64,000 bases of DNA. Source: Draconibacterium aestuarii. Its GTDB lineage: Bacteria; Bacteroidota; Bacteroidia; Bacteroidales; Prolixibacteraceae. Made by a program: the position numbers and the translations under genes. The notes beneath the pieces were generated by a model, which saw nothing but the letters and a program-made list of their open reading frames with translations, did not search any database and was not told where the DNA came from. Position 1 is the stretch's first letter. The number at the start of each line of letters is the position of its first letter. Positions 1 to 64,000 of the stretch are shown here, one piece after another. The stretch is taken from the NCBI GenBank assembly GCA_026671195.1, contig JAPOHD010000068.1, forward strand, positions 124,001 to 188,000, in the 5' to 3' direction.

Positions 1-1167
1 GTACTGATCGCTTCCAGATTTAATGGTTTTCTTGTATATACTTATTTTATTCAGTTTTAAACCAACCTGAATCAGAATTGCAGCTAAAGCAGCCAAAGGG
101 ATCAGGTTTAAGAACGAAGCCAAAAACAACACACTTATAACAATAAGTACACCGTGTGCAATGGACGATAATTTACCTTTACCTCCTGCGTTGATATTGG
201 CCGAAGTTCGCACTACAACAGCAGTCATTGGCAATCCTCCAATTAAACCTGCCAGAATGTTACCCCAGCCCTGAGCCTTTAATTCCTGGTTAGGAGACGA
301 GATACGTTTTGCCGGATCCAGTTTGTCTGCAGCATCAAGACTTAACAGCGACTCTAAACTTCCTACAATTGCAATGGTTGCGGCAACCATATAAACCTCA
401 GGGTTACCTAGTGATGAGAAATTGGGGAACCTCAATTCGCCAACCAATGCCTGAAAGCTATTGATATTTGGCAGGGATACCAACTCGTTACCAACAGCAG
501 CTATTTCGGGTGCAATGTTATTAAACAAGGTATTTAAACCAATACCTACAAAAACAACGACTAGTGGTGCAGGAATGAGCTTTAAAATATTGTTTTGTTT
601 TATAAATTTTGAGTCCCAGCTATACAGAATTATCAACGAAACTATACTGATAATTACAGGCCCAAGTTTAATAAAACTTAGCATGTAATAAAGTTCTGAT
701 AGTGTATTGTGGCCATATGAATCTTGAAATGAGGCCAGGTCAATGTCGTTCAGGTCGTAGCCAAAAGCATGAGGAATCTGCTTTAAGAATATGTTTAAAC
801 CGATGGCCGTAAGCATACCATTGACCACCGAAACAGGGGAAAAGTGCCCGATAACGCCGGCTTTTACATATCCTAAAACTAACTGTATAATTCCTGAAAT
901 TACTACTGCAAGTAAGAAGGCTTCAAACGATCCCAGGGTTGCGATAGCAGAAAAAACAATAACAGTTAGTCCGGCAGCCGGACCACTAACACTTAATTTT
1001 GAGTCACTAAGAAAACCAACAACTATACCTCCTATAATACCTGTAATTAATCCGGAAAAGAGAGGAGCTCCTGAAGCTAATGCAATGCCTAAACATAATG
1101 GCAGTGCCACCAGAAATACAACTAAACTAGCTGGCAAGTCATTTTTGTATGTTTTAAATAAGTTCAT
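1..1167 (-). CDS. SulP family anion (sulfate/bicarbonate) permease, 3' part cut by window edge
   Basis: An open frame runs from an ATG at 1167 to the window edge, giving 389 residues of a longer membrane protein. The N-terminus has the SulP signature region: a KNDLPASLVVFLVALPLCLG-like first membrane segment, then GIIGGIVVG and SGPAAGLTVIV. Further on, GSLESLLSLDAADKLDP and a following GGLPMTAVVVRTSANINAG stretch are typical of the conserved transport core. SulP proteins are inner-membrane anion symporters or channels carrying sulfate, bicarbonate or related ions; the substrate cannot be told from the sequence. The C-terminal part, including any STAS domain or fused carbonic anhydrase, lies outside the window. 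It is transcribed away from the gene-poor stretch 1168-1838. Confidence 0.92.
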   Translation of the reverse strand, partial: MNLFKTYKNDLPASLVVFLVALPLCLGIALASGAPLFSGLITGIIGGIVVGFLSDSKLSVSGPAAGLTVIVFSAIATLGSFEAFLLAVVISGIIQLVLGYVKAGVIGHFSPVSVVNGMLTAIGLNIFLKQIPHAFGYDLNDIDLASFQDSYGHNTLSELYYMLSFIKLGPVIISIVSLIILYSWDSKFIKQNNILKLIPAPLVVVFVGIGLNTLFNNIAPEIAAVGNELVSLPNINSFQALVGELRFPNFSSLGNPEVYMVAATIAIVGSLESLLSLDAADKLDPAKRISSPNQELKAQGWGNILAGLIGGLPMTAVVVRTSANINAGGKGKLSSIAHGVLIVISVLFLASFLNLIPLAALAAILIQVGLKLNKISIYKKTIKSGSDQY

Positions 1168-1716
1168 TTCTTCTAATCTTTAATTTTTATTTAAATTATG
1201 TTGTCGATTCAATTTCGGGCATAAATAAAAAAATAAAATGTGATAAGAGATGTCTCCAAATGACCAGATTGTACCTAATTTAGAATTTTTGACATAGTTT
1301 GCATTGAATCTTAAAACTTGTTAAATAGTTGTGTATTAGAAAAATGTGTTGAGATGTTATGAGGTTTTAACATAAGTATAACTCATGTTGTTGACGTTTT
1401 CAGAAAATGATGGAATGAAAAAACAATGATGTAAAATTTTATAAAATGAACAAAAGAATTATATTGGCATTAGTATTTTTTATTTTATTTGCATTTTATA
1501 GGCAAAGTTGATGTGTTAGTATCGGCAAAAGTGAATCCGAAATTCAGAGGTTTACACTTAATAATCAGTTTTTCTTCTTCGTTTGTTTTCCTCTTCTCGT
1601 TTATATTTGCACCATTCAATACAAAGTTTTAACAAGGGTAAGCTTGGGTGAGAGATTAAGATATTTCATAAAGTTAGATTAGATTAAGTTGCGAGAAATC
1701 GGAGGAGAGGACAAAG

Positions 1717-1746
1717 AATCCCGGAGTGGACGCCGGGATTTATTTT
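1717..1746 (+). terminator. Terminator-like hairpin with no upstream gene
   Basis: AATCCCGG (1717-1724) pairs perfectly with CCGGGATT (1733-1740) around an 8-nt loop and is followed by TATTTTG. The T-tract is weak. It would end a plus-strand transcript starting somewhere in 1168-1700. Confidence 0.45.
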
Positions 1747-1790
1747 GTTTCCAACATTTTAAAAACTGGGAAAGTATAATACGGCATATA

Positions 1791-1822
1791 AAAAGGAGTA
1801 GTTATTTGGCTACTCCTTTTTT
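1791..1822. terminator. Rho-independent terminator after the M14 peptidase gene
   Basis: AAAAGGAGTAG (1791-1801) pairs perfectly with CTACTCCTTTT (1810-1820) over an 8-nt loop. T-runs occur in both directions. On the minus strand it sits just after the stop codon of the peptidase gene at 1839. Confidence 0.75.
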
Positions 1823-1838
1823 AATTAGTAACCAATAT

Positions 1839-3578
1839 CTATAATTTTACAGAAGCAACTGCATTTTTTGCTTTTTGCGAAAAATAATGAAAAGAAACAT
1901 TTCCTTTTCCTTCAATAATAAATTCATATTCAACCATACTGTGGCCCGGCATGGCAAAGAATTGCACTTCCGGTTTTGTTTGCTTGTAATTTACTTTGTT
2001 TAATCGAAGATTTGTGATTTTGCCGCCTGCTACCACTTTCCCACCTGAAACTTTTAAGTGATCCTGAACATATAGTTTGTCTTTTACGGCCTGAGCAGTC
2101 ATTGATGAGAGGCCATTCGTATTTTCTACCCGCACCCGCACCCGAAACAAATCTTTATCAATTTCTTTTACATTAAATACCTGCATTTTAATATCAGGGG
2201 TATTTTCTGCCGAAAGTAATACAACCGAGGCATTTCGGTGAACCAGGTCCTGTAACATAAACGGATGAGGCAAACGCGAACTCATTTTAACCCAACCACC
2301 AATTTCAATGGGGCCATAAACCGGATGATTAAATGGTTTCCAGTCTTTGTACAATTCGCCCTGTGCAACATTGTCGTTAAATTGTAATTGCTCCCTGCTT
2401 CTTGCTGTTTGGGTATTGCCTCTCAACGATTCCAGATCATCTTCTTTTACTCCTTTATCATCATTTTTGTAGGTTTCCTGGCTACGCATAAACAACTCGC
2501 CAACCAAACCATAAGCGCCATGGTTAAAAAAGAGGTGTGATGTAAAGTCTCCGTATGTTGGATACAGTTCGAATGATGGTTTATAGACATAACCCGGCGT
2601 TATTTTTAAGGCTTCTTTTCCAATTACATCAAAAGCGGTAACATCCGATTTAATAAGTTGTATTGTTTTTGCTGCGGGAGCCCGTAACCACATTCCGCCC
2701 GTATTATGAAAAGCATAACCAACAATAATATTTGGTCTTGAGGCAATAAAATCATTGATTGCCTTTAATCCAACTCCTGATAAGGGAAAATTTCCTGCAC
2801 CTTGCTGAACATAAGGTGGCATCCAGTCGTAGCCCCAGTTCCGGTTTGGATCGAGGTAACCCTCGGCATCTTCATTAAATTGCCCGTCATTATCGTTGTC
2901 AATCCCCTCGTATCCCAGTAAAGTGTATTCGCCTTTTTCACCCGGTTTTACTCGGACTAGAATTCTCGGATCTTCCGAATCAACTTTATAATTGCCATTC
3001 GGGTCTTTTATCCGCATTTGGCAGATATTGCCATCGCCGTCTAAGTCATCGGGCCCATCTTCATCATATAATCCATCGTGGTCATCGTCTTTCGGAATAC
3101 GAATACTCCTGTTTGAACTTGGCGTATTCCCGTCGGCAAAAAAATGATAGCGACCGTCAACATTCACAACCGGAATAATGTAGTGGGTATTTCGGTCAAC
3201 AGCATTGGTTATCTTTTCGTTTTTACCATATTTGGTTAAAAGCATGTTGGCATAATACAAACAAACTTCTCCGGCCTGTATCTCATTTCCATGGATGTTA
3301 CCATCCACATAAACACCGGGTTTGTTTAGTTCGTCGCCGGTTTTGGTATTGTTAATGGTAAGGGCGTAAATATCGCGGTTTTCCTCGCTTTTCCCAATTG
3401 CTTCCAACGTTGTTAATTCGGGAAATGCTTTATGCAGCGCTTCCAGTGCTTTAATAACATCGTTGTATGAATAATACCGGTCGAAACGTAACGGTACCTC
3501 AATTTTTGCTTCGTCAGCTGCCTTTGCTGCAAACGAAATTGATGTGATGATGATAAATAAAACGATATAACGTACCAT
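1839..3578 (-). CDS. Secreted M14 family zinc carboxypeptidase with Asp-rich calcium-binding-like insert
   Basis: A 579-residue protein with a signal peptide (about residues 1-20, cleavage near AKA-AD). The M14 zinc site is complete: H96 and E99 in the HGNE motif, H291 in YAFHNTGG, the NPNR-like substrate-binding DPNRN at 243-247, and the catalytic Glu361 in VGELFMR. M14 enzymes remove C-terminal residues or act on related peptides. Two Asp-rich stretches (about 164-183 and 226-240, with DxDxDG-type loops) resemble calcium-binding thrombospondin-3 or dockerin loops and interrupt the catalytic domain. A C-terminal beta domain follows. The upstream gene at 3581 is its degenerate paralogue, only 2 bp away, so they are probably co-transcribed. 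Export to the periplasm or cell surface is likely; the exact substrate is unknown. Confidence 0.9.
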   Translation of the reverse strand: MVRYIVLFIIITSISFAAKAADEAKIEVPLRFDRYYSYNDVIKALEALHKAFPELTTLEAIGKSEENRDIYALTINNTKTGDELNKPGVYVDGNIHGNEIQAGEVCLYYANMLLTKYGKNEKITNAVDRNTHYIIPVVNVDGRYHFFADGNTPSSNRSIRIPKDDDHDGLYDEDGPDDLDGDGNICQMRIKDPNGNYKVDSEDPRILVRVKPGEKGEYTLLGYEGIDNDNDGQFNEDAEGYLDPNRNWGYDWMPPYVQQGAGNFPLSGVGLKAINDFIASRPNIIVGYAFHNTGGMWLRAPAAKTIQLIKSDVTAFDVIGKEALKITPGYVYKPSFELYPTYGDFTSHLFFNHGAYGLVGELFMRSQETYKNDDKGVKEDDLESLRGNTQTARSREQLQFNDNVAQGELYKDWKPFNHPVYGPIEIGGWVKMSSRLPHPFMLQDLVHRNASVVLLSAENTPDIKMQVFNVKEIDKDLFRVRVRVENTNGLSSMTAQAVKDKLYVQDHLKVSGGKVVAGGKITNLRLNKVNYKQTKPEVQFFAMPGHSMVEYEFIIEGKGNVSFHYFSQKAKNAVASVKL

Positions 3579-3580
3579 GA

Positions 3581-5416
3581 TTAACCTCCAATATTAATTT
3601 GTTTTACTTCATTTTTAAAAACAACCGATTCAATTTTAACTGTCACATTAGGTGGTGCAGGGGTTGTTTTAATAAGCCACGTGAGCTTTCTGATTTGATG
3701 GGCCCCCACACTTCCAAGTGGTGTTCGGTTTTTCCCTTGTAACAATTCCACATCGCCATTCAGCACTATAATAACCGGGGCTGGTTGGTTGTTGCGTTGT
3801 CCGATTGAAATAGGATAACCAAGCTCTCCGTTGTTGGCCACAAAAAGCTCAAGTGTATAAATTCCTGATCCCTTCTGCGTAATTTTGTAATCCTCAATTG
3901 TTATATCGGGCAGTTTATTTGAAAGTTGAAGTAGCCACGGGATCTGCGCACCAACTAATTCTTCAATTTTCTCAGCTTTTGGTGTCGTTTCCAAATAGGG
4001 GATAAAACCACCAACTTCTATCTGACCAAGTTTTGGATGGTTCACTTTTTCCCATTTCACAAAACCGCTGTCTTCCCATTCTTTCTCCGAATAAGCAAAT
4101 AGTGCTTTGTCTTTTTCGCTGATCTCACTTTCTCTTTCTTCTTCTTTGTTTTCCGAAGGTACTTCATTGTCGTCTTTCTTTTCTACTTTTTCCTTTGGAA
4201 TCGAGAACAAATTCATACTAAACGACGGAACACCAAGATGATAATACGCCCAGAGTTCAAACGAACCATCTTTAGCAGGAGACGGTGGTAAGGTTTCAAG
4301 GTTGAAGTTTTTTTCCTCCAAGAATTTTTTATACTCCTCCGAGAACTTTTTATAGAAGATCAGGTCGTCATCCAGTGGATTTACAGCAGCGCCAAGCCCC
4401 ACCATTCCGGCAACCACCGATGGAGTAATTTCCATCTCTGCAGGTACATTCGCTTTAAACATTTCGATTACTTCTTCCATTGTGTAGGTTCTCGAAACGT
4501 CAATACCAAACATTCTTCCATAACGGTTGGGAATCTTAATTTTATCGAGGTTCGCATCGCCTTTACGTCCACCAACGGGCGGTTCTATACAAAAGTTTGA
4601 ACTACCTATGGTATATACCATAGCAATTTCGGGGTGGTCGTATATAAAACGCATAATACCATACACTTCGGGGGTTTGACCTGCGTACATGCCAGCTTCA
4701 CTTTGAGCACGCGGAAACAGATGAGGAAAGGCAATACCAACGTTTATGCCGCCTTCTCCGTCTTCGTTATATTGTCCGTCTTCATCGTTGTCTATGCCTT
4801 CGCTGTAAATTTTGTATTCGCCACGTTCACCTTTTTTTGTATCGGCTTTTTTCATAACCAATGCATTGTCTTTGGAAATAATATAGGTGCCCTCCGGATC
4901 TTTAATCCTCATTTGAGTAATAAAACCATCGCCGTTTAAATCGTCGAATCCATCTTCGTTTAGTGCGTCGTCGGCATCGTTGTTAACCGGATAATCGTTC
5001 ACTGTTCTTCCGTATTTTACATCGGTAAAATAACCGGTTGCAGCATCGGGATTGGGTTGTGGCATAATGTACCATTTTACTTTTTGCGTGTATGCTGCAG
5101 AGTCCAAAAGCATTTTGGCCAGGTATAGTGCACCCTCGGTGGCAAGCGGTACATTCCCCTCAAAGTTTGCCCCAACGAATATGGCCGGCACATCTTTTAA
5201 ATCGCTTCCAATTTCGAGCACCGTTACTGCATTGCCTCCCGGACTTTCAGCAATGGTGTGCAGGGTGGTTTTTCGGTTGGTGTACTTTTTTAAAATTTGT
5301 TGAATTTCATCATTCGTATGATACTGAATGAAATCAGATTTTGATTGAGCTGTAAGCTGGTTTACCGAAAACAGCAGGAACCCAGATAACAGCATATGAA
5401 GTAGTTTTTTTAACAT
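3581..5416 (-). CDS. M14-like pseudopeptidase, all active-site residues replaced
   Basis: A 611-residue signal-peptide protein that aligns along its length with the neighbouring M14 carboxypeptidase, including the two Asp-rich loops (DDALNEDGFDDLNGDGF and DNDEDGQYNEDGEGG). The zinc motif GNIHGNE of the neighbour corresponds to GANFEGNV here, so the His ligand is Glu86 and the Glu ligand is Val89. The second His (AFHNTGG) is replaced in TIGSSNF, the DPNRN binding motif has become INVGI, and the catalytic Glu position falls in SFSMNLF with Asn. A Lys/Glu-rich insert lies at about residues 405-435. The protein should not hydrolyse peptides; it may bind peptide, act as a partner of the active enzyme, or serve as a receptor (inference). 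It is the first gene of the pair. Confidence 0.85.
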   Translation of the reverse strand: MLKKLLHMLLSGFLLFSVNQLTAQSKSDFIQYHTNDEIQQILKKYTNRKTTLHTIAESPGGNAVTVLEIGSDLKDVPAIFVGANFEGNVPLATEGALYLAKMLLDSAAYTQKVKWYIMPQPNPDAATGYFTDVKYGRTVNDYPVNNDADDALNEDGFDDLNGDGFITQMRIKDPEGTYIISKDNALVMKKADTKKGERGEYKIYSEGIDNDEDGQYNEDGEGGINVGIAFPHLFPRAQSEAGMYAGQTPEVYGIMRFIYDHPEIAMVYTIGSSNFCIEPPVGGRKGDANLDKIKIPNRYGRMFGIDVSRTYTMEEVIEMFKANVPAEMEITPSVVAGMVGLGAAVNPLDDDLIFYKKFSEEYKKFLEEKNFNLETLPPSPAKDGSFELWAYYHLGVPSFSMNLFSIPKEKVEKKDDNEVPSENKEEERESEISEKDKALFAYSEKEWEDSGFVKWEKVNHPKLGQIEVGGFIPYLETTPKAEKIEELVGAQIPWLLQLSNKLPDITIEDYKITQKGSGIYTLELFVANNGELGYPISIGQRNNQPAPVIIVLNGDVELLQGKNRTPLGSVGAHQIRKLTWLIKTTPAPPNVTVKIESVVFKNEVKQINIGG

Positions 5417-5611
5417 AGTAGATGTTTTTCAATATGAGTGTTAATTTAATTATTACAGGTTTAGAGGGGTTAATTTACATTTATTCAAAGATATGACAAT
5501 ACATAAGTTTTAATTTTTAGAGCAAAACAAAAATTAAAGGCAGAGATCTGATGTTGCTTCAAAGAATAGAGAATTTGTGTCAAAAAGTATAAAAAAAGTC
5601 CCATTATATGT

Positions 5612-5643
5612 ATTGTCAGTGATTTTTAGATATGTTAAATTTA
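5612..5643 (+). promoter_or_regulatory. Candidate Bacteroidota-type promoter of the rhamnosidase gene
   Basis: ATTG (5612-5615) and TAAATTTA (5636-5643) are spaced by 20 nt, close to the Bacteroidota -33 TTTG / -7 TAnnTTTG pattern. They precede the ATG at 5680 by about 36 nt. Confidence 0.35.
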
Positions 5644-5679
5644 TAGCCATCAATTAATTAAACCAAAAACCAATAAACT

Positions 5680-8406
5680 ATGATTCATTTTAAAAGTCTT
5701 ATTAAATCCGTTGGGCTATTTACGGTACTTCTAATATTGTCGCTTGCAGTGTTTGCGAAAACTCAAATTGTAAAACCTGTTTGCGAATACCACGAGAATC
5801 CAATCGGAATCGATATCGAAAAACCTCGATTTAGCTGGCAGCTTTTATCCGATGAAAAAAATGTAATGCAAACTGCCTACGAAATAAGGATTGCACAGTC
5901 TCAGTCAGATTTATCAAAAAAAAATAAACAACTCTGGAATTCAGGTAAAATTGAGTCCGGTAATTCGCTGAACGTGGTTTATGGGGGAGAGGCTTTAAAC
6001 TCGTTTGAGCGTGCATATTGGCAGGTACGAGTTTGGGACAACAAAGGCAAAGTGAGCGACTGGAGCAAACCTGCTTATTGGGAGATGGGTATTCTGAAAC
6101 CGGAACTTTGGACCGCGTCGTGGATTACCTTACCCGATGAGACAGAAGAAAAAGGATCGAAACCGGCGCACTATTACCGAAACGAATTTTCGAGTTCAAA
6201 AAAAGTAAAAGCAGCAAAAGCTTATGTTACCTCGCACGGTTTGTATCAGCTTTTTATTAATGGTAAGAAAGTTGGCGATGAGTTGTTTACTCCGGGGTGG
6301 ACCAGTTACAACAAACGTCTGCAATATCAGACTTATGATGTTACAAATTTACTTCAAAATGAAAATGCTGTTGGAGTAATACTTGGTGATGGCTGGTACC
6401 GGGGTAATATTGGCTGGAGCAGTCAGGATGGATACTACGGAAAAAAACTGGCGCTTTTGTTTCAGATGAAAATTGAGTATACTGATGGAACAAGCGAATG
6501 GATTGAGAGTAATAAAAACTGGCATTCGAATAAAGGTCCAATTGTTAAATCGGATATTTACAATGGAGAAAAGTACGATGCAAGATTAGAAAATACAGGA
6601 TGGATGAAACCGGGTTTCGATCAGGCGGGTTGGAAATCTGTGTTGGAAGTTGTTCAGCCTAAAGACATTTTAATTGCGCCACAGGGAGTTCCGGTAAAAG
6701 CTATTGAAGAGCTTAAGGCCATAAAGCTAATTACTACTCCAACAGGTGAAACCGTATTTGACATGGGGCAGAACATGGTAGGCTGGATTAAAATTAAAAT
6801 GACAGGCAAAAAAGACCAGGAAGTAAAACTAAAATTTGCAGAAGTTCTTGATAAGGAGGGCAATTTCTACACAGAAAATCTTCGCTCGGCAGAATGTACG
6901 GATACCTATATTTTTGGTAAAGATGGGGAAGTAACTTATGAACCAAAATTTACTTTTCACGGATTTCGTTTTTTGAAACTCGAAGGTTTTGACGAAATAC
7001 CTGCGTTGGAAGATATTACCGGAGTTGTTATTCATTCGGAAATGGAGCCCAACGGAACTTTTGCCTGCGACAATGAAATGATAAATCAGCTGCAGCATAA
7101 TATTCAGTGGGGACAAAAAGGAAACTTTCTGGATGTTCCGACCGACTGCCCGCAGCGCGATGAGCGTTTGGGCTGGACAGGGGATGCACAGGTGTTTGCA
7201 CCAACTGCAGGATATAATTTTAATGTGGCAGCTTTTTATACCAAGTGGATGAAAGATGTGGCTGCCGATCAACTGGAAAATGGAATAATACCCCACGTAA
7301 TTCCGGATGTTTTAAACGGACAGGGCGGTGCCACAGGTTGGGCCGATGTGGTTGCCGTTATTCCGTGGACCGTTTACAAACTTTACGACGATACACGAAT
7401 TCTGGAACAGAATTACCCGGCAATAATTAAATGGGTAGAGTATATGAATGGCAGAGCAGGAGATGATTTTTTGTGGACCGACGATAACCATTTTGGCGAT
7501 TGGCTGGCTTTTGCAACAACCCGTTCTGATTATCCGGGGGCCACAACCGAAAAAGATTTACTGGCAACCGCCTATTTTTATTATACCACAACTTTAACAG
7601 TAAAAATTGCAGATGTTCTGGGAAAAACCGGTGATGCCCAAAAGTACAGAGCACTGGCAAATAATATCAAAGCGGCATTTGCAAATGAATTTGTTACTCC
7701 AAACGGACGTTTGGTTTCACATACACAAACAGCTTATGTACTGGGGCTGGCATTCGATATTTTACCCGGGAAGGTTAAAGAAAATGCAGGTAATTACCTG
7801 GCTAAAGATGTGGAGAATTTTAAACATCTAACCACCGGATTTTTAGGTACACCATTGCTTTGTCCAATGTTATCGGCTATTGGCCGCGACGATCTGGCAT
7901 TTATGTTGTTAAACCGCAAAGAATATCCGTCGTGGTTGTACCCCGTAACGCAGGGAGCCACTACGATTTGGGAGCGTTGGGATGGTCAGAAACCCGATGG
8001 AACTTTCCAAAGCGTAGGAATGAACAGTTTTAACCATTATGCCTACGGTGCTATCGGACAGTGGTTGTACAGCCATGTGGCAGGTATTCAGGTGGATGAA
8101 AAAGCGCCCGGGTACAAGCAATTTTATCTGGCTCCACATCCGGGAGGCGATTTAAATGAGGTAAATGCAAGCTATGAATCCATGTATGGCAAAATTGTTT
8201 CGTCGTGGAAAGTGGAGGATGGACAAATGGTTTACAAAATTGAAGTTCCTGCCAATACTTCTGCCGGGGTGGTTCTGCCCAATTCGAAAGTAGCAGAAAT
8301 TACAATGGATGATGCTGTAAAATCAACCGCCAAACAAAGCGGAACAGGTGTAACCGTTTCTGTAGGGTCGGGGACTTATACTTTTAGTTATCCGATGGTG
8401 GATTAG
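5680..8406 (+). CDS. Secreted alpha-L-rhamnosidase, glycoside hydrolase family 78
   Basis: 908 residues with a signal peptide (cleavage near VFA-KT, residue 26). The order is typical of GH78: an N-terminal fibronectin-like domain (about 30-135), the lectin-like Bac_rhamnosid_N region (about 140-330), a concanavalin-like domain (about 335-450), the (alpha/alpha)6 catalytic barrel (about 455-800) and a C-terminal beta domain. The conserved catalytic-site stretch DCPQRDERLGWTGD lies near residues 489-502, with the general acid Glu in DERLGW. The enzyme releases terminal alpha-L-rhamnose from plant or algal polysaccharides, glycosides or bacterial polymers by inversion. There is no SusC/SusD pair next to it, so it is not in a full polysaccharide utilisation locus here. 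It is transcribed divergently from the M14 pair and ends before a strong hairpin. Confidence 0.95.
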   Translation: MIHFKSLIKSVGLFTVLLILSLAVFAKTQIVKPVCEYHENPIGIDIEKPRFSWQLLSDEKNVMQTAYEIRIAQSQSDLSKKNKQLWNSGKIESGNSLNVVYGGEALNSFERAYWQVRVWDNKGKVSDWSKPAYWEMGILKPELWTASWITLPDETEEKGSKPAHYYRNEFSSSKKVKAAKAYVTSHGLYQLFINGKKVGDELFTPGWTSYNKRLQYQTYDVTNLLQNENAVGVILGDGWYRGNIGWSSQDGYYGKKLALLFQMKIEYTDGTSEWIESNKNWHSNKGPIVKSDIYNGEKYDARLENTGWMKPGFDQAGWKSVLEVVQPKDILIAPQGVPVKAIEELKAIKLITTPTGETVFDMGQNMVGWIKIKMTGKKDQEVKLKFAEVLDKEGNFYTENLRSAECTDTYIFGKDGEVTYEPKFTFHGFRFLKLEGFDEIPALEDITGVVIHSEMEPNGTFACDNEMINQLQHNIQWGQKGNFLDVPTDCPQRDERLGWTGDAQVFAPTAGYNFNVAAFYTKWMKDVAADQLENGIIPHVIPDVLNGQGGATGWADVVAVIPWTVYKLYDDTRILEQNYPAIIKWVEYMNGRAGDDFLWTDDNHFGDWLAFATTRSDYPGATTEKDLLATAYFYYTTTLTVKIADVLGKTGDAQKYRALANNIKAAFANEFVTPNGRLVSHTQTAYVLGLAFDILPGKVKENAGNYLAKDVENFKHLTTGFLGTPLLCPMLSAIGRDDLAFMLLNRKEYPSWLYPVTQGATTIWERWDGQKPDGTFQSVGMNSFNHYAYGAIGQWLYSHVAGIQVDEKAPGYKQFYLAPHPGGDLNEVNASYESMYGKIVSSWKVEDGQMVYKIEVPANTSAGVVLPNSKVAEITMDDAVKSTAKQSGTGVTVSVGSGTYTFSYPMVD

Positions 8407-8508
8407 TCCATCAAATAAGTTTGGAATTCAAAATATATTTCAAACGGAGAACTTGTGAATTTTACTTTTGCACCCCGGCTTTAGCCCGGTGATTAGTAGG
8501 AGAATAAA

Positions 8509-8557
8509 AAAAGGCTTTAGCATCTAATAAATAAAATTAAATGCTAAAGCCTTTTAT
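8509..8557 (+). terminator. Terminator after the rhamnosidase gene
   Basis: AAAAGGCTTTAGCAT (8509-8523) pairs perfectly with ATGCTAAAGCCTTTT (8541-8555) around a 17-nt AT-rich loop. Confidence 0.75.
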
Positions 8558-8650
8558 ATGCGCTCTGATATCACCGCCCTGAAGGACAGTGCAAAACCGG
8601 AATCCTCATTAGGAGCTGATGTAAAGCGCCAATATATATTAACCTAAGTT

Positions 8651-8926
8651 CGATTAAATTTATTGGTGTCCGGTAAAAACTTTGAGATTGCTTCGCTTTG
8701 CTGCCAATGACAGATTTTATTAAAGCATTCAATATGAACAAAGTACAAAAAACGCCATTAAATGTCATTTCGACGAAGAATGAGGAGAAATCTTAAACTC
8801 AAACAGATTTCTCACCTTCGTTCCTCAGGTTCGAAATGACAGTTTCAAACTTCTGTCATTGGTAACGCAGTGAAGCAATCTGTTATTAGACCTTTTATTT
8901 TTACCGGACACCAGTGATTTAAATTT
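8651..8926. repeat. Nested palindromic intergenic element, copy 1 (possible non-autonomous mobile repeat)
   Basis: Three inverted repeats are nested. The outer pair is GGTGTCCGGTAAAAA (8665-8679) with its exact complement at 8898-8912, and similarity extends outward by some 14 nt. The middle pair is 8685-8713 with 8853-8881, an imperfect 29-nt match containing GCTTC and CAATGACAG. The inner pair starts with TGTCATTTCGACGAAG (8763-8778) and its reverse ends near 8842. About 105 nt of it (8708-8815) recur almost unchanged at 34621-34728. No transposase is encoded. The 8407-9043 gap otherwise holds only the rhamnosidase terminator. Confidence 0.8.
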
Positions 8927-9043
8927 TAAAGCTTATTACCTGCGGCTTTCAACTTTTTTTCGTTGAGCTTTTGCCTTTCTTCCAAATCTGGAGTATCTTG
9001 TTGTTAACAAAATAATATTCATATACCCGGATAATTCCAAAAT

Positions 9044-9754
9044 ATGTCAACAATAAACCCAACAACCAATTCTGAAGAAATAAAATCGACACGGCCCAAC
9101 CAACCTGTTGCCTCCTTTTTACAAGAGGCTGAAAACCTTTGGATATGGTGTGAAGATGATATTCCTGAGCTGATAAAGGCTGGTATTGATGAGGCATTTT
9201 TAAATGAACTGCCACAACGTATTGAGGCCTGCAGGAAAGCACAAACCATTTGGGAAACGAAATTACAAACTCCCGGCGAAGCACAGGTACAGTGGAAGCT
9301 GCAGGTGTATGAAGCCCAAAAACTCCTAACTGAACTTTTACATTCGATGCGCTTTGCCTTTCGGAGCAACGCCGATTTGTCAGACAGTTTAAAATACTTC
9401 GCAAAAGAAAGCGGCTATGCAAGTCTGATCCAGGGGCTGTATACTTTATCGGTACTGGGGCGGTCAAATAGCCAACTGCTTACTGCTATTGGCTTCGACC
9501 TGGATTTGCTCGACACCGCAAGCGCAAAGTCGGAGGAGCTTGCCGCATTGTGGGCACAAAGCAAAAACGAAAAGGAGTATTTAACCGAAACGACAGTTTT
9601 GCGGAATAAAGCTTTTTGGTATCTGCATCAGCAGGTAGCTGAAATACGTAGTGCCGGCCAGTATATCTTCCGCCATCGAAAAGACCGCTATATTGGCTAT
9701 ATCAGCCAATTCTGGAAACATAAAAACAAGCGAAGAAGCACCCCTGACAAGTAA
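9044..9754 (+). CDS. Hypothetical protein, mostly helical, 236 residues
   Basis: I do not recognise a family. The frame opens with an ATG at 9044. The product has no signal peptide or membrane segment. It is rich in Glu, Gln, Leu and Ala with predicted helices throughout (for example a Trp-containing N-terminal region ENLWIWCEDD, residues about 30-40) and ends in a basic tail (HKNKRRSTPDK). A cytoplasmic, perhaps nucleic-acid- or partner-binding helical protein would fit, but this is only composition. Its stop codon is directly followed by the 21-bp-phased TGCGAG array, which puts the gene and the array in one unit of interest. Minus-strand frames over the same DNA are shadows. Confidence 0.65.
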   Translation: MSTINPTTNSEEIKSTRPNQPVASFLQEAENLWIWCEDDIPELIKAGIDEAFLNELPQRIEACRKAQTIWETKLQTPGEAQVQWKLQVYEAQKLLTELLHSMRFAFRSNADLSDSLKYFAKESGYASLIQGLYTLSVLGRSNSQLLTAIGFDLDLLDTASAKSEELAALWAQSKNEKEYLTETTVLRNKAFWYLHQQVAEIRSAGQYIFRHRKDRYIGYISQFWKHKNKRRSTPDK

Positions 9755-9761
9755 ATACGTG

Positions 9762-9967
9762 TCACAGTTATTAATAGAATAATGCGAGTTAAATAAAATA
9801 GATTGCGAGTAACTAAAATACAATTGCGAGCTAATAATATTAAGGTGCGAGTAATAAGAAAATGTATGCGAGCTATACTCGCACTTATTATATAATAGCT
9901 CGCAAGTAAATAAAGATAACTCGCGTATATATAATAATAGCACGCAGGCGAATATAATATACTCGCA
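9762..9967. repeat. Array of TGCGAG motifs at exact 21-bp spacing, inverting at its centre
   Basis: Five TGCGAGY motifs on the plus strand start at 9783, 9804, 9825, 9846 and 9867. Five complementary motifs (RCTCGCA-like) start at 9877, 9898, 9919, 9940 and 9961. Spacing is exactly 21 bp within each half and the halves meet around TGCGAG-CTATA-CTCGCA at 9867-9883. Two of the right-hand units have single changes (ACTCGCG, GCACGCA). A decayed unit (TCACAGT) sits at 9762. The 14-nt spacers are almost pure A/T and not conserved, so only the motif and the phase are kept. 21 bp is two helical turns, so all sites lie on the same face of the DNA. The rest of the gap 9968-10307 shows nothing else recognisable. 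Confidence 0.9.
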
Positions 9968-10307
9968 TGGTAAAATTGTGTACATGGACAGTTATAAATG
10001 CAACTAGGAAGGGGAAATTATCTGAATTTATTATTCCATATTATACAAAGGAGAAACGTGGTTTGCAGTTGGCTTTTTACTAAATCGTTTGTTGTTCTTT
10101 TTCGGGTAGTAAATCAATAAATAAGTGAGAAAGAACAGAATGAGAAATGCAAATGTTTTGATTGCAGGGCTTTGGTCATTGTTGGTTTATATCGGGTTAA
10201 GGTAAATTGTATGAGTGGTGGCAGATTGCGTGGTAATTTTCTGTCAAACCTCTACTTCAGAAATATTAAGGTTGGGGGTTACAGGTTGCGGATTGTGAGA
10301 TAAAAAG

Positions 10308-10352
10308 AACCGTTCTGTATGCATCCACGCATAAACAGAACGGTTTTCTTAT
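10308..10352. terminator. Bidirectional terminator before ettA 3' end
   Basis: AACCGTTCTGT (10308-10318) pairs perfectly with ACAGAACGGTT (10335-10345), followed by TTCTTATTTTTT on the plus strand and by an AT-rich stretch on the minus strand. It separates the convergent hypothetical gene and ettA. Confidence 0.7.
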
Positions 10353-10392
10353 TTTTTCGTCTTCTGACTTCGTGCTTCTAACTTCTGACTTT

Positions 10393-12078
10393 TTAGGCCA
10401 TCAATTTTTTATACTTAAAGCGTTTTGGAGCTTCACCGCCCATTCGTTTTTTACGGTTCTCTTCGTATTCCGAGAACGAACCTTCAAAAAAGTGAACCTG
10501 CGAATCGCCTTCAAAAGCCAGAATATGTGTGGCAATACGGTCGAGGAACCAGCGGTCGTGCGAAATGACCACGGCACAACCTGCAAATGCTTCCAAACCT
10601 TCTTCCAGGGCACGCAACGTATTTACATCAATATCATTGGTCGGCTCATCGAGCAGCAGCAGGTTTCCTTCAGCTTTTAAAGCCAGTGCGAGGTGCAGCC
10701 GGTTTCGCTCTCCACCCGATAGAACACCGCATTTTTTCTCCTGATCGGCACCGTTAAAATTAAAACGGCCCACATACGCACGTGCGTTGGCTTGTTTGTT
10801 GCCCAGCATAATGGTTTCAGTGCCTCCTGAAATCACGTCAAAAACCGATTTATTCGGATCAATTGCAGCATGGGTCTGATCGACATAACTTACTTTAACT
10901 GTTTCGCCAATTTCAATGTTTCCGGCTTCGGCTTCCAGCTGTTTCATTATTAATTTGAAGAGTGTGGTTTTACCGGCTCCGTTTGGCCCGATAACACCAA
11001 TAATTCCTGCAGGAGGAAGTTTGAAACTCAGGTTCTCGAATAAAATGCGGTCGCCAAAACCTTTGGTAACACCTTCCATTTCTACCACTTTGTCGCCAAG
11101 GCGTGGTCCGTTTGGAATAAAAATTTCCAGCTTTTCTTCTTTTTGATTTACATCTTCGTTCAGCATTTTATCGTAGGCACTTAAACGGGCTTTCGATTTG
11201 GCATGACGTGCTTTTGGAGCCATTTTAACCCACTCCAACTCTCGTTCCAGTGTTTTGCGGCGTTTCGAATGTCCTTTTTCTTCCTGCTCCAAACGTTTCG
11301 ATTTTTGCTCCAGCCACGAAGTATAATTTCCTTTCCATGGAATTCCCTGTCCGCGGTCGAGTTCCAGAATCCAGCCGGCTACATTGTCAAGGAAATAACG
11401 GTCGTGCGTAATACAAATTACCGTTCCCTTGTATTGTGCCAGGTGCATTTCGAGCCACTGAATACTTTCTGCATCCAGGTGGTTGGTTGGCTCATCCAAC
11501 AGCAATACATCCGGTTCTTGTAATAGCAGGCGGCATAAAGCCACACGTCGGCGCTCTCCACCCGAAAGTTCTCCAATGGGTTGGTCGTTTGGCGGACACT
11601 GCAGCGCATCCATGGCACGTTCCAGTTTGCTTTCCAGGTTCCAGGCATCCAGCTGGTCCATGCGCTCCTGTAATTTGGCTTGTTCGTTCATCAGTGCATC
11701 CATTTTGTCCGGATTCTCATACACTTCAGGCAATCCAAATTCATTGTTTATTTCTTCGTAACGCGCCAGTACATCAACGGTTTCCTGCGTACCTTCTTTT
11801 ACAATGTCAATAACTGTTTTGCTGTCGTCCAGTTCAGGCTCCTGAGAGAGTAATCCTACCGAATAACCATCGGCAAAAACCAACTCTCCGTTGTATGCTG
11901 TGTCTTGCCCTGCAATTATACGAAGCAGCGTAGACTTTCCTGAACCGTTTAACCCGATAATGCCGATTTTTGCACCCAGGAAAAACGAAAGAGAAATATC
12001 TTTAATTACTGTTTTGTTAGGCGGGTACGTTTTACTCACCTTGTACATCGAAAAAATTATCTTTTTATCGTCGCTCAT
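10393..12078 (-). CDS. ettA: ABC-F translation factor EttA (energy-dependent translational throttle)
   Basis: The protein begins best at the ATG at 12078 (MSDDKKIIFSMYKVSKTYPP), giving 561 residues, close to the 555 of E. coli EttA; the 25 extra upstream codons do not match the family. It has two ABC ATPase domains with Walker A GLNGSGKST and GPNGAGKTT, signatures LSGGERRRVALCR and LSGGERNRLHLAL, and Walker B LLLDEPTNHLD and LLLDEPTNDID. The arm and P-site linker region lie between them (SKRLEQEEKGHSKRRKTLERE and following). EttA binds the ribosomal E site and gates entry into elongation according to the ATP/ADP ratio. It is a lone gene, convergent with the 9044 gene. No membrane segments are present, as expected for ABC-F. 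Confidence 0.93.
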   Translation of the reverse strand: MSDDKKIIFSMYKVSKTYPPNKTVIKDISLSFFLGAKIGIIGLNGSGKSTLLRIIAGQDTAYNGELVFADGYSVGLLSQEPELDDSKTVIDIVKEGTQETVDVLARYEEINNEFGLPEVYENPDKMDALMNEQAKLQERMDQLDAWNLESKLERAMDALQCPPNDQPIGELSGGERRRVALCRLLLQEPDVLLLDEPTNHLDAESIQWLEMHLAQYKGTVICITHDRYFLDNVAGWILELDRGQGIPWKGNYTSWLEQKSKRLEQEEKGHSKRRKTLERELEWVKMAPKARHAKSKARLSAYDKMLNEDVNQKEEKLEIFIPNGPRLGDKVVEMEGVTKGFGDRILFENLSFKLPPAGIIGVIGPNGAGKTTLFKLIMKQLEAEAGNIEIGETVKVSYVDQTHAAIDPNKSVFDVISGGTETIMLGNKQANARAYVGRFNFNGADQEKKCGVLSGGERNRLHLALALKAEGNLLLLDEPTNDIDVNTLRALEEGLEAFAGCAVVISHDRWFLDRIATHILAFEGDSQVHFFEGSFSEYEENRKKRMGGEAPKRFKYKKLMA

Positions 12079-12320
12079 TTTATTTGTTATTATTTCAGGG
12101 CAAAAATACAAATCAAAGTTGGAAGTTGGAAGCATGAAGTTGAAAGAAGCCAAAAGGGGTGTTCATAGTTCTGAGGTTCTGGTTTTATGTAGAGGGGTTC
12201 AGGTTATTCCTGATACTGGTTACTGAAAATTTGATTAAATCTCCTTCCCGGGTAACTTCTTTTTTTGCCACTACGTACAATCCGTAAAATTGTGCCCGAC
12301 TTTAACTAAAAATCGATACC

Positions 12321-13790
12321 ATGAAACCACTAACTTTACTCATTATTCTTTTGATGACTTTAGCTGCTCTCGGGCAAGGAAATGATCAGAAATCCCAAAA
12401 CAGGTTAGAAGAACTGTTGGTGAAGAATAAGCTGAATCATTCGGAGTATTGTACCGCTAAAAACAAGGCGGCGGTTCGTTTCACTGAATCAAGAAACAAC
12501 AGCTATAACTTTTCAATGAAATCTGTTGCCGAAAAACAAAATCTCGACAGTGTTATCGTTTCGTGGATGGACGAAGAAACCGGCTTGTTATTACCTTTTA
12601 TGAAAAGCGAGTACACCTATACTGCCAGCGGTAAAACCGAACAGGAAATACATTTTTTCTTTGATGAGAACACGGAAGTCTTATTACCGGAACTAAAAAT
12701 GGAATATTCCTACGATGCCAGCGGAAATATTTCAGGAATACAATTTTTTACCTGGGCAATATCCAATCAGTGGGTGGTTGAAGGTAAAATCGTAAACACT
12801 TTTAATGATGATGATAGTATTGCTGAGTCGCTTTTCTATTCCTGGAACGGGAACACAAATAGCTGGTTACAAGAAGAAAAACAGGAATTTGAATATGACA
12901 TCAACGGTAAGCTTATCCGCGAGCTGAGTTATACCTGGAATGATGGTTCCGGGCAATTTGTTGCAGAAGGGAAAGAAGAATATGCATACAATTCTGCAGG
13001 CAGCAAAACTCAGGAAATGAGTTATTACTGGGACGCAGGATTAAACCAATGGACCAATACCAATAAAAGCACTTATACATTCAATGAAAATAATGAACGG
13101 ATACTCTCGGAATATTTTAGTTTGGATGAGTCAAATCAATTGACGGCCATCGGCAAAACAGAGTATACCTTCTCGAATGGTGTGGTCGCTCAATCCATGC
13201 ATTATGAAAAGGATGAGGGTTCTAACGGGTGGTTTATTGTGGGGAAATACGATTATACATACGATGAATTTGGGAATATGGTACAGGAACTTGGCTACTA
13301 CTGGGATAAAGATGCCAATCAATATGTTTATGAATCAAAAATAAATATCGCCTACGATCATACCTGTTTAATATCAGATTTGAATTTTCCAATGTCGATT
13401 TTAGAGGACGATGAGTTTTTCGGCATTGCCAATCACAAAGTCGACAGTATTGTAGGCCTTGTTTGGATCGACGGTATTGATGAATGGTTTACCTTTTTAA
13501 AATCCATCTACTACTATTCCGAATCAAATATCACCGATGTAAACAACTTCGACAAACAAACAGTAAAAGTATATCCAAACCCGGTTCAGGATTATCTTTA
13601 CATGGTAATGCCCGATAATTCCATGAGTTTTAAGTTTGAGGTTTTTGATATTACCGGTCACTTGTTACTGAATAAATATGCAACCAGCAACACTCCGGTT
13701 AATATGAGGGGAATAAGCCCGGGAATGTATTTGTATCGTATTACTACTTTGCAAAATGAAGTAGTAAGGGGAAAGCTGATTAAAAACTAA
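12321..13790 (+). CDS. Secreted repeat protein with type IX secretion sorting domain
   Basis: 489 residues with a signal peptide (about 1-18). The middle (about 85-350) consists of imperfect repeats of about 45 residues, each with aromatic blocks such as YTYTASGKTEQE, YSYDASGNISG, YSWNGNTNSW, YTWNDGSGQF and YYWDAGLNQW. The C-terminus (about 412-489) is a type A T9SS sorting domain: VKVYPNPVQDYL, an ISPGMYLYRI block and a terminal GKLIKN. T9SS cargo is exported across the outer membrane and often anchored to the surface. The repeats resemble YD/RHS-like hairpins, but no toxin domain follows. A paralogue lies at 39008. The function is unknown; adhesion or a structural surface role is inference. 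Confidence 0.85.
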   Translation: MKPLTLLIILLMTLAALGQGNDQKSQNRLEELLVKNKLNHSEYCTAKNKAAVRFTESRNNSYNFSMKSVAEKQNLDSVIVSWMDEETGLLLPFMKSEYTYTASGKTEQEIHFFFDENTEVLLPELKMEYSYDASGNISGIQFFTWAISNQWVVEGKIVNTFNDDDSIAESLFYSWNGNTNSWLQEEKQEFEYDINGKLIRELSYTWNDGSGQFVAEGKEEYAYNSAGSKTQEMSYYWDAGLNQWTNTNKSTYTFNENNERILSEYFSLDESNQLTAIGKTEYTFSNGVVAQSMHYEKDEGSNGWFIVGKYDYTYDEFGNMVQELGYYWDKDANQYVYESKINIAYDHTCLISDLNFPMSILEDDEFFGIANHKVDSIVGLVWIDGIDEWFTFLKSIYYYSESNITDVNNFDKQTVKVYPNPVQDYLYMVMPDNSMSFKFEVFDITGHLLLNKYATSNTPVNMRGISPGMYLYRITTLQNEVVRGKLIKN

Positions 13791-13845
13791 GTTTTTTCAA
13801 CTACAAACACTGATTATTAAATACTCCCTTCCTGGTGGTTGATGT

Positions 13846-13875
13846 TCACCCGTTGATTCTGCGCTCATCGGGTGA
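13846..13875. terminator. Weak hairpin between convergent genes
   Basis: TCACCCG (13846-13852) pairs with CGGGTGA (13869-13875) across a 16-nt loop. No strong T-run follows, so a terminator role is tentative. Confidence 0.3.
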
Positions 13876-13894
13876 TACTATCGAATCCAATTGA

Positions 13895-15535
13895 TTATTT
13901 AGCTTTTACTTCCAACTCGCGCAGATGTTCCATTTTTTTACGTTCCAGAAATTCGCGGATACCTTCGTCGTGTTCTTTTACGCGTTTGTTGCCAAATTCG
14001 TAGATTTTATTCACCAGTCCATCCAAAAAGTCGCGGTCGTGCGAAACCAGTATCAGTGTTCCGTCAAACTCCATCAATGCCTGTTTCAGAATGTCTTTGG
14101 TACGCATATCGAGGTGGTTGGTGGGCTCATCCAGGATCAAGAGGTTCACCGGTTCGAGCAGTAATTTAATCATTGCCAAACGCATGCGTTCACCACCCGA
14201 AAGTACACCTACTTTTTTATCCCAATCGTCGCCACCAAACATAAAAGCGCCAAGAATGTCTTTGATTTTTGTACGGATATCACCTTTGGCTACATCGTCA
14301 ATGGTTTGAAAGATGGTAAGTTTTTCATCCAGAAGTGAGGCTTCGTTTTGCGAAAAGTAGCCAATCATGGAGTTATGTCCGAGCGTAAGACCTCCATCGT
14401 ATTCGAGCTCGCCCATAATGGCTTTTACCAGCGTGGTTTTTCCCTCACCGTTTTTTCCTACAAAAGCTACTTTCTCGCCTCGAGAAATACTAAAGGTAGC
14501 ATCGGAAAAAACCAGATGATCTCCAAAACTTTTACCCACCTGGTCGGCAATTACCGGATAGTTTCCCGATCGGGGAGAGGGTGGAAATCGTAGACGAAGG
14601 TGCGAAGTATCTACTTCATCCACTTCAAGTATCTGTAATTTTTCCAACATTTTTACCCGCGACTGAACCTGTAATGTTTTTGAGTAGGTTCCTTTAAAAC
14701 GATCGATAAACTGCTGTGTTTCGGCAATCATTTTTTGCTGTTCGTCGAACGCTTTTTGTTGCTGTTCGCGGCGTTCGCCTCTTAATTGCAGGTATTGCGA
14801 ATAATTCACTTTGTAATCGTAAATACGCCCCATTGTAACTTCTATGGTGCGGTTTGTAATATTATCCACAAAAGTACGGTCGTGCGAAATTACAATAACT
14901 GCTTTGGCATTGTTGATCAAAAAATCTTCGAGCCACTGCACCGATTCAATATCGAGGTGGTTGGTTGGCTCATCAAGCAGAATAAGATCGGGTTTTTTAA
15001 GCAGAATTTTAGCCAGCTCAATTCGCATACGCCAGCCACCGCTAAAATCACTGGTCGGGCGCTGGAAATCGCTGCGCTCGAAACCTAATCCGAGTAATAT
15101 TTTTTCAACCTCGGCATCAAAATTGGCTTCTCCGTCGCTGTACAATTTCTCGCTCAACTCAGATACCTGTTCAATTATTTTAGCGTATTCATCCGATTCA
15201 TAATCGGTACGAACAGTAAGTTGGTGATTTAATTCGTCCAGTGTTTTTTGCATGTTTAATGCATCGGCAAAGGCCTGGGAAGCTTCATCAAAAAGATTCC
15301 GGTTATTTTCGGTAAGCAGGTGTTGTGGCAGGTAGGCAATTATTGCATCGCCGGGTGCCGAAATTTTTCCACTTGTAGGTGTTTGAGCACCCGCCAGTAT
15401 TTTTAGCAGGGTAGATTTTCCTGCCCCGTTTTTACCCATTAATGCAATGCGATCGTTTTCGTTTACCACAAAGTTAATGTCTTTAAAAAGTGTTGTTCCG
15501 CTAAACTCTACTGCCAGCCCATCAATTGAAATCAT
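13895..15535 (-). CDS. ABC-F family ATPase (YbiT/Uup-like branch)
   Basis: 546 residues with two ABC domains and no membrane segments. Walker A motifs are GKNGAGKST and GKNGEGKTT, the signatures are FSGGWRMRIELAK and LSGGERMRLAMIK, and the Walker B motifs are LILLDEPTNHLD and LLILDEPTNHLD. The linker (about 235-300, KAFDEQQKMIAETQQFIDRF) is basic and helical, as in ABC-F ribosome factors. The C-terminus ends in a short charged helix. ABC-F proteins act on the ribosome as translation or antibiotic-resistance factors. The subfamily is close to YbiT by length and the FSGG-W motif, but I cannot exclude other housekeeping branches. The gene stands alone, convergent with the T9SS gene. Confidence 0.9.
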   Translation of the reverse strand: MISIDGLAVEFSGTTLFKDINFVVNENDRIALMGKNGAGKSTLLKILAGAQTPTSGKISAPGDAIIAYLPQHLLTENNRNLFDEASQAFADALNMQKTLDELNHQLTVRTDYESDEYAKIIEQVSELSEKLYSDGEANFDAEVEKILLGLGFERSDFQRPTSDFSGGWRMRIELAKILLKKPDLILLDEPTNHLDIESVQWLEDFLINNAKAVIVISHDRTFVDNITNRTIEVTMGRIYDYKVNYSQYLQLRGERREQQQKAFDEQQKMIAETQQFIDRFKGTYSKTLQVQSRVKMLEKLQILEVDEVDTSHLRLRFPPSPRSGNYPVIADQVGKSFGDHLVFSDATFSISRGEKVAFVGKNGEGKTTLVKAIMGELEYDGGLTLGHNSMIGYFSQNEASLLDEKLTIFQTIDDVAKGDIRTKIKDILGAFMFGGDDWDKKVGVLSGGERMRLAMIKLLLEPVNLLILDEPTNHLDMRTKDILKQALMEFDGTLILVSHDRDFLDGLVNKIYEFGNKRVKEHDEGIREFLERKKMEHLRELEVKAK

Positions 15536-15692
15536 GCTTGTAATTCTTGAAAATCAGCCGGCAAAGATAATCAAATACTGATATGAAAGGAGAGAAGAAG
15601 TTAGAAGGCAGAAGTTGAAGAGGGAAAAGTTTAACGCTAAAAGTTAAGCAACAGACAATAATCAATAATCATCATAAAAGTATACCAACTTT

Positions 15693-16163
15693 CTACAATG
15701 CTTCCAGCTCTTCCCTGAAATCGTATTGCAAATCTTCGTGCAACATTGAAATGACCTTTTGAATTCGTTTTACCTGGTTGATGTACAGGTTAAAAACTAC
15801 TTTACTAGATTTGTAATTTAGTTTCGATGTTTTCATTTTTTTACAGAAATACAGCAGCAGTTCAATCTCAGTTTCCTTTTTACCCGAAAAACGAATGTAC
15901 TTGTTGGTGGTTCGTAAAACCTTGCGCAGTGTTTTTTTGGCCAGGTAAAAACTTGTGCGGTTGAGACTCGAAAACTGTAAATCGATTTCCTCCTTTACCT
16001 GTCGGATGTATTCTGTTTCGTTGTACGCCTCAAAAAGCAAATAGCTCAACAGCTCTTTGTTTTCCTTTTTGTACTTGGCCAAACGATTAATTATTTCCTG
16101 AAGCTCTTCTGCAGGAAGGTTCTTAAGCTCTTTTTTTATGTTGCTAATTGAGGCAATATCCAT
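15693..16163 (-). CDS. Hypothetical helical cytoplasmic protein, 156 residues
   Basis: No family recognised with confidence. The sequence is highly charged and helical (LAKYKKENKELLSYLLFEA near residues 28-46; many Lys, Glu and Leu), without signal peptide, membrane segments or cysteine motifs apart from one Cys. It starts MDIASISNIKKELKNLPAEEL, which looks like a genuine N-terminus, and ends EELEAL. It lies upstream of the ABC-F gene on the same strand but about 157 bp away, so a shared transcript is not certain. Codon use and composition match the neighbours, and overlapping frames are absent, which supports a real gene. Confidence 0.65.
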   Translation of the reverse strand: MDIASISNIKKELKNLPAEELQEIINRLAKYKKENKELLSYLLFEAYNETEYIRQVKEEIDLQFSSLNRTSFYLAKKTLRKVLRTTNKYIRFSGKKETEIELLLYFCKKMKTSKLNYKSSKVVFNLYINQVKRIQKVISMLHEDLQYDFREELEAL

Positions 16164-16404
16164 TTAAATACAAAGTAAATTAAAAAGTTAGCGCAATACT
16201 ATCGATTGGAGAATAAAATAAATAATCGATAAGGGAAAATGCTCCCGGCTCTTTTTATTCATCTGCCAAATGCATGTTTTAACCGTCAACTGAAAAAATC
16301 TGGAGTTGAATCAAGGTGAATGAGTCTTGCAGGAAAAAAGGAGCAGTTTGTACTTGCTTTTTTGTCGGTGGTTGAATTAAAAAGTACTGAGCCAGATACT
16401 TACA

Positions 16405-16412
16405 TATATTTG
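16405..16412 (+). promoter_or_regulatory. Candidate -7 promoter element
   Basis: TATATTTG matches the Bacteroidota -7 consensus TAnnTTTG exactly and lies 54 nt before the ATG at 16466. No good -33 TTTG was seen at the right distance. The rest of the 16164-16465 gap shows nothing else. Confidence 0.4.
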
Positions 16413-16465
16413 AATTGAAAACAGTAAACAAATAAACGCTATTGAAAACATTAAATTATAACAAG

Positions 16466-16963
16466 ATGAAAACAAAATTAGTTCTTTTCAGCATTTGCCT
16501 TGCAATTTTAAGCATGGGTGCTACAGCAAAAATCAAAGACGGTAAAGCATTAACCGGAAACTCGCTAACCGAGTTTGGCAAATATACCGTTGTAAATTCT
16601 GATGTTCCGATGGTTTATAAAAACCAGGTTCTTAAAACTTTCGAATTGACATATGAAAACACCGACAATCCTATCAGAATTGGTTTGTTGTGTGAAGACG
16701 AATTGAAATGCAAAACATTTATTGTTCGTACTGACGATTTCGAAATTGAATATACTTGCAGAAACAATGTGTTTGGTGTGAAGAAAATAGAAAAGCGTTT
16801 CCAGAAACTTCCTAAAGAAGAAATGGAATTAAAACTGAATAAGGTAGCCTACTATTCACAACGTGTAATTTGTCAGAATAAAAAATCTGAAGATGAACTG
16901 CTTGGCTTAATTGCCTGCTACCTGCCTGATTTGGTTAACGATGAATACCAGGCAAGTTTTTAA
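16466..16963 (+). CDS. Small exported hypothetical protein
   Basis: The ATG at 16466 gives 165 residues beginning with a clear signal peptide (MKTKLVLFSICLAILSMGATAK, cleavage after about residue 21); a longer frame from a TTG at 16442 would bury it. The mature part of about 145 residues has six cysteines, in CEDELKC, YTC, VIC and IAC contexts, which could form disulfides in the periplasm. No domain is recognised. Two terminator hairpins follow its stop codon, so it is probably transcribed alone or with the promoter at 16405. It precedes the LytS kinase cassette, but nothing links it to signalling other than position. Confidence 0.65.
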   Translation: MKTKLVLFSICLAILSMGATAKIKDGKALTGNSLTEFGKYTVVNSDVPMVYKNQVLKTFELTYENTDNPIRIGLLCEDELKCKTFIVRTDDFEIEYTCRNNVFGVKKIEKRFQKLPKEEMELKLNKVAYYSQRVICQNKKSEDELLGLIACYLPDLVNDEYQASF

Positions 16964-17014
16964 TGAAGAAATACTTAAACAGCGCAATTTTTTCATAGAA
17001 ATATGAAATTGAAT

Positions 17015-17037
17015 CCCCGCCAGAGGGCGGGGGTTTT
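17015..17037 (+). terminator. Rho-independent terminator
   Basis: CCCCGCC (17015-17021) pairs with GGCGGGG (17026-17032) around a 4-nt loop, followed by GTTTT. It follows the small exported protein gene. Confidence 0.8.
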
Positions 17038-17085
17038 AATTGAACAGAAGGGTAATAAAAATAGTGAAGGACTCACATTACGGAA

Positions 17086-17113
17086 ACCTCGTGTTGAAAG
17101 ACACGGGGTTTTT
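17086..17113 (+). terminator. Second hairpin with T-tract, directly before the kinase cassette
   Basis: ACCTCGTGT (17086-17094) pairs with ACACGGGGT (17101-17109), with one G-T pair and a 6-nt loop, followed by TTTT. Its position just before a possible ATG at 17116 argues that the kinase gene starts later, at 17215, or that this is an attenuator. Confidence 0.6.
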
Positions 17114-17214
17114 CAATGAACAACAGCTTTTATCCTGCGAAAAGGGTGAATTGGTCTGTCAACGAATCCTATTTGTCGTCGATTATTATCCATTCTGTTG
17201 TCTTAAAAATCAAT

Positions 17215-18309
17215 ATGTTATTATCTTTATATCAAGCGAAAATCAAAAGTCTATTTGTGGATAAAAAACGAGTTAAAATCTGGCCGGTAAAACGCATCAT
17301 ACCTCACCTGCTTTTTTGGTTGTTTTATGTCTTGTTTTTTGGTTTATTCTATGGGAAATACGGTCACGATTATCGGTTACATTTAATAGAAACATCGTGT
17401 ATGTTACCTTTTGTTATGGTGGCAACTTATACCACTATTTATGTTATTCTGCCCTTTTACCTGAAAACACGAAAACCGGTGCCAAGTGTGTTTATGGCTG
17501 TAGTTCTATTGGTTTTGATAACACTTGGTGAACGGATTTTTATCAGGTACTTAAATGGTTTACCCATTAACACGGAAACTCTGTTTGGAATATCATCGCT
17601 GTACCTGATGTTGGAAACTAATTTTATGGTGGCACTGGGGTTTACCGTAAAATTTTTGAAAAAATGGTTCGAGCAACAACAGGAGAAACACGAAATGGAG
17701 AAGAAACATCTTCAATCCGAGTTAAATGTTTTGAAAGCACAGTTAAATCCCCATTTCCTGTTTAATACCATGAATAACCTTTACGCACTTTCTATTGAAA
17801 AATCGTCGAAGACTTCGGAAGGAATTGCAAAAATATCAGACCTTTTGCGCTCGGTTTTGTACGAATGTAACGACTCGGAGATGGCGCTCTACAAAGAAGT
17901 TAAACTAATTGAGAATTATATCGATTTGGAAAAAATGCGTTATGGCGATCAGTTAAATGTTAGTTTTACGGTAACAGGTTCCGTTGAAGATGCAAAAATT
18001 GCACCAATGATGCTGTTTACATTTGTGGAAAATTGTTTTAAGCATGGCAGCAGTAACTTTGAAACGCCTTTTATAACCATTAAGCTGGACGTAAATGAGA
18101 ATGAGATTTTTTTTGAATCGGAAAACAGTAAGCCACCTTACCAAAAACAAGTAATGGAAAGGAATATTGGAGGCATTGGTTTGGCTAATGTAAAAAAGCG
18201 ACTTGAAATACTTTATCCGGGGAATTATGAATTAATTTGTGGCGATAAAAACTGTTGCTATAAAGTAAGTTTGCGAATTAAACGAATGATGCGAAGAAAG
18301 GCCATTTAA
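17215..18309 (+). CDS. LytS/YehU-type sensor histidine kinase (kinase 1 of 3)
   Basis: Using the ATG at 17215 the protein has 364 residues; an in-frame ATG at 17116 would add 33 residues but abuts a terminator hairpin. Four membrane segments occupy roughly residues 25-150 (starting HLLFWLFYVLFFGLFYG). A cytoplasmic helix leads to the His_kinase domain with the phosphoacceptor H180 in LNPHFLFNTMNNLYALS, the N-box FTFVENCFKHGSS, and a G-box GIGLANVKKRLEILYP. All residues needed for autophosphorylation are present. It should be an inner-membrane sensor that phosphorylates a LytTR regulator, here most likely the one encoded at 20583. No extracytoplasmic sensor domain of size is visible, so it may sense the membrane itself. 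Confidence 0.9.
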   Translation: MLLSLYQAKIKSLFVDKKRVKIWPVKRIIPHLLFWLFYVLFFGLFYGKYGHDYRLHLIETSCMLPFVMVATYTTIYVILPFYLKTRKPVPSVFMAVVLLVLITLGERIFIRYLNGLPINTETLFGISSLYLMLETNFMVALGFTVKFLKKWFEQQQEKHEMEKKHLQSELNVLKAQLNPHFLFNTMNNLYALSIEKSSKTSEGIAKISDLLRSVLYECNDSEMALYKEVKLIENYIDLEKMRYGDQLNVSFTVTGSVEDAKIAPMMLFTFVENCFKHGSSNFETPFITIKLDVNENEIFFESENSKPPYQKQVMERNIGGIGLANVKKRLEILYPGNYELICGDKNCCYKVSLRIKRMMRRKAI

Positions 18310-18402
18310 TTTATCTGAATCGTAGACGAACATGGCACATAGGTGACCTGTTAGCCAGGAGCCGGATTTCAGAGACTACTGAGAGTTGTGAATAATACAG
18401 AA

Positions 18403-19494
18403 ATGAATAAACTGTTGTATAATAATCGTTTTTTATACCGGGGAAGCAGACATATTTTGTTTTTTTGCTTTACTGTGCTTTGTTTTTCGGTAATATTGTA
18501 CGTACAGAATGGATCCGAAAATTTTTCGCATACTTTTGGAGTAACATTCAGCAACGCACTTTTTTTCTTTGGTTACGCTTATATTACAATTTTTCTGCTT
18601 ATTCCCGAATTTCTGCTAAAAGGGAAAATATTGTGGTTTCTTTTATTGCTTTTACTCATTGGAGTTGGTTTGTCGGCCATTAAACTTGTAACTTCTGATT
18701 TTATTTTCTACTCATCAATAGCTCCCGAAAATGTGGAACGTACCGGGGTTATGAATCTTCGCTTTATTGTGGTGAACACAAAGGATATGACTTTTATTGT
18801 GGCGCTTTTTTGTATTACAAAATATGTAAAAGATTACCTGTTTGCCGAGAACCAGCGCAAAATGCTGGAGAAGCAAAACAAAGAAGCACAGAGCACACTT
18901 CTTCAATCCCAGTTCGATCCGCATTTCATGTTTAATACCATTAATAATTTATATGCACTTTCGCTGCTTAATCCTGTAAAAACGAACGAGGTGATACGAC
19001 GTATGAAAATTGTTTTGTCGTATATAATCGAAGAGAGTCGGAAAAATCTTGTTTGGCTAAGCGATGAGGTTGAACTGGTGGAAAACTATATTTCGCTTGA
19101 ACAACTGCGTTATGGGAAACGACTTAAAGTTGAATTCGTTACACATGGGAATATTGAAGCACTGAAAATACCTCCAATGGTTTTATTTCTGTTGGTTGAA
19201 AACAGTTTTAAACACGGGAGCAGTCTCGATGCCGGCACTCCATGGATTAAAATTGATGTGAGGGCAGAATCAGGAAAAATAACTCTTTCGGCCGAGAACA
19301 GTAAACCCAAAACAATTTTAAAGCATGATTTTGATATTGAAAAGGGGAGAGGTTTTAAAAGTTTAAAGAAAAGACTGGATATTATTTATCAGCCACAAGG
19401 ATATCAATTGAAAATTGAAGAACAGGATGTATTTTTTAAAGTGTTATTGGAATTAAAAGAGAACATTGAATTTAGGCAAACTACATATCGATAA
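18403..19494 (+). CDS. LytS-type sensor histidine kinase (kinase 2 of 3)
   Basis: The ATG at 18403 gives 363 residues; a GTG five codons upstream is an alternative. Four membrane segments lie in the first 140 residues (HILFFCFTVLCFSVILYV, NALFFFGYAYITIFLLIPEFLL and two more). The phosphoacceptor is intact (FDPHFMFNTINNLYALS, His near residue 174) and the N-box is FLLVENSFKHGSS. The G-box is weaker than in kinase 1: RGFKSLKKRLDIIY instead of GIGLANVKKRL. It is about 93 bp downstream of kinase 1 and runs straight into kinase 3, so the genes form one operon. It shares the sensor layout of kinase 1, suggesting duplication. Confidence 0.88.
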   Translation: MNKLLYNNRFLYRGSRHILFFCFTVLCFSVILYVQNGSENFSHTFGVTFSNALFFFGYAYITIFLLIPEFLLKGKILWFLLLLLLIGVGLSAIKLVTSDFIFYSSIAPENVERTGVMNLRFIVVNTKDMTFIVALFCITKYVKDYLFAENQRKMLEKQNKEAQSTLLQSQFDPHFMFNTINNLYALSLLNPVKTNEVIRRMKIVLSYIIEESRKNLVWLSDEVELVENYISLEQLRYGKRLKVEFVTHGNIEALKIPPMVLFLLVENSFKHGSSLDAGTPWIKIDVRAESGKITLSAENSKPKTILKHDFDIEKGRGFKSLKKRLDIIYQPQGYQLKIEEQDVFFKVLLELKENIEFRQTTYR

Positions 19495-19501
19495 AAAGGA
19501 A

Positions 19502-20503
19502 ATGATTTTACACACCATCTTTTGGATGGCCTGGGTGATTTCTTTTACGTTTATTCAATCTTTGAATGAGGGAATAGATGCGTGCTTGGTTTGGTTGATG
19601 TATTATATAATAACGCTACCCATTTTTATTACGCACACCTATTTAATCGCTTATTGGTTATTGCCGAAAACCTTTTTTACCGGGCGTTATATTCTTTTTG
19701 GAAGTGCCATTATTTTGCTCCTGTTTATTTTTTCTGTGCTTGAACTGCTGGTAAGTAATTACCTTGTATTTGGGATTTTCGATAAAAACCGGATGTTTGG
19801 CCCCGGGTATTTGAATTTTCAGAATATACTGATTAGCGGGATCGGGAATCACTATATAATATTGGTATTTATTGCAATAAAGGCAGGAGGGTCGTGGTAC
19901 CGCACCGAGCATCAAAAAGAGAAATTATTACGTTCGAAAGTTGAAACAGAATTGGAAATCTTTCGTTATCAACTTCAGCCGAAAGTGGTTTATACACTGA
20001 TTGATGAACTGGAGGTTGTATCTACTCAACAACCCGATAACGCTCCGGAGATGATTATTAAAATCTCCAACTTTTTAAATGGATTTTTATTCGAAAGCAA
20101 AGAAGAACTGATACCGTTACAATTGGAAGTAAAATTGATTAAAGAGTTTTTGGAAATACACAAACATGCACTTGGAGAAAAAATTATCAGTAATTTTATT
20201 GTTAGCGGAAACCTGAAACCCTTTGTTGTTCCGCCGCTTTTGTTACTTCCATTAATAAATAATGCAATAAAAATGATGTATGAATGTAACAAAACGTTCG
20301 AAAGTACAGTCATTATAAAAGCGGAGAAGAAATACCTGCTCTTTTCGTTTTCACTCTGGAGTGATTACGAATTCAGGCTTCCCGACGACGAAAATATGAA
20401 AATAACGAAAAAACGGCTAAAATATAATTTCCCCGGAAAACATAGGTTAGTCGAGAATATTGACAGCAATTTTAGAGAGTTCAGCTTAGAGATTTTTACC
20501 TGA
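19502..20503 (+). CDS. LytS-like protein, predicted pseudokinase (3 of 3)
   Basis: The ATG at 19502, preceded by AAGGA, gives 333 residues; an upstream TTG would overlap kinase 2. Four membrane segments occupy about residues 5-140. The His_kinase region aligns with kinases 1 and 2, but the motif xNPHFLFNT reads LQPKVVYTL: the phosphoacceptor His is Lys161. The N-box keeps one Asn (LLPLINNAIKMM) but loses the Glu and the KHG, and the glycine-rich G-box is absent (MKITKKRLKYNFPG). It therefore should neither bind ATP normally nor autophosphorylate. A regulatory partner of the two active kinases, by heterodimerisation, is the simplest reading (inference). Seven bp separate it from kinase 2. Confidence 0.85.
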   Translation: MILHTIFWMAWVISFTFIQSLNEGIDACLVWLMYYIITLPIFITHTYLIAYWLLPKTFFTGRYILFGSAIILLLFIFSVLELLVSNYLVFGIFDKNRMFGPGYLNFQNILISGIGNHYIILVFIAIKAGGSWYRTEHQKEKLLRSKVETELEIFRYQLQPKVVYTLIDELEVVSTQQPDNAPEMIIKISNFLNGFLFESKEELIPLQLEVKLIKEFLEIHKHALGEKIISNFIVSGNLKPFVVPPLLLLPLINNAIKMMYECNKTFESTVIIKAEKKYLLFSFSLWSDYEFRLPDDENMKITKKRLKYNFPGKHRLVENIDSNFREFSLEIFT

Positions 20504-20582
20504 AGTGTAATAAAAAAAGAAAAAAGGGTACTAGTCTTTAAAGCAGACAGAAAACAAAAACGAAAGCTAATCCGTATTTACC

Positions 20583-21305
20583 ATGAAAACTAAATGCCTC
20601 ATTATTGATGATGAGCCTCTCGCACGTGATTTGATGAGAAGCCACATTGAAAAACTGGAGAATTTTGAAATTTGTGCCGAATGTGGCGATGCCATGAAAG
20701 CCCTCCAGGAGTTGCATAAACATAAAATCGATCTAATGTTTATGGACATTCAGATGCCCCAAATTACAGGAGTTGAGTTTCTGAAAACACTAAAAAATCC
20801 TCCCAAAGTAATTATTACAACCGCTTATCGCGAGTATGCTTTAGATGGTTTCGAATTGGATGTTGTGGACTATTTATTAAAACCCATCACATTCGAACGT
20901 TTTCTGAAATCGATAAATAAATATTACCAGGCATCGCAGGACGAGGTTGTAAATGTGCAGCCGGCAGCCGTTAGCAATGGAACTTCGGAAGAAGCCTTTA
21001 TTTATGTGAAAGAAAACAAAAAGGTGGTAAAGGTGCATTTAAACGAAATTCTTTATGTAGAAGGTTTAAGCGAGTATGTGCAGATTTACACTTCCGAAAA
21101 GAAGATCATTACCAAAACCAGTATGACCAACATGGCAGATAAGTTGCCCGACAATAATTTTATCCGCATTCATAAGTCGTTTATTGTTTCACTTTCAAAA
21201 ATTGAAGCATTTACATCGAACAGTATTGAAGTGCCCGGAAAAGAATTGCCCATTGGTCGCAGTTATAAGAATTCGGTTTTGGAAGTTCTACAGGTGCAGG
21301 GGTAG
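20583..21305 (+). CDS. LytTR family response regulator
   Basis: 240 residues: an N-terminal receiver domain (about 1-120) with the acidic pair DDE (9-11), the phosphorylation site Asp in LMFMDIQMP, the T in ITTAY and the K in LLKPI, then a linker and a C-terminal LytTR DNA-binding domain (about 140-240; FIYVKENKKVVKVHLNEILYVEGLSEYVQIYT, and FIRIHKSFIVSLSKIEAF). LytTR proteins bind direct repeats upstream of their targets. It follows the three LytS-like genes by 79 bp on the same strand and is their evident partner. Confidence 0.95.
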   Translation: MKTKCLIIDDEPLARDLMRSHIEKLENFEICAECGDAMKALQELHKHKIDLMFMDIQMPQITGVEFLKTLKNPPKVIITTAYREYALDGFELDVVDYLLKPITFERFLKSINKYYQASQDEVVNVQPAAVSNGTSEEAFIYVKENKKVVKVHLNEILYVEGLSEYVQIYTSEKKIITKTSMTNMADKLPDNNFIRIHKSFIVSLSKIEAFTSNSIEVPGKELPIGRSYKNSVLEVLQVQG

Positions 21306-21387
21306 AAAAGTGAATGGGCAGCCTGTTTGGTGTTAAGCAGGTCGAATTTGAAGGCACAAACACAGTCACCGTTTTTTGGTTTATACT

Positions 21388-21413
21388 TATCGGTTAGGTA
21401 AAACTAACTGATA
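21388..21413. terminator. Hairpin between convergent genes
   Basis: TATCGGTTAG (21388-21397) pairs with CTAACTGATA (21404-21413), one G-T pair, 6-nt loop. There is no strong T-run on either side. Confidence 0.4.
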
Positions 21414-21418
21414 GGTTG

Positions 21419-22015
21419 TTATGTATTAAGAGGTAATGAGGGATCCGTTTGAGCGTAATTCTCAAATAGTCTCCAAAGCCTTAAAATTCCGGAATCCGGT
21501 TCATCTGCCGATTTTATTGGCGATAGGCCAAGCATTTTTTCCCGAACAGAGTTAATCGACAGCAGGTTTTTTGATATTGACTTTTGAATTGAAACTGAAT
21601 TGACCAAAAGAGCAATTACTGTTTTTAAAGTGGCAGCCCGAACTCTGATAGTGTGTTTCGAAAATTTTGCAGGGTGAATGTGAATATAGTGTGTGTGCGA
21701 ATTGCCTTTTTTTACTAACCATTCTGATTGGTCGGAAAGAGTCATTTTTTTATAATTGGCACCCTTTAACCAGTGGGTAAATTTCTCTTCATCATTAATC
21801 TCTTTTTGCTGGAAAAAACGGATACTTTCGTTACAAATTTGCTGAACACTCAACGATCCGAGATAAAAATCGATCAGGTTATTCCCAATCAACAGAAGAT
21901 CATTTTTAACTTTTGGCAGTTCCATGGTTTTCCAATATCCAATTTCACTTAATAAAAACCGAAAGTGGTGTTTTTGTGGATTAAATGTTATCGGAACTGG
22001 AATTTTTACCGGCAT
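21419..22015 (-). CDS. Hypothetical protein, 198 residues
   Basis: Not recognised. It has no signal peptide or membrane segment. A Trp/Tyr-rich N-terminal part (ITFNPQKHHFRFLLSEIGYW) is followed by a helical middle and a basic segment with several His (GNSHTHYIHIHPAKFSKHTIRVRAATLKTVIALL, about residues 108-140). It is divergent from the class IV aminotransferase-like gene with only 48 bp between the starts, so the two may share a control region. A role next to that gene is possible but the sequence gives no function. Confidence 0.6.
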   Translation of the reverse strand: MPVKIPVPITFNPQKHHFRFLLSEIGYWKTMELPKVKNDLLLIGNNLIDFYLGSLSVQQICNESIRFFQQKEINDEEKFTHWLKGANYKKMTLSDQSEWLVKKGNSHTHYIHIHPAKFSKHTIRVRAATLKTVIALLVNSVSIQKSISKNLLSINSVREKMLGLSPIKSADEPDSGILRLWRLFENYAQTDPSLPLNT

Positions 22016-22063
22016 TCTTATCGCTTTACAAACAATTCAATAAATTTACCACAAATCAGCATA

Positions 22064-22864
22064 ATGGCACTCTTACCAATTTATAAATATTTTTGTTTTA
22101 ACGACGAAATCAAGTCGGTTTCAGAATTTGTTCCATCAGAAAATGAGGGGGGGATTTACGAAGTTCTTCGCGTGGTAAACGGTGTCCCATTATTTCTCGA
22201 AGATCATTTGGAGCGGTTTTTCAAATCAGCGTATATTGCGGGGAAAGAGATAAAGTTTTCTTCCAGCCAGATTCGATCGTTTTTAATGCGATTAATTGAA
22301 ACCGATAATGTTGAAACCGGGAATATCCTTCTTTCGTGCAAAACCAATTTAAAGGCGTTTTTTATTGCACATAAATATCCTTCCAAGGAAGACTACAAAA
22401 AAGGTGTAAGCTGTGGAATTCTGCATGCTGAGCGTGAGAATCCGAATGCCAAAGTATTTCAAACTTCAGTAAGACAACAAGCCAATGATTTAATTGAGGC
22501 AAGTGAATTGTACGAAGTACTGTTGGTTGATAAAAAGGAGCGAATTACCGAAGGAAGCAGAAGCAATGTGTTTTTTGTAAAAGGTGATAAAATAATTACT
22601 CCGAAAGCAAAAAAGGTATTGCTTGGTATAACTCGGCAAAAAACTTTTTATTGTGCTGCAGAATTGGGGTTGGTAGTAACAGAAAAGAATGTGAAATTAA
22701 ATGATTTGGCTGGTTACGATGCGTTATTTATTACCGGGACCTCACCCAAAATTTTACCGGTTAAACAAGTCGCAGAAACAAGTTTTGATCCTAAAAACAA
22801 GGTGGTTAAAATATTAATTGAAAAATATGATTTTTTAATTGATGAGTACATAAAAAACGCCTGA
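22064..22864 (+). CDS. Class IV aminotransferase-like protein (PabC/IlvE fold), PLP lysine not found
   Basis: The ATG at 22064 (MALLPIYKYFCFNDE) gives 266 residues, the usual size for 4-amino-4-deoxychorismate lyase or D-amino-acid/branched-chain aminotransferase relatives. Fold type IV motifs are present: a YEVLRVVNGVPLFLEDHLERF N-terminal region, LYEVLLVD, ITEGSRSNVFFV (residues 161-172) and DALFITGTSPKILPV. The position where PabC has Lys in KHLN and IlvE has Lys in KAGGN reads TSVRQQAND here, with Arg137 or Gln138 in place of the PLP-binding Lys. Either the family uses another lysine (K130 lies seven residues earlier) or the protein is not a normal transaminase. It would act in folate or amino-acid metabolism if active. 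Confidence 0.8.
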   Translation: MALLPIYKYFCFNDEIKSVSEFVPSENEGGIYEVLRVVNGVPLFLEDHLERFFKSAYIAGKEIKFSSSQIRSFLMRLIETDNVETGNILLSCKTNLKAFFIAHKYPSKEDYKKGVSCGILHAERENPNAKVFQTSVRQQANDLIEASELYEVLLVDKKERITEGSRSNVFFVKGDKIITPKAKKVLLGITRQKTFYCAAELGLVVTEKNVKLNDLAGYDALFITGTSPKILPVKQVAETSFDPKNKVVKILIEKYDFLIDEYIKNA

Positions 22865-22896
22865 CTTGTATCGCCAGACGTTTCTTGTTTTTATCG
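22856..22896. terminator. Hairpin with T-tract between convergent genes
   Basis: An imperfect stem joins ACGCCTG (22857-22863) with CCAGACGT (22876-22883), followed by TTCTTGTTTTTATC on the plus strand. It would serve both the class IV gene and the dehydrogenase gene. Confidence 0.45.
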
Positions 22897-22902
22897 TTGA
22901 AT

Positions 22903-24063
22903 CTACAATCTGTCTTTTAAAATTTCTTCAACTTCTTTGAAATCGATATCACCTTTTTCGCCAAGTTTTATCCCACTTTTTTCGAAACGAGATGTGATTT
23001 TTGCAATGGTATCAACCGGAACATCATAATCTGGCAGTTTGGTTGAAATTCCAACCGATTCAAAAAAATCAACTGTTTTTGCAATGGCAGCATCAATTCT
23101 TTCGTCATCGGTTCCTGCGTTAATACCCCAGATTCGCTCACCATATTGCAAAATTTTATCTTTTTTATTGTGGCGTTTAATGTGCATCATTCCAGGTAAA
23201 ACAATAGCCAGGGTTCGTGCATGATCAATTCCATGGTAGGCAGTTAATTCGTGTCCAATCATGTGTGTGGCCCAATCTTGCGGAACACCAACGGCAATAA
23301 TCCCATTTAATGCCATGGTAGCACTCCACATAAAATTGGCAGCTGCCTGGTAATCTTTTCTGTCGGATAATACTTTTGGTCCTTCTTCAATTAAAGTTGT
23401 TAAAATGCCCTCGGCCCAGCGGTCTTGTAGTGGCGAATTAACATCAAAAGTCAGGTACTGTTCAAATACATGTACAAATGCGTCCACCACTCCGTTGGCA
23501 ACCTGTTTGTCGGGCAGTGTAAATACACATTCAGGATCGAGGATGGAGAATTGTGGCAGAACAAATGGCGAACCAAATGCTTTTTTCTCTTGTGTGGCCA
23601 TTTTGGTAACCACAGCGTTCCCATTCATTTCCGAACCGGTGGCCGGCAAAGTTAAAACTGCACCCAAAGGAAGTGCTTTTTCAACATTAACGATTCCTCT
23701 TTTTTCCATAAAATCCCAGGGATCGCCATTTTCGTAAAGTGCTCCGGCTGCAATAAATTTGGTTGCGTCAACTACCGAGCCGCCGCCCACAGCCAGCAGA
23801 AAGTCAATTTCTTCAGCCTTTACAAGTTCTATGGCTTTCATACAGGTTTCGTAATGAGGATTTGGTTCAATTCCACCAAATTCCACCAGATTAAAATCTT
23901 TCAGAGCATTTTTAACCTGATCGTAAACACCGGTACGTTTTATGCTGCCTCCGCCATAGGTAAGCAAAACTTTTGCATCTTTGGGAATTTCATCGGCAAC
24001 TTTTGATATGGTTTCTTTTCCAAAAATAATTTTTACCGGATTTTTGTATTCAAAATTGTACAT
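22903..24063 (-). CDS. Iron-containing alcohol dehydrogenase (BdhA/YqhD type)
   Basis: 386 residues of the group III dehydrogenase family, starting MYNFEYKNPVKIIFGKETI. The NAD(P)-binding Rossmann part includes YGGGSIKRTGVYDQV and AVGGGSVVDATKFIA. The metal site is complete: Asp and His in DAFVHVFEQYL, and two His in MIGHELTAYHGIDHARTLA. These enzymes reduce aldehydes such as butanal with NAD(P)H, using Fe or Zn. The GGGS motif after Tyr fits the NADP(H)-preferring YqhD/butanol dehydrogenase group. It stands alone between convergent and divergent neighbours. Likely cytoplasmic, used for fermentation or aldehyde detoxification. Confidence 0.93.
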   Translation of the reverse strand: MYNFEYKNPVKIIFGKETISKVADEIPKDAKVLLTYGGGSIKRTGVYDQVKNALKDFNLVEFGGIEPNPHYETCMKAIELVKAEEIDFLLAVGGGSVVDATKFIAAGALYENGDPWDFMEKRGIVNVEKALPLGAVLTLPATGSEMNGNAVVTKMATQEKKAFGSPFVLPQFSILDPECVFTLPDKQVANGVVDAFVHVFEQYLTFDVNSPLQDRWAEGILTTLIEEGPKVLSDRKDYQAAANFMWSATMALNGIIAVGVPQDWATHMIGHELTAYHGIDHARTLAIVLPGMMHIKRHNKKDKILQYGERIWGINAGTDDERIDAAIAKTVDFFESVGISTKLPDYDVPVDTIAKITSRFEKSGIKLGEKGDIDFKEVEEILKDRL

Positions 24064-24135
24064 GAGTTGTGTATTTTTAATTCATTTGATAGTTCTAACA
24101 AAACTAACGTATTATTGATTAGCGTAACCTAAAAA

Positions 24136-24723
24136 ATGTTTCGAAAATTAAAATCAAATACAGATTCAGATTTTAGGACTGAAATTCCGCAATATTCTGA
24201 CGAAAAAATTGTGGATATCCTAAAAAAACGAGATTATTATCAACCCGAAGCGACCAAACTCGCCATAGAAGTTGCTATTAAACGGGGAATTATTTTTTCG
24301 GAGCAGGACCTGTTTTCAGATGAATACAACGTAGAAGAATTAGATCGGTCGCTCTTTCCTAAAATTCATGATCCTAAAATTCAAAAAAGAATACGGAAAA
24401 GTATAGCCCGTAGTTTGGTGATTTGCGGAATAATGCCCATTGTTTTTGGTTTGCTTCAATCGAATAAAGGAAATAAAGTTGAAGGAAGTTTAATACTCCT
24501 GTTTGGTGTATTATGGATTTTTGTTTCGGCTCAGTTGATAAAAAACTACCATAAAACTTTTGTGATCATGCTTTTGGCTGGTGCATTTTTGTCGTTGGTG
24601 TATATTGTAACAAAACTAATATTGCTCCATCGGTTTATTTTTATGGACTTTTTTATTGCGTCCATTTTATTTCTACTTATCGCTTATGGTTTGCTGTTTA
24701 TCAAAAACATTTCCAAAAAGTGA
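24136..24723 (+). CDS. Hypothetical membrane protein, four predicted segments
   Basis: 195 residues. A soluble N-terminal part (about 1-90) contains YSDEKIVDILKKRDYYQPEATKLAIEVAIKRGII, a short helical motif seen in many Bacteroidota membrane proteins of unknown role. Four membrane segments follow, at about 96-112, 118-136, 140-165 and 170-190. No catalytic motif is seen. It starts 72 bp after the dehydrogenase start in the opposite direction, so the two genes share an upstream region. Confidence 0.7.
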   Translation: MFRKLKSNTDSDFRTEIPQYSDEKIVDILKKRDYYQPEATKLAIEVAIKRGIIFSEQDLFSDEYNVEELDRSLFPKIHDPKIQKRIRKSIARSLVICGIMPIVFGLLQSNKGNKVEGSLILLFGVLWIFVSAQLIKNYHKTFVIMLLAGAFLSLVYIVTKLILLHRFIFMDFFIASILFLLIAYGLLFIKNISKK

Positions 24724-24892
24724 CTAAAAGGTTAGAGCAGGTATCCTTTCGTCTTTAAGTAACGTTTATCTACTAAAACAGTTCGTTGGTCGAATTAGAT
24801 ATGTGTAAAAGAATTATCTCCACTATTTTTGACAAGTGTGTTTGCTGCAAAAGTTGGCAGTGAAAACCTTTGAAACTTTAAGTCACACTGAG

Positions 24893-25588
24893 ATGAAAAA
24901 AACAGCTTGGATAACATTTATTCTCTTATTATCAGGTACAACTATTTTTGCACAAAATGATGAAGACTGGTATACGAAAGAATACTCGGTTGATCAATTT
25001 ACAAGAATTTATTTGGAAGGTGGTTTTAGAGTACTTTTAATTCAGGGTGATGAAAATAAGTTAGTTGTAAAAGCTTCAGACGATGATGTTTTTGATTATT
25101 TACAGGTAAAAGATAGGGGTGATGAATTGAGAATTGATATTGAGCCCGATCACATCACTTTTAACCGGATCGCACTGTACATAACTTTTAAGGATTTGGA
25201 AAAACTTCATATTGAAGGTGGTGTGCGTTTGCGTACTAATGGGTATTTAGATTTGAATGATTTTGATATGTATGTGGGTGGAGGTGCAAAAATTAATTTG
25301 GAAATGAAAGCTGATAATGTACATATTTTTGGTGAAGGAGGTGTGCTTTTCAATCTGGAAGGAGTGGCAGAGAGTCTGGATGTAAAACTTTCGGGAGCCG
25401 GCCATGTTGATGCCGACGATTTAAGGGTAAAAGATGCTTCGTTTCATATTGAAGGAGTAGGGACGGCAAGTGTATTTGCAACCAAAACATTATATGCAAA
25501 AATCGAGGGTGTTGGTAAGGTTTCGTACTCCGGAAATCCAAAAGTTACCAAAGATATTGAAGGGCTAGGAACAGTTTCCTCAAATTGA
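24893..25588 (+). CDS. Exported DUF2807 (GIN domain) protein
   Basis: The ATG at 24893 gives 231 residues with a signal peptide (MKKTAWITFILLLSGTTIFAQ). The mature part is a beta-helical GIN/DUF2807 domain: FTRIYLEGGFRVLLIQGDENKLVVKASDD followed by rungs such as LHIEGGVRLR, MYVGGGAKINLEM, VHIFGEGGVLFNLEG and VKLSGAGHVDADDL, ending with GLGTVSS. Such proteins lie in the periplasm or outer envelope; the function is not established, though the name putative autotransporter adhesin head is used. A longer frame from the GTG at 24836 would spoil the signal peptide. It ends before a strong terminator. Confidence 0.85.
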   Translation: MKKTAWITFILLLSGTTIFAQNDEDWYTKEYSVDQFTRIYLEGGFRVLLIQGDENKLVVKASDDDVFDYLQVKDRGDELRIDIEPDHITFNRIALYITFKDLEKLHIEGGVRLRTNGYLDLNDFDMYVGGGAKINLEMKADNVHIFGEGGVLFNLEGVAESLDVKLSGAGHVDADDLRVKDASFHIEGVGTASVFATKTLYAKIEGVGKVSYSGNPKVTKDIEGLGTVSSN

Positions 25589-25653
25589 AAAGATACTATC
25601 CGTACCGAAAATCATAGCTCGGTACATTTAATAAGGTTTGGTTTAGGTTTATT

Positions 25654-25684
25654 AAAGGCTGCTGGAGAGCAGCCTTTTTTTTAT
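25654..25684 (+). terminator. Strong Rho-independent terminator
   Basis: AAAGGCTGCT (25654-25663) pairs perfectly with AGCAGCCTTT (25668-25677) over GGAG and is followed by a T-run. It ends the DUF2807 gene. Confidence 0.9.
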
Positions 25685-25718
25685 AAAAAAAGGACAAACG
25701 TAAAAAGCTTGTCCTTTA
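25684..25718 (-). terminator. Terminator of the S41 peptidase gene
   Basis: On the minus strand AAAGGACAAG (from 25718) pairs with TTGTCCTTT and is followed by a T-run down to 25684. It lies 22 nt after the stop codon. Confidence 0.75.
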
Positions 25719-25739
25719 AAAAGTATTGTTTGTCTGATT

Positions 25740-27161
25740 TTATTTTAGCGTATTAAAGTCAATATTGTCGATAAGCAGTTCGCGTTTATTCCTGTCAAAC
25801 TTTGAAAATCCACGATCGAACAGTTTATAAGGTATTTTGGTGGTTTGTCGCCGGCCACTTTTCATCGCAATTACAGGGCTGCCTGAAATATCTTCAATAG
25901 CCGCCTTAAACAGCGGTTCTTCTTTTGTTCCAAGTGGAAGAGTATTCCAAAGATCATCTTCAGCTTCAATAGTTGGAACAAAACCGCCTTTAAAATCGGT
26001 TACACCTGCCGAGTTGGCATAACGTAGTATAATGGGTTGTATACCCCAGTTACTAATTTCACCGTAATAACTTTCTCCGGCGCTCTTATATATTTCTTCC
26101 GGTTTAAAAGTTGTCGATCCTGTATATTTACCAAAGGTTGTATCGCCAACAGTGGTTACATCCATATACGGGCTTAAACCGGTAATAGTAAGTTCAGAAG
26201 CAGAAGCTGTTCCTGAACCGGTTAATATATGAATATGATCTAATCCCAGTTTTACTGGAGCCGTTTTGTCGAAATAGACTTCCAGATTGTGCATAATCTG
26301 GTTATCCACCCATTCTTTCTGGTACTTATCATTCCAAAAGTATTTGACTAAAATACTGTTTGTATTTACCACATCCAGGGGGGCAACGGCACTGCATAAA
26401 TGTTGAGCTGCCCAAATTACGCCACCCGGATTATAACGCAGGTCGATAACAAGATCTGTGATCTGTTCATTAATCATATTTTGCAATGCAGCATCAATAC
26501 TTGTGTTGTAATTGTCGATGAACTGTGCATAAAACATGTAGCCAATTTTATGTCCTTCGTGTTCAACAACGTTGGAGAAAAGTACGGGGTTAAGGTTTAA
26601 CTGGGCGGCTGCTAAATTAATGGATGTGTCAGCGCGAATGGCTTCATTTTCAAGAATACCTAAGGTTATCGATATACTTTCGCTGTATAAAAGATCGGTG
26701 TAATTGTTGTCAGTAATTGAAGCTCCGTTCATCTCAACTATTATATCGCCTCTTTTTATACCGGCAGCCGATGCGGGTGTTTCCGGATATACAAATTCAA
26801 CAATGGCAAAAATGTCCTGTGTATCAATAAACCGACCAAAAGCGAGTGAGTAACCATATGTTTTTTCTATCCCTTCAAAGCTGTTTTCAAGCGCTTCAAC
26901 ATCATCGGTTATAAACGACCATTTATCATCAGTGTACAGTAATTTATCAAAATAATCGAATGAATTCAACTCATATTTATAATTAATGTTTGGCATTTTA
27001 TTATACCACAGATACACATCATCCATCACATCCTTTATAAAAAGGTTTACTTTTTTAGTATATTCCGATGCTTCGGTGCCCGATGAATCGTCTTTTTGGC
27101 AACCAAAACTTAATGCTATAACAATTACCATAAGAAACGATAACTTGATCCTATCTCTCAT
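25740..27161 (-). CDS. S41 family C-terminal processing peptidase, lipoprotein
   Basis: 473 residues with a lipoprotein signal peptide (lipobox ALSFGC, Cys at about 21). A helical N-terminal domain (about 33-90; DVMDDVYLWYNKMP) is followed by a PDZ domain (about 115-180; ETPASAAGIKRGDIIVEMNG) and the S41 catalytic domain (about 200-420). The Ser nucleophile sits in TGSGTASASELT and the Lys of the dyad in FGKYTGST. The GSGTASASE motif is typical. Such proteases cut proteins from the C-terminal side in the periplasm. The gene is separated by 72 bp from pgpH upstream on the same strand. Confidence 0.92.
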   Translation of the reverse strand: MRDRIKLSFLMVIVIALSFGCQKDDSSGTEASEYTKKVNLFIKDVMDDVYLWYNKMPNINYKYELNSFDYFDKLLYTDDKWSFITDDVEALENSFEGIEKTYGYSLAFGRFIDTQDIFAIVEFVYPETPASAAGIKRGDIIVEMNGASITDNNYTDLLYSESISITLGILENEAIRADTSINLAAAQLNLNPVLFSNVVEHEGHKIGYMFYAQFIDNYNTSIDAALQNMINEQITDLVIDLRYNPGGVIWAAQHLCSAVAPLDVVNTNSILVKYFWNDKYQKEWVDNQIMHNLEVYFDKTAPVKLGLDHIHILTGSGTASASELTITGLSPYMDVTTVGDTTFGKYTGSTTFKPEEIYKSAGESYYGEISNWGIQPIILRYANSAGVTDFKGGFVPTIEAEDDLWNTLPLGTKEEPLFKAAIEDISGSPVIAMKSGRRQTTKIPYKLFDRGFSKFDRNKRELLIDNIDFNTLK

Positions 27162-27233
27162 AATTCTACTTTTTTGTTTTAATAAATAACGTCTAATGCA
27201 TCCAATTCTTACAATTTAACGAATAAAATTCAA

Positions 27234-29312
27234 TTATGGTGTTTTTGTTTCTTTCGGATATTCAATACGTATGTGGTAAATATTAATTAATTTTTGTAAC
27301 AAAGTGGCCTTAATCGTGTCAATGTCTCTAAAAGTTAAATCTGAATCATCCAATTGTCGGTCAGCAATTTTTTTATCAATCATGGAATCAATTAGCTCTT
27401 TCAGATTCTCGCGGGTTTTTTCTTTCATACTTCTCGATGCTGCTTCAATTCCGTCAACCAACATTACCACTGCAGCTTCTTTTGATTTTGGCAGAGGCCC
27501 CGGATAAATGAAAACTTTTTCGTTAATTTTTTCTCCCGGATTCTCCTGTTGATGTTTTAAAAAGAAATAATTTGCTTTTGTTGTTCCATGGTGGGTTGCA
27601 ATAAATTCAACAATAGGAGTGGGAAGTTTGTGCTTTTGTGCAATTTTTACCCCGTTGTTTACATGGTCAATAATTACTTCTGCACTTTTTAAATGATTCA
27701 GCTTGTCGTGTGGATTCATTCCCATTGCCTGGTTTTCGATAAAAAAGTTAGGACGACCTATTTTCCCAATATCGTGATACAAAGCACCTGCACGAACCAA
27801 AAATGGATTCCCGCCGATTTTCAAAATTACTTCTTCGGCCAGGTTGGCAATTTGCATCGAATGTTGAAATGTTCCCGGAGCCTCTTCTGCAAGTTTTCGA
27901 AGCAAAGGCTGGTTACTATCTGAAATCTCGATTAGTGTAACATCGGAAACAAATCCAAACAATTTTTCGAAAATATATACCAGGGGATACACCAGTAAAA
28001 TGAGTATACTGCTAATGGCAAACCACCTGGTCATGGCAAAGTTCGTCGATAAAAAGGTGGCTTCGTGAATCAGGTTTAATGAAGTATAAACAACCGTGTA
28101 AGTGAGAAAGACCCAGAGAGTGGCAAGTACAAGGTGAACACGGCGGTGCATTTTGTTGAGGCTGAAAACTGCTACAATTCCTGCCGATACCTGAAGTAAA
28201 ATAAATTCGTAATTATTGGGTGCGTAAAATCCAATGAGCAAAGTGGTAATCACCAACATAAAAATTGCTGTTCGTGAATCGAAAAATGTACGAACCACAA
28301 TGGGAAAAATAGCCAGCGGAACCATGTAAATGTGAAGGTTCGGAAATGAATTGATAAAATTTGATAGGAATACGATCCCCACCATTAACAGCAAAAGAAA
28401 GCTCAGTTTGCTGATCTGGAAAATAATGTCGCGCCGGTAAATGTATAAAAATGCAAAAATAAGTCCTATCAAAGTTAAAACAAGAAAGATTTTTCCGAAG
28501 GCTACCATGTATCGGTTTACGTCATTGCCTCGTTCTTTTTCGTAGCTGGCTTTTAACGATTCCAACACCTGAAATCTGTCGCTATCAATAATTTCTCCTT
28601 CCAGAATGATTCGTTCGCCCAATTTAACCTTACCCCGCACCAACGATAAGTTCTGTGTTACTTCATTTATTTCTTTTTCTGTTGTTTCCTTATCAAAGTT
28701 CAGATTTGCACTTATATATTTCTCCAGCATTAAGCCAGTTAACCATTCTTTTTTTATCCCTGATTCAACCAGATTCTGCCGAACTTTATTCATCGCATTG
28801 TAGGCGTTTTTTTCAGAGTAAAGTTTGCTTATGTTAATTTTTGAGACCGAAGTACCTACACGTTTTTTTATTTCAGTTTGGCCGACAAGTTCCTGGTACG
28901 ATTCGGGTGAAAATTGCAATATTCCGGCCTGGTAGATAAGCTGAAGATTTGTCTTAAGCGCAGTAAACGCTTTCACTTTGTTCGAGTTGATGGAATCGGA
29001 AGGCAGATTGAGATCTTGTTCCAACTGTTTAATTCCTGCATTTAAATCAGAAGTGTCGTAAATGAAATAGGGAATAACCGATTGAATTTGTTCCGCTTTT
29101 TCCTGTTCAATTTCTGTGGGCGATTTAAGAATAGCAAAATCGAACGGCGCCACAAGATTCTCGTGGCGCCAGGGCAATCCTTTCTGATATTCGTACTTGA
29201 ACTTAGGTTCGCCTGGCAAAATAAAATAGAGTGCAATTGCCGTTAAAACAAACAAGGCAACCTGAATAGATATTTTTGTGTAATTTTTTAATTTTCTGAA
29301 GAATTTTTTCAT
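27234..29312 (-). CDS. pgpH: PgpH-type 7TM-HD c-di-AMP phosphodiesterase
   Basis: 692 residues. One N-terminal membrane helix (about 15-32) precedes an extracytoplasmic 7TMR-HDED domain (about 45-270), then seven membrane helices (about 275-460) and a cytoplasmic HD domain (about 480-670). The HD site is complete: H in FQHSMQIANLAEE, HD in LYHDIGKIGRP, H in IIDHVNNG, HH in FIATHHGTT and D in VMLVDGIEAASR. PgpH hydrolyses cyclic di-AMP to pApA and so influences potassium and osmotic balance. The length is near the usual 700. It reads in the same direction as the S41 gene 72 bp downstream. Confidence 0.93.
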   Translation of the reverse strand: MKKFFRKLKNYTKISIQVALFVLTAIALYFILPGEPKFKYEYQKGLPWRHENLVAPFDFAILKSPTEIEQEKAEQIQSVIPYFIYDTSDLNAGIKQLEQDLNLPSDSINSNKVKAFTALKTNLQLIYQAGILQFSPESYQELVGQTEIKKRVGTSVSKINISKLYSEKNAYNAMNKVRQNLVESGIKKEWLTGLMLEKYISANLNFDKETTEKEINEVTQNLSLVRGKVKLGERIILEGEIIDSDRFQVLESLKASYEKERGNDVNRYMVAFGKIFLVLTLIGLIFAFLYIYRRDIIFQISKLSFLLLLMVGIVFLSNFINSFPNLHIYMVPLAIFPIVVRTFFDSRTAIFMLVITTLLIGFYAPNNYEFILLQVSAGIVAVFSLNKMHRRVHLVLATLWVFLTYTVVYTSLNLIHEATFLSTNFAMTRWFAISSILILLVYPLVYIFEKLFGFVSDVTLIEISDSNQPLLRKLAEEAPGTFQHSMQIANLAEEVILKIGGNPFLVRAGALYHDIGKIGRPNFFIENQAMGMNPHDKLNHLKSAEVIIDHVNNGVKIAQKHKLPTPIVEFIATHHGTTKANYFFLKHQQENPGEKINEKVFIYPGPLPKSKEAAVVMLVDGIEAASRSMKEKTRENLKELIDSMIDKKIADRQLDDSDLTFRDIDTIKATLLQKLINIYHIRIEYPKETKTP

Positions 29313-29439
29313 ATTTCGAATTTCAAATAAATTGGTTTAATATACAATATTTGTTTGCATTGCTGTGGTTTTTGTTGCAGATGCACCAAAAGGATAAAAA
29401 AATTAAAGGTTTCAACAGCAGTCCGAGCCCAATTTTTAA

Positions 29440-29447
29440 TAGTTTTG
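29440..29447 (+). promoter_or_regulatory. Candidate -7 promoter element of the NlpC/P60 gene
   Basis: TAGTTTTG matches TAnnTTTG and lies 65 nt before the ATG at 29512. No convincing -33 element was seen. Confidence 0.35.
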
Positions 29448-29511
29448 TGTTTATACCGGTTGCAGGGTAACGGCCAATTCTGTTATCCAAAATAAAATTA
29501 AGAAAATATTG

Positions 29512-30297
29512 ATGAACTACGGCATTTCAAATTTAAGTATTATACCCGTAAGAGTTGAACCTTCGGAAAAAAGTGAAATGGCAACCCAGATTTTGTTTGG
29601 TGAACATTTCGAAATGCGCGAGCAAATGGTAGGTTGGACAAATGTTAAATTGGCCTACGATGGTTACGAAGGTTGGATTGACACTAAAATGGCCACTCCA
29701 ATTCATCCCCGAACTTTAACTAAAATTGAAAATAGCCCAATGGCTGTAACATCTGATATTATCACCATTGTTCCTGTAAATGACGAGCAAAATTTAATGT
29801 TGGTAGCCGGAAGTACTTTGCCGGTGTGGAGGCCTTATCTGAAACAGTTTTCGGTTATCCGCGATACTTACTTGGCAACCGGGGAAGTGGTTTATGGTGA
29901 TTTGAAAAATCCTCGGGAAATTATTATTCAACAAGCATTAAAATATTTTAATGCACCGTATTTATGGGGCGGAAGAACTCCTTTTGGAGTAGACTGTAGT
30001 GGCTTAACCCAGATTATTTATAAAATGATTGGGATTAAATTGCCACGCGATGCCAGCGAGCAGGTAAACGTTGGGACTGCAATGAGTTTTGTAGATGAAG
30101 CAGAACCCGGCGATTTAGCCTTTTTCGACGATGAGGAAGGCAATATCGTTCATGTTGGAATAATTTGGAAGCGAAATAAAATAATTCATGCCTCGGGGCA
30201 AGTGCGCATCGATAATGTCGATCAGTTTGGTATCTTTAACATCGATACACAACGTTATACGCACAAAATGCGGGTAATGAAGAAAATAATTACATAA
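29512..30297 (+). CDS. NlpC/P60 (C40) cysteine peptidase with SH3-like N-terminus
   Basis: The ATG at 29512 gives 261 residues; there is no signal peptide. Residues about 1-125 form two SH3b-like halves (VRVEPSEKSEMATQILFG, WTNVKLAYDGYEGWID). The NlpC/P60 domain covers about 135-260 with catalytic C162 in VDCSGLTQ, H214 in IVHVGIIW and H226 in IIHASG. This layout matches gamma-D-glutamyl-L-diamino-acid endopeptidases that cleave murein peptides, and the lack of a signal peptide fits a cytoplasmic enzyme that recycles murein peptides. A 30-residue membrane peptide gene follows 1 bp after the stop. Confidence 0.9.
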   Translation: MNYGISNLSIIPVRVEPSEKSEMATQILFGEHFEMREQMVGWTNVKLAYDGYEGWIDTKMATPIHPRTLTKIENSPMAVTSDIITIVPVNDEQNLMLVAGSTLPVWRPYLKQFSVIRDTYLATGEVVYGDLKNPREIIIQQALKYFNAPYLWGGRTPFGVDCSGLTQIIYKMIGIKLPRDASEQVNVGTAMSFVDEAEPGDLAFFDDEEGNIVHVGIIWKRNKIIHASGQVRIDNVDQFGIFNIDTQRYTHKMRVMKKIIT

Positions 30298-30298
30298 A

Positions 30299-30391
30299 AT
30301 GGAACGCATTAAATTTGTAATTTATCTGGTAATTTTTGTGGCAGTGCTTTATCTGATTATTAAACACTGGAAAACCGGGCGAAAAGACTAG
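30299..30391 (+). CDS. 30-residue single-membrane-segment peptide
   Basis: The frame starts with an ATG one base after the stop codon of the NlpC/P60 gene and ends with TAG at 30389-30391. The peptide is MERIKFVIYLVIFVAVLY followed by LIIKHWKTGRKD: a hydrophobic helix of about 18 residues with a basic C-terminal tail, so it would sit in the inner membrane with the tail probably inside. The tight spacing suggests translational coupling. There is no homology evidence, so it could be chance. A T-rich stretch follows the stop. Confidence 0.45.
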   Translation: MERIKFVIYLVIFVAVLYLIIKHWKTGRKD

Positions 30392-30446
30392 TTTTTTATT
30401 GTAATCACAGTTTTAGTAAAAAGTACCGGACAATAATCCTTCTCAA

Positions 30447-30884
30447 ATGTATTCATACAAATATCCACGCGCTGCGTTAACTGTTGATTCTATTGTATTT
30501 GTAAAAAACGAAACTACAATAAAAGTTCTGCTAATTGAAAGGGGAAGAGAACCATTTGATAAGATGTGGGCACTTCCGGGTGGTTTTATCGAAATGGATG
30601 AAACGCTGGAAAAGGCCTGTATCCGTGAGTTGGCAGAAGAAACAGGTTTGGTGTTGACTAAAATGGAACAATTCAGGGTGTATGATGCCATCAATCGGGA
30701 TCCCCGTCATCGTACCATATCAGTAGTTTTTGCGGCAGAAATAGCTACACCGAAAGCAGTTACCGGTAGCGACGATGCTACCCGTGCAGAATGGTTCTCT
30801 GTTGATGAATTACCCGAGCTGGCTTTTGACCATGCACAAATTCTGGAAGATTTTTTTGTGAAAAATAGAGTGGCCCCGGCTTAA
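30447..30884 (+). CDS. Nudix hydrolase
   Basis: 145 residues with a complete Nudix box near residues 49-71: GGFIEMDETLEKACIRELAEETG, with the REXXEEXG core RELAEETG. The N-terminus YPRAALTVDSIVFV and the MWALPGGFIE context resemble ADP-ribose pyrophosphatases and the Nudix part of NrtR-like proteins, but the C-terminal winged helix of NrtR is absent. The likely reaction is hydrolysis of a nucleoside diphosphate linked to another group, such as ADP-ribose; the substrate is not determined. It starts 56 bp after the small membrane peptide and may belong to that operon. Confidence 0.92.
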   Translation: MYSYKYPRAALTVDSIVFVKNETTIKVLLIERGREPFDKMWALPGGFIEMDETLEKACIRELAEETGLVLTKMEQFRVYDAINRDPRHRTISVVFAAEIATPKAVTGSDDATRAEWFSVDELPELAFDHAQILEDFFVKNRVAPA

Positions 30885-30965
30885 AAAACTGATAGATATT
30901 TTTTATCAATTTCATTCAACCCGAATTATGCGTTAGATCATTGTAATGAGCTTTGAAAGTGCAAT

Positions 30966-31040
30966 AAAACAAGAACTTTCTGAAACGAGGCATAGCACCG
31001 TTCTGGTAAGTGGAAGAAAGTTCGTGAAACGTCTTGTTTT
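30966..31040. other. Extended imperfect hairpin between convergent genes
   Basis: AAAACAAG-AACTTTC (30966-30980) is complementary to GAAAGTTC (31016-31023) and CTTGTTTT (31033-31040), with a 9-nt bulge on the right arm. The stem is interrupted and the loop is about 35 nt. It may act as a terminator; no other feature is seen. Confidence 0.35.
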
Positions 31041-31123
31041 GAAGTAATTCCAAGACGTAATAAATTTTCTAATGCATATTTCGGGTTCAATCCAGTCAAA
31101 CTTTATTCAATCCTATTCATTCA

Positions 31124-32752
31124 TTAGAATTTCCATTTCATTTTTATCCAAAGTTTGTCGCCAAGTTCCCACCAACGATCAATTGTTGAACGTAACGAAG
31201 CATTTGAATAGTCGGTAAGAAACTCGCGGCATAGTGTTGTGTTTTCTCCATTTTTTGCGTTTAGTTTGTCTTGTTTGGCCAGTTCCTTTGCGCGGTTTTC
31301 AATGAAATTAACTTCACCAAAAAATTTGTCTTCGTATTTTTTTACTTCGGGCTCCACAATTTGTTTTCCGGTTCCCCAATTCACCATAGCCAAACGATTG
31401 GTACGAGTAAATGCCCACATAGCAGCCTGACGACTAAAATTATTGTGGCCACAATAATTGTATGAATCGGGCAAACTTAAATTACCACAATAAATGGGTA
31501 CCCGCGGACTTAAACGCGGCACATCAAGTCCAAACCATATTTTGCCACCAATTTCATCGGGTAAGTCGTCGCGGAGTTGGGCAATCCACGAGTAGGAACA
31601 ATATTGAACAGAAATGGGTCGATGTCGGACCACCGCATCTTTTTCGAGCGAATTTAGCAGATCTCTCCGATCGGTAGAGAGCCAGGGGTGCGCAGCCGAA
31701 CTAACGATAGTGTCAACTACTTCTAACACTCCGTTTTCGTTGCGTTCCTTTTTAGCGACTTTTAAATTCCTGATCATTTCAAAATCGGTTCCATCGTAAG
31801 TGGTTTTGTATAATTTTGCAACATCGCGAATATTTACCTTCTTTTCCACTTTTACTGAGAAAGGGAGTTCGTCGCTGTCGAACTTTAAGTTGAGGCTTGG
31901 TGCCATTGTGCTTAAAACAAAGTATTCGCGAACGTTAAATGGTTTCTCTCCGCTGTAAGCTTTCCAAAATTTAAAGGGTTCTTTACCATTCCAAAATCCC
32001 ATATTTTTAGCTACATCGAAAACATTGTCTGACGCCATAAAATAGTTTTTGTCATCAAGATTCAATATTCCAATTCTCGAAATATTTGCAGAAATTCCTA
32101 CATGTTCGTCAGGAATTCGTTGTGCTGCCCAAACACCACCAATTCTATCAGGGCCTTCTCCAAAAATTTCAAGCTGCCAAACTTCTTTTTTGTCGGCTAT
32201 TGTAATACACTCGCCAGCGTCGGCATAACCGTATTCTTTTATTAATTCACCAATCAATTTTATAGCATCGCGGGCCGTTGTGCAGCGCTGAAGCGCAATT
32301 CTTTCTAGTTCTTCAATCAAGAACAAACCATTTTTATTTATTAATTCTTTTTTGCCACTGATTGTAGTTTCACCAATTGCCATCTGTTTTTCGTTTATGC
32401 AAGGGTAGGCAGTATTTAAATATGCATAGGTTTCTTTTGCCTGTGGAATTTCGCCTTTTAATTTCATCCCTTCTTGGCTCCATGGTGTATGCGTGTGCAT
32501 GGTTCCCCAATATACCTGGTGTGTGGTGTCACTATCAAACTTTTGTGCCGGAACAAAGTTTAGCCAGGTGCGATAATACGCATCACAAGTGTGGGCTGTT
32601 ATTACTGACCCGTCGTCGGTAGCCTTCTTTCCAAACATGATACTGGTACAGCTTTCGTTACGAAAAAGTTCTTCTTCTTGCTGCGCGAACGAAGTATGAG
32701 AAACAAAAAATACGAGAGTAAAAAGAGTGAAAAACCGAAAGAATTTTGACAT
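31124..32752 (-). CDS. Secreted C69 family dipeptidase (PepD-like)
   Basis: 542 residues with a signal peptide (MSKFFRFFTLFTLVFFVSHTSFAQ). The mature start region carries the family nucleophile: Cys35 in ESCTSIMFGKKATDDGS, which in C69/Ntn enzymes becomes the N-terminal Cys after processing. HTCDAYYRTW, AKETYAYLNTAYPCINEKQMAIGETT and ECITIADKKEVWQLEIFG are further family blocks. C69 enzymes are N-terminal nucleophile hydrolases that cleave dipeptides. Bacteroidota often export them with other peptidases, and the divergent M28 aminopeptidase at 32954 fits that pattern. A C-terminal stretch of about 50 residues is charged and variable. Confidence 0.9.
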   Translation of the reverse strand: MSKFFRFFTLFTLVFFVSHTSFAQQEEELFRNESCTSIMFGKKATDDGSVITAHTCDAYYRTWLNFVPAQKFDSDTTHQVYWGTMHTHTPWSQEGMKLKGEIPQAKETYAYLNTAYPCINEKQMAIGETTISGKKELINKNGLFLIEELERIALQRCTTARDAIKLIGELIKEYGYADAGECITIADKKEVWQLEIFGEGPDRIGGVWAAQRIPDEHVGISANISRIGILNLDDKNYFMASDNVFDVAKNMGFWNGKEPFKFWKAYSGEKPFNVREYFVLSTMAPSLNLKFDSDELPFSVKVEKKVNIRDVAKLYKTTYDGTDFEMIRNLKVAKKERNENGVLEVVDTIVSSAAHPWLSTDRRDLLNSLEKDAVVRHRPISVQYCSYSWIAQLRDDLPDEIGGKIWFGLDVPRLSPRVPIYCGNLSLPDSYNYCGHNNFSRQAAMWAFTRTNRLAMVNWGTGKQIVEPEVKKYEDKFFGEVNFIENRAKELAKQDKLNAKNGENTTLCREFLTDYSNASLRSTIDRWWELGDKLWIKMKWKF

Positions 32753-32953
32753 GGTAATTACGTTTTAAACAATGCTAAAGATAGAAGAAAAGCTTTTGGA
32801 ATCAATGTTTAAATTCAACCTGAAGGTAAGTTTTGCTTTTCCCGGCTCAGCAATTAAAACTAATTTGAATTACGAGGATATTCATTTACCGGGAATTCTA
32901 ATTTTAATTATCTTGCGCATCTATTAAAAGAAAGAAAAAAAAATTAATAAGAT

Positions 32954-34579
32954 ATGAAGCATATTGTAATTATAATTCTGTTATCAGGTATTTATTCGTC
33001 TTTATTCGCTAAGGAATCATCTAAAGAAAAAGGATTGGAGACGATCAACAAGAATGTAATTCAGGCTCAACTCGGATTTCTGGCGTCCGACTGGATGGAA
33101 GGTCGTGAAGCCGGAACAGCTGGTAATTATCTGGCAGGTGATTATCTGTCGAGTTTGTTTAAACTTTATGGATTAGTACCAGGAGGAGACGAAGTAACAT
33201 TCACCCCAAATCGATACCAGAAATTGCTGGAGATAGAAACTGAAACGGCCACTGCATATTTTCAAACTTTTCCTGCCATTGAAGTGTCATCATCCGAAAA
33301 CCAAAATATCAGCTTTATTCGAGGCAACAAGGAAATTCGGTTTCAGTGCAAAACGGACTTTAGTGTTTCATTTATCAGCCAGAATAGTACGTTAAAAGCA
33401 CCGGTTGTATTTGTGGGTTACGGAATTGATAACAGTGCATTGGATATGGATGATTTTAAAGATGTGGATGTTGAAGGGAAAATTGTGGTTAGGTTGGCAG
33501 GACTTCCCGGAGATGGAGACCCTGAATCGAAAGCAGCCAAAATAATTGCGGAAAAAGATATTACAATCAGCACCAGGGAAAAGAACGCAATTGCATTTGG
33601 AAAAGGGGCAGTGGCTGTAATGGAATATAACATGCAAAAAGATGAGCAATATACCTGGAAAGTAAATGAGGCTTATCGTTTTAATGAGGCTATGTTTGAG
33701 GGCGACACAAAACCTGAAAGTTTTTACGACAAGAAATTGCGTTTGCCTTCTGATGAACATACTTCACCTGTAATTTCCATTTCAAAAGAAATGCTGGAAG
33801 AAATATTAGCCGCAACAAATATGTCTCTTGAAGATGCAATAACCAGGGCTGCGATTCTGAAAACAAATTCTGTGGAAGTTGTAGGAGAAGTCCGACTTGA
33901 CTTGAATATGCAAACGCAAATACTTGGTCTGCGGAATATTATAGGACGGATTGAAGGCGAAAACCCGGATGAAATTATGGTAATTGGTGCACACTACGAT
34001 CACCTTGGAAAATACAATGGACAAATTTTTAATGGCGCCGACGATAATGGATCTGGTGTTGTTGCCGTTACCACAATTGCCAAGGCTTTTATCGAATCGG
34101 GAATTAAACCCAAATGCACGCTTATTTTTGCACTCTGGGATGGCGAAGAACGGGGTTTACTAGGTTCGCGTCATTTTATCAATTCTTTTGAAGATATGGA
34201 AAAAGTTACTTTGTATCTTAATTTTGATATGGTGGGCAGAAATAGTTCGCCGGATGCTCCGGGTAATAAGGTAGCTATGATCTATACCAAAGCCTATACT
34301 AATTTGGTGGAAACCTCGAAATTGAACATTGAAAACTTCGGATTAAATTTAGATGTGAATTATAGTGGCACTGAGAAACCCACCGGGGGAAGCGACAACA
34401 GTGGTTTTGCAAAAAAAGATATTCCGATTTTTTGGTTTCATACAGGGGGACACACCGATTATCACCAGGCATCGGATCATGTGGAACTAATTAACTGGCA
34501 GAAACTGGAAGATATTATCAAACTTAGTTACTTAAATATGTGGGAGTTTGCCAATAATCCTCTGCTAATAGCTAAGTAA
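32954..34579 (+). CDS. Secreted M28 family aminopeptidase with PA domain
   Basis: 541 residues with a signal peptide (about 1-20). A protease-associated insert (about 125-265) contains APVVFVGYGIDNSALD and VDVEGKIVVRLAGLPGD. The M28 zinc domain (about 325-535) has the metal residues in IGAHYDHLG (His), GADDNGSGV (bridging Asp), LWDGEERGLLGS (Glu pair), NFDMVGRN (Asp) and the last His in TDYHQASDH. Such enzymes release N-terminal amino acids or dipeptides in the periplasm or outside. It is divergent from the C69 dipeptidase gene with a 201-bp gap, so the two may be regulated together. Confidence 0.93.
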   Translation: MKHIVIIILLSGIYSSLFAKESSKEKGLETINKNVIQAQLGFLASDWMEGREAGTAGNYLAGDYLSSLFKLYGLVPGGDEVTFTPNRYQKLLEIETETATAYFQTFPAIEVSSSENQNISFIRGNKEIRFQCKTDFSVSFISQNSTLKAPVVFVGYGIDNSALDMDDFKDVDVEGKIVVRLAGLPGDGDPESKAAKIIAEKDITISTREKNAIAFGKGAVAVMEYNMQKDEQYTWKVNEAYRFNEAMFEGDTKPESFYDKKLRLPSDEHTSPVISISKEMLEEILAATNMSLEDAITRAAILKTNSVEVVGEVRLDLNMQTQILGLRNIIGRIEGENPDEIMVIGAHYDHLGKYNGQIFNGADDNGSGVVAVTTIAKAFIESGIKPKCTLIFALWDGEERGLLGSRHFINSFEDMEKVTLYLNFDMVGRNSSPDAPGNKVAMIYTKAYTNLVETSKLNIENFGLNLDVNYSGTEKPTGGSDNSGFAKKDIPIFWFHTGGHTDYHQASDHVELINWQKLEDIIKLSYLNMWEFANNPLLIAK

Positions 34580-34620
34580 TTCTCTTTGTATTCCAGAGAA
34601 AACCAGTTGCTTTCTGTTAA

Positions 34621-34760
34621 TGACATGTTTTATTAAAGCATTCAATATGAGCAAAGTACGAAAAAATCCATTAAATGTCATTTCGACGAAGAATGAGGAG
34701 AAATCTTAAACTCAAACAGATTTCTCTCCGTCAGCCGATGAATCGAAATGACAGCTTCAG
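34621..34760. repeat. Palindromic intergenic element, copy 2
   Basis: 34621-34728 matches 8708-8815 with only a few mismatches, including the non-palindromic spacer TTTATTAAAGCATTCAATATG. The inner inverted repeat TGTCATTTCGACGAAG / TCGAAATGACA (34678-34693 and 34743-34753) is kept. The outer arm GGTGTCCGGTAAAAA is missing, so this copy is shortened or decayed. It lies between convergent genes. Confidence 0.75.
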
Positions 34761-34810
34761 AGTTATGTCGTTTGTTAATTATGCCCATCTTTTAAAATGA
34801 GTAGCCACTG

Positions 34811-35749
34811 TTAATGACTATCGATACTGTGTAGCATTAAAAAGGAGTGCATCAGAATTTTTTGGATCTCGCTAAGGTATTCATTTACAGCTTTTGTACT
34901 TCCCGGAAGTGAAAAAATAAGCGTTTTGTTTTTTACTCCGGCAATGGAGCGGCTTAACAAAGCATTTGGTTTTTCAGCACCGTATTTCAAGCGGATCATA
35001 TCCATGATTCCCGGAATTTCCAAATCAATAAAATTGGCTACTATTTTTGGTGCAATATCACGCGGACCAATTCCTGTGCTACCGGTTGTGTATATAATGT
35101 CGTAGTTATTATTTATTGCCGATTCAAGTTCTTTTTCAAGTATTTCTTTTTCGTCGGGAATGATTGTACGATTTGTTTCGCAGATGTAGTTTTGGCTTTT
35201 AAACCAGTCTTTACTTAGCTTTTCAATCAGTGGTCCGCTTTTGTCCTTGTAAATGCCTTCAAACGCACGGTCGCTAAGTGTGAGAACTTTAATTCGAAAA
35301 GTTTTTGGTATATGGACCAGTTCGTCATTTTCTGAAAGTTTTCCGGGTTTTATTACACGACAGAAAATGCCTTCTTTGGGCATTACACAGTTTCCGGTTA
35401 ATTGAAATATTTCACAATTGGTGCCATGACATTTCTTCCCGATTTGGGTAACCTCCATTTCCACATTTTTTGAAACAAAACGATCGAAAGGCTTGGTTAA
35501 ATGCACAGGAAAACCATGCGTTGTTATGTTCTCAGCAAATTCACCGTAATTGATTTTTCGTCCAAGTTCTCCTTCAAAACTTTCGATGCTTTCGGCGGCC
35601 AGTAAACTCACTTGTCGGTGCCATTTCCCGGCATGGGCATCGCCTTCAATGCCTTCCGGAGTCAGCATAATTTCCTGGCGAGGTGTTTTAATAGTTCCCT
35701 TTTTTTCTGAAATATTCAGTGATTTTATGGTGCAGGCTTTTTGTTTCAT
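34811..35749 (-). CDS. MOSC domain fused to MogA-type molybdopterin adenylyltransferase
   Basis: The ATG at 35749 (MKQKACTIKSLNISEKKG) gives 312 residues. Residues about 1-150 form a MOSC domain with GIEGDAHAGKWHRQVSLL, GEFAENITTHG and the Cys-containing GKKCHGTNCEIFQLTGNCVMPKEGIFCRV. Residues about 152-312 form a MogA/MoaB-like domain with LTLSDRAFEGIYKDKSGP, TTGSTGIGPRDIAP and SLPGSTKAVNEYL. MogA adenylates molybdopterin before metal insertion; MOSC domains bind sulfur carriers or Moco. The fusion suggests one protein that prepares and hands on the cofactor. It is the last gene of the Moco operon and follows moaC after 7 bp. Confidence 0.9.
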   Translation of the reverse strand: MKQKACTIKSLNISEKKGTIKTPRQEIMLTPEGIEGDAHAGKWHRQVSLLAAESIESFEGELGRKINYGEFAENITTHGFPVHLTKPFDRFVSKNVEMEVTQIGKKCHGTNCEIFQLTGNCVMPKEGIFCRVIKPGKLSENDELVHIPKTFRIKVLTLSDRAFEGIYKDKSGPLIEKLSKDWFKSQNYICETNRTIIPDEKEILEKELESAINNNYDIIYTTGSTGIGPRDIAPKIVANFIDLEIPGIMDMIRLKYGAEKPNALLSRSIAGVKNKTLIFSLPGSTKAVNEYLSEIQKILMHSFLMLHSIDSH

Positions 35750-35756
35750 TATGAGA

Positions 35757-36203
35757 TTAAATTTTTTCTTTAAAATCGAGTTTGATTTCACTCAATTCCA
35801 TTTGTTTGTCAACGGCTTTGCACATGTCGTAAATGGTAAGCAGGGCCACATTAACTGCTGTTAATGCCTCCATCTCAACACCGGTTTGCCCAATGCATTT
35901 TGTCAGACTGCTAACTTTAACACCATTTTCTTTTATGGTTGCCTTTACTTCAACTTTAGTTAGCTGCAATGGGTGGCAAAGCGGAATTAAACGTGAGGTT
36001 TCTTTGGCTGCCTGTATCCCTGCAATTTCGGCAATGGTAATTACATCTCCTTTTTTTATAAGGCTGTCCTTAATTAGTTTTACCGTTTCGGGTTGCAACC
36101 GAATAAAACCCGATGCTTTTGCGGTGCGTACCTGTTGTGGTTTAGCGCCCACATCAACCATGTTGGCTTTCCCTTCTGAATTTATATGCGATAGTTTGCT
36201 CAT
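35757..36203 (-). CDS. moaC: Cyclic pyranopterin monophosphate synthase MoaC
   Basis: The ATG at 36203 (MSKLSHINSEGKANMVDVGAK) gives 148 residues, close to the usual 160. Conserved features include MVDVGAKPQQVRTAKASGFI, AGIQAAKETSRLIPLCHPL with the catalytic region KETSxLIPLCHP, and GQTGVEMEALTAVNVALLTIYDMCKAVDK. MoaC converts the MoaA product, 3',8-cyclo-dihydro-GTP, to cyclic pyranopterin monophosphate. It starts one base after the moaA stop codon, so translation is coupled. Confidence 0.96.
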   Translation of the reverse strand: MSKLSHINSEGKANMVDVGAKPQQVRTAKASGFIRLQPETVKLIKDSLIKKGDVITIAEIAGIQAAKETSRLIPLCHPLQLTKVEVKATIKENGVKVSSLTKCIGQTGVEMEALTAVNVALLTIYDMCKAVDKQMELSEIKLDFKEKI

Positions 36204-36204
36204 A

Positions 36205-37005
36205 TTATCCTCCAATATTTGAAAATTCGTGTGTTGATGTTCCAATCCCTTTTTCAGGTTTAAATTGGACAGCTTGTTTAAATGCCTTTTCAATGCCCAA
36301 CTCGCGCGTGCTGAAGCGTAATTCAGAATGAAGACAGGGAACAATAAACCCGTCAGCCGTTAGTCGCAGGCGGTTACAAATTTCGCAAATGCCACCTTTG
36401 CCTCCTTCAACCGAGTAAAACTCTCCGGTTCTTAAATCCATTTGACGAATAAAACGGAGTTTCAGATTTTTCTTTTGGCAAAAATCTCTGACTGCCTGTT
36501 CGTCCGTTTTATTTTCGCCGGGTATTCGCACAAAGTTTATTTTTACCGGAAGCAAGCCAGCTTCCAGGGCAGCATCTATGCCTCTTAAAACATCGGCTAG
36601 TTCTCCAACCCGTGTAATCTTTCTGAATTTTATAGGATCGAGTGTATCCAGACTGATATTTACCCGTTTTAGTCCGGCTTCCTTTAACTGTTTCGCATAT
36701 TTTGGTAAGAGCACCCCGTTTGTTGTTAAACCGATGTCTGTAATTTCTGGGATATCGGAAAGCATTTTAACAAGCAGCGATAAATCCTTACGAACAAGAG
36801 GTTCGCCGCCTGTTAAACGGATTTTTGTCAAACCTAGTTTTGTACCCGCTTTTACAATATCAATAATTTCGTCGAACGATAAAATATCTTCATGCTTTTT
36901 TAACGGCACACCTTCAGCAGGCATACAATATTGGCAACGGAAATTACAGCGATCGGTTACCGAAATACGCAGGTAATTAATATGTCGGTTATAACGGTCT
37001 AACAT
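36205..37005 (-). CDS. moaA: GTP 3',8-cyclase MoaA, compact form
   Basis: 266 residues, about 60 shorter than usual MoaA (about 325-340). The radical SAM cluster is complete (C20, C24, C27 in CNFRCQYC), with GGEPLVR, TTNG and VNISLDTLDP. The C-terminal 4Fe-4S site is also complete: C207, C210 and C224 in CEICNRLRLTADGFIVPC, with the essential NRLRL arginines, and the protein ends in the required Gly-Gly (FSNIGG). The missing segment lies between the RFIRQMD block (184-190) and the second cluster (207), where other MoaAs have about 70 residues. With all catalytic elements kept it should be active: it rearranges GTP to 3',8-cyclo-dihydro-GTP. It overlaps the moeA 3' end by 17 nt. Confidence 0.93.
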   Translation of the reverse strand: MLDRYNRHINYLRISVTDRCNFRCQYCMPAEGVPLKKHEDILSFDEIIDIVKAGTKLGLTKIRLTGGEPLVRKDLSLLVKMLSDIPEITDIGLTTNGVLLPKYAKQLKEAGLKRVNISLDTLDPIKFRKITRVGELADVLRGIDAALEAGLLPVKINFVRIPGENKTDEQAVRDFCQKKNLKLRFIRQMDLRTGEFYSVEGGKGGICEICNRLRLTADGFIVPCLHSELRFSTRELGIEKAFKQAVQFKPEKGIGTSTHEFSNIGG

Positions 37006-38164
37006 AAGCCATTTCGCCTTTATTTATGTTTGTTTCTTCCAAAGGCACTTCTAACAGTGCATTGGCAAAAGTAAGTGCATTTATATGTGCCGATCCATGA
37101 AAGGGTATTGCTTCAATGTCTCCTTCGTTTCCGATAATTACCGGAACAACTCCAAATCGGTCGGCTTTTTTACGAAAATAATCAAATCCCATTTTTGCTT
37201 TAATCCGAAGTGGTGTGTAATTGGCACCCAAAAGTTTGTAAATTAAGGGTTTGGCCAGGAACTCGAATTGTATGAGCGATGAAACCGGATTCCCCGATAG
37301 TCCAAAACAATATTTGTTATTCTTTTGCGAAAAACTCATCGGATTTCCGGGTTTCATACCGGTTGTTTCCCAGAAAACGTTGAACTCCTGCTTCTTTAAT
37401 ATTCCCGGGATAAAATCGAAATCGCCAAATGAAGCACCGCCTGTAAAAAATACAATGTCGTTATCTTTTAAAGCCTGTATAAAAACGTGCGTTAGCTTTT
37501 CATAATCGTCGGAAACGAGTTTATCTTCAGTTACCTCAACATTCATTTTTCGTAGCTGGGTAATTAACTGGCTGGCGTTGCTGTTGCGTATTTGCCCCGG
37601 TTGAGGTTTTTTGTGGGGATCAACCAATTCGCTACCAGTTGCAATTACCGTTATTTTGGGCATTACCGATACTTTTACTTTTGTGTATCCGGCACCTGCC
37701 AAAACTGCTATTTGCGAAACATTAACAAGAGTACCTTTTTTTAAAAGAACATCACCGGTTTGATAATCTTCCCCCTGGTAACAAATGTTTTTGGCAGTTT
37801 TCGGATTTATACAAACCACATGGTTTTTACCATAGTTTTCCGAATCTTCTATTTTGAAAACACAATCGCAAGCGGCGGGAACAGCAGCTCCAGTCATTAT
37901 TTTTGAACATTGATTTTTACCCACTTTTTTTGTTGGCATCATTCCGGCTTGCAGCACTTCCAGTACTTCCAGCTTGTTGCCAATATCTTCCAAATGGCAG
38001 GCGTAGCCGTCCATTGCCGATTTATTGAAAGGCGGCATGTCCATATCAGCAAGTACATCTTTCTGTAGTATACGATTGTAAGCATTTTCCAAAGCCACTT
38101 CTTCTGTTTTAAAATCAGCAGGAAGTTGTGCGATAAGCTTTTGTATTTCGTTAAACTTACTCAT
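36989..38164 (-). CDS. moeA: Molybdopterin molybdenumtransferase MoeA
   Basis: 391 residues with MoeA domains: DMPPFNKSAMDGYA (substrate region), IMTGAAVPAACDCVFKIEDS, VIATGSELVDPHKKPQPGQIRNSNA, FTGGASFGDFDFIP, GMKPGNPMSFSQKNNKYCFGLSGNPVSSLIQFEFLAKP and a C-terminal domain IV. MoeA inserts molybdate into adenylated molybdopterin. The Asp of the active site in FTGGxSxGDxD is kept. It overlaps mobB by 4 nt and moaA by 17 nt, so the cluster is tightly coupled. Confidence 0.96.
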   Translation of the reverse strand: MSKFNEIQKLIAQLPADFKTEEVALENAYNRILQKDVLADMDMPPFNKSAMDGYACHLEDIGNKLEVLEVLQAGMMPTKKVGKNQCSKIMTGAAVPAACDCVFKIEDSENYGKNHVVCINPKTAKNICYQGEDYQTGDVLLKKGTLVNVSQIAVLAGAGYTKVKVSVMPKITVIATGSELVDPHKKPQPGQIRNSNASQLITQLRKMNVEVTEDKLVSDDYEKLTHVFIQALKDNDIVFFTGGASFGDFDFIPGILKKQEFNVFWETTGMKPGNPMSFSQKNNKYCFGLSGNPVSSLIQFEFLAKPLIYKLLGANYTPLRIKAKMGFDYFRKKADRFGVVPVIIGNEGDIEAIPFHGSAHINALTFANALLEVPLEETNINKGEMAYVRPL

Positions 38165-38706
38165 TGTTTTCGTGTAAACTTGTTGTTTATAAAGTTTAAA
38201 TGGTTTATGTCGAAATCAAATTCTTTCCCGTTGTTGTACACGATTATCGGAGAGTAGTTTAGGTGGTGTTTCTTTACCAATTCTTTCCCCGACTGGTGCA
38301 CAAAAAAGAACAGACCCGGTGTAACAATTTCATGTAAACCACCCGATTCGCAAACTATGGCATATTCTGGCAAGTGGCTTTGTATTTTTTGAAAAGCTTC
38401 GTGCAAATGTTCCTGTTTCGTCATGATAAAATATACATGTTTAGCCCCGGCTTTTAACATTAACGAACTGTCTTTTGTTGAGTTTTGCTTCTCTTCCAAA
38501 AGTATAAAATGTTCATTCTGAAACAAAATATCCTTTTCACAGAAGGAATGAAAATGGGATGATATTTTTATTCCGCACACTTTTGTTGTGGCTGAAAGTT
38601 GTGCAATGATTTTACAGGCGAAATAGGTTTTGCCCACATTTCGTCCGTTACCTGCAATCAGTAACAGGTTAGGCATATCTAATCCAATATTTGACTTAAT
38701 CTCCAT
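38161..38706 (-). CDS. mobB: MobB-like P-loop protein, molybdopterin-guanine dinucleotide assembly
   Basis: The ATG at 38706 (MEIKSNIGLDMPNLLLIAGN) gives 181 residues; ATGs at 38721 and 38676 are alternatives. The N-terminus has a Walker A GNGRNVGKT and continues with ACKIIAQL and VCGIKIS, as in MobB. MobB is a GTP-binding helper that aids attachment of GMP to the cofactor with MobA. It is the first gene behind the Moco riboswitch. The C-terminal half is less conserved, and other P-loop cofactor proteins remain possible, but the context makes MobB the best reading. No mobA is in the window. Confidence 0.78.
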   Translation of the reverse strand: MEIKSNIGLDMPNLLLIAGNGRNVGKTYFACKIIAQLSATTKVCGIKISSHFHSFCEKDILFQNEHFILLEEKQNSTKDSSLMLKAGAKHVYFIMTKQEHLHEAFQKIQSHLPEYAIVCESGGLHEIVTPGLFFFVHQSGKELVKKHHLNYSPIIVYNNGKEFDFDINHLNFINNKFTRKQ

Positions 38707-38744
38707 TATATAGTACAACAACGGAAAGAAGCGAGATTTCGCTT

Positions 38745-38890
38745 AACTTTTGCCTGAAGCGGCTCTTTCTCCTTTCCAATTTAGTCTGTCATCTGACAGA
38801 AGCGGGAGGACAACCTGTTTCCGGATTATCCCATCGGTCGACGCACCATAACCTTAATCTTAGGTGCAAAGACTCGGAGTAAAATTTCTG
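38745..38890 (-). ncRNA. Molybdenum cofactor (Moco/Tuco) riboswitch
   Basis: Read on the minus strand from 38890, the RNA contains CUCCGAG (38878-38872), then CUUUGCACC and GGUGC forming a hairpin (P2 region, about 38869-38841), a GAUGGGAUAAUC segment, CUCCCGCUUCUGUC with a CUGUCAGAUGACAG stem (38798-38785), then AAAUUGGAAAGGAG and GAGCCGCUUCAGG. The spacing and conserved blocks (UGCACC...GGUGC, GGAAAGG, GGC-UUC end) match the E. coli moaA Moco riboswitch. It lies in the 5' leader of mobB-moeA-moaA-moaC-MOSC/mog. A short hairpin AAGCGA/TCGCTT (38745-38730) follows and could be part of the expression platform. Confidence 0.88.
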
Positions 38891-38907
38891 GCCGCTAAGT
38901 TAATAAA

Positions 38908-38915
38908 CAAATATA
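38908..38915 (-). promoter_or_regulatory. Candidate -7 element of the Moco operon promoter
   Basis: TATATTTG on the minus strand matches TAnnTTTG exactly and would start transcription near 38900, just before the riboswitch. The -33 element is not clear. Confidence 0.45.
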
Positions 38916-38950
38916 GATATGTGTATATGAAGGAGAATTTTGTTTAAATT

Positions 38951-38983
38951 TTTGAACGTTTTTAAAAGCATTGAATATCTTTA
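38951..38983 (+). promoter_or_regulatory. Candidate promoter of the second T9SS repeat-protein gene
   Basis: TTTG (38951-38954) and TATCTTTA (38976-38983) are 21 nt apart, close to the -33/-7 Bacteroidota pattern, and 25 nt before the ATG at 39008. Confidence 0.4.
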
Positions 38984-39007
38984 CGTTTACACTTTAATGA
39001 AGATTAT

Positions 39008-40465
39008 ATGTTTCGCATTTTGCTTCTTTTTACATTTCTTACTTTTCTGGCTTTTTCAGGAAAAGCAACCGACATATACCAATCCGATACGATTTTGATA
39101 AAGAGAAACGATCTACCTGCTTTGTTAAAAAGTCAGAATTATATTGGAAAAACTAATTTTATAAATCAACAGAACTCGCACCATTACGTTAGTAGCTTGA
39201 AGAGTTATTCTCAAAATATTGAATTAGATAGTATTGTTGTTTCAGAATGGTCTGAAGAATCAGGGAAAATTGAAAAATCGTATTTATACCTTTGTAACTT
39301 CGAAAATGAGGGAAAGAATGTAGCCGTAAATATTTTTTATTGGGACACCGAGAAGATAAAATGGAGAATTAATGATGAGAATTACTACGAATTTGACGAG
39401 AATAACAGGTTGAAAAGGGTTGAATTTCAGGAGTATTATTTGCCTAACTACCAGTGGTATACGCGAATAGATTATGAATACGAAAATGGCTTGTTAAAAT
39501 TTGAAAACCGTTATGACAGGATTGATGAAATTGAATTTTGGGAAGAAATTGAACAGTATGAGTATATTTATAATGACAACAACTCATTAAAAGTTGTTCA
39601 TATAAATAAATGGGATATTCTTGAGAATGACTGGGTAACAAATGCATACCGGGAATTTGCCTATGATAGCATCGGTTATTTGACAACTGAAACAGGATTT
39701 GATTACAATTTTTATGATGTGGAATCTACTAAAAAATATGAAGTGCAATATAGTTACAGCGACAATAATAATTTAGTAGAAATAGTGAAATATGTGCCCG
39801 GTTGGGATAAAGCAATTTTTGAGCCTGAACGAAAACAGGAAAATTTTTACAATGTATCTTCAGAGCTAAATACTGAAATTTTTTATGACTGGGATTATGA
39901 TTTAAAGATCTGGCTTAGAGATGTGAAAAAACTTTATTTCAACGAAGCTCAGGGGCCAAAAATATTTGAAGAGATTAGTTATTCCTGGAATGATCTAAAT
40001 TTGAATTGGGAGGGTAGTAATAAAATAGAATACCTTTCAGAATACAACTATTTTTCAGAAGATATTCAGAATTGGGAATTCCTACAGATTTATATGCCAG
40101 CTTTTTCTTTTAATGGTGTGGTTTGCGACAAAATAGAAAATACTATTTGGGAAAATGATAAGTGGCTTTTTTTGAGTACAACCAATTATTATTTTACCGA
40201 AGGTGTAAGCGTTGGAATTGAGACTGAATATGATTTAGACATACGTATGTATCCAAACCCTGTTGCCAATATGCTAACTATCAGAACCAATAATTTGTTC
40301 GAAACTACATGCAGAATCTGTGATTTAAACGGACGTATAATTAATCAAACCAACTTTCAGAATGACATACAAATTGATGTTTCGTATTTATTGTCGGGAA
40401 TTTATCTGGTTGAACTATATTCAGAGGATGAACGTATCTATGTAGATAAAATCATAAAGAATTAA
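39008..40465 (+). CDS. Secreted repeat protein with T9SS sorting domain (paralogue of 12321 gene)
   Basis: 485 residues, signal peptide about 1-20 (MFRILLLFTFLTFLAFSGKA). It shows the same pattern of aromatic repeats as the 12321 gene: NIFYWDTEKIKWRIN, YEYENGLLKFENRYD, EQYEYIYNDNNSL, EIFYDWDYDLKIWLRD and SYSWNDLNLNWEGS, with unit length near 45 residues. The C-terminal type A sorting domain is IRMYPNPVANMLTIRT, LLSGIYLVELYSED and VDKIIKN. It is probably exported by the T9SS and kept at the surface. Sequence identity to the other copy looks modest outside the repeats. The function is unknown. Confidence 0.85.
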   Translation: MFRILLLFTFLTFLAFSGKATDIYQSDTILIKRNDLPALLKSQNYIGKTNFINQQNSHHYVSSLKSYSQNIELDSIVVSEWSEESGKIEKSYLYLCNFENEGKNVAVNIFYWDTEKIKWRINDENYYEFDENNRLKRVEFQEYYLPNYQWYTRIDYEYENGLLKFENRYDRIDEIEFWEEIEQYEYIYNDNNSLKVVHINKWDILENDWVTNAYREFAYDSIGYLTTETGFDYNFYDVESTKKYEVQYSYSDNNNLVEIVKYVPGWDKAIFEPERKQENFYNVSSELNTEIFYDWDYDLKIWLRDVKKLYFNEAQGPKIFEEISYSWNDLNLNWEGSNKIEYLSEYNYFSEDIQNWEFLQIYMPAFSFNGVVCDKIENTIWENDKWLFLSTTNYYFTEGVSVGIETEYDLDIRMYPNPVANMLTIRTNNLFETTCRICDLNGRIINQTNFQNDIQIDVSYLLSGIYLVELYSEDERIYVDKIIKN

Positions 40466-40637
40466 ACAAACAGTAAAGTTTCAATTCATTTCGACCTCTC
40501 AATTTCAATTGGGTACATAAAACATCTTATAACATTAAGTTAACAGCATAATGCCGCATGTTTTTATATGTATAAGTTGCTAGTTAAGTGCCTAAGATTT
40601 TATACAAACACACAGTAGTGTCAGAGTAAAATTTGAA

Positions 40638-40835
40638 AGATTCCCTGCCTGTCGGCAGACAGGTTTCGCTTCATTTCATTACGCTCAGAATGACAGGGGA
40701 TTACGATTGAGAGAGATTTGGGAAGGGGCTGGTTTGCGTCTTTTTACGCAAACCAACCCCCTCCTCCCCAAAGAAAAAGCCACCAAAAGCATGTCATTCC
40801 GAATCCGTCATAAGACCGATAGGAATCTGTTCAAT
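40638..40835. repeat. Composite palindromic intergenic repeat, third element
   Basis: The outer inverted repeat is AAGATTCC near 40637-40644 with GGAATCT (40821-40827), with TGACAG/TGTCATTCC inside it (40691-40696 and 40792-40800). The centre is a strong hairpin: GGTTTGCGT (40731-40739) with ACGCAAACC (40746-40754), extended by GGGG/CCCC. A CTGTCGGCAGACAG-like minor palindrome is at 40649-40662. It shares the TGTCATTC theme, but not the long sequence, with copies 1 and 2. It sits between the convergent T9SS and ccsBA genes; the rest of the gap 40466-40858 holds nothing else. Confidence 0.65.
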
Positions 40836-40858
40836 GTTAACTCGTTAGTAGTGTAAAA

Positions 40859-43800
40859 CTATATTGTTTCAGTTTCTTCTTTTGGTTTATTCTTACCTTC
40901 TGAAATAAAGGCGGCAGCAATTACAACAATTACTACAAAAACGGCTACATAAACACCCGTTGGAATTGGAGCCGCTTCGCCCTGTGCATAAGAATGTAGT
41001 CCTGATAAATAGTAGTTCACTCCAAAATAGGTCATTAATACCGAACTGAATCCAACAAGTGTTGCTGCACTTATGGCAAAGTTTCCTTTAAATCCGGGTA
41101 TGCGATGCATGTGCGTTATGAATGTGTAAACCAGTATGGTTACCAAAGCCCACGTTTCTTTGGGATCCCAGCCCCAGTAACGCCCCCAGCTTTCGTTGGC
41201 CCAAACGCCTCCTAAAAAGGAACCAACCGTAAGCATTAACAATCCAATTATTAATGCAATTTGTATTATATTGGTGAGTTCTTTTACCGTAAAGTTTATT
41301 CGGTTGTTATTTTTACTTGTCCTGAAAACCATAAGGATAAGATTTAGAAACCCAAGTAAAGCACTAATGCCGAGAAATCCATAGCTTGCCGTAATAATGG
41401 CTACATGTACGATTAACCAATACGATTTAAGCACCGGAACCAGATTGGTAATTTCCGGACTCATCCAACTCATTCCGGCTACCATTAAAGTTAATCCTGC
41501 TAATACGGTAGTAAGCGAAAGTGTAATTTCCGAGCGGCGTGAGAATATTAGTCCCCCCAAACATGTTGCCCAGCTTACAAAAATCATCGATTCGTAACCG
41601 TTGCTCCAGGGTGCATGCCCCGAAATATACCAGCGTATGCCAAGACCGGCTGTCTCAAAAACAAACATTAACAGGATGAAAAAGAAAGCCAGTTTTTTTA
41701 TAGTTCTCAGTTTTATTTTTGGATTAAAAACACTGGTTAATTGAATAAATAACAGAATCAAGCCTGTGAACATAAATATCTTTGAGAGTTTTCCAAAAAT
41801 ATTGATGTTATTATAAAAGACTTCCAGTTTTATTGTACCGGGCGATGGGAGTACCGAGGCACCATATTTTACCTGGTTTTCTTTTACAATTTGTAATAAC
41901 CTGTCTGCACTGGACCAATCGTTATTAAATACAGAGTTCATGTAACTATCAATGGTTTTTTGGGCATACAAAGCCATTTCGTCAGCAAGCATAGTAGGAT
42001 TTGCCGCCGATACCCATTTACTGTTTTCATGGTCAGGAATGGGGAAGATGGTAAGATACTGACCATTAAAAACGTTCATCAGAATATTTACCCGCTCGTC
42101 GACATAAATTATTTCCTTGTCAAGTTTATTGCGTTCGTTCGACTTTTTCTCATAGGCTTGCTGAACCATTGCGGCCAATTTGTACCCACCCATTTGCCTT
42201 GGCAGAACAATTGAATTGAAGGTAGCGTACTTCCCCGTATATATTCCAAGTTGCTTTCTTAGTTCAGGATTGGAAACTTTGATGATTGCAATGTTCTTCC
42301 ACTTTTCGGGATTGGCCTGCATGTCAAGAAATACTTCGGTAGGTGCCATCCCTTCCCAGCTTGTTTTTTTTGCAACTTTCCTCAAAATTTGTGATGCAAG
42401 CGTATTTACCGGCTCAATTCGTCCTTGTCGGTTTTGGATGGCCAGCTCACCAAATTCTTTTACGTGGTTTTTGTTTATGGCGGGTGCCTGTGCACTGGCA
42501 TTAAAACCCAATAGAACACCGACCACAATGATTGCAAAATATTTTTTACGTTCTTCTCTGATTTTAACTGATGTATTTAAAAGTGTTGTAAACCGGCTGT
42601 TTTTATTAAATAAACCTAAAACCATTCCAAGTACCATAATCAAATAACCAAAGTATGTAATTCCGGTGCCCAAAGCATCGTGGTTTACTGAAAGTATTGT
42701 TCCCTTTTCATCAGTGTCGTACGATGACTGAAAGAACCGATAACCCTGGTATTTTAAAATGTTATTCATATAAATTCGAAAAGGCTTTTCTGCGCCCTTG
42801 TCCTTTAAAATAACTTCGCTGGCATACGACGATGGACTCATAGAACCCGGGTATCTCTCCAGTTGGAATTCGGAGAGGTATAACGAAAATGGTAATTCAA
42901 TTTCTTTTGATCCGTATGTAATTTCTATATCGATGCCATTAATATGGGTATTTAACGGCGTTCCTGTTTCACCTTTTCTCCCAAAAATGATAACTTCTTT
43001 TGATTGATCACCAACAGTTACAAGTGTTTTAATACCGTCGGGTAATGCCATTCCTTTTTGGGGGTGCGAATAAATAAGTTCGGTTTTGGCTTTGGGAGTA
43101 AATTGTTGTACGACAAAATTTAATTGCCCAAGCGAATATAACTTTTGTATTTGTACTTCGGTTTCCGTTGAACCAGGAACAAGAGTAACGTCAGATTCTG
43201 ACATTCCCGACACGGTAATTGTATCGTGGGCAGTAATATATAACTTACTATTCTCAGTCCGAAAAATGATATCATTCGATTGAGATGGATTGAAACCAAT
43301 TGATTTCCCAAAAATCATTTTTGTGTCACCGGCTTCCAACATAAAGTCTGATCGTTGCATGTTTTCGTCAACTGCAATCATCGACAAAATAGCTAGCCCC
43401 ATTGGATCGGGAATAATTTGTTCAGTGGCAGAAGGCATGAACATCAGGTTTTTTATTTTAATCGTCTGTCCATTTAATTTTAGTTTGTCAGAAAACGAAT
43501 TTCCGGTGTAACCTGAGAACAGGACTTGCTTCTGGCTGGTGACTGTTTTCCCATTTTGTGTTGCCTTTACTGAAATAAAACTTTCAGTTGAGACGATTGA
43601 ATTAGAGGCTTGTCCTTCCCGGATATGCATGTTTCCTTCGTAACTATAGTAACGCGTGACCATTGCACCAATTCCTATTACGATAAATGCGATATGAAAC
43701 AATAACATGGGCCATTTCTTTCGAGTAACTAATTTGTGTTTAAAAATACTCCCGACTATATTTAAACACAATATTCCAAGTAATAATTCAAACCACCATG

Positions 43801-43939
43801 CCCTGTAGATTAGTATTTGAGCGGTTGTGGTTCCGTAATCATTTTCGATAAATGTGGCGTATGCAATGGCAATTCCAAAAATTATTAAAAGGATTCCAGT
43901 GAAAAACATGGACTGAAGAAATGAGAATATTTTTTTCAT
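40859..43939 (-). CDS. CcsBA-type cytochrome c haem lyase (fused ResB/CcsB and CcsA)
   Basis: The ATG at 43939 (MKKIFSFLQSMFFTGILL) gives 1026 residues; a longer frame starts at 43996. The N-terminal third is ResB/CcsB-like, with three membrane segments and a large periplasmic part (to about 430), then a membrane segment, a signal-like segment near 480 (KKYFAIIVVGVLLGFNASA) and a second periplasmic part. The C-terminal 300 residues are CcsA: eight or so membrane helices with the haem-handling WWD-like motif WANESWGRYWGWDPKETWA and the His in SGHAPWSNGYES and HVAIITASYG. The protein exports haem and attaches it to CXXCH motifs. It is the last gene of a row of multihaem cytochrome genes, the obvious clients. 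Confidence 0.94.
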   Translation of the reverse strand: MKKIFSFLQSMFFTGILLIIFGIAIAYATFIENDYGTTTAQILIYRAWWFELLLGILCLNIVGSIFKHKLVTRKKWPMLLFHIAFIVIGIGAMVTRYYSYEGNMHIREGQASNSIVSTESFISVKATQNGKTVTSQKQVLFSGYTGNSFSDKLKLNGQTIKIKNLMFMPSATEQIIPDPMGLAILSMIAVDENMQRSDFMLEAGDTKMIFGKSIGFNPSQSNDIIFRTENSKLYITAHDTITVSGMSESDVTLVPGSTETEVQIQKLYSLGQLNFVVQQFTPKAKTELIYSHPQKGMALPDGIKTLVTVGDQSKEVIIFGRKGETGTPLNTHINGIDIEITYGSKEIELPFSLYLSEFQLERYPGSMSPSSYASEVILKDKGAEKPFRIYMNNILKYQGYRFFQSSYDTDEKGTILSVNHDALGTGITYFGYLIMVLGMVLGLFNKNSRFTTLLNTSVKIREERKKYFAIIVVGVLLGFNASAQAPAINKNHVKEFGELAIQNRQGRIEPVNTLASQILRKVAKKTSWEGMAPTEVFLDMQANPEKWKNIAIIKVSNPELRKQLGIYTGKYATFNSIVLPRQMGGYKLAAMVQQAYEKKSNERNKLDKEIIYVDERVNILMNVFNGQYLTIFPIPDHENSKWVSAANPTMLADEMALYAQKTIDSYMNSVFNNDWSSADRLLQIVKENQVKYGASVLPSPGTIKLEVFYNNINIFGKLSKIFMFTGLILLFIQLTSVFNPKIKLRTIKKLAFFFILLMFVFETAGLGIRWYISGHAPWSNGYESMIFVSWATCLGGLIFSRRSEITLSLTTVLAGLTLMVAGMSWMSPEITNLVPVLKSYWLIVHVAIITASYGFLGISALLGFLNLILMVFRTSKNNNRINFTVKELTNIIQIALIIGLLMLTVGSFLGGVWANESWGRYWGWDPKETWALVTILVYTFITHMHRIPGFKGNFAISAATLVGFSSVLMTYFGVNYYLSGLHSYAQGEAAPIPTGVYVAVFVVIVVIAAAFISEGKNKPKEETETI

Positions 43940-44146
43940 GTGTTTAAAATTGTTTGTTTTTAAGGTATGCCATGGAATTCGCATAAAAAATTTCATAATA
44001 GTATTCCGACACTAAAGTTTAATAAACAATTTAATGTTCGATTGTGTTTGCGCTAAATTAAAAATGAAAAGGATTAACGCGCTAAAAAAAATCCTTTGCT
44101 AATAAAACAAAGGAATTTTCATTACTATTTACAATAGGTAGATTTG

Positions 44147-44638
44147 CTATTCGGTTGTTGGATCGTCGTGAGCAATTTTTGCTACATATTCTTCAAAATT
44201 AAATCCTTTATAATTCGGACTTTCTTCATTGTGACAAGTTTTACAAACTTTTTCGTCGGGTATAACCAATCCTTTGGCAAGCGAAAGTTTTTGATTCTTC
44301 ATTATAGCTGCAGTTTTATACATGCTACCAGGTCCGTGGCAAGATTCGCATGACACACCTTCTTCAACTTTTAAACCTGCCAGTAATTTAGAATCGACTG
44401 CAGCTGCCGTTGAATGACATTTTAAACATTTTGGATCGTTCGCTTCATCGCCCTTCAAACTTTCCATGGCTTTAGCGTGTGGCCCTTCCTGCCACTTGTT
44501 AAATTGTTCACCTTTGTCGGGCTTATTATGGCACATTTTGCATTTTGTAGCACCTATATACTTAAAATTTTGTGCGGATACGGCTGTACTTAAAAAGAAA
44601 GCCAGACCTAATAACAGGAATAAATTTTTGTAGTTCAT
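44147..44638 (-). CDS. Periplasmic tetrahaem cytochrome c (c554-like)
   Basis: 163 residues with a signal peptide (about 1-22, VSAQ). Four CXXCH haem sites: CKMCH, CLKCH, CESCH and CKTCH. The YIGATKCKMCHNKPDKGEQFNKWQEGPHAKAMESL opening matches the cytochrome c554/multihaem family, where the first site often reads CxMCH. Such proteins shuttle electrons in the periplasm. It lies 44 bp after the NapC-like gene, so the two are probably one transcript; a 207-bp gap follows before ccsBA. Confidence 0.93.
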   Translation of the reverse strand: MNYKNLFLLLGLAFFLSTAVSAQNFKYIGATKCKMCHNKPDKGEQFNKWQEGPHAKAMESLKGDEANDPKCLKCHSTAAAVDSKLLAGLKVEEGVSCESCHGPGSMYKTAAIMKNQKLSLAKGLVIPDEKVCKTCHNEESPNYKGFNFEEYVAKIAHDDPTTE

Positions 44639-44682
44639 ATTTTAAATTTTTAAGGTTTTGTAATTCATTTATTATATACTTG

Positions 44683-46185
44683 TTAATACAGAGCAGAGTG
44701 GCACACCGAGCATAGTTCTGTTTGCCATGCTTTATCAATATCAACGGGATGATTAAACTCAAGAGGTTCGAGTGAGTTCGCATAGGTCATTGTATCGGAA
44801 TTTCCCTGTGCTACTATATTGTGACACAAAGTGCAATCTTTTGAAATAACCACGCCTTTATCTGTTGCATGACGATCGTTGTGACAACGATAACATCCAT
44901 CCGATTCCATGTGCCCGATGTTATTGGGATATTCTTTCCAACTTACTTTCATATATGGAAATATATTATTGGCATAATCGGTTTTCATTTCTTCGATCGC
45001 CTCGTCAATGTCAGTCTTTCTTTCTTCATAAACCTCGGGGTAACCTGTTTCAAACCACTCTTTAACCTGTGTCTCAATTGCTAAAAATGCGCTGTCTTTT
45101 GTCGGGTATTCCTGGTTTAAAGCAAGCATTGCTATTAGTTTAATTCCCGGAAGAGTGGTGGATATTTTACCTTGACTCATTGATTGATCGATAAAATTTT
45201 GCGGCGCGTTGTAATTGTGTGATGGCCGGTTGTGGCAATCCAAACAATCCATAACTCTTGTTTCCAGCGAATCCAGTTCAGCCTCGCTTAGTATGTTTTC
45301 ATCGTCGGTAAAAACTTTTACATCGCCGGTTTTTATATTGGTGTATCGTACCCACGGAATAATTTGTCGTTTATCATCCGATGCCTTGTACTCTATCTTT
45401 ACATCAGGACTGATGTGCTGATGAATTCCTTTTTCAATTTCGCCTTTTGTTATTTTTGAACTGGTTTTAACCTGCAGGTGAATAATATTTTCGGTGTTAT
45501 CTTCTTCAGTAAGGAAAGAATGTTTGACTCTGAGTTTCCTGTCGTAAAATTTTTCGGGCCAGTGGCATTGCTCACACGTTTCTTGTGCCGGCCGTAAATT
45601 GGCAATTGGTGTTGGAATTGGTTGCGGGTATTTTTTTGCCAGCACCGAATATACCTGGTACAATCCCGAGAGTTTACTTTTTACATACCAACTTGCGCCC
45701 GAACCAACATGGCACTTTACGCAGGCAACCCGTTCGTGCGATGAACCGTGGTAGGTGGCATATTCCGGTTCCATAACCTGGTGACACAACTTACCGCAAA
45801 ATTCAACAGATTCAGTATAATGAAATGCTTCGTAACTGCCAATGGATGATATTATTAACAGAAAAATGGTTCCGATTATAAAAATAATAGCCGCATTACG
45901 TGTGCCTGTATTGTTAAAATCAATAGTGGGCCAGGCTAATTGTGTCCCTTCTTGATCGGCCTTTCTTGCCTTTTTACGATTAATTCGCATTCCAATAGGA
46001 ATAAGCAATAAACCAACAAATAAAAAAATTGGTAATACAATGTAAATGAAGAGTCCAATATAAGAGCCTCCAAAATTAAAAAGTGTATTCAGAATTACCA
46101 ATGATAATATGGTGGCGAGGTTAAAGCCAGCTAAAATTGCGCCGGCAATGGAGATCCAGTTTTTAATCGATGATGGTAATCTCAT
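44683..46185 (-). CDS. NapC/NirT-like membrane-anchored multihaem cytochrome c, seven haem sites
   Basis: 500 residues. Three membrane segments (about 11-33, 43-66, 97-117) precede a periplasmic haem domain. The first haem site is CGKLCH, a CX3CH instead of CXXCH, followed by HQVMEPEYATYHGSSHERVACVKCH typical of the NapC/NrfH family. The others are CEQCH, CLDCH, CYRCH, CTLCH and CSVCH, the last five residues before the C-terminus. NapC/NrfH proteins oxidise quinol and pass electrons to periplasmic reductases. This one is longer and has more haems than the usual four or five. A candidate FNR site lies 109-122 bp upstream of its start. Confidence 0.92.
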   Translation of the reverse strand: MRLPSSIKNWISIAGAILAGFNLATILSLVILNTLFNFGGSYIGLFIYIVLPIFLFVGLLLIPIGMRINRKKARKADQEGTQLAWPTIDFNNTGTRNAAIIFIIGTIFLLIISSIGSYEAFHYTESVEFCGKLCHQVMEPEYATYHGSSHERVACVKCHVGSGASWYVKSKLSGLYQVYSVLAKKYPQPIPTPIANLRPAQETCEQCHWPEKFYDRKLRVKHSFLTEEDNTENIIHLQVKTSSKITKGEIEKGIHQHISPDVKIEYKASDDKRQIIPWVRYTNIKTGDVKVFTDDENILSEAELDSLETRVMDCLDCHNRPSHNYNAPQNFIDQSMSQGKISTTLPGIKLIAMLALNQEYPTKDSAFLAIETQVKEWFETGYPEVYEERKTDIDEAIEEMKTDYANNIFPYMKVSWKEYPNNIGHMESDGCYRCHNDRHATDKGVVISKDCTLCHNIVAQGNSDTMTYANSLEPLEFNHPVDIDKAWQTELCSVCHSALY

Positions 46186-46293
46186 TTGTATTTATTTTAA
46201 AGTATATTTTTAAACATTATACTTCTTACAAGATTGTAAAAAATGTATAATATTTCAACACTCATTCTTAATTTGTAATTCTTCTATATATGC

Positions 46294-46307
46294 TTGATAA
46301 TTATGAA
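46294..46307. promoter_or_regulatory. Candidate FNR/Crp site before the NapC-like gene
   Basis: TTGATAATTATGAA matches TTGAT-N4-ATCAA in nine of ten fixed positions. It lies about 110-120 bp before the start codon of the NapC-like gene, in a 255-bp gap. Confidence 0.45.
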
Positions 46308-46440
46308 ATTATGCTCTTTGCTTTTATGGTTTGTTAATCTTCGTTAGTCCATAATTCTTGTCATTTTCAGTAGGTTAATAAACACTGTTTTTTAAACACA
46401 TCTCGTAAATAATCATTCTATGGTATTAAGTTTTTGATTC

Positions 46441-49290
46441 TTAATGAAAAAGTAAGGAGTATATTATTAATCCAACCAGAACTATTCCGCAGAAAAGAGC
46501 GATAAAACCGAAAGTTCTTATCCATCTCATTTTTTGTTTTGAAAACTCTTTTTCAACCATAACCTCTGCTAATTTGCCGGATTTTCTGAGCTCTTCAAAT
46601 TCGTGGGGCCTGTCTTTTCTGTATTCATCAACAGGTACATGACCTGTGAAAATTACGGTATCCATTGGAAATGCTTCAGGACGAAGGTGGGTATTAAAGA
46701 AGTGTACGGTGAAAATAAAACCAACAGCAAGCAATGCTTCGTCGCTATGGATAATTTGTGCCACATTTATTAACCATCCCGGTAAAAAGCGGGTGAAAAA
46801 TTCGGGGAACCAAAGCATTAATCCGGTTGAACCAATTACCACCACTCCCCAAAAAACAGCAAAATAATCAAACTTCTCCCAATAGGTCCAACGGCCATAT
46901 TTCGGACGTTTACCAATTCCGATAAACCATTTTATTGAAGCCCAAAAATCTTGAACATCCTTACGATTGAACATCAATGAATTACTACCAAAAATAAATT
47001 TACTGAAAGTAACACCGTGGTTGAATTTAATTTTCAGCAACGATACAACGTGAAAAATAAAATAGCCAAAAGTAATTACTGCCGCAATTCGATGAATTCT
47101 ACCGGCAATCAAGGCACCTCCAATTTGGTTTGAAAGAAATTTGGCCCAGTCCATGTAGGCAAATTTTAAAATCATTCCGGTAAGTGCCAGCATTATAAAA
47201 CTTACAATTATAAAAATGTGGGTTATGCGGTTCTTTTTTGAAAAACGCCTGATATACATTTGTTTTCCTTCAATTTTTTTGTGCTTCTTTTTCTTTTTGA
47301 TCATTGCTCCCAACGAACGTGGAATCCATAATAATGTGTGTAAGCCAAAAAATGCAAAAACACTTAAAAGTAAACCGGTCATTGCCCAGAAGGTGTAATA
47401 CAGCCAGGGAAATTTACTTTTGTCGTAGTGTGTGGCGTGTGTGAGGTAACCCGTGAATTTCATATTCGCATCTTCGTGGCATTTTTTGCAGGTACCAACT
47501 ATGTTTCGCGGACTGATTGTTGATTTCTGATTATCCATCCGATAAATGTTGTGGGCTCCATGGCAATCGGAACACCTCGCGGCCTGGTTGTAACCCAATT
47601 GATAAACTTTGCCATGATAGGTTTCCAAATAGGTTTCGGCAAGCTCACTATGGCACTGACCACACTGACTTGTAATTTCAGACATGAATTTATCTTCGTG
47701 TACATTGGAAATCTGATGAGCTGAATGACAGGTTTCACAGGTTGGGAATTTTTGGTCTCCCATATTGTCCTTATGACCGTGCTCACTTTGCGTATATTCA
47801 TCGTAAATACCTTTGTGGCATTGCCCGCATGTTTTAGCTAAATTCGCCGGATTAATAGACGAACGCTCATCTTCTTCTTTCAAATTTAAATGAGTGGTGT
47901 GGCAATCGGTACAAATAGCTGCTGATAATAGTCCCTTTTTTTCTAAACTTTTACCATGCACACTATTCGAATAATCGTAATAAACATTCTTTTCTTTAAG
48001 ATCAGCCGTTTCTGTTGCCTGCCCGTTTTCGGTATGGCACGATCCGCATAATTTTGGAACTGCCGACCTGAAAACAGGAGAGGTTTCATCATCTGCTCTC
48101 TTAACTATATGCGATCCGTGGCAATCGGTACAATAAGGAGCATTGGGATCTTTGGCAAAATAGGCTGTTCCATGTCCACTCGAAAAATAAATTTCGGCTT
48201 CTTCTGCATGGCAGCTCGAACAATCTATCTTGTTGGCAGTTTCGCAGGGACGTGCAATATTCGCTGTTACATCGGAATGACATTTTACACAAGTAATATT
48301 GTTGTGTGCCGATCCGACCAAATCATTTACGTTGACGGTTAATGATACTTGCTGGTTGTCTACTATTTTATGTAATGCTTCGTTCTCGTGACAAGTCAGA
48401 CATGTTTTATCCGAAATATTGGCCACAATATTTTGTATCTCCACTTTATGAGGTGGATGACAATCGGTACAGGCGGGAATTGCTCCTGGCTTTTTCTCCC
48501 ACAACTCTTTATTAATAACTTTAACGTGAACATCTTCAATACGCGCGTGACATTTCATACAGGTACTCGCAATGTTTTTTTGCGAAATACTCGAATTTAT
48601 GTTCGTGTGTGGTAATACCAGGTGATTGCCATGGCAGTCGTTACAGGTAGCGGTTACTATCAATCCACTGTTGAAAAGTCCCTTCCCGTGAATGCCCTGG
48701 CTGTAATTTTCTATGATGTTATGTTCCGGAATATTGTATGATCGTGCAACCGGAGCTCCCTCGCGATGACATTTGGCACATAACACCGGGATGTTCATTT
48801 TATAGGTAAGCGATTTCGGATCGGAAGAACTTATAATCTGGTGGGTTCCGTGACATTCGGCACAATCAGGTGCATTTCTGTCATTAGCCAGAAACGCTTT
48901 CCCATGAACACCACCTAAAAAATTAGTCAGCGGCTCATCATGACACTCGCCGCAGTTCACTGGTTGTAGTGTATCAGGATGTGGAAATTCTTCTACATCA
49001 GCATCGGTGTGGCACGAAATACATTCAAGGTAACTGTGTACCGAGTTTTCCAGGATTCCGGCAGGAATATATCTGGATAGTTTTCTGCCGCTTCGCAAAG
49101 TGTATAGGTCCGGATCGTCGTGACACATGGCACAATCTTCATTTGACTGAGCCTGTAATTGCATACTGGTAATAAATAAACAAGTAGCAATGAATATAAA
49201 CTGTATGAATTTTCTGGAACCTATATGATAAATATTTCGAGATATATATCGGGTTCCGAAAACGATTAGTCCTTCCGGTATTTTAAGCAT
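46441..49290 (-). CDS. Nineteen-haem cytochrome c fused to a cytochrome b membrane module
   Basis: 949 residues. After a signal region (about 20-50; [21 protein letters not shown]) come nineteen CXXCH sites between about residues 54 and 630 (CAMCH to CKKCH), many followed by xxxH as in [16 protein letters not shown] and CSDCHGAH, which are cytochrome c3-like bis-His pairs. The C-terminal 300 residues hold about six membrane helices with His ligands ([45 protein letters not shown]) as in cytochrome b561/formate dehydrogenase gamma subunits. A quinol-linked cytochrome b and a periplasmic haem wire in one chain is the natural reading. It should take electrons from menaquinol, or return them, and carry them away from the membrane. 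Confidence 0.93.
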
Positions 49291-49423
49291 CCTTCTTCTT
49301 TTAAAGTTGTAAAATCACTTTTTATCCTTCTTCACGTTCGGAATCTAAAATTTCAGTTAATTACTTTGCATTCTTGAACCAATTCCGATATGTTTCTAGT
49401 TCTGACGATATATTCTTTTTCCG

Positions 49424-50041
49424 CTAAACATGATGCCATCCATTTATAATACTTTTAAAATTATGTAATGGTGTTTTGCCAATTGATGCTACATACAAGT
49501 GTATTATTAAAAAAATGGAAATAAAGAAGCCAAGTGCAGAGTGTAATACTGCAGTAATAAAAACACCACTTAAGTTGTATACCTTTTCAATAATCAGCTC
49601 TGGAAACAGCAGTGCAAATCCGGTTATAATTACCAAAAGAACTGCTACATACATTATAAAAACATAAAAGTATTTTTGAAGTGGATTAAATTTTCTTTTT
49701 TCAGACAGCGGATAGGGAGCTTTCATTCCATTAAACATGCCCCATATATAATAATAAGCCTGTTTTAAGGGGCGTTTTATAAAGTTTTTAGGTTTAACAA
49801 TATAATAGACACTATTTCGGGTAATTATATTTCCGATCAAAAACACCAGGTAATTAATCGAAACCAGAACGCCCGATACATTGTGCACATTAACTGCAAC
49901 ATTAAAGCTTATAAACGACGATTCTTCAGCCGTTCGCATGGAGATTCCGGTAATGATCAACAGGATTATTCCAATTGCATTTATAGCGTGCCAAATACGC
50001 AACCAAAGCGGGTAAAAATATATTTTATTAGTACTGGTCAT
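49424..50041 (-). CDS. Cytochrome b561-type membrane subunit
   Basis: 205 residues with four main membrane helices and a His in each of the expected places: LWLRIWHAINAIG (helix 1), VNVHNVSGV (helix 2), AVLHSALGF and LIIHLYVASIG (helices 3 and 4). This is the di-haem cytochrome b561/thiosulfate-reductase cytochrome b fold that passes electrons between quinone and a c-type cytochrome. It is 5 bp downstream of the heptahaem cytochrome gene and surely pairs with it. It is a second cytochrome b besides the one fused in the 46441 gene. Confidence 0.9.
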   Translation of the reverse strand: MTSTNKIYFYPLWLRIWHAINAIGIILLIITGISMRTAEESSFISFNVAVNVHNVSGVLVSINYLVFLIGNIITRNSVYYIVKPKNFIKRPLKQAYYYIWGMFNGMKAPYPLSEKRKFNPLQKYFYVFIMYVAVLLVIITGFALLFPELIIEKVYNLSGVFITAVLHSALGFFISIFLIIHLYVASIGKTPLHNFKSIINGWHHV

Positions 50042-50046
50042 ATGCT

Positions 50047-50982
50047 CTATTTTTTTAATATTCTGAAAACAGTATGAATAATGATTCCGGCAAGGGTTAG
50101 AATAAAAATGAGTTTACTTAACCAATTTAGTAAAGGCACCTGGTTTGCCCCGATAACATACGAATCGTTAGATATAACCGTAGATAACATACCATTTTCT
50201 GACCGTTGTTGCAGATTCTGGTATTTGTACAACGATGCTTTTAAACGCGAATTTGCAGTGTGACATTCCACACAGTTTCTAACGGCCTGTTCTTTGCCGA
50301 CAATGTTGTGCGAGACCAATAAACTATCGGTAACCTGTGTATGGCACTCTATACAACGAACATGTTCAAAATGCAGTTCCTGATTTGGCAACCACTCGTG
50401 AATTTGGACAATTTTTGGATTTTCATGACCCGATACCATTTCGTACCTTTTCATATCGTTGTGGCACGAAAGACACATGTTATTGCTGTACTCAACAATT
50501 TTCAGTACATCATCACTTATCCGGGTAGTTGATGCGTATGTGTGTTGACTGTGACATTTTGCACAGGTAAAATTATCTTCATACAATTGATAATGTACAC
50601 TTTTGCGGAATTCCTCGTCAATCACTTCAAACTGGTACCTGGCAAATGATTCATCGCCTCCGTGGCAATCGAGACATGTTCCCAGTGGCTCCAGTTTTAA
50701 CTCGGCATTATGCGGATAGGTTGTATAATCGTAGGAGTGGCAGTCGGTACAGTCAAACTGATTATGAACACCCAACTTTAGCGCTGTAGTATCGATTATA
50801 TAATACGGATTCATTAACTTCTTTTCTTCGGTTTCCAATAACGAATTATGGAACTTGTAAGATTGGTTCGAGTGGCATTTCAAGCAGGCATGGTTTTGGG
50901 CATCATTATAATATTGTGCCCGTGCCACTGTATTAATTCCTATCAAAAACAGTAGTTGTATTATGAACTGACAATTTCTCAT
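50047..50982 (-). CDS. Membrane-anchored heptahaem cytochrome c
   Basis: 311 residues with a signal peptide (about 1-22) and a C-terminal membrane helix (about 287-305, WLSKLIFILTLAGIIIHTVF). Seven CXXCH sites: CLKCH, CTDCH, CLDCH, CAKCH, CLSCH, CIECH and CVECH. Several have a partner His a few residues on (CAKCHSQH). The tail anchor would hold the haem domain at the periplasmic face of the inner membrane, next to the cytochrome b encoded 5 bp downstream. Together they form a two-part quinol:cytochrome module (inference). Confidence 0.92.
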   Translation of the reverse strand: MRNCQFIIQLLFLIGINTVARAQYYNDAQNHACLKCHSNQSYKFHNSLLETEEKKLMNPYYIIDTTALKLGVHNQFDCTDCHSYDYTTYPHNAELKLEPLGTCLDCHGGDESFARYQFEVIDEEFRKSVHYQLYEDNFTCAKCHSQHTYASTTRISDDVLKIVEYSNNMCLSCHNDMKRYEMVSGHENPKIVQIHEWLPNQELHFEHVRCIECHTQVTDSLLVSHNIVGKEQAVRNCVECHTANSRLKASLYKYQNLQQRSENGMLSTVISNDSYVIGANQVPLLNWLSKLIFILTLAGIIIHTVFRILKK

Positions 50983-51049
50983 TTGAAATTATTATTTGGA
51001 ATAGTTTACTTTTGATTGCTTACGTTTTTTCTGAAATTGATTTTTTTAG

Positions 51050-51090
51050 TAAAAATGGTAATATCACAAATTAGTGATATTACCATTTAA
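51050..51090 (-). terminator. Rho-independent terminator after the beta-barrel gene
   Basis: A perfect 15-bp stem AAATGGTAATATCAC (51053-51067) with GTGATATTACCATTT (51074-51088), 6-nt loop, followed on the minus strand by a T-run. It separates the barrel gene from the heptahaem gene, so the cluster is at least two transcripts. Confidence 0.8.
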
Positions 51091-51118
51091 TAGAACAGTC
51101 ATTTGCGTTTTTATCATA

Positions 51119-52033
51119 TTAAAACATCCAAAGTCGGGTTATTGTAAAGCCTATTGCTAGTCCTTTGTTTTTCCAGTCGTTTTGATTGTATGTCATAATG
51201 TCTTGCGGAATTATACCGTCTGCAGTTCCAACATAAATCTGGAAGGCATGCGTAAAAGTAAATATTTCAACTCCAAAAGCCAGGTTTGGTTTCGCATGCG
51301 TGTCCCATGTGCTTTGTTCTGTAATATTTTTAATTTTTAACGGATGGTCATACGTGAACATGAGTGAACCTTGTGGTGAGAATTTAATCCTACCGTTAAC
51401 ATGTGCACCAATTATATCGTGGTTATAATCATGATCAACCAAATTATAGTGAGTAAAGCTGGCACCTGCCTGTAGTGAAAACCAATCACAAAATTTTCTA
51501 CCAATAATTAATTGAGAAAAGTAAGAGAACCGGTCGTCAAAACCTAAATGAAAAATGCCACTTTCACCAGAATGTCGAATGTCCCCTGTGCCAAAAGCAT
51601 CTTCATTACGACCATCAATTGCAAAAACTCCATACAAAGCTATCGATACCGGCACTTTGTTTTGTTCCGTTTGCTGAAAAACAGTCCATTTCGCATTAAA
51701 ATCGGTGTACATGTTCTTCTTGGTTTGCCCGATACCTATTTGGAAATTCTTAATGGGCGTATAGTTTAATCCCAGGCGAACATTAGCTCCTGGTGCGTAA
51801 ATTCCCCATAAATCGGATGTTCCATTTTGCATGGAGCCAAATTTGTGTTGAATTATAAATTCCAAAGTTCTGGCATCCGGTATTACAGTTGTCTGTGCAT
51901 CTATTAATATACCACTTTCAAATGGCGGACTTACAGGAGTATCTTTTACTTTCTCAGTTTCTTCTTGTGCAAAGAGTTGTATTGCATAAGCGAAAATGGC
52001 GAGTAATATTATATATTTTTTCATAGTAAACAT
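51119..52033 (-). CDS. DUF5777-type outer-membrane beta-barrel protein
   Basis: 304 residues with a signal peptide (MKKYIILLAIFAYAIQLFAQ after an alternative upstream Met). The mature chain is a run of amphipathic beta strands with alternating aromatic residues (VIPDARTLEFIIQHKFGSM, ANVRLGLNYTPIKNFQIGIGQTKKNMYTDFNAKW, SYFSQLIIGRKFCDWFSLQAGASF) and a C-terminal aromatic strand ending LWMF, as in outer-membrane barrels. It matches the DUF5777 pattern. It lies 11 bp after a monohaem lipoprotein gene, which suggests that the two work together. A pore or scaffold for electron exit through the outer membrane is inference; no haem motif is present in it. Confidence 0.82.
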   Translation of the reverse strand: MFTMKKYIILLAIFAYAIQLFAQEETEKVKDTPVSPPFESGILIDAQTTVIPDARTLEFIIQHKFGSMQNGTSDLWGIYAPGANVRLGLNYTPIKNFQIGIGQTKKNMYTDFNAKWTVFQQTEQNKVPVSIALYGVFAIDGRNEDAFGTGDIRHSGESGIFHLGFDDRFSYFSQLIIGRKFCDWFSLQAGASFTHYNLVDHDYNHDIIGAHVNGRIKFSPQGSLMFTYDHPLKIKNITEQSTWDTHAKPNLAFGVEIFTFTHAFQIYVGTADGIIPQDIMTYNQNDWKNKGLAIGFTITRLWMF

Positions 52034-52044
52034 TTTGAATATGG

Positions 52045-52434
52045 TTAGTTATTCTGAGCTCCCTGATTTATCCATAGAAGTATCTGCGATGCCTGTGTAG
52101 TGGAGTATTTTGCCCAGCTGTGCTTGCCGGTTGCAGGAGATGGGTAATCATAAATAGAACTGCTCTCAGGATCTGATGTATTCACGTACCCTGGAACGAT
52201 GTTTGAATACACATTTGTTCCGGTTAAATTGGGAGCTTGCCCACCGTTGTGGCAAGAAACACATTTCGCAGAAGTGAATATTGGAACGATATCTTGCGTG
52301 AAACTAATCTCCGGAGCATCCGGATCGTCGGGATCTGTAGGGATTTCAGGTTCCGGAATCATAAAGTTGTATAAACATCCTGTAAACAGGAAGGTAACAA
52401 ATACAACGGAGAATAAAATCTTGAGTTTTTTCAT
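52045..52434 (-). CDS. Monohaem c-type cytochrome lipoprotein
   Basis: 129 residues with a lipoprotein signal (lipobox LFTGC, Cys at residue 20). An Asp/Pro-rich spacer (EIPTDPDDPDAP) is followed by SFTQDIVPIFTSAKCVSCHNGGQ with a single CXXCH, then an NLTGTNVYSNIV block and a final ILLWINQGAQNN; this is the layout of small cytochrome c domains found in Bacteroidota/Planctomycetota surface proteins. It is likely anchored to the outer membrane by lipid. The gene overlaps nothing and is 11 bp before the barrel gene on the same strand. Confidence 0.88.
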   Translation of the reverse strand: MKKLKILFSVVFVTFLFTGCLYNFMIPEPEIPTDPDDPDAPEISFTQDIVPIFTSAKCVSCHNGGQAPNLTGTNVYSNIVPGYVNTSDPESSSIYDYPSPATGKHSWAKYSTTQASQILLWINQGAQNN

Positions 52435-52466
52435 GATAAAATTTCTTAGTATGAAAAAGTAATAAA

Positions 52467-52496
52467 AAAGACTTCTTGTAAAAAAGAAGTCTTTAT
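52467..52496 (-). terminator. Terminator after the collagen-like cytochrome gene
   Basis: AAAGACTTCTT (52467-52477) pairs perfectly with AAGAAGTCTTT (52484-52494); on the minus strand a T-run follows. It lies between the hexahaem and monohaem genes, so readthrough would be needed for one long transcript. Confidence 0.75.
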
Positions 52497-52541
52497 TATC
52501 CTATTTTATAAGTATCATCTTAATGTGGCATGAAATGGTTA

Positions 52542-53633
52542 TTACAATCCTAAAGCAGTTTCGGCAGATGTTAACAAATTTTCGAAATGAGGAGGATTAT
52601 GAGCACCGTGGCTGTGATCTTCATAAAGATACATATAGTGCCAGAATGCTTCAAATTCTGCATCTGTAACAATTGATACTGCAGGATGATATTCTCCGGT
52701 ATCTTCATCTTTACCAAGTGCACCTGCAGTTACCAATGCTTCAGCAATTGCTTCCAGCCTTTCATCAAATGCTGTACGTTTGCCATTGATGTTAAAATCG
52801 GTTGCACCTGAGTGGCACTTATTACAATTAGCTAAACTTGGTTTAAACGAGTGACCACCTGTTGCACCGTCAACTGTTCCCATATGACAACCGGTACATC
52901 CAACACTTGTATGCGTAGCAATAGTCCCTGTAATCATTGCACCATCACCCAAAAGTGTGTTCGCTTGTGGTCCGTGGTGTGGTCCGGCGTGCGAACTGTT
53001 AATTGCAACCATTCCATCAGGAACTTTTGTCATAATTCCATTGATTTTTACAGAATCAATTGCTTGATAGTATTGGTAGCCTCTTCTTGACTGGTGGCAG
53101 TTTGCACACAAATTGGAAGCATTACCAAAATCAAGTGTAACTGTTGCGTCAGCAATGGCTGTAACAGGAGCTACTGTTGTCATTGGCGCACTAATGTCGT
53201 CTTCCAAACTCTGGTGGTTTGCATGACAGGTTGAACAACTAATTCTGGTAGGATATGCAATATTCACTGCAGCAACACCTTCAGCTTGATTAAGCGAATT
53301 TAGAAATAACTCGTTAGAGTGACATGGAGAACAACTTGCTCTGCCACCTGCATAACTTGTAGTTTCTCCAGCATTGTGCCCCGAGTAGTTATAAAGTGCT
53401 CTAAGCGCATCCATTCCGGCTTGAGTATGGCAAACCAAACAAGACACATTTCCATCAACGCCGTCCTTGCCGTCTGTTCCGTCTTTACCATCTATTCCAT
53501 TGATACCATTTTCCCCGTTTTCACCATTTAGTCCATTAGCACCCATTGGCCCCTCTTTTGTGGTACACGATGCTGCCATAAGAACACAGATGAATGCAAA
53601 TAAAAAAAGTTTAAAAAATGAAGTGTATTTCAT
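52542..53633 (-). CDS. Hexahaem cytochrome c lipoprotein with collagen-like stalk
   Basis: 363 residues. A lipoprotein signal (lipobox MAASC, Cys at residue 23) is followed by a Gly-X-Y stretch at about 28-62 (GPMGANGLNGENGENGINGIDGKDG...), a collagen-like repeat of about eleven triplets. The rest holds six CXXCH sites: CLVCH, CSPCH, CSTCH, CANCH, CTGCH and CNKCH. The arrangement puts the haem domain on a stalk away from a lipid anchor. It is the first gene of the cytochrome cluster, behind a perfect FNR-type palindrome. Surface or periplasmic exposure cannot be decided from the sequence. A C-terminal region (about 285-363) has no haem and may bind a partner. Confidence 0.9.
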   Translation of the reverse strand: MKYTSFFKLFLFAFICVLMAASCTTKEGPMGANGLNGENGENGINGIDGKDGTDGKDGVDGNVSCLVCHTQAGMDALRALYNYSGHNAGETTSYAGGRASCSPCHSNELFLNSLNQAEGVAAVNIAYPTRISCSTCHANHQSLEDDISAPMTTVAPVTAIADATVTLDFGNASNLCANCHQSRRGYQYYQAIDSVKINGIMTKVPDGMVAINSSHAGPHHGPQANTLLGDGAMITGTIATHTSVGCTGCHMGTVDGATGGHSFKPSLANCNKCHSGATDFNINGKRTAFDERLEAIAEALVTAGALGKDEDTGEYHPAVSIVTDAEFEAFWHYMYLYEDHSHGAHNPPHFENLLTSAETALGL

Positions 53634-53697
53634 AACGTAAAGTATTTTGATATAGGTTTATTAATTCTTACTTATCACTGGAAGTAAAAATAGTTGT

Positions 53698-53709
53698 CTA
53701 TACGTATAG
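53698..53709. promoter_or_regulatory. 12-bp perfect palindrome in the leader of the hexahaem gene
   Basis: CTATACGTATAG lies about 65-76 bp before the start codon, downstream of the likely transcription start. It could be an operator or a processing site; no known regulator is assigned. Confidence 0.3.
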
Positions 53710-53736
53710 TATTACGTCGAGGTAGGTGATATAAAA

Positions 53737-53783
53737 GAAATGTATGCGTGATATAAGACAATAGGTGCGTTGATAAATATCAA
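53737..53783 (-). promoter_or_regulatory. FNR-type operator and promoter of the cytochrome cluster
   Basis: TTGATAAATATCAA (53770-53783) is a perfect match to the FNR consensus TTGAT-N4-ATCAA. On the minus strand a -7-like TACATTTC lies at 53744-53737, placing the palindrome centre about 45 bp before the expected transcription start, near the class II activator position. The ATG is 137 bp further down. The palindrome ends 2 bp before the stop codon of the Crp/Fnr gene. Confidence 0.7.
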
Positions 53784-53784
53784 C

Positions 53785-54516
53785 TTATCCGTTTTTGCTA
53801 ATCTTTATTAATGAATCTTCGTTCAATATTTCAATTGTATTGCCTTGTGTCCTAATTGCTTGAGATTCTTTTAGCTGGTGGAGTATTCGTACAAAGCTTT
53901 CTTTTGTCATGTTCGACATTTCAGCTAATTCGTGGCGGGTAAGCGGAACATTGAATGTATTTGTTTTGAAAATTTCGTTCTTTAAATAGAGTAACGTATC
54001 AGCAACTCTACCCGGCATATATTTTTGTGTATGGTCTACTAGTTTTTTAAGCAGAAAGTTGTTTTGTTTGGTGTGATGGCGTAATAATTTAACTGCAAAA
54101 TCGCTGTTCTCCGAAAATATTGTAGTAAGCTTGGCCGAGTCAATCAAGCAGCATTGTACTGAGGTTAACGCTGAAATACTAAAATGTTGTACACTTCCAT
54201 TAAACAGGCCACCACCAGTAATAAAATCTCCTTTAGAGGCAATATTTACAATCACATTCTTTCCAGCATTGCTTTCTACATAAATTTTTGCCAATCCTTC
54301 TTTTACACAAATAACGGTTGTGGTTGAAGTGTTTTGTTTAATTATTGTTTCTCCAGGGTTGTAAATAATTTGTTGTTTCCCTTCAATAAGAAAATCCAGC
54401 TCTTTTGATGATAATGGAGCAAAAACACTTGACTTATGTGTCTCTATACATATTTTGCAACAATTGTTGTTCTTTTTTGTACAGTTCTCGCAATTATTAT
54501 CAAGTAATTTAGCCAT
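53785..54516 (-). CDS. Crp/Fnr family transcriptional regulator with Cys-rich N-terminus
   Basis: 243 residues. The N-terminus has Cys 9, 12, 19, 20 and 23 (CENC, six residues, CCKIC), which could hold an iron-sulfur cluster as in FNR, although the spacing differs. Residues about 30-150 form the cyclic-nucleotide-binding fold (FAPLSSKELDFLIEGKQQIIYNPGETIIKQN, GDFITGGGLF), and further Cys occur in SVQCCLID. A winged helix-turn-helix occupies about 165-235 (PLTRHELAEMSNMTKESFVRILHQLKE), the recognition helix being TKESFVRILHQLK. It stands just upstream of the cytochrome cluster, whose first promoter has a perfect FNR site, so it is the obvious regulator (inference). It could instead respond to nitric oxide, as some Bacteroidota homologues do. 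Confidence 0.88.
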   Translation of the reverse strand: MAKLLDNNCENCTKKNNNCCKICIETHKSSVFAPLSSKELDFLIEGKQQIIYNPGETIIKQNTSTTTVICVKEGLAKIYVESNAGKNVIVNIASKGDFITGGGLFNGSVQHFSISALTSVQCCLIDSAKLTTIFSENSDFAVKLLRHHTKQNNFLLKKLVDHTQKYMPGRVADTLLYLKNEIFKTNTFNVPLTRHELAEMSNMTKESFVRILHQLKESQAIRTQGNTIEILNEDSLIKISKNG

Positions 54517-55354
54517 ACGTTAGTGGTTATTTTGTTGTTTATCCTCTTTAATTGTATAATGAACTGAAAAATTCTTACATCATACATATACCTAACACCA
54601 TATACATGTACGAAACAAAAAATAGGATCGTAATGTTTAATCCAGGTGATTAAGACTGTTTAATATTGCTTTTTTCTAAAACTTTTATGTGAAAATCACA
54701 TTACTGATATTGAAAAATACCAGTTAAAGTTCATCCATTCTTCCTTATTTTTACTTTCTGTTTAGTCATACTTTAATCTTATCTGCAGCTCTTTTCCTTT
54801 TTCCCGGTTAAAGATTAAGTAACAAATGCCCAGATAATATTTCTGAATAAATGTAATAAAGAAATGTATATATGTTTATATGTGATAGGGAAAATTATTC
54901 ATTTCCTGTTATTAAACAACTTTCCAATGTTTAATTTCTCCTCCTGTTATTTTGAACAGAGGGTGGGGAAGCCAATTTATTTTGTTTGTTAATAACTTGT
55001 ATTTATTAGTATTACGTTGTTACCATTTGCATCGAAGATGTTTCTGTTCGTATTCAAATTGCCCGGAAGTAACAGGTATGCTGCTGGTAATATAATTTCA
55101 TTTTGCTTTTTCGCGGTTAAAATTATAATCACGATCAGAGGTTTTTTGTGTACCTCAGCCAAATAATGAAGAATATAATCTAACGGATGGGGCGATTTTT
55201 TGAAACGATCTAACTGAAGGTGATTGTGTATCCTTTAGTTTGGTCTGTTACAATGTGTTTGGCCAATAGCATTTCGCACCAAAGAGCAACCAATGGCAGG
55301 TTCGCATAAAATCTTAGAAGAAATGAGATTCTTTGGGTTCAAATTATAGCAATA
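54517..55354. other. Largest gene-free stretch, 838 bp
   Basis: It contains the upstream region of the Crp/Fnr gene and the 3' flank of argB. No ATG-started gene with a recognisable product was found. A minus-strand frame without an ATG at its head runs between stop codons from about 55234 down to 54989 and encodes about 80 residues with a protein-like composition (HYLAEVHKKPLIVIII, LPAAYLLLPGNLNTN); it may be a gene remnant. No repeat or strong terminator is seen. Confidence 0.45.
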
Positions 55355-56128
55355 TTAAACTAATCGTGTACCTCTGCCGGTAGCAATATTTTCAGGATTT
55401 GTAATTAATATCTCTTTTACACCTTTCATTTTAGCGCGGAACCCATTTTCAAGTTTGGGAATCATTCCATCGCTAATGACACCTTCATTTTTATATTGGT
55501 TAAAAAGAGCCAAATCCAGATCGTAAATTACAGACGATTCATCGTCGGGATCAACCAGTACCCCACGTTTTTCGAAACAATAAAAAAGGTAAACACTATA
55601 ATAATTTGATAGTTCGCTGGCCAGTTCTGAAGCAATGGTATCGGCATTGGTATTTAAAAGATGGCCTTTCCCATCGTGCGTGAGAGGAGCGATTACCGGG
55701 ACTACATTTTCGTTTATTAACAGACGCAACTCAGCCGGATTTACATCATCAACATCGCCAACAAAACCATAGTCGATGTCTTTTACAGGACGTTTGTGTG
55801 CTTTTATCAAATCAAGGTCGGCACCTGTTAAACCAATGGCATTCATTCCCCGGGATTGCAATCCTGCAACAATTCTTTTGTTTACCAATCCTCCGTAAAC
55901 CATTGTAACCACTTCAAGCATGTCGGCATCGGTAATTCGTCGTCCTTCTACCATTTTTGTTTCAATGCCCAGTTTTTTGGCAACTTCGGTAGCTGTCCTT
56001 CCACCTCCATGTACCAAAAGCTTATTCCCTGAAATATGATCGAACTGGTCGAGAAGCGCATTTAGCGATTCCGGTTCTTCAACAACTTTCCCACCTACTT
56101 TTATTATCGTTAGCCTATCCATGCTCAA
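55355..56128 (-). CDS. argB: Acetylglutamate kinase ArgB (or acyl-glutamate kinase)
   Basis: 257 residues of the amino-acid kinase fold. Motifs: IIKVGGKVVEEPESL (N-terminal Lys and glycines), LVHGGGRTATEVAKKLG (substrate and ATP loop), GLTGADLDLIKAHKR, PVIAPLTHDGKGHLLNTNADTIASELA and ISDGMIPKLENGFRAKMKGVKEILI. ArgB phosphorylates N-acetylglutamate in arginine synthesis; many Bacteroidota use N-succinyl intermediates, so the true acyl group is open. It is the last gene of the his cluster, 8 bp after hisH, in the place where hisA is usual. No other arginine gene is in the window. Confidence 0.9.
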   Translation of the reverse strand: MSMDRLTIIKVGGKVVEEPESLNALLDQFDHISGNKLLVHGGGRTATEVAKKLGIETKMVEGRRITDADMLEVVTMVYGGLVNKRIVAGLQSRGMNAIGLTGADLDLIKAHKRPVKDIDYGFVGDVDDVNPAELRLLINENVVPVIAPLTHDGKGHLLNTNADTIASELASELSNYYSVYLFYCFEKRGVLVDPDDESSVIYDLDLALFNQYKNEGVISDGMIPKLENGFRAKMKGVKEILITNPENIATGRGTRLV

Positions 56129-56136
56129 ATTTACGT

Positions 56137-56736
56137 TTAAAGATTTAAAAAGTTCTCCAAAATTTTTGCTCCAATGCTGCCACTTTTTTCAGGGTGAAAT
56201 TGGGTTGCATAAAAATTATCGCGGTGCAGTGCTGCACTAAACGGAACAATGTAATCGCAGGTTGCAATGGTATGTTCGCTTTTTTCGGCATAATACGAAT
56301 GCACAAAATAGACGTATTGGTTTTCCAGTTCAGTATTGAAAATTTCGCTTTTCAAATCTTTAATGGCATTCCATCCCATGTGAGGGACTTTTGTAATATA
56401 TTCTTCTCCCGGAGCAGGGACAAATCGCTTTACTTTTTCGTCAAAAATACCAAGGCATTTGGTGTTGTTTTCTTCAGAGTGAGAACACATCAACTGCAAT
56501 CCCAGACAAATACCCAACACAGGCTGTTTCAGCGAAACAATTAATTCATCCAGCTTATTTTCGCGCAAATAGGCCATGGTTGTACTGGCCTCGCCAACTC
56601 CCGGAAAAATTACTTTGTCTGCCTTCCTGATTTTCTCCGGATCAGCTGTAATTTCAGCGTTTACACCCAAACGATGGAGTGCATTGTTTACCGATTCAAT
56701 GTTTCCGGCGTTGTATTTTATTATTACAATATTCAT
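56137..56736 (-). CDS. hisH: Imidazole glycerol phosphate synthase glutaminase subunit HisH
   Basis: 199 residues of the class I glutamine amidotransferase fold: YNAGNIESVNNALHRLG at the start, PGVGEASTTMAYLREN, the nucleophile Cys in GICLGLQLM, PHMGWNAI, and the His-x-Glu pair in ATQFHPEKSG. It supplies ammonia to HisF to make the imidazole ring. hisF is not in the window. The next gene, argB, starts 8 bp after its stop. Confidence 0.96.
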   Translation of the reverse strand: MNIVIIKYNAGNIESVNNALHRLGVNAEITADPEKIRKADKVIFPGVGEASTTMAYLRENKLDELIVSLKQPVLGICLGLQLMCSHSEENNTKCLGIFDEKVKRFVPAPGEEYITKVPHMGWNAIKDLKSEIFNTELENQYVYFVHSYYAEKSEHTIATCDYIVPFSAALHRDNFYATQFHPEKSGSIGAKILENFLNL

Positions 56737-56848
56737 CTGCGTTTTATTTTTTTAAGTTCAGAGTTTTAAGTTCAGGATGGTTTGAAAAAGTGTACACATT
56801 ATTTCTTTTCCAGCCCACTTAATTCTTTGAACTTTCATCTTCCATTTT

Positions 56849-57397
56849 CTACCTTTTCAATAATAAATCGATTACTTCCACCATTTCCTGAAACTCATCT
56901 TCTTTAAAAAGGCGTGTCATATACACAATTTTACCCGTTTTATCGATGATTACGTTTCGAGTTACTCCGGCCCCTTTTTCTGCAAAAGTATAGAATATTT
57001 CAGCACCCGGATCCAGTGCCAAAGGATAGGTTACTTTCATGGTTTTCCGAAATGATTTTATTTTGTCAAGCGGTTCGTCCATGTCAACACCGATCAGGGC
57101 AAAATTTTTATTGTTTTTGTGTTTTAGCCAGATATCTTTTTCTATGTGAGGCATTTCTTTACGACACACCGAACACCAACTTGCAGTAAATTGCAGCATT
57201 ACAACTTTTCCCTTTAAAGACTCAGTTGTAACTATTGTTCCGTCAGTTAATTCCATTGATATATCGGGCATTTGCTGTCCTATTCTTACTACATAGCCAT
57301 AGTCGGCAGGGATTTCCTTAGCAGGGATTTCTTTTAATTGTGCAAATGCTGAAAGTGTGAACACTGTTATAAATACTGATACGAACAGCTTTTTCAT
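56849..57397 (-). CDS. Periplasmic TlpA-like thioredoxin-fold protein
   Basis: 182 residues with a signal peptide (about 1-19, LSAFAQ). A thioredoxin/AhpC-TSA fold follows: GQQMPDISMELTDG, the active-site pair in FTASWCSVCRKEMPHIE (CSVC), FALIGVDMDEP and GVTRNVIIDKTGKIVYM with the cis-Pro region shifted (AGVTR). Such proteins reduce disulfides in the periplasm, for example apocytochrome Cys pairs, and one would suit the multihaem cytochromes nearby. It sits between purU and hisH with gaps of more than 110 bp on both sides, so it may have its own promoter. Confidence 0.9.
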   Translation of the reverse strand: MKKLFVSVFITVFTLSAFAQLKEIPAKEIPADYGYVVRIGQQMPDISMELTDGTIVTTESLKGKVVMLQFTASWCSVCRKEMPHIEKDIWLKHKNNKNFALIGVDMDEPLDKIKSFRKTMKVTYPLALDPGAEIFYTFAEKGAGVTRNVIIDKTGKIVYMTRLFKEDEFQEMVEVIDLLLKR

Positions 57398-57517
57398 GTC
57401 TTATATTATTAATTGTTTTCTCTTTTTACCCCGGTTACTTCCCCGGCACTTCTGTTTGTGTTTGGATGATAATAGTACCAAAGTGGAGCTAGGAGGCACC
57501 TCCACATATTTTGCGTC

Positions 57518-58402
57518 TTAATTAAATACTACCGTTCTGTTTTTGTATACCAATACTTTTCGCTGGAGGTGTTTGTATACTGCCTGCGAAAGTACTATTT
57601 TTTCTAAATCGCGCCCTTTGCGGATTAAATTTTGAATGGTATCAACGTGGCTGCAGCGAGTTACATCTTGTTCGATAATTGGACCGGCATCCAGTTCTGA
57701 AGTTACGTAATGACTGGTGGCCCCTATAATTTTTACTCCGCGCTGATGGGCTGCATGATAAGGTTTAGCACCAGCAAATGCCGGTAAAAATGAGTGGTGT
57801 ATATTAATTACCTTGTTGGGAAACTGTTTTACAAAATCTTCGGAAAGAATTTGCATGTATCGGGCCAGTACTACAAAATCAATTTTTTTGTCTTGTAATA
57901 GCTTTAACTCTGCAGCTTCCTGTGTTGTTTTGTTTTCCTGGTTAATTGGGAAATAATGGAAATCAATACCAAAACGCTCGGCCACGGGTTTTAAGGTTTC
58001 GTGGTTACTGATAATTACCGGAATTTCAACATCCCATTCGCCGGCGGTGTAACGCGCCAGAATATCGAACAATGCATGTGGCATTTTCGAAACAAAAAGT
58101 GCCATACGCGGGATACTGTTTGAAAAATAAATTTTCCAGTTCATTTGCAGCGGAGTGCCAATCAATGTGTCGAAATATTCCCCGATTTTATTGGCAGGAA
58201 TGGCAAAATTTTCCAGTTCCCATTCCACCCTCATGTAAAAAATCTTCTCCTGACGATCGACGTGCTGATCGAGGTAAAGAATGTTTCCTTTATTTTTGTT
58301 CAAAAATTCAGTTACCGTTGCCAGAATTCCCTGTTTATCGGGACAATGTATCAGCAATATTGCGGTGTTCTTCTTTTCGCGTAGTGGTTTTATTGTTTTC
58401 AT
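57518..58402 (-). CDS. purU: Formyltetrahydrofolate deformylase PurU
   Basis: The ATG at 58402 (MKTIKPLREKKNTAILL) gives 294 residues; a longer frame from 58453 reads into the intergenic repeat. An N-terminal ACT domain (CPDKQGILATVTEFLNKNKGNI) is followed by the formyl-transferase-type catalytic domain with VINIHHSFLPAFAGAKPYHAA and GATSHYVTSELDAGPIIEQD. The enzyme releases formate from 10-formyl-THF, balancing one-carbon units and supplying formate to PurT. It is not a histidine gene, though the histidine pathway consumes purine nucleotides and returns AICAR. Confidence 0.95.
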   Translation of the reverse strand: MKTIKPLREKKNTAILLIHCPDKQGILATVTEFLNKNKGNILYLDQHVDRQEKIFYMRVEWELENFAIPANKIGEYFDTLIGTPLQMNWKIYFSNSIPRMALFVSKMPHALFDILARYTAGEWDVEIPVIISNHETLKPVAERFGIDFHYFPINQENKTTQEAAELKLLQDKKIDFVVLARYMQILSEDFVKQFPNKVINIHHSFLPAFAGAKPYHAAHQRGVKIIGATSHYVTSELDAGPIIEQDVTRCSHVDTIQNLIRKGRDLEKIVLSQAVYKHLQRKVLVYKNRTVVFN

Positions 58403-58477
58403 ATCTTGTAAGTCAGAAGACCGAAGACCGAAGTTGGAAGCTTTGTTTCGCAAATTCAGTTCCCGCGGTTCGTTATT

Positions 58478-59599
58478 TTATAATTTTCCTTTTGTCGATG
58501 GTAGTTCAAAGTTAAACACATCGCGGCGGATGGCCATTTTAATGGCTTTAGCCAGTGCTTTAAAAATCGCCTCAATTTTATGGTGTTCGTTTGTTCCTTC
58601 AGCTTTAATATTCAGATTACAGAGCGCAGCATCCGAAAACGATTTGAAAAAATGCATAAACATTTCGGTGGGCATGTCGCCTACCATTTCGCGTTTAAAT
58701 TCGGTTTCCCACATCAACCAGGGGCGCCCGCCAAAGTCGATGGCAGCCATTGCCAGGCAATCATCCATCGGCAAACAAAATCCGTAGCGTTCCATTCCGA
58801 GTTTGTTCCCAACGGCATTTTTTAAAGCCTCTCCTAAAGCCAGAGCAGTGTCTTCAATGGTGTGGTGTTCATCAACTTCTAAATCGCCTTTTACCTGAAT
58901 GGTTAAATCAACTCCCGAGTGCCTTCCAATCTGGTTCAGCATGTGGTCGAAAAAATTTAATCCGGTTGAAATTTCGCAAACACCCGATCCATCCAGGTTT
59001 AGCCATACATTAATATCAGTTTCTTTTGTGGTGCGAACTACCTCGGCAGTGCGTTGTGGCGATGCAACACAGGCGTAAATATCGTCCCAATCGTTGGATA
59101 CCAGCGCAACAGAATCAGCAAGACCTTGCTTTTCCATTTCTTCCACCAGGTCGCCATTACTGATTAAAATACCCTTGGTCCCAAGGTTTTTTGCCAGTTG
59201 AATGTCTGTTAAACGGTCGCCAATAACAAAACTGTTGGCTAAGTCGTAATCACCTTCCATATATTTGGTAAGCATGGCAGTTCCGGGTTTTCGGGTTGGT
59301 AAATTGTCTGCCGGAAAACTTCTGTCGATACAAATTTCATCGAAAGTAACACCTTCATTTTCAAATGCTTTTAGAATGAAATTTTGAACAGGCCAAAAAG
59401 TTTCTTCCTGAAACGAGTCAGTTCCCAAACCATCCTGGTTGGTTACCATTACCAACTCGTAATCCAGGTTTTTTTGAATGTTGTACATGTTCCTGAAAAC
59501 CTTTGGCAGAAACTCCAGTTTTTCAAATGCATCGATTTGTTCGTCTTCAGTTTCAAAATTTAAGGTGCCGTCGCGATCTATAAATAGTACTTTTTTCAT
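58478..59599 (-). CDS. hisB: Bifunctional histidinol-phosphatase / imidazoleglycerol-phosphate dehydratase HisB
   Basis: 373 residues. The N-terminal half is a HAD phosphatase (FIDRDGTLN with the catalytic Dx[42 protein letters not shown]). The C-terminal half (about 185-373) is IGPD with the metal-binding sites HxxxIGRHSG ([14 protein letters not shown]) and [17 protein letters not shown], and a second DAAL... FxxxFFKS. It catalyses steps 7 and 9 of histidine synthesis. The fused form is usual in Bacteroidota and Enterobacterales. Confidence 0.97.
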
Positions 59600-59677
59600 T
59601 GTTTTAAGAAAGTTGGAAGACGGATTTCAGAAGTTTTTTTATTCAATTTTCTTCAAATCTATCTTTCTTATTTGTTA

Positions 59678-60709
59678 TTATATCAATTCCTTTAAGGCAT
59701 TTAATAGAATTTCGTTTTCTTCGGATGATCCAATTGTAATTCGCAGTGTATTGTCGCACAAATGCACTTTCGAACGATCGCGAACAATAATTCCTTCCTC
59801 AACCAGATAATCATAAATTCCTTTAGCATCGTGCATATTCACTAAAAGAAAATTGGCATCAGAAGGATAAACCTTCTCAACAAAAGGCAGGTCAGTAAGT
59901 AACTGAGCCATTTTTTCGCGTTCTGCAATCAGTAGTTTTACCCATTTCTGAACCGTAACTTTTTTGTCCAGCAATTCCAGAGCTTTCTGTTGCGTTAATA
60001 TGTTCAGGTTGTATGGGTATTTAATTTTATTCAGAATGCCTATGATTTCTACCGATGCGAAAGCCATTCCCAAACGAATGCCTGCCATTCCCCAGGCTTT
60101 TGAAAAAGTTTGAAGGATAACCAGGTTGGGATATTCCCCCAGGTCCTGCAAAAGTGTTTTGCCGGGAGCAAAATCAATGTAGGCCTCATCAACAACAACC
60201 AAACCTTTAAACGAGGCGGCGATTTCAAGCATTGCTTCCTTGTTTAAGCTGTTTCCTGTTGGGTTGTTAGGTGAACAAAGGAATATAAGTTTTGTATTCG
60301 TGTCGCTTGCTCCGAGCAATTCGTTTGCATTTAGTTCATAATCATTGGTAAGCGATACTTTTCGCACTTCAACTCCCGAAATATCAGCTGCTACCTGGTA
60401 CATTCCGTAGGTTGGGTTAATACTTACAATATTGTCTTCACCCGGTTCGCAGAAGGCGCGGATAAGTAAATCGATGGGTTCGTCGCTTCCGTTACCCAGG
60501 AAAATATTTTCGGCAGCTATATTTTTTAAGCGCGAAATTTTCTCTTTTACTTCTTTTTGAAGAGGATCGGGATAGCGGTTATAGGGCTCATTAAACGGAT
60601 TTTCATTGGCATCAAGAAAAACCATTGCCTCTCCGGTGTATTCATCTCGAGCCGAAGAATAGGGTTTTAACGATTGTATATTTTTTCTAAGAAGTTGATT
60701 AATGTCCAT
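59678..60709 (-). CDS. hisC: Histidinol-phosphate aminotransferase HisC
   Basis: 343 residues of fold type I aminotransferase. Blocks: LDANENPFNEPYNRYPDP, NIFLGNGSDEPIDLLIRAF, LCSPNNPTGN, VVDEAYIDFA, LQTFSKAWGMAGIRLGMAF with the PLP Lys in SKAWG, and LRITIGSSEEN with the carboxylate-binding Arg. It transfers amino groups to imidazole acetol phosphate. Two bp separate it from hisD. Confidence 0.97.
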   Translation of the reverse strand: MDINQLLRKNIQSLKPYSSARDEYTGEAMVFLDANENPFNEPYNRYPDPLQKEVKEKISRLKNIAAENIFLGNGSDEPIDLLIRAFCEPGEDNIVSINPTYGMYQVAADISGVEVRKVSLTNDYELNANELLGASDTNTKLIFLCSPNNPTGNSLNKEAMLEIAASFKGLVVVDEAYIDFAPGKTLLQDLGEYPNLVILQTFSKAWGMAGIRLGMAFASVEIIGILNKIKYPYNLNILTQQKALELLDKKVTVQKWVKLLIAEREKMAQLLTDLPFVEKVYPSDANFLLVNMHDAKGIYDYLVEEGIIVRDRSKVHLCDNTLRITIGSSEENEILLNALKELI

Positions 60710-60711
60710 TT

Positions 60712-61995
60712 TTACTGAATTTCTTTCAAACGTAAAGTTACTGCATTTTTGTGTGCCACAAGTTCTTCGGCAGTCGCCATTTTTTCAATTGCCGGGCCAA
60801 TAGTTAGCAGTCCTTGTTTTGTTATTTCCTGAAAAGTGATCTTTTTAATAAAACTGTCGAGATTTACGCCGCTGTAAGAGCGTGCCCAACCATTTGTAGG
60901 CAATGTGTGATTGGTTCCCGACGCATAATCGCCGGCACTTTCTGGAGTTAACTCACCTAAAAAAACGGAGCCGGCATTGGTAATTTTTTCCGAAATATCG
61001 GAATAGTTTTTTGTGCTTAGGATTAAATGTTCAGGTGCATATTCGTTAATTAAATCAATTTGTTCTTTTGTGTCCTCAATCACAATAAAAACGCTATTCG
61101 AAAGGGCTTTCTCGGCCATCTCTTTTCGTGGTAATGTGGCAAGTTGAGTAGCAATTTCAGCCTGCACACTTTCAATGGTTGCCGAATTGTTGGCCACTAA
61201 AACCACCTGGCTATCGGCACCGTGTTCTGCCTGCGAAAGCAAGTCGGAAGCCACAAAGGCAGTATTGGAAGTCTCGTTTGCCACAACCAGTACTTCCGAT
61301 GGCCCGGCAGGCATGTCTATGGAAACATCGTTCATACTAACCAATTGTTTGGCAGCCATTACATATTGATTTCCGGGGCCAAAAATTTTATAAGTCTGCG
61401 GTACTGTTTCGGTTCCGTAAGCCATTGCGCCAATTGCCTGCACTCCACCAAGCTTGTAAATTTGGGTAACACCTGCAACTTTTGCAGCATACAAAATTGC
61501 CGGATGAATTTTCCCGGTTTTATCGGGAGGTGAGCAAAGTACAATCTGCTTACATCCTGCAATTTGAGCAGGTATTGCCAGCATCAAAACCGTTGAGAAA
61601 AGTGGTGCAGTCCCACCCGGAATATACAAACCCACCTTTTCGATAGCCACTGCTTTTTGCCAACAACTTACGCCGGGCACGGTTTCAATTTTGTTGATTT
61701 TGGATTGTTGCGAAGCATGAAAAACCTCAATGTTTTTTGCTGCTAATGCAATGGCTTCTTTTAAATCAGCCGATACCTGTTTTTCTGCGTCAGTTATTTC
61801 TTTTTCGGAAACGACTATTGAATCCAGCTTGATCCCGTCAAATTTCTCTGTGAATTCGCGTAGAGCAGTATCGCCGTTTTTTCGAATTTCGGTTAAAATG
61901 GTCTGCACTTTCCCATACAATTCTGAAACATCGAAAAGTGGACGTTTCAGAATGTCAGACCATACGTTTTTATCAGGATTTATATAAGTTCTCAT
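60712..61995 (-). CDS. hisD: Histidinol dehydrogenase HisD
   Basis: 427 residues, standard length. Recognised blocks: GLYIPGGTAPLFSTVLMLAIPAQIAG, VYKLGGVQAIGAMAYGTETVP, KIFGPGNQYV, DMPAGPSEVLVVAN, LSQAEHGADSQVVLV, EYAPEHLIL and SGTNHTLPTNGWARSYSGVN. It oxidises histidinol to histidine in two NAD-linked steps with a Zn ion. The start ATG overlaps the eamA stop by four bases. Confidence 0.97.
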   Translation of the reverse strand: MRTYINPDKNVWSDILKRPLFDVSELYGKVQTILTEIRKNGDTALREFTEKFDGIKLDSIVVSEKEITDAEKQVSADLKEAIALAAKNIEVFHASQQSKINKIETVPGVSCWQKAVAIEKVGLYIPGGTAPLFSTVLMLAIPAQIAGCKQIVLCSPPDKTGKIHPAILYAAKVAGVTQIYKLGGVQAIGAMAYGTETVPQTYKIFGPGNQYVMAAKQLVSMNDVSIDMPAGPSEVLVVANETSNTAFVASDLLSQAEHGADSQVVLVANNSATIESVQAEIATQLATLPRKEMAEKALSNSVFIVIEDTKEQIDLINEYAPEHLILSTKNYSDISEKITNAGSVFLGELTPESAGDYASGTNHTLPTNGWARSYSGVNLDSFIKKITFQEITKQGLLTIGPAIEKMATAEELVAHKNAVTLRLKEIQ

Positions 61996-62885
61996 GCGGT
62001 AATTTTTTTGCTTTTAAATCGAAGAGCCAGAATATTGCCCGAAAATAATAAAACTATTCCCAAAAGAGCGAATACATCCCAGCGGTAGCCTTCAAATATT
62101 GTAGATATAACAAGGGCAATTGCAGGAGTAATTAGTGCGATGTAAATCGAACGGTCGGGCCCAATTTCACCCAACAATTTTAAATAGGTTGAAAAGGCGA
62201 TTATGGAACCAAAAACAGCCAAATACAACAACGAAGTAAGGTAACTTGCTGAATTGTCGAAAACTAGTGGTTTTCCTAAAATAAGTACCATTACAAACAT
62301 GCTTAATCCACCGTACAACATTCCAAGTGCAGTGGACTGAATTAAGGGGATCTTTTTTTTCTGTTTGTAAGCCGACAAAATATTTCCCAGCGATGCACTA
62401 ATCAGACCGCCCAAACAAATCAAAAAAACAAGAGAGTCTTTGCTGTTTAAGTTAAATGCATTTAATTCGTTTTTAAACAGAAGTGCCGTTCCTCCAACAC
62501 CAAGAATGGCAGCAACAATTACATCGATTTTTATTTTTCCTTTTAAAAGGAGAGCATTAAAAAAGATGTTAAAAAAGATGATGAGCGAGAAAACAACAGC
62601 GACCACACCGCTGGTTAAAACGGTTTCTGCCTGGTAAACAAACCAGTAGTTTATTCCGAAAAGGCAAAGCCCAAGCAGAAAGGCCAGAAAATGTTCTTTA
62701 AATGAAAACTTTAAACTTCTTTTGGTTGCCAGACAAAACAAAATCAATATAATTCCTGCTAATATAAACCGATAAGCTACTGAAAGCAGTGGATCAACCA
62801 TTCCGAGTTGGAATTTTATAACATACCAGGTCGATCCCCAGATTAGGGATGGAATGGCAAATAATATGGATTGTCTTGCAGTCAT
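61992..62885 (-). CDS. EamA/DMT family transporter
   Basis: 297 residues with ten membrane helices in two EamA halves (about 5-140 and 155-290). The first half opens ARQSILFAIPSLIWGSTWYVIKFQLG, the second has LGMLYGGLSMFVMVLILG and a closing GIVLLFSGNILALRFK. Members of the drug/metabolite transporter superfamily export amino acids, nucleotides or other metabolites; the substrate here is unknown. It lies between hisG and hisD with a 4-bp overlap to hisD, so it is in the his transcript. Export of a histidine intermediate or relief of overflow is only a guess. Confidence 0.85.
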   Translation of the reverse strand: MTARQSILFAIPSLIWGSTWYVIKFQLGMVDPLLSVAYRFILAGIILILFCLATKRSLKFSFKEHFLAFLLGLCLFGINYWFVYQAETVLTSGVVAVVFSLIIFFNIFFNALLLKGKIKIDVIVAAILGVGGTALLFKNELNAFNLNSKDSLVFLICLGGLISASLGNILSAYKQKKKIPLIQSTALGMLYGGLSMFVMVLILGKPLVFDNSASYLTSLLYLAVFGSIIAFSTYLKLLGEIGPDRSIYIALITPAIALVISTIFEGYRWDVFALLGIVLLFSGNILALRFKSKKITA

Positions 62886-62952
62886 AAAAAGTTTAGAGTT
62901 AAAAGTTTAGAGTTAAAAGTTGGAGGCGGATTAGCTTCCAACTTCGAGCTAC

Positions 62953-63813
62953 TTAGAAAATCATTTTTTCAATAGGAATTACCAAAATACCCTCGGCACC
63001 GGCTTTTTTTAATCTTCCAATTACTTCCCAAAAATCATCTTCTTCGATTACCGAATGCATCGAACTCCAGCCTTCTTTGGCAAGTGGTACCAGAGTTGGT
63101 GCTTTCATGCCCGGTAACAAACTAACAATTTCATTTATTTTTTCGTTCGGAACGTTTAGTAAAATGTATTTTTTCCCTTCAGCACGTTGTACCGATTCAA
63201 TTCTGAAAATCAATTCGTCTAATATTTCTTGTTTTTCAGGCGAAAGATTAGGATTTGCGATTAAAACTGCTTCCGATTTCATAACCACTTCAACCTCTTT
63301 TAAACGGTTGCTAACCAGTGTTGATCCAGAGCTTACAATATCGAAAATAGCATCGGCCAAGCCAATTCCGGGAGCAATTTCTACCGATCCGGAAATAACA
63401 TGAATTTCAGCTTTTATATTATTTTCCTCCAGAAATTTTTTCAGAATAACAGGGTAGGAGGTGGCTATTTTTTTGCCTTCGAAAAATTCGACACCCGGAT
63501 AATCCATTGATTTTGGAATGGCTAATGACAGACGACACTTACTAAAACCAAGACGTTTAGCAATTACCACGTTTTCGTCTTTTTCTGCCATTTCATTTTC
63601 GCCAACTACACCAATGTCTGCAACGCCATCGGCTACGGTTTGCGGAATGTCATCGTCGCGCAGAAACAGTGCATCCATTGGAAAATTTTTAGCTGTTGAT
63701 ACCAGTACGCGTTTGCCAATGCTTAATCCAATTCCTGCTTCGTTTATCAGGTTCATCGAATCTTCGTTCAACCTTCCTTTGGTCTGAATTGCAATTTTAA
63801 TTTTGTTTTCCAT
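62953..63813 (-). CDS. hisG: ATP phosphoribosyltransferase HisG, long form
   Basis: 286 residues, matching the long, self-regulated form that does not need HisZ. Features: MENKIKIAIQTKGRLNEDSMNLI, DIGVVGENEMAE, CRLSLAIP, ATSYPVILKKFLEENNI, SGSVEIAPGIGLADAIFDIVSSGSTL, and a C-terminal histidine-binding regulatory domain from about 215 (LLNVPNEKINEIVSLLPGMKAPTLVPL). It condenses ATP with PRPP and is inhibited by histidine. It is the first his gene in the window, behind an unidentified leader. Confidence 0.97.
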   Translation of the reverse strand: MENKIKIAIQTKGRLNEDSMNLINEAGIGLSIGKRVLVSTAKNFPMDALFLRDDDIPQTVADGVADIGVVGENEMAEKDENVVIAKRLGFSKCRLSLAIPKSMDYPGVEFFEGKKIATSYPVILKKFLEENNIKAEIHVISGSVEIAPGIGLADAIFDIVSSGSTLVSNRLKEVEVVMKSEAVLIANPNLSPEKQEILDELIFRIESVQRAEGKKYILLNVPNEKINEIVSLLPGMKAPTLVPLAKEGWSSMHSVIEEDDFWEVIGRLKKAGAEGILVIPIEKMIF

Positions 63814-64000
63814 CTGTTTTATATCTAATAATTTAATAATTCTATGTTTACTCCCGTCGGGTCAGGTTTTCTATCGAAGCCTCCTGCCTCAATTGTTCCC
63901 TCCTTTTTGGGAAACGTTTGATTCGCTGCTCAGGCTTGTCGGACAAGGCGAAAACAGGGAATGTGTATCTTTTGTTACAGTATAATATAGAACAAAAAAA
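63814..64000 (-). promoter_or_regulatory. Leader region of hisG, possible attenuator
   Basis: On the minus strand the stretch of 187 nt before hisG holds several small stems, for example CTTGT-CCG-ACAAG (63943-63931) and GTTTCCC pairing with GGGAAC (around 63918-63897). No run of His codons and no match to a known riboswitch was recognised. A 5' regulatory RNA is possible. Confidence 0.3.

Follow-up and report, generated by a model that had tools for sequence, protein, structure and literature searches.

The multihaem cytochrome genes of a Draconibacterium aestuarii locus raise the question of where the electrons they carry come from and where they are delivered. No reductase gene was seen, by eye, among the open frames of the gene block or of its flanks in the window, i.e., the whole 64-kb stretch of DNA that was analysed. 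The best explanation, with a probability of roughly 0.6, is extracellular electron transfer under FNR control: quinol would be oxidised by as many as three gateways, which would pass electrons through a periplasmic cytochrome, c4, to lipid-anchored cytochromes and from there to extracellular acceptors. An inner-membrane to surface route had already been proposed in the initial annotation, and it remains the reading that we infer. A single literature search, for Draconibacterium in connection with cytochromes and extracellular electron transfer, gave no papers, and the literature searched credits few Bacteroidia with extracellular respiration.

Gene content and conservation of the block

The block (40859–54516) comprises ten genes, rather than the nine counted initially, all on the minus strand in the ORF list of the window. 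A script reproduced the earlier count of 43 CXXCH motifs and one CX3CH in six c-type cytochromes on a single strand, with four CXXCH in c4, six (plus the CX3CH) in an ImcH-like protein, 19 in c19b, seven in c7, one in c1 and six in c6. Among stop-to-stop frames of at least 60 aa, only these six carry CXXCH anywhere in the 64 kb, so the haem-motif cluster is not a product of chance. Pfam and profile searches covered the genes of the block, and the flanks of the window were read by eye from open frames; scans for sigma-70 promoters and terminators gave results at chance level. The gene at 55355–56128 was judged by eye to encode acetylglutamate kinase. At the end of the block stands a CcsBA haem lyase (ResB-CcsA fusion; 40859–43996), a c-type cytochrome assembly protein that would make the haem proteins; it matches PF01578 (Cytochrom_C_asm) and PF05140 (ResB) and scores 183.1 bits against TIGR03144, slightly below the cut-off of 187.6.

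Draconibacterium/Maribellus and related genera keep the block, other Bacteroidia do so with less strictness, and in close relatives its genes stay together. Open reading frames in the loci of relatives were called with a simple script; the pooled locus counts include cases of the same genome entered under two identifiers (e.g., L046/L114, L050/L077 and L053/L082) and many close relatives, and are therefore not independent. Among 18 tabulated operons of the genus, c19b is missing or cut in six and the ImcH-like gene in one, so neither is indispensable. Molybdenum-cofactor genes, named by eye, directly adjoin the block; they flank it in most loci of the genus but not in others, and were set aside as functional partners in favour of chance neighbourhood.

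Three look-alikes of Geobacter quinol gateways

The ImcH-like gene (44683–46185, minus strand) encodes a putative quinol dehydrogenase of 500 aa with a Pfam Cytochrom_NNT match, three N-terminal helices (hydrophobic stretches at 13–31, 43–61 and 98–116), a CX3CH at residue 130 and six CXXCH. The CX3CH is kept in 63/63 homologues and is therefore probably a true haem site; six CXXCH are present in 60/63. In the available part of the published description, ImcH has about 495–519 aa, three N-terminal transmembrane helices, and an atypical CX3CH near the membrane domain as well as six (5–9) CX2CH (PMC6295460), and our protein agrees in length, helices and haem motifs. With ImcH of Geobacter and its homologues, which are NapC/NirT-related heptahaem quinol oxidases, it shares, as far as that account goes, length, helices, the position of the CX3CH, the six CXXCH and a NapC/NirT-like stretch. 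The earlier label of a NapC-like protein with seven sites was less specific than this agreement allows. Unlike Geobacter ImcH, to which it is likened by description, it is encoded in the same operon as look-alikes of CbcL and CbcBA. A plasmid collection returned no match to this protein.

The product of the second gene, c19b (46441–49290, minus strand), combines a 19-haem domain (Pfam C7/paired CXXCH) with a cytochrome b of the formate-dehydrogenase/hydrogenase type (Ni_hydr_CYTB, residues 612–767). A crude hydrophobicity scan gave five of the six helices of this cytochrome b, the sixth being read from the alignment, and the membrane part contains His residues that are invariant in eight homologues. 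Proteins of the CbcL/MtrH/MtoC family are likewise built of an N-terminal multihaem half joined to a cytochrome b of six helices, and we liken c19b to them on these grounds. Its haem number lies inside the range of 3–23 given for homologues in the accessible part of the literature, which also gives nine haem sites for G. sulfurreducens CbcL; in the homologues examined here 19 is nearly fixed (exactly 19 CXXCH in 73 of 75 full-length fused proteins). Across 80 named loci, its commonest neighbours are c4 (33) and the ImcH-like gene (32).

The third candidate gateway is formed by two adjacent genes on the minus strand. One encodes c7 (50047–50982), a heptahaem cytochrome with a C-terminal membrane helix, and the other b561 (49424–50041), a cytochrome b with four hydrophobic stretches and a PF01292 (Ni_hydr_CYTB) match at E 6.2e-25. 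All 41 c7 homologues of 280–380 aa have seven CXXCH and the C-terminal helix, and b561 adjoins a c7-family gene in 41/41 loci (a 7-haem form in 39 and a 13-haem form in two). CbcA has been described as a membrane-bound heptahaem cytochrome and CbcB as a PF01292 cytochrome b; the same adjacent pair, compared by description, is found here and resembles Geobacter CbcBA in anatomy. Judged solely by description, the block has no recognisable counterparts of CbcC-E, the partners of CbcBA in G. metallireducens. Against the plasmid collection, b561 gave 50 records; the 15 listed are 31–35% identical and, where annotated, are thiosulfate reductase cytochrome b.

One operon therefore holds look-alikes of ImcH, CbcL and CbcBA, matched by architecture or description. 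The earlier account of an inner-membrane to surface route, still the best reading, was too weak in that it missed how the inner-membrane parts match quinone oxidoreductases of these three types in architecture. For the oxidation of menaquinol in the inner membrane, the cell would have as many as three gateways to choose from.

Candidate periplasmic and surface cytochromes

Electrons from the gateways would be taken up by c4 (44147–44638, minus strand), a candidate shuttle in the role of Geobacter PpcA. This predicted periplasmic tetrahaem cytochrome of the c554 type (PF13435, Cytochrom_C554, E 1.1e-14) has a signal-like hydrophobic N-terminus and is the only cytochrome of the block with neither anchor nor helix. 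It would pass electrons to c1, a lipid-anchored monohaem protein accompanied by a DUF5777 barrel, and to the hexahaem c6, which would reduce extracellular acceptors at the cell surface.

The candidate surface cytochrome c6 (52542–53633, minus strand) has a lipobox and a stalk of collagen-like sequence, and homologues that are only 25–26% identical to it occur in two conduit-like runs. These lie in loci L140 and L152 (Chlorobi, Ignavibacteriales): after the same core genes, and on their strand, come a barrel-like protein, a protein with 12 or 14 haems and the c6 homologue, again with a collagen-like stalk. In these porin-cytochrome-like runs, seen partly also in L155, a c6-family multihaem lipoprotein of L140 and L152 thus lies beside the same inner-membrane core. 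Within the operon c6 is the least conserved gene, with a mean pairwise identity of 49% versus 83% for c19b or the ImcH-like protein; outer-surface lipoproteins of Geobacter conduits are likewise reported, in the text available, to be replaced and variable. Searches of PDB sequences returned no more than weak matches to cytochromes, and nothing of note for the barrel.

The outer-membrane barrel and its monohaem neighbour

The outer-membrane β-barrel (51119–52033, minus strand) matches DUF5777 (PF19089, E 2.2e-72), a family that is not named in the literature searched, and is the only such match in the genome; its AlphaFold2 model has 12 strands (mean pLDDT 78.4). The adjacent c1 (52045–52434, minus strand) has a lipobox and, downstream of the haem site, a His instead of Met-Pro. 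In the stretch tested, 24/24 operon c1 proteins and 8/10 further ones (32/34) have the His and no Met-Pro; those of L230 and L234 have neither, Met-Pro being found in 0/34. His appears to replace Met-Pro as haem ligand.

The combination of a small barrel with a lipid-anchored monohaem protein had been taken to mark this system, but it is general for DUF5777, the barrel lying beside a monohaem protein in 22 of 29 loci sampled across Bacteroidota, in one case of the planctomycete type. For barrels in or close to the operon, 39 of 44 have a CX2CH monohaem frame no more than 700 bases away; of the five exceptions, two are contig starts, two are distant paralogues and one is L095. The clusters of other Bacteroidota differ in having Met-Pro downstream of the haem site (26/27), and the operon, in contrast to them, has no YceI gene. 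The special feature is the His of c1 and not the pairing.

Known porin-cytochrome conduits join a large barrel to an insertable periplasmic multihaem cytochrome. Compared with MtrCAB, OmcB-type and Ext systems, the modelled barrel has 12 strands and no periplasmic 12- or 14-haem partner, while 18–21 strands are predicted for Ext proteins in the part of the source available. The difference from Mtr-type sets claimed initially is thus borne out by the model, a conduit of Mtr or Geobacter type within the block was rejected for the small size of the barrel, and such a conduit at this barrel is unlikely. Cyc2, an iron oxidase in which a monohaem domain is fused to a barrel of 16 strands, likewise combines one haem with one barrel; here the genes are separate, the cytochrome is lipid-anchored and the strands are fewer. 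Bis-His ligation lowers the potential of a haem. It is conceivable, if doubtful, that barrel and c1 form a new outer-membrane electron crossing, a split Cyc2 analogue unrelated to Mtr/porin-cytochrome conduits, in which the Met-to-His change would tune the pair to the low-potential ImcH/CbcL/CbcBA chain; we rate this slightly lower because the His is absent from two of the 34 c1 proteins of the operon.

Probable regulation by an FNR-type protein

The Crp/Fnr-type regulator (243 aa; 53785–54516, minus strand) has Pfam cNMP-binding and Crp-type HTH domains. Between it and c6, at 53770–53783, lies a perfect FNR-type palindrome, TTGATNNNNATCAA, which we take to be the FNR operator consensus; it is the only exact match in the window, and at least one match occurred in 17 of 100 shuffles. 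With at most one mismatch, the box is present in 25/35 c6 upstream regions versus 18/566 control regions, the controls being random ORFs of the same loci and not operon heads. In an alignment of 21 homologues, Cys 9, 20, 23, 70 and 123 of the regulator are each conserved in 90% or more, presumably for an Fe-S cluster of the FNR kind, and the N-terminal spacing is unlike that of E. coli FNR. These cysteines suggest FNR-like oxygen sensing, and the gene cluster is probably oxygen-regulated: at low oxygen, the regulator would bind the box before c6 and switch the operon on.

Alternative destinations and directions of the electrons

The lack of a terminal reductase claimed initially holds for the block and, as regards NrfA, NrfH, NapA-like and Psr-like proteins, for 127 loci of relatives apart from a partial NapA-like frame in L063, but not for the genome, which encodes NrfHA, a NapA-like enzyme and two Psr/Phs-like molybdoenzymes elsewhere; moreover, c6 gives a weak OcwA/NrfA-like model. 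The operon might accordingly be a general periplasmic electron hub for these soluble-acceptor reductases, its lipoproteins being accessory, and the adjoining molybdenum-cofactor genes and the L063 frame would suit this. We consider it unlikely: each reductase is encoded close to a partner (NrfA next to NrfH, both Psr-like enzymes next to an FeS protein, and the NapA-like gene not far from one for a dihaem protein), and a hub would need neither two lipoproteins nor an outer-membrane barrel. In a blastp search with the genome's own NrfA, NrfH, NapA-like and two Psr-like proteins, the L063 frame was the single match among the open frames of the 127 loci, so that NrfA, NrfH and both Psr-like proteins drew a blank there; with none seen by eye in the flanks of the window either, NrfA, Nap or Psr next door was rejected as sole partner. 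Somewhat less probable still is that c6 itself is the terminal reductase, an OcwA-/NrfA-related lipoprotein that would reduce, on the outside of the cell, either a soluble compound or a shuttle. Its Cytochrom_C552 match (E 2.8e-8) is above the cut-off, and the best Foldseek matches of its model are OcwA (E 1e-3) and NrfA; however, the model has low confidence (mean pLDDT 63.5), Foldseek by its own count gave no match with E ≤0.001, and a script found no CXXCK motif. In 15 sequences, the six haem Cys pairs are invariant, as are five of six further His, the sixth being nearly so; these would suffice for bis-His ligation of all six haems, and no open haem site is apparent.

An inward chain, in which Fe(II), Fe(0) or a syntrophic partner would donate electrons at the cell surface for the reduction of quinone, seems quite improbable. 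CbcL/MtrH/MtoC homologues are also found in Fe(II) oxidisers, according to the accessible text, and CbcBA is predicted to work in reverse in Seep-SRB2, but FNR-type induction suits anaerobic respiration better and, in the available part of PMC6295460, ImcH homologues are implicated so far in quinol oxidation only. Extracellular electron transfer thus remains our preferred reading, and a point against it is that the block encodes no barrel big enough, by the 12-strand model, for a multihaem conduit. A compatible refinement, tentative yet less remote than the foregoing alternatives, is that the operon brings electrons as far as the outer membrane and that the crossing is provided by a second cluster elsewhere in the genome, on contig C20, where a 541-aa barrel-like protein adjoins 28-haem and 20-haem cytochromes. 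A match to the 28-haem protein occurs in 14/20 genus genomes with the operon barrel versus 1/5 without it (n = 25). The association is loose, as six barrel-bearing genomes, some genomes being incomplete, lack a match, 5/14 matches span only about the first half of the protein, and the 541-aa protein, for which Pfam returned nothing, was classed as barrel-like by eye.

Implications for Bacteroidia

The outer-membrane end of the system, with its modelled 12-strand barrel, appears unusual, and the locus points to DUF5777 as a redox-linked outer-membrane barrel. If the split-Cyc2 analogy were true, Bacteroidia would have a route of their own for extracellular respiration, and the replacement of Met by His, seen in most c1 proteins of the operon, would be an adaptation of a barrel/cytochrome pair that is widespread in Bacteroidota. 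In Geobacter, ImcH, CbcL and CbcBA operate at different acceptor potentials, as stated in the text available. With look-alikes of all three in one operon, and the 19-haem gateway missing or cut in 6/18 operons of one genus, the reason why cells keep several quinol gateways becomes directly testable in relatives.

Operon organization and conservation

The block at 40859-54516 contains ten genes, all on the minus strand, in the order regulator, c6 (hexahaem lipoprotein), c1 (monohaem lipoprotein), DUF5777 outer-membrane barrel, c7 (heptahaem protein with a C-terminal helix), b561 (cytochrome b), c19b (19-haem/cytochrome b fusion), an ImcH-like protein, c4 (tetrahaem cytochrome) and the haem lyase CcsBA, with gaps of 5 bases between c7 and b561 and 11 bases between barrel and c1. 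The multihaem cluster proposed in the initial annotation is real, its six cytochromes totalling 43 CXXCH sites and one CX3CH, and no CXXCH was found outside them in stop-to-stop frames of at least 60 aa across the whole 64 kb. Molybdenum-cofactor genes (moeA, mobB, moaA, moaC and a MOSC/MogA fusion, named by eye) lie at 34811-38721; they adjoin the block in most genus loci and not in more distant ones.

A barrel match was found in 20 of 25 genus genomes, own included, and 18 operons were tabulated, G211 and G198 being left out for their short contigs. Eleven of these are complete. In G212 eight genes are present, the contig breaking off in the region of c6, and c19b alone is absent from G207, G209 and G213; G216 lacks both c19b and an ordinary c4, and G219 has neither c19b nor the ImcH-like gene. 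In G203, a single-contig genome retaining the remaining operon genes, c19b is cut to 181 aa (8985-9530 of locus L056) and the c4 frame measures 123 aa. An unrooted tree of 17 genomes places G209 and G203 among c19b-bearing genomes and joins the other four c19b-less genomes (G207, G213, G216, G219) in one group with support 74, a distribution under which c19b, if ancestral, was likely lost three separate times. The gaps of G207, G209 and G219 yielded no remnant of c19b, and in G213 the frames flanking its position overlap, leaving no room for one. At the level of individual loci, c19b is missing in L225, L226 and L227.

The gene order, for which a synteny search had been proposed, is unchanged in contigs of Draconibacterium sediminis, Maribellus sp. 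YY47 and Mangrovibacterium lignilyticum and in MAGs of the Prolixibacteraceae; other Bacteroidales MAGs have it rearranged. Elsewhere in the order, in loci of other families (L230, L231, L232, L234 and L235), c1, barrel and c7 are present in all five, with c6 in four, b561 in three and the ImcH-like gene in two; where b561 is lacking, L232 stops at c7, and L234 has instead a c19b-like frame running off the contig. The order-level loci L233, L236 and L237 hold distant DUF5777 paralogues alone, without c7. L228 (G216) encodes a 16-haem protein of 817 aa on the far side of CcsBA and has an additional monohaem gene separating barrel from c7; a similar gene occupies this position in L230 and L234.

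Inner-membrane gateways

Judged by anatomy, the operon unites ImcH-, CbcL- and CbcBA-type gateways, its helices and haem sites fitting the descriptions of these proteins, so that the inner-membrane parts are more specific than the initial annotation stated. The ImcH-like protein, previously termed NapC-like, has three N-terminal hydrophobic helices followed by one CX3CH and six CXXCH sites, the terms in which ImcH homologues are described in the relevant passage of Zhong and Shi 2018 (PMC6295460). Its CX3CH is retained in all 63 homologues gathered (59 distinct), and the six CXXCH in 60 of them. With CbcL, as a passage of PMC6295460 presents it, c19b shares a layout of haems in the N-terminal half and cytochrome b in the membrane half. 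All 41 c7 homologues of 280-380 aa have seven haem sites and a helix at the C-terminus, and a c7-family gene adjoins b561 in 41 of 41 cases, with seven haems in 39 and 13 in two distant loci (L057, L058); CbcA and CbcB are described, in passages of PMC7726332 and PMC10470525, as a heptahaem membrane-bound cytochrome and a PF01292 cytochrome b. Downstream of the ImcH-like gene in L101 (15578-19855), Pfam identifies tetrahaem, 4Fe-4S and NrfD-type membrane proteins, and L095 (18148-22318) has a like arrangement by gene sizes and haem count alone; these genes may form a further quinone module.

A scan of genome contigs returned at least 566 c19b relatives, of which the best 80 (L077-L156) were used. 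Five of these loci gave no full-length fused frame by the script's criteria; among the other 75, exactly 19 CXXCH sites occur in 73 and 21 in two. These best 80 span Bacteroidota, Calditrichota, Latescibacterota, Aminicenantes, Acidobacteria, Elusimicrobia, Spirochaetes and Zixiibacteriota, among others, and their most frequent c19b neighbours are c4 (33) and the ImcH-like gene (32); in certain loci none of the set's other cytochromes is visible in the stretch of surrounding DNA that was covered. In a 198-genome sample of the phylum, c19b matched 31 genomes, own included, none of the others belonging to the same class.

Outer-membrane barrel and haem lipoproteins

Modelling gives the barrel 12 strands (mean pLDDT 78.4), and the Foldseek matches listed are porins and other outer-membrane barrels at query TM 0.27-0.51. 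MtrB has 26 strands and Cyc2 has 16. The pairing of a small barrel with a monohaem protein, taken initially as a distinguishing mark of this set, does not serve as one: DUF5777 is present in 47 of 118 phylum genomes sampled, and a monohaem protein (CX2CH or CX4CH) lies within about 1.5 kb of it at 22 of 29 Bacteroidota loci (L246-L274). In a cluster at another locus, L233, the only one of this layout to be annotated, Pfam identifies a YceI protein. What sets the operon c1 proteins apart lies past the haem site, where an MP at least 25 residues downstream occurs in 26 of 27 DUF5777-associated monohaem proteins and in none of the 34 operon c1 proteins. All 24 of a first set have His in this stretch instead, as do eight of ten further ones, giving 32; the remaining two (L230, L234) have CX4CH and neither MP nor His. 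We read this as a switch of haem ligand from Met to His in most operon c1 proteins, a change that would lower the potential of c1.

For c6, an open catalytic site has to be weighed against electron transfer. The best Foldseek matches of its model are OcwA (E 1e-3) and NrfA, the model being of low confidence (pLDDT 63.5). The protein has six haem sites and six more His, invariant or nearly so, a balance that suggests bis-His haems and favours electron transfer. Conservation among the 11 complete genus operons is lowest for c6 (mean pairwise identity 49.2%) and next lowest for c1 (67.0%), with c19b, the ImcH-like protein and b561 at 83-85%; in Geobacter conduits, according to a part of PMC6148476, surface lipoproteins are replaced or variable next to steadier partners.

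Homologues of c6 also occur beside conduit-like genes. On one strand, loci L140 and L152 carry genes for a 13-haem c19b relative, c19(b), c4, an ImcH-like and a Rieske-like protein, a cytochrome b-like protein and an 11-haem protein. The run then encodes a barrel-like protein of 427-442 aa, a protein with 12 or 14 haems and a c6 homologue (25-26% identical to c6) that has a collagen-like stalk; L155 resembles these two loci up to its end, which precedes any c6. Rieske, cytochrome b and barrel proteins in these three loci were named from sequence appearance, and the L140 barrel-like protein had no match in Pfam. A similar run in L069 has a ten-haem lipoprotein and no ImcH-like gene. Porin-cytochrome clusters have been reported from Ignavibacteria (PMC7399161).

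Reductases and cytochromes elsewhere in the genome

The reported absence of a reductase holds for the cluster, the sole reductase relative found in 127 loci being a partial NapA-like frame in L063; it does not hold for the genome, which encodes NrfHA (contig C61), a NapA-like enzyme (C20) and two Psr/Phs-like enzymes (C13, C7), the molybdoenzymes being named from sequence and neighbours. The L063 frame (19377-19904) lies at one margin of the cluster locus in a distant relative. Near one Psr/Phs-like molybdoenzyme, a 919-aa cytochrome b/11-haem fusion is encoded at 7299-10058 of L220.

Contig C20 also carries a minus-strand cluster (L218, G000:C20:50000-69999, at 7312-14101) of 28-haem (707 aa) and 20-haem (528 aa) cytochromes, a 541-aa barrel-like protein, so called by look, and an FAD/FeS oxidoreductase. 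This cluster could supply the missing outer-membrane crossing, the link being loose: among the genus genomes, matches to the 28-haem protein occur in 14 of the 20 that have the operon barrel, in five of these 14 over about half its length only, and in one of the five that lack the barrel. The 28-haem protein seems to differ in length among relatives through internal repeats.

Regulation

A single exact FNR-type box, TTGATNNNNATCAA, occurs in the window, at 53770-53783 between regulator and c6. At least one exact match arose in 17 of 100 shuffles of the window, so position and conservation weigh more than the count; one-mismatch boxes were at chance level (10 versus 6.6 expected). In the 300 bases upstream of c6 (n=35, many of them close kin), 12 genes have an exact box and 13 a one-mismatch box, compared with 3 and 15 of 566 control regions. 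Of 21 regulator homologues, at least 90% retain Cys 9, 20, 23, 70 and 123. The operon is probably under FNR control.

Overall reading

No literature on this operon or on DUF5777 was found among the open-licence papers listed. Precedents for the parts exist in the phylum, since Table 1 of PMC6295460 assigns five CbcL-family homologues and one ImcH homologue to Bacteroidetes. The best reading of our analysis is that the operon would act like a Geobacter-type gateway set for extracellular electron transfer, with an outer-membrane end that differs from known conduits.
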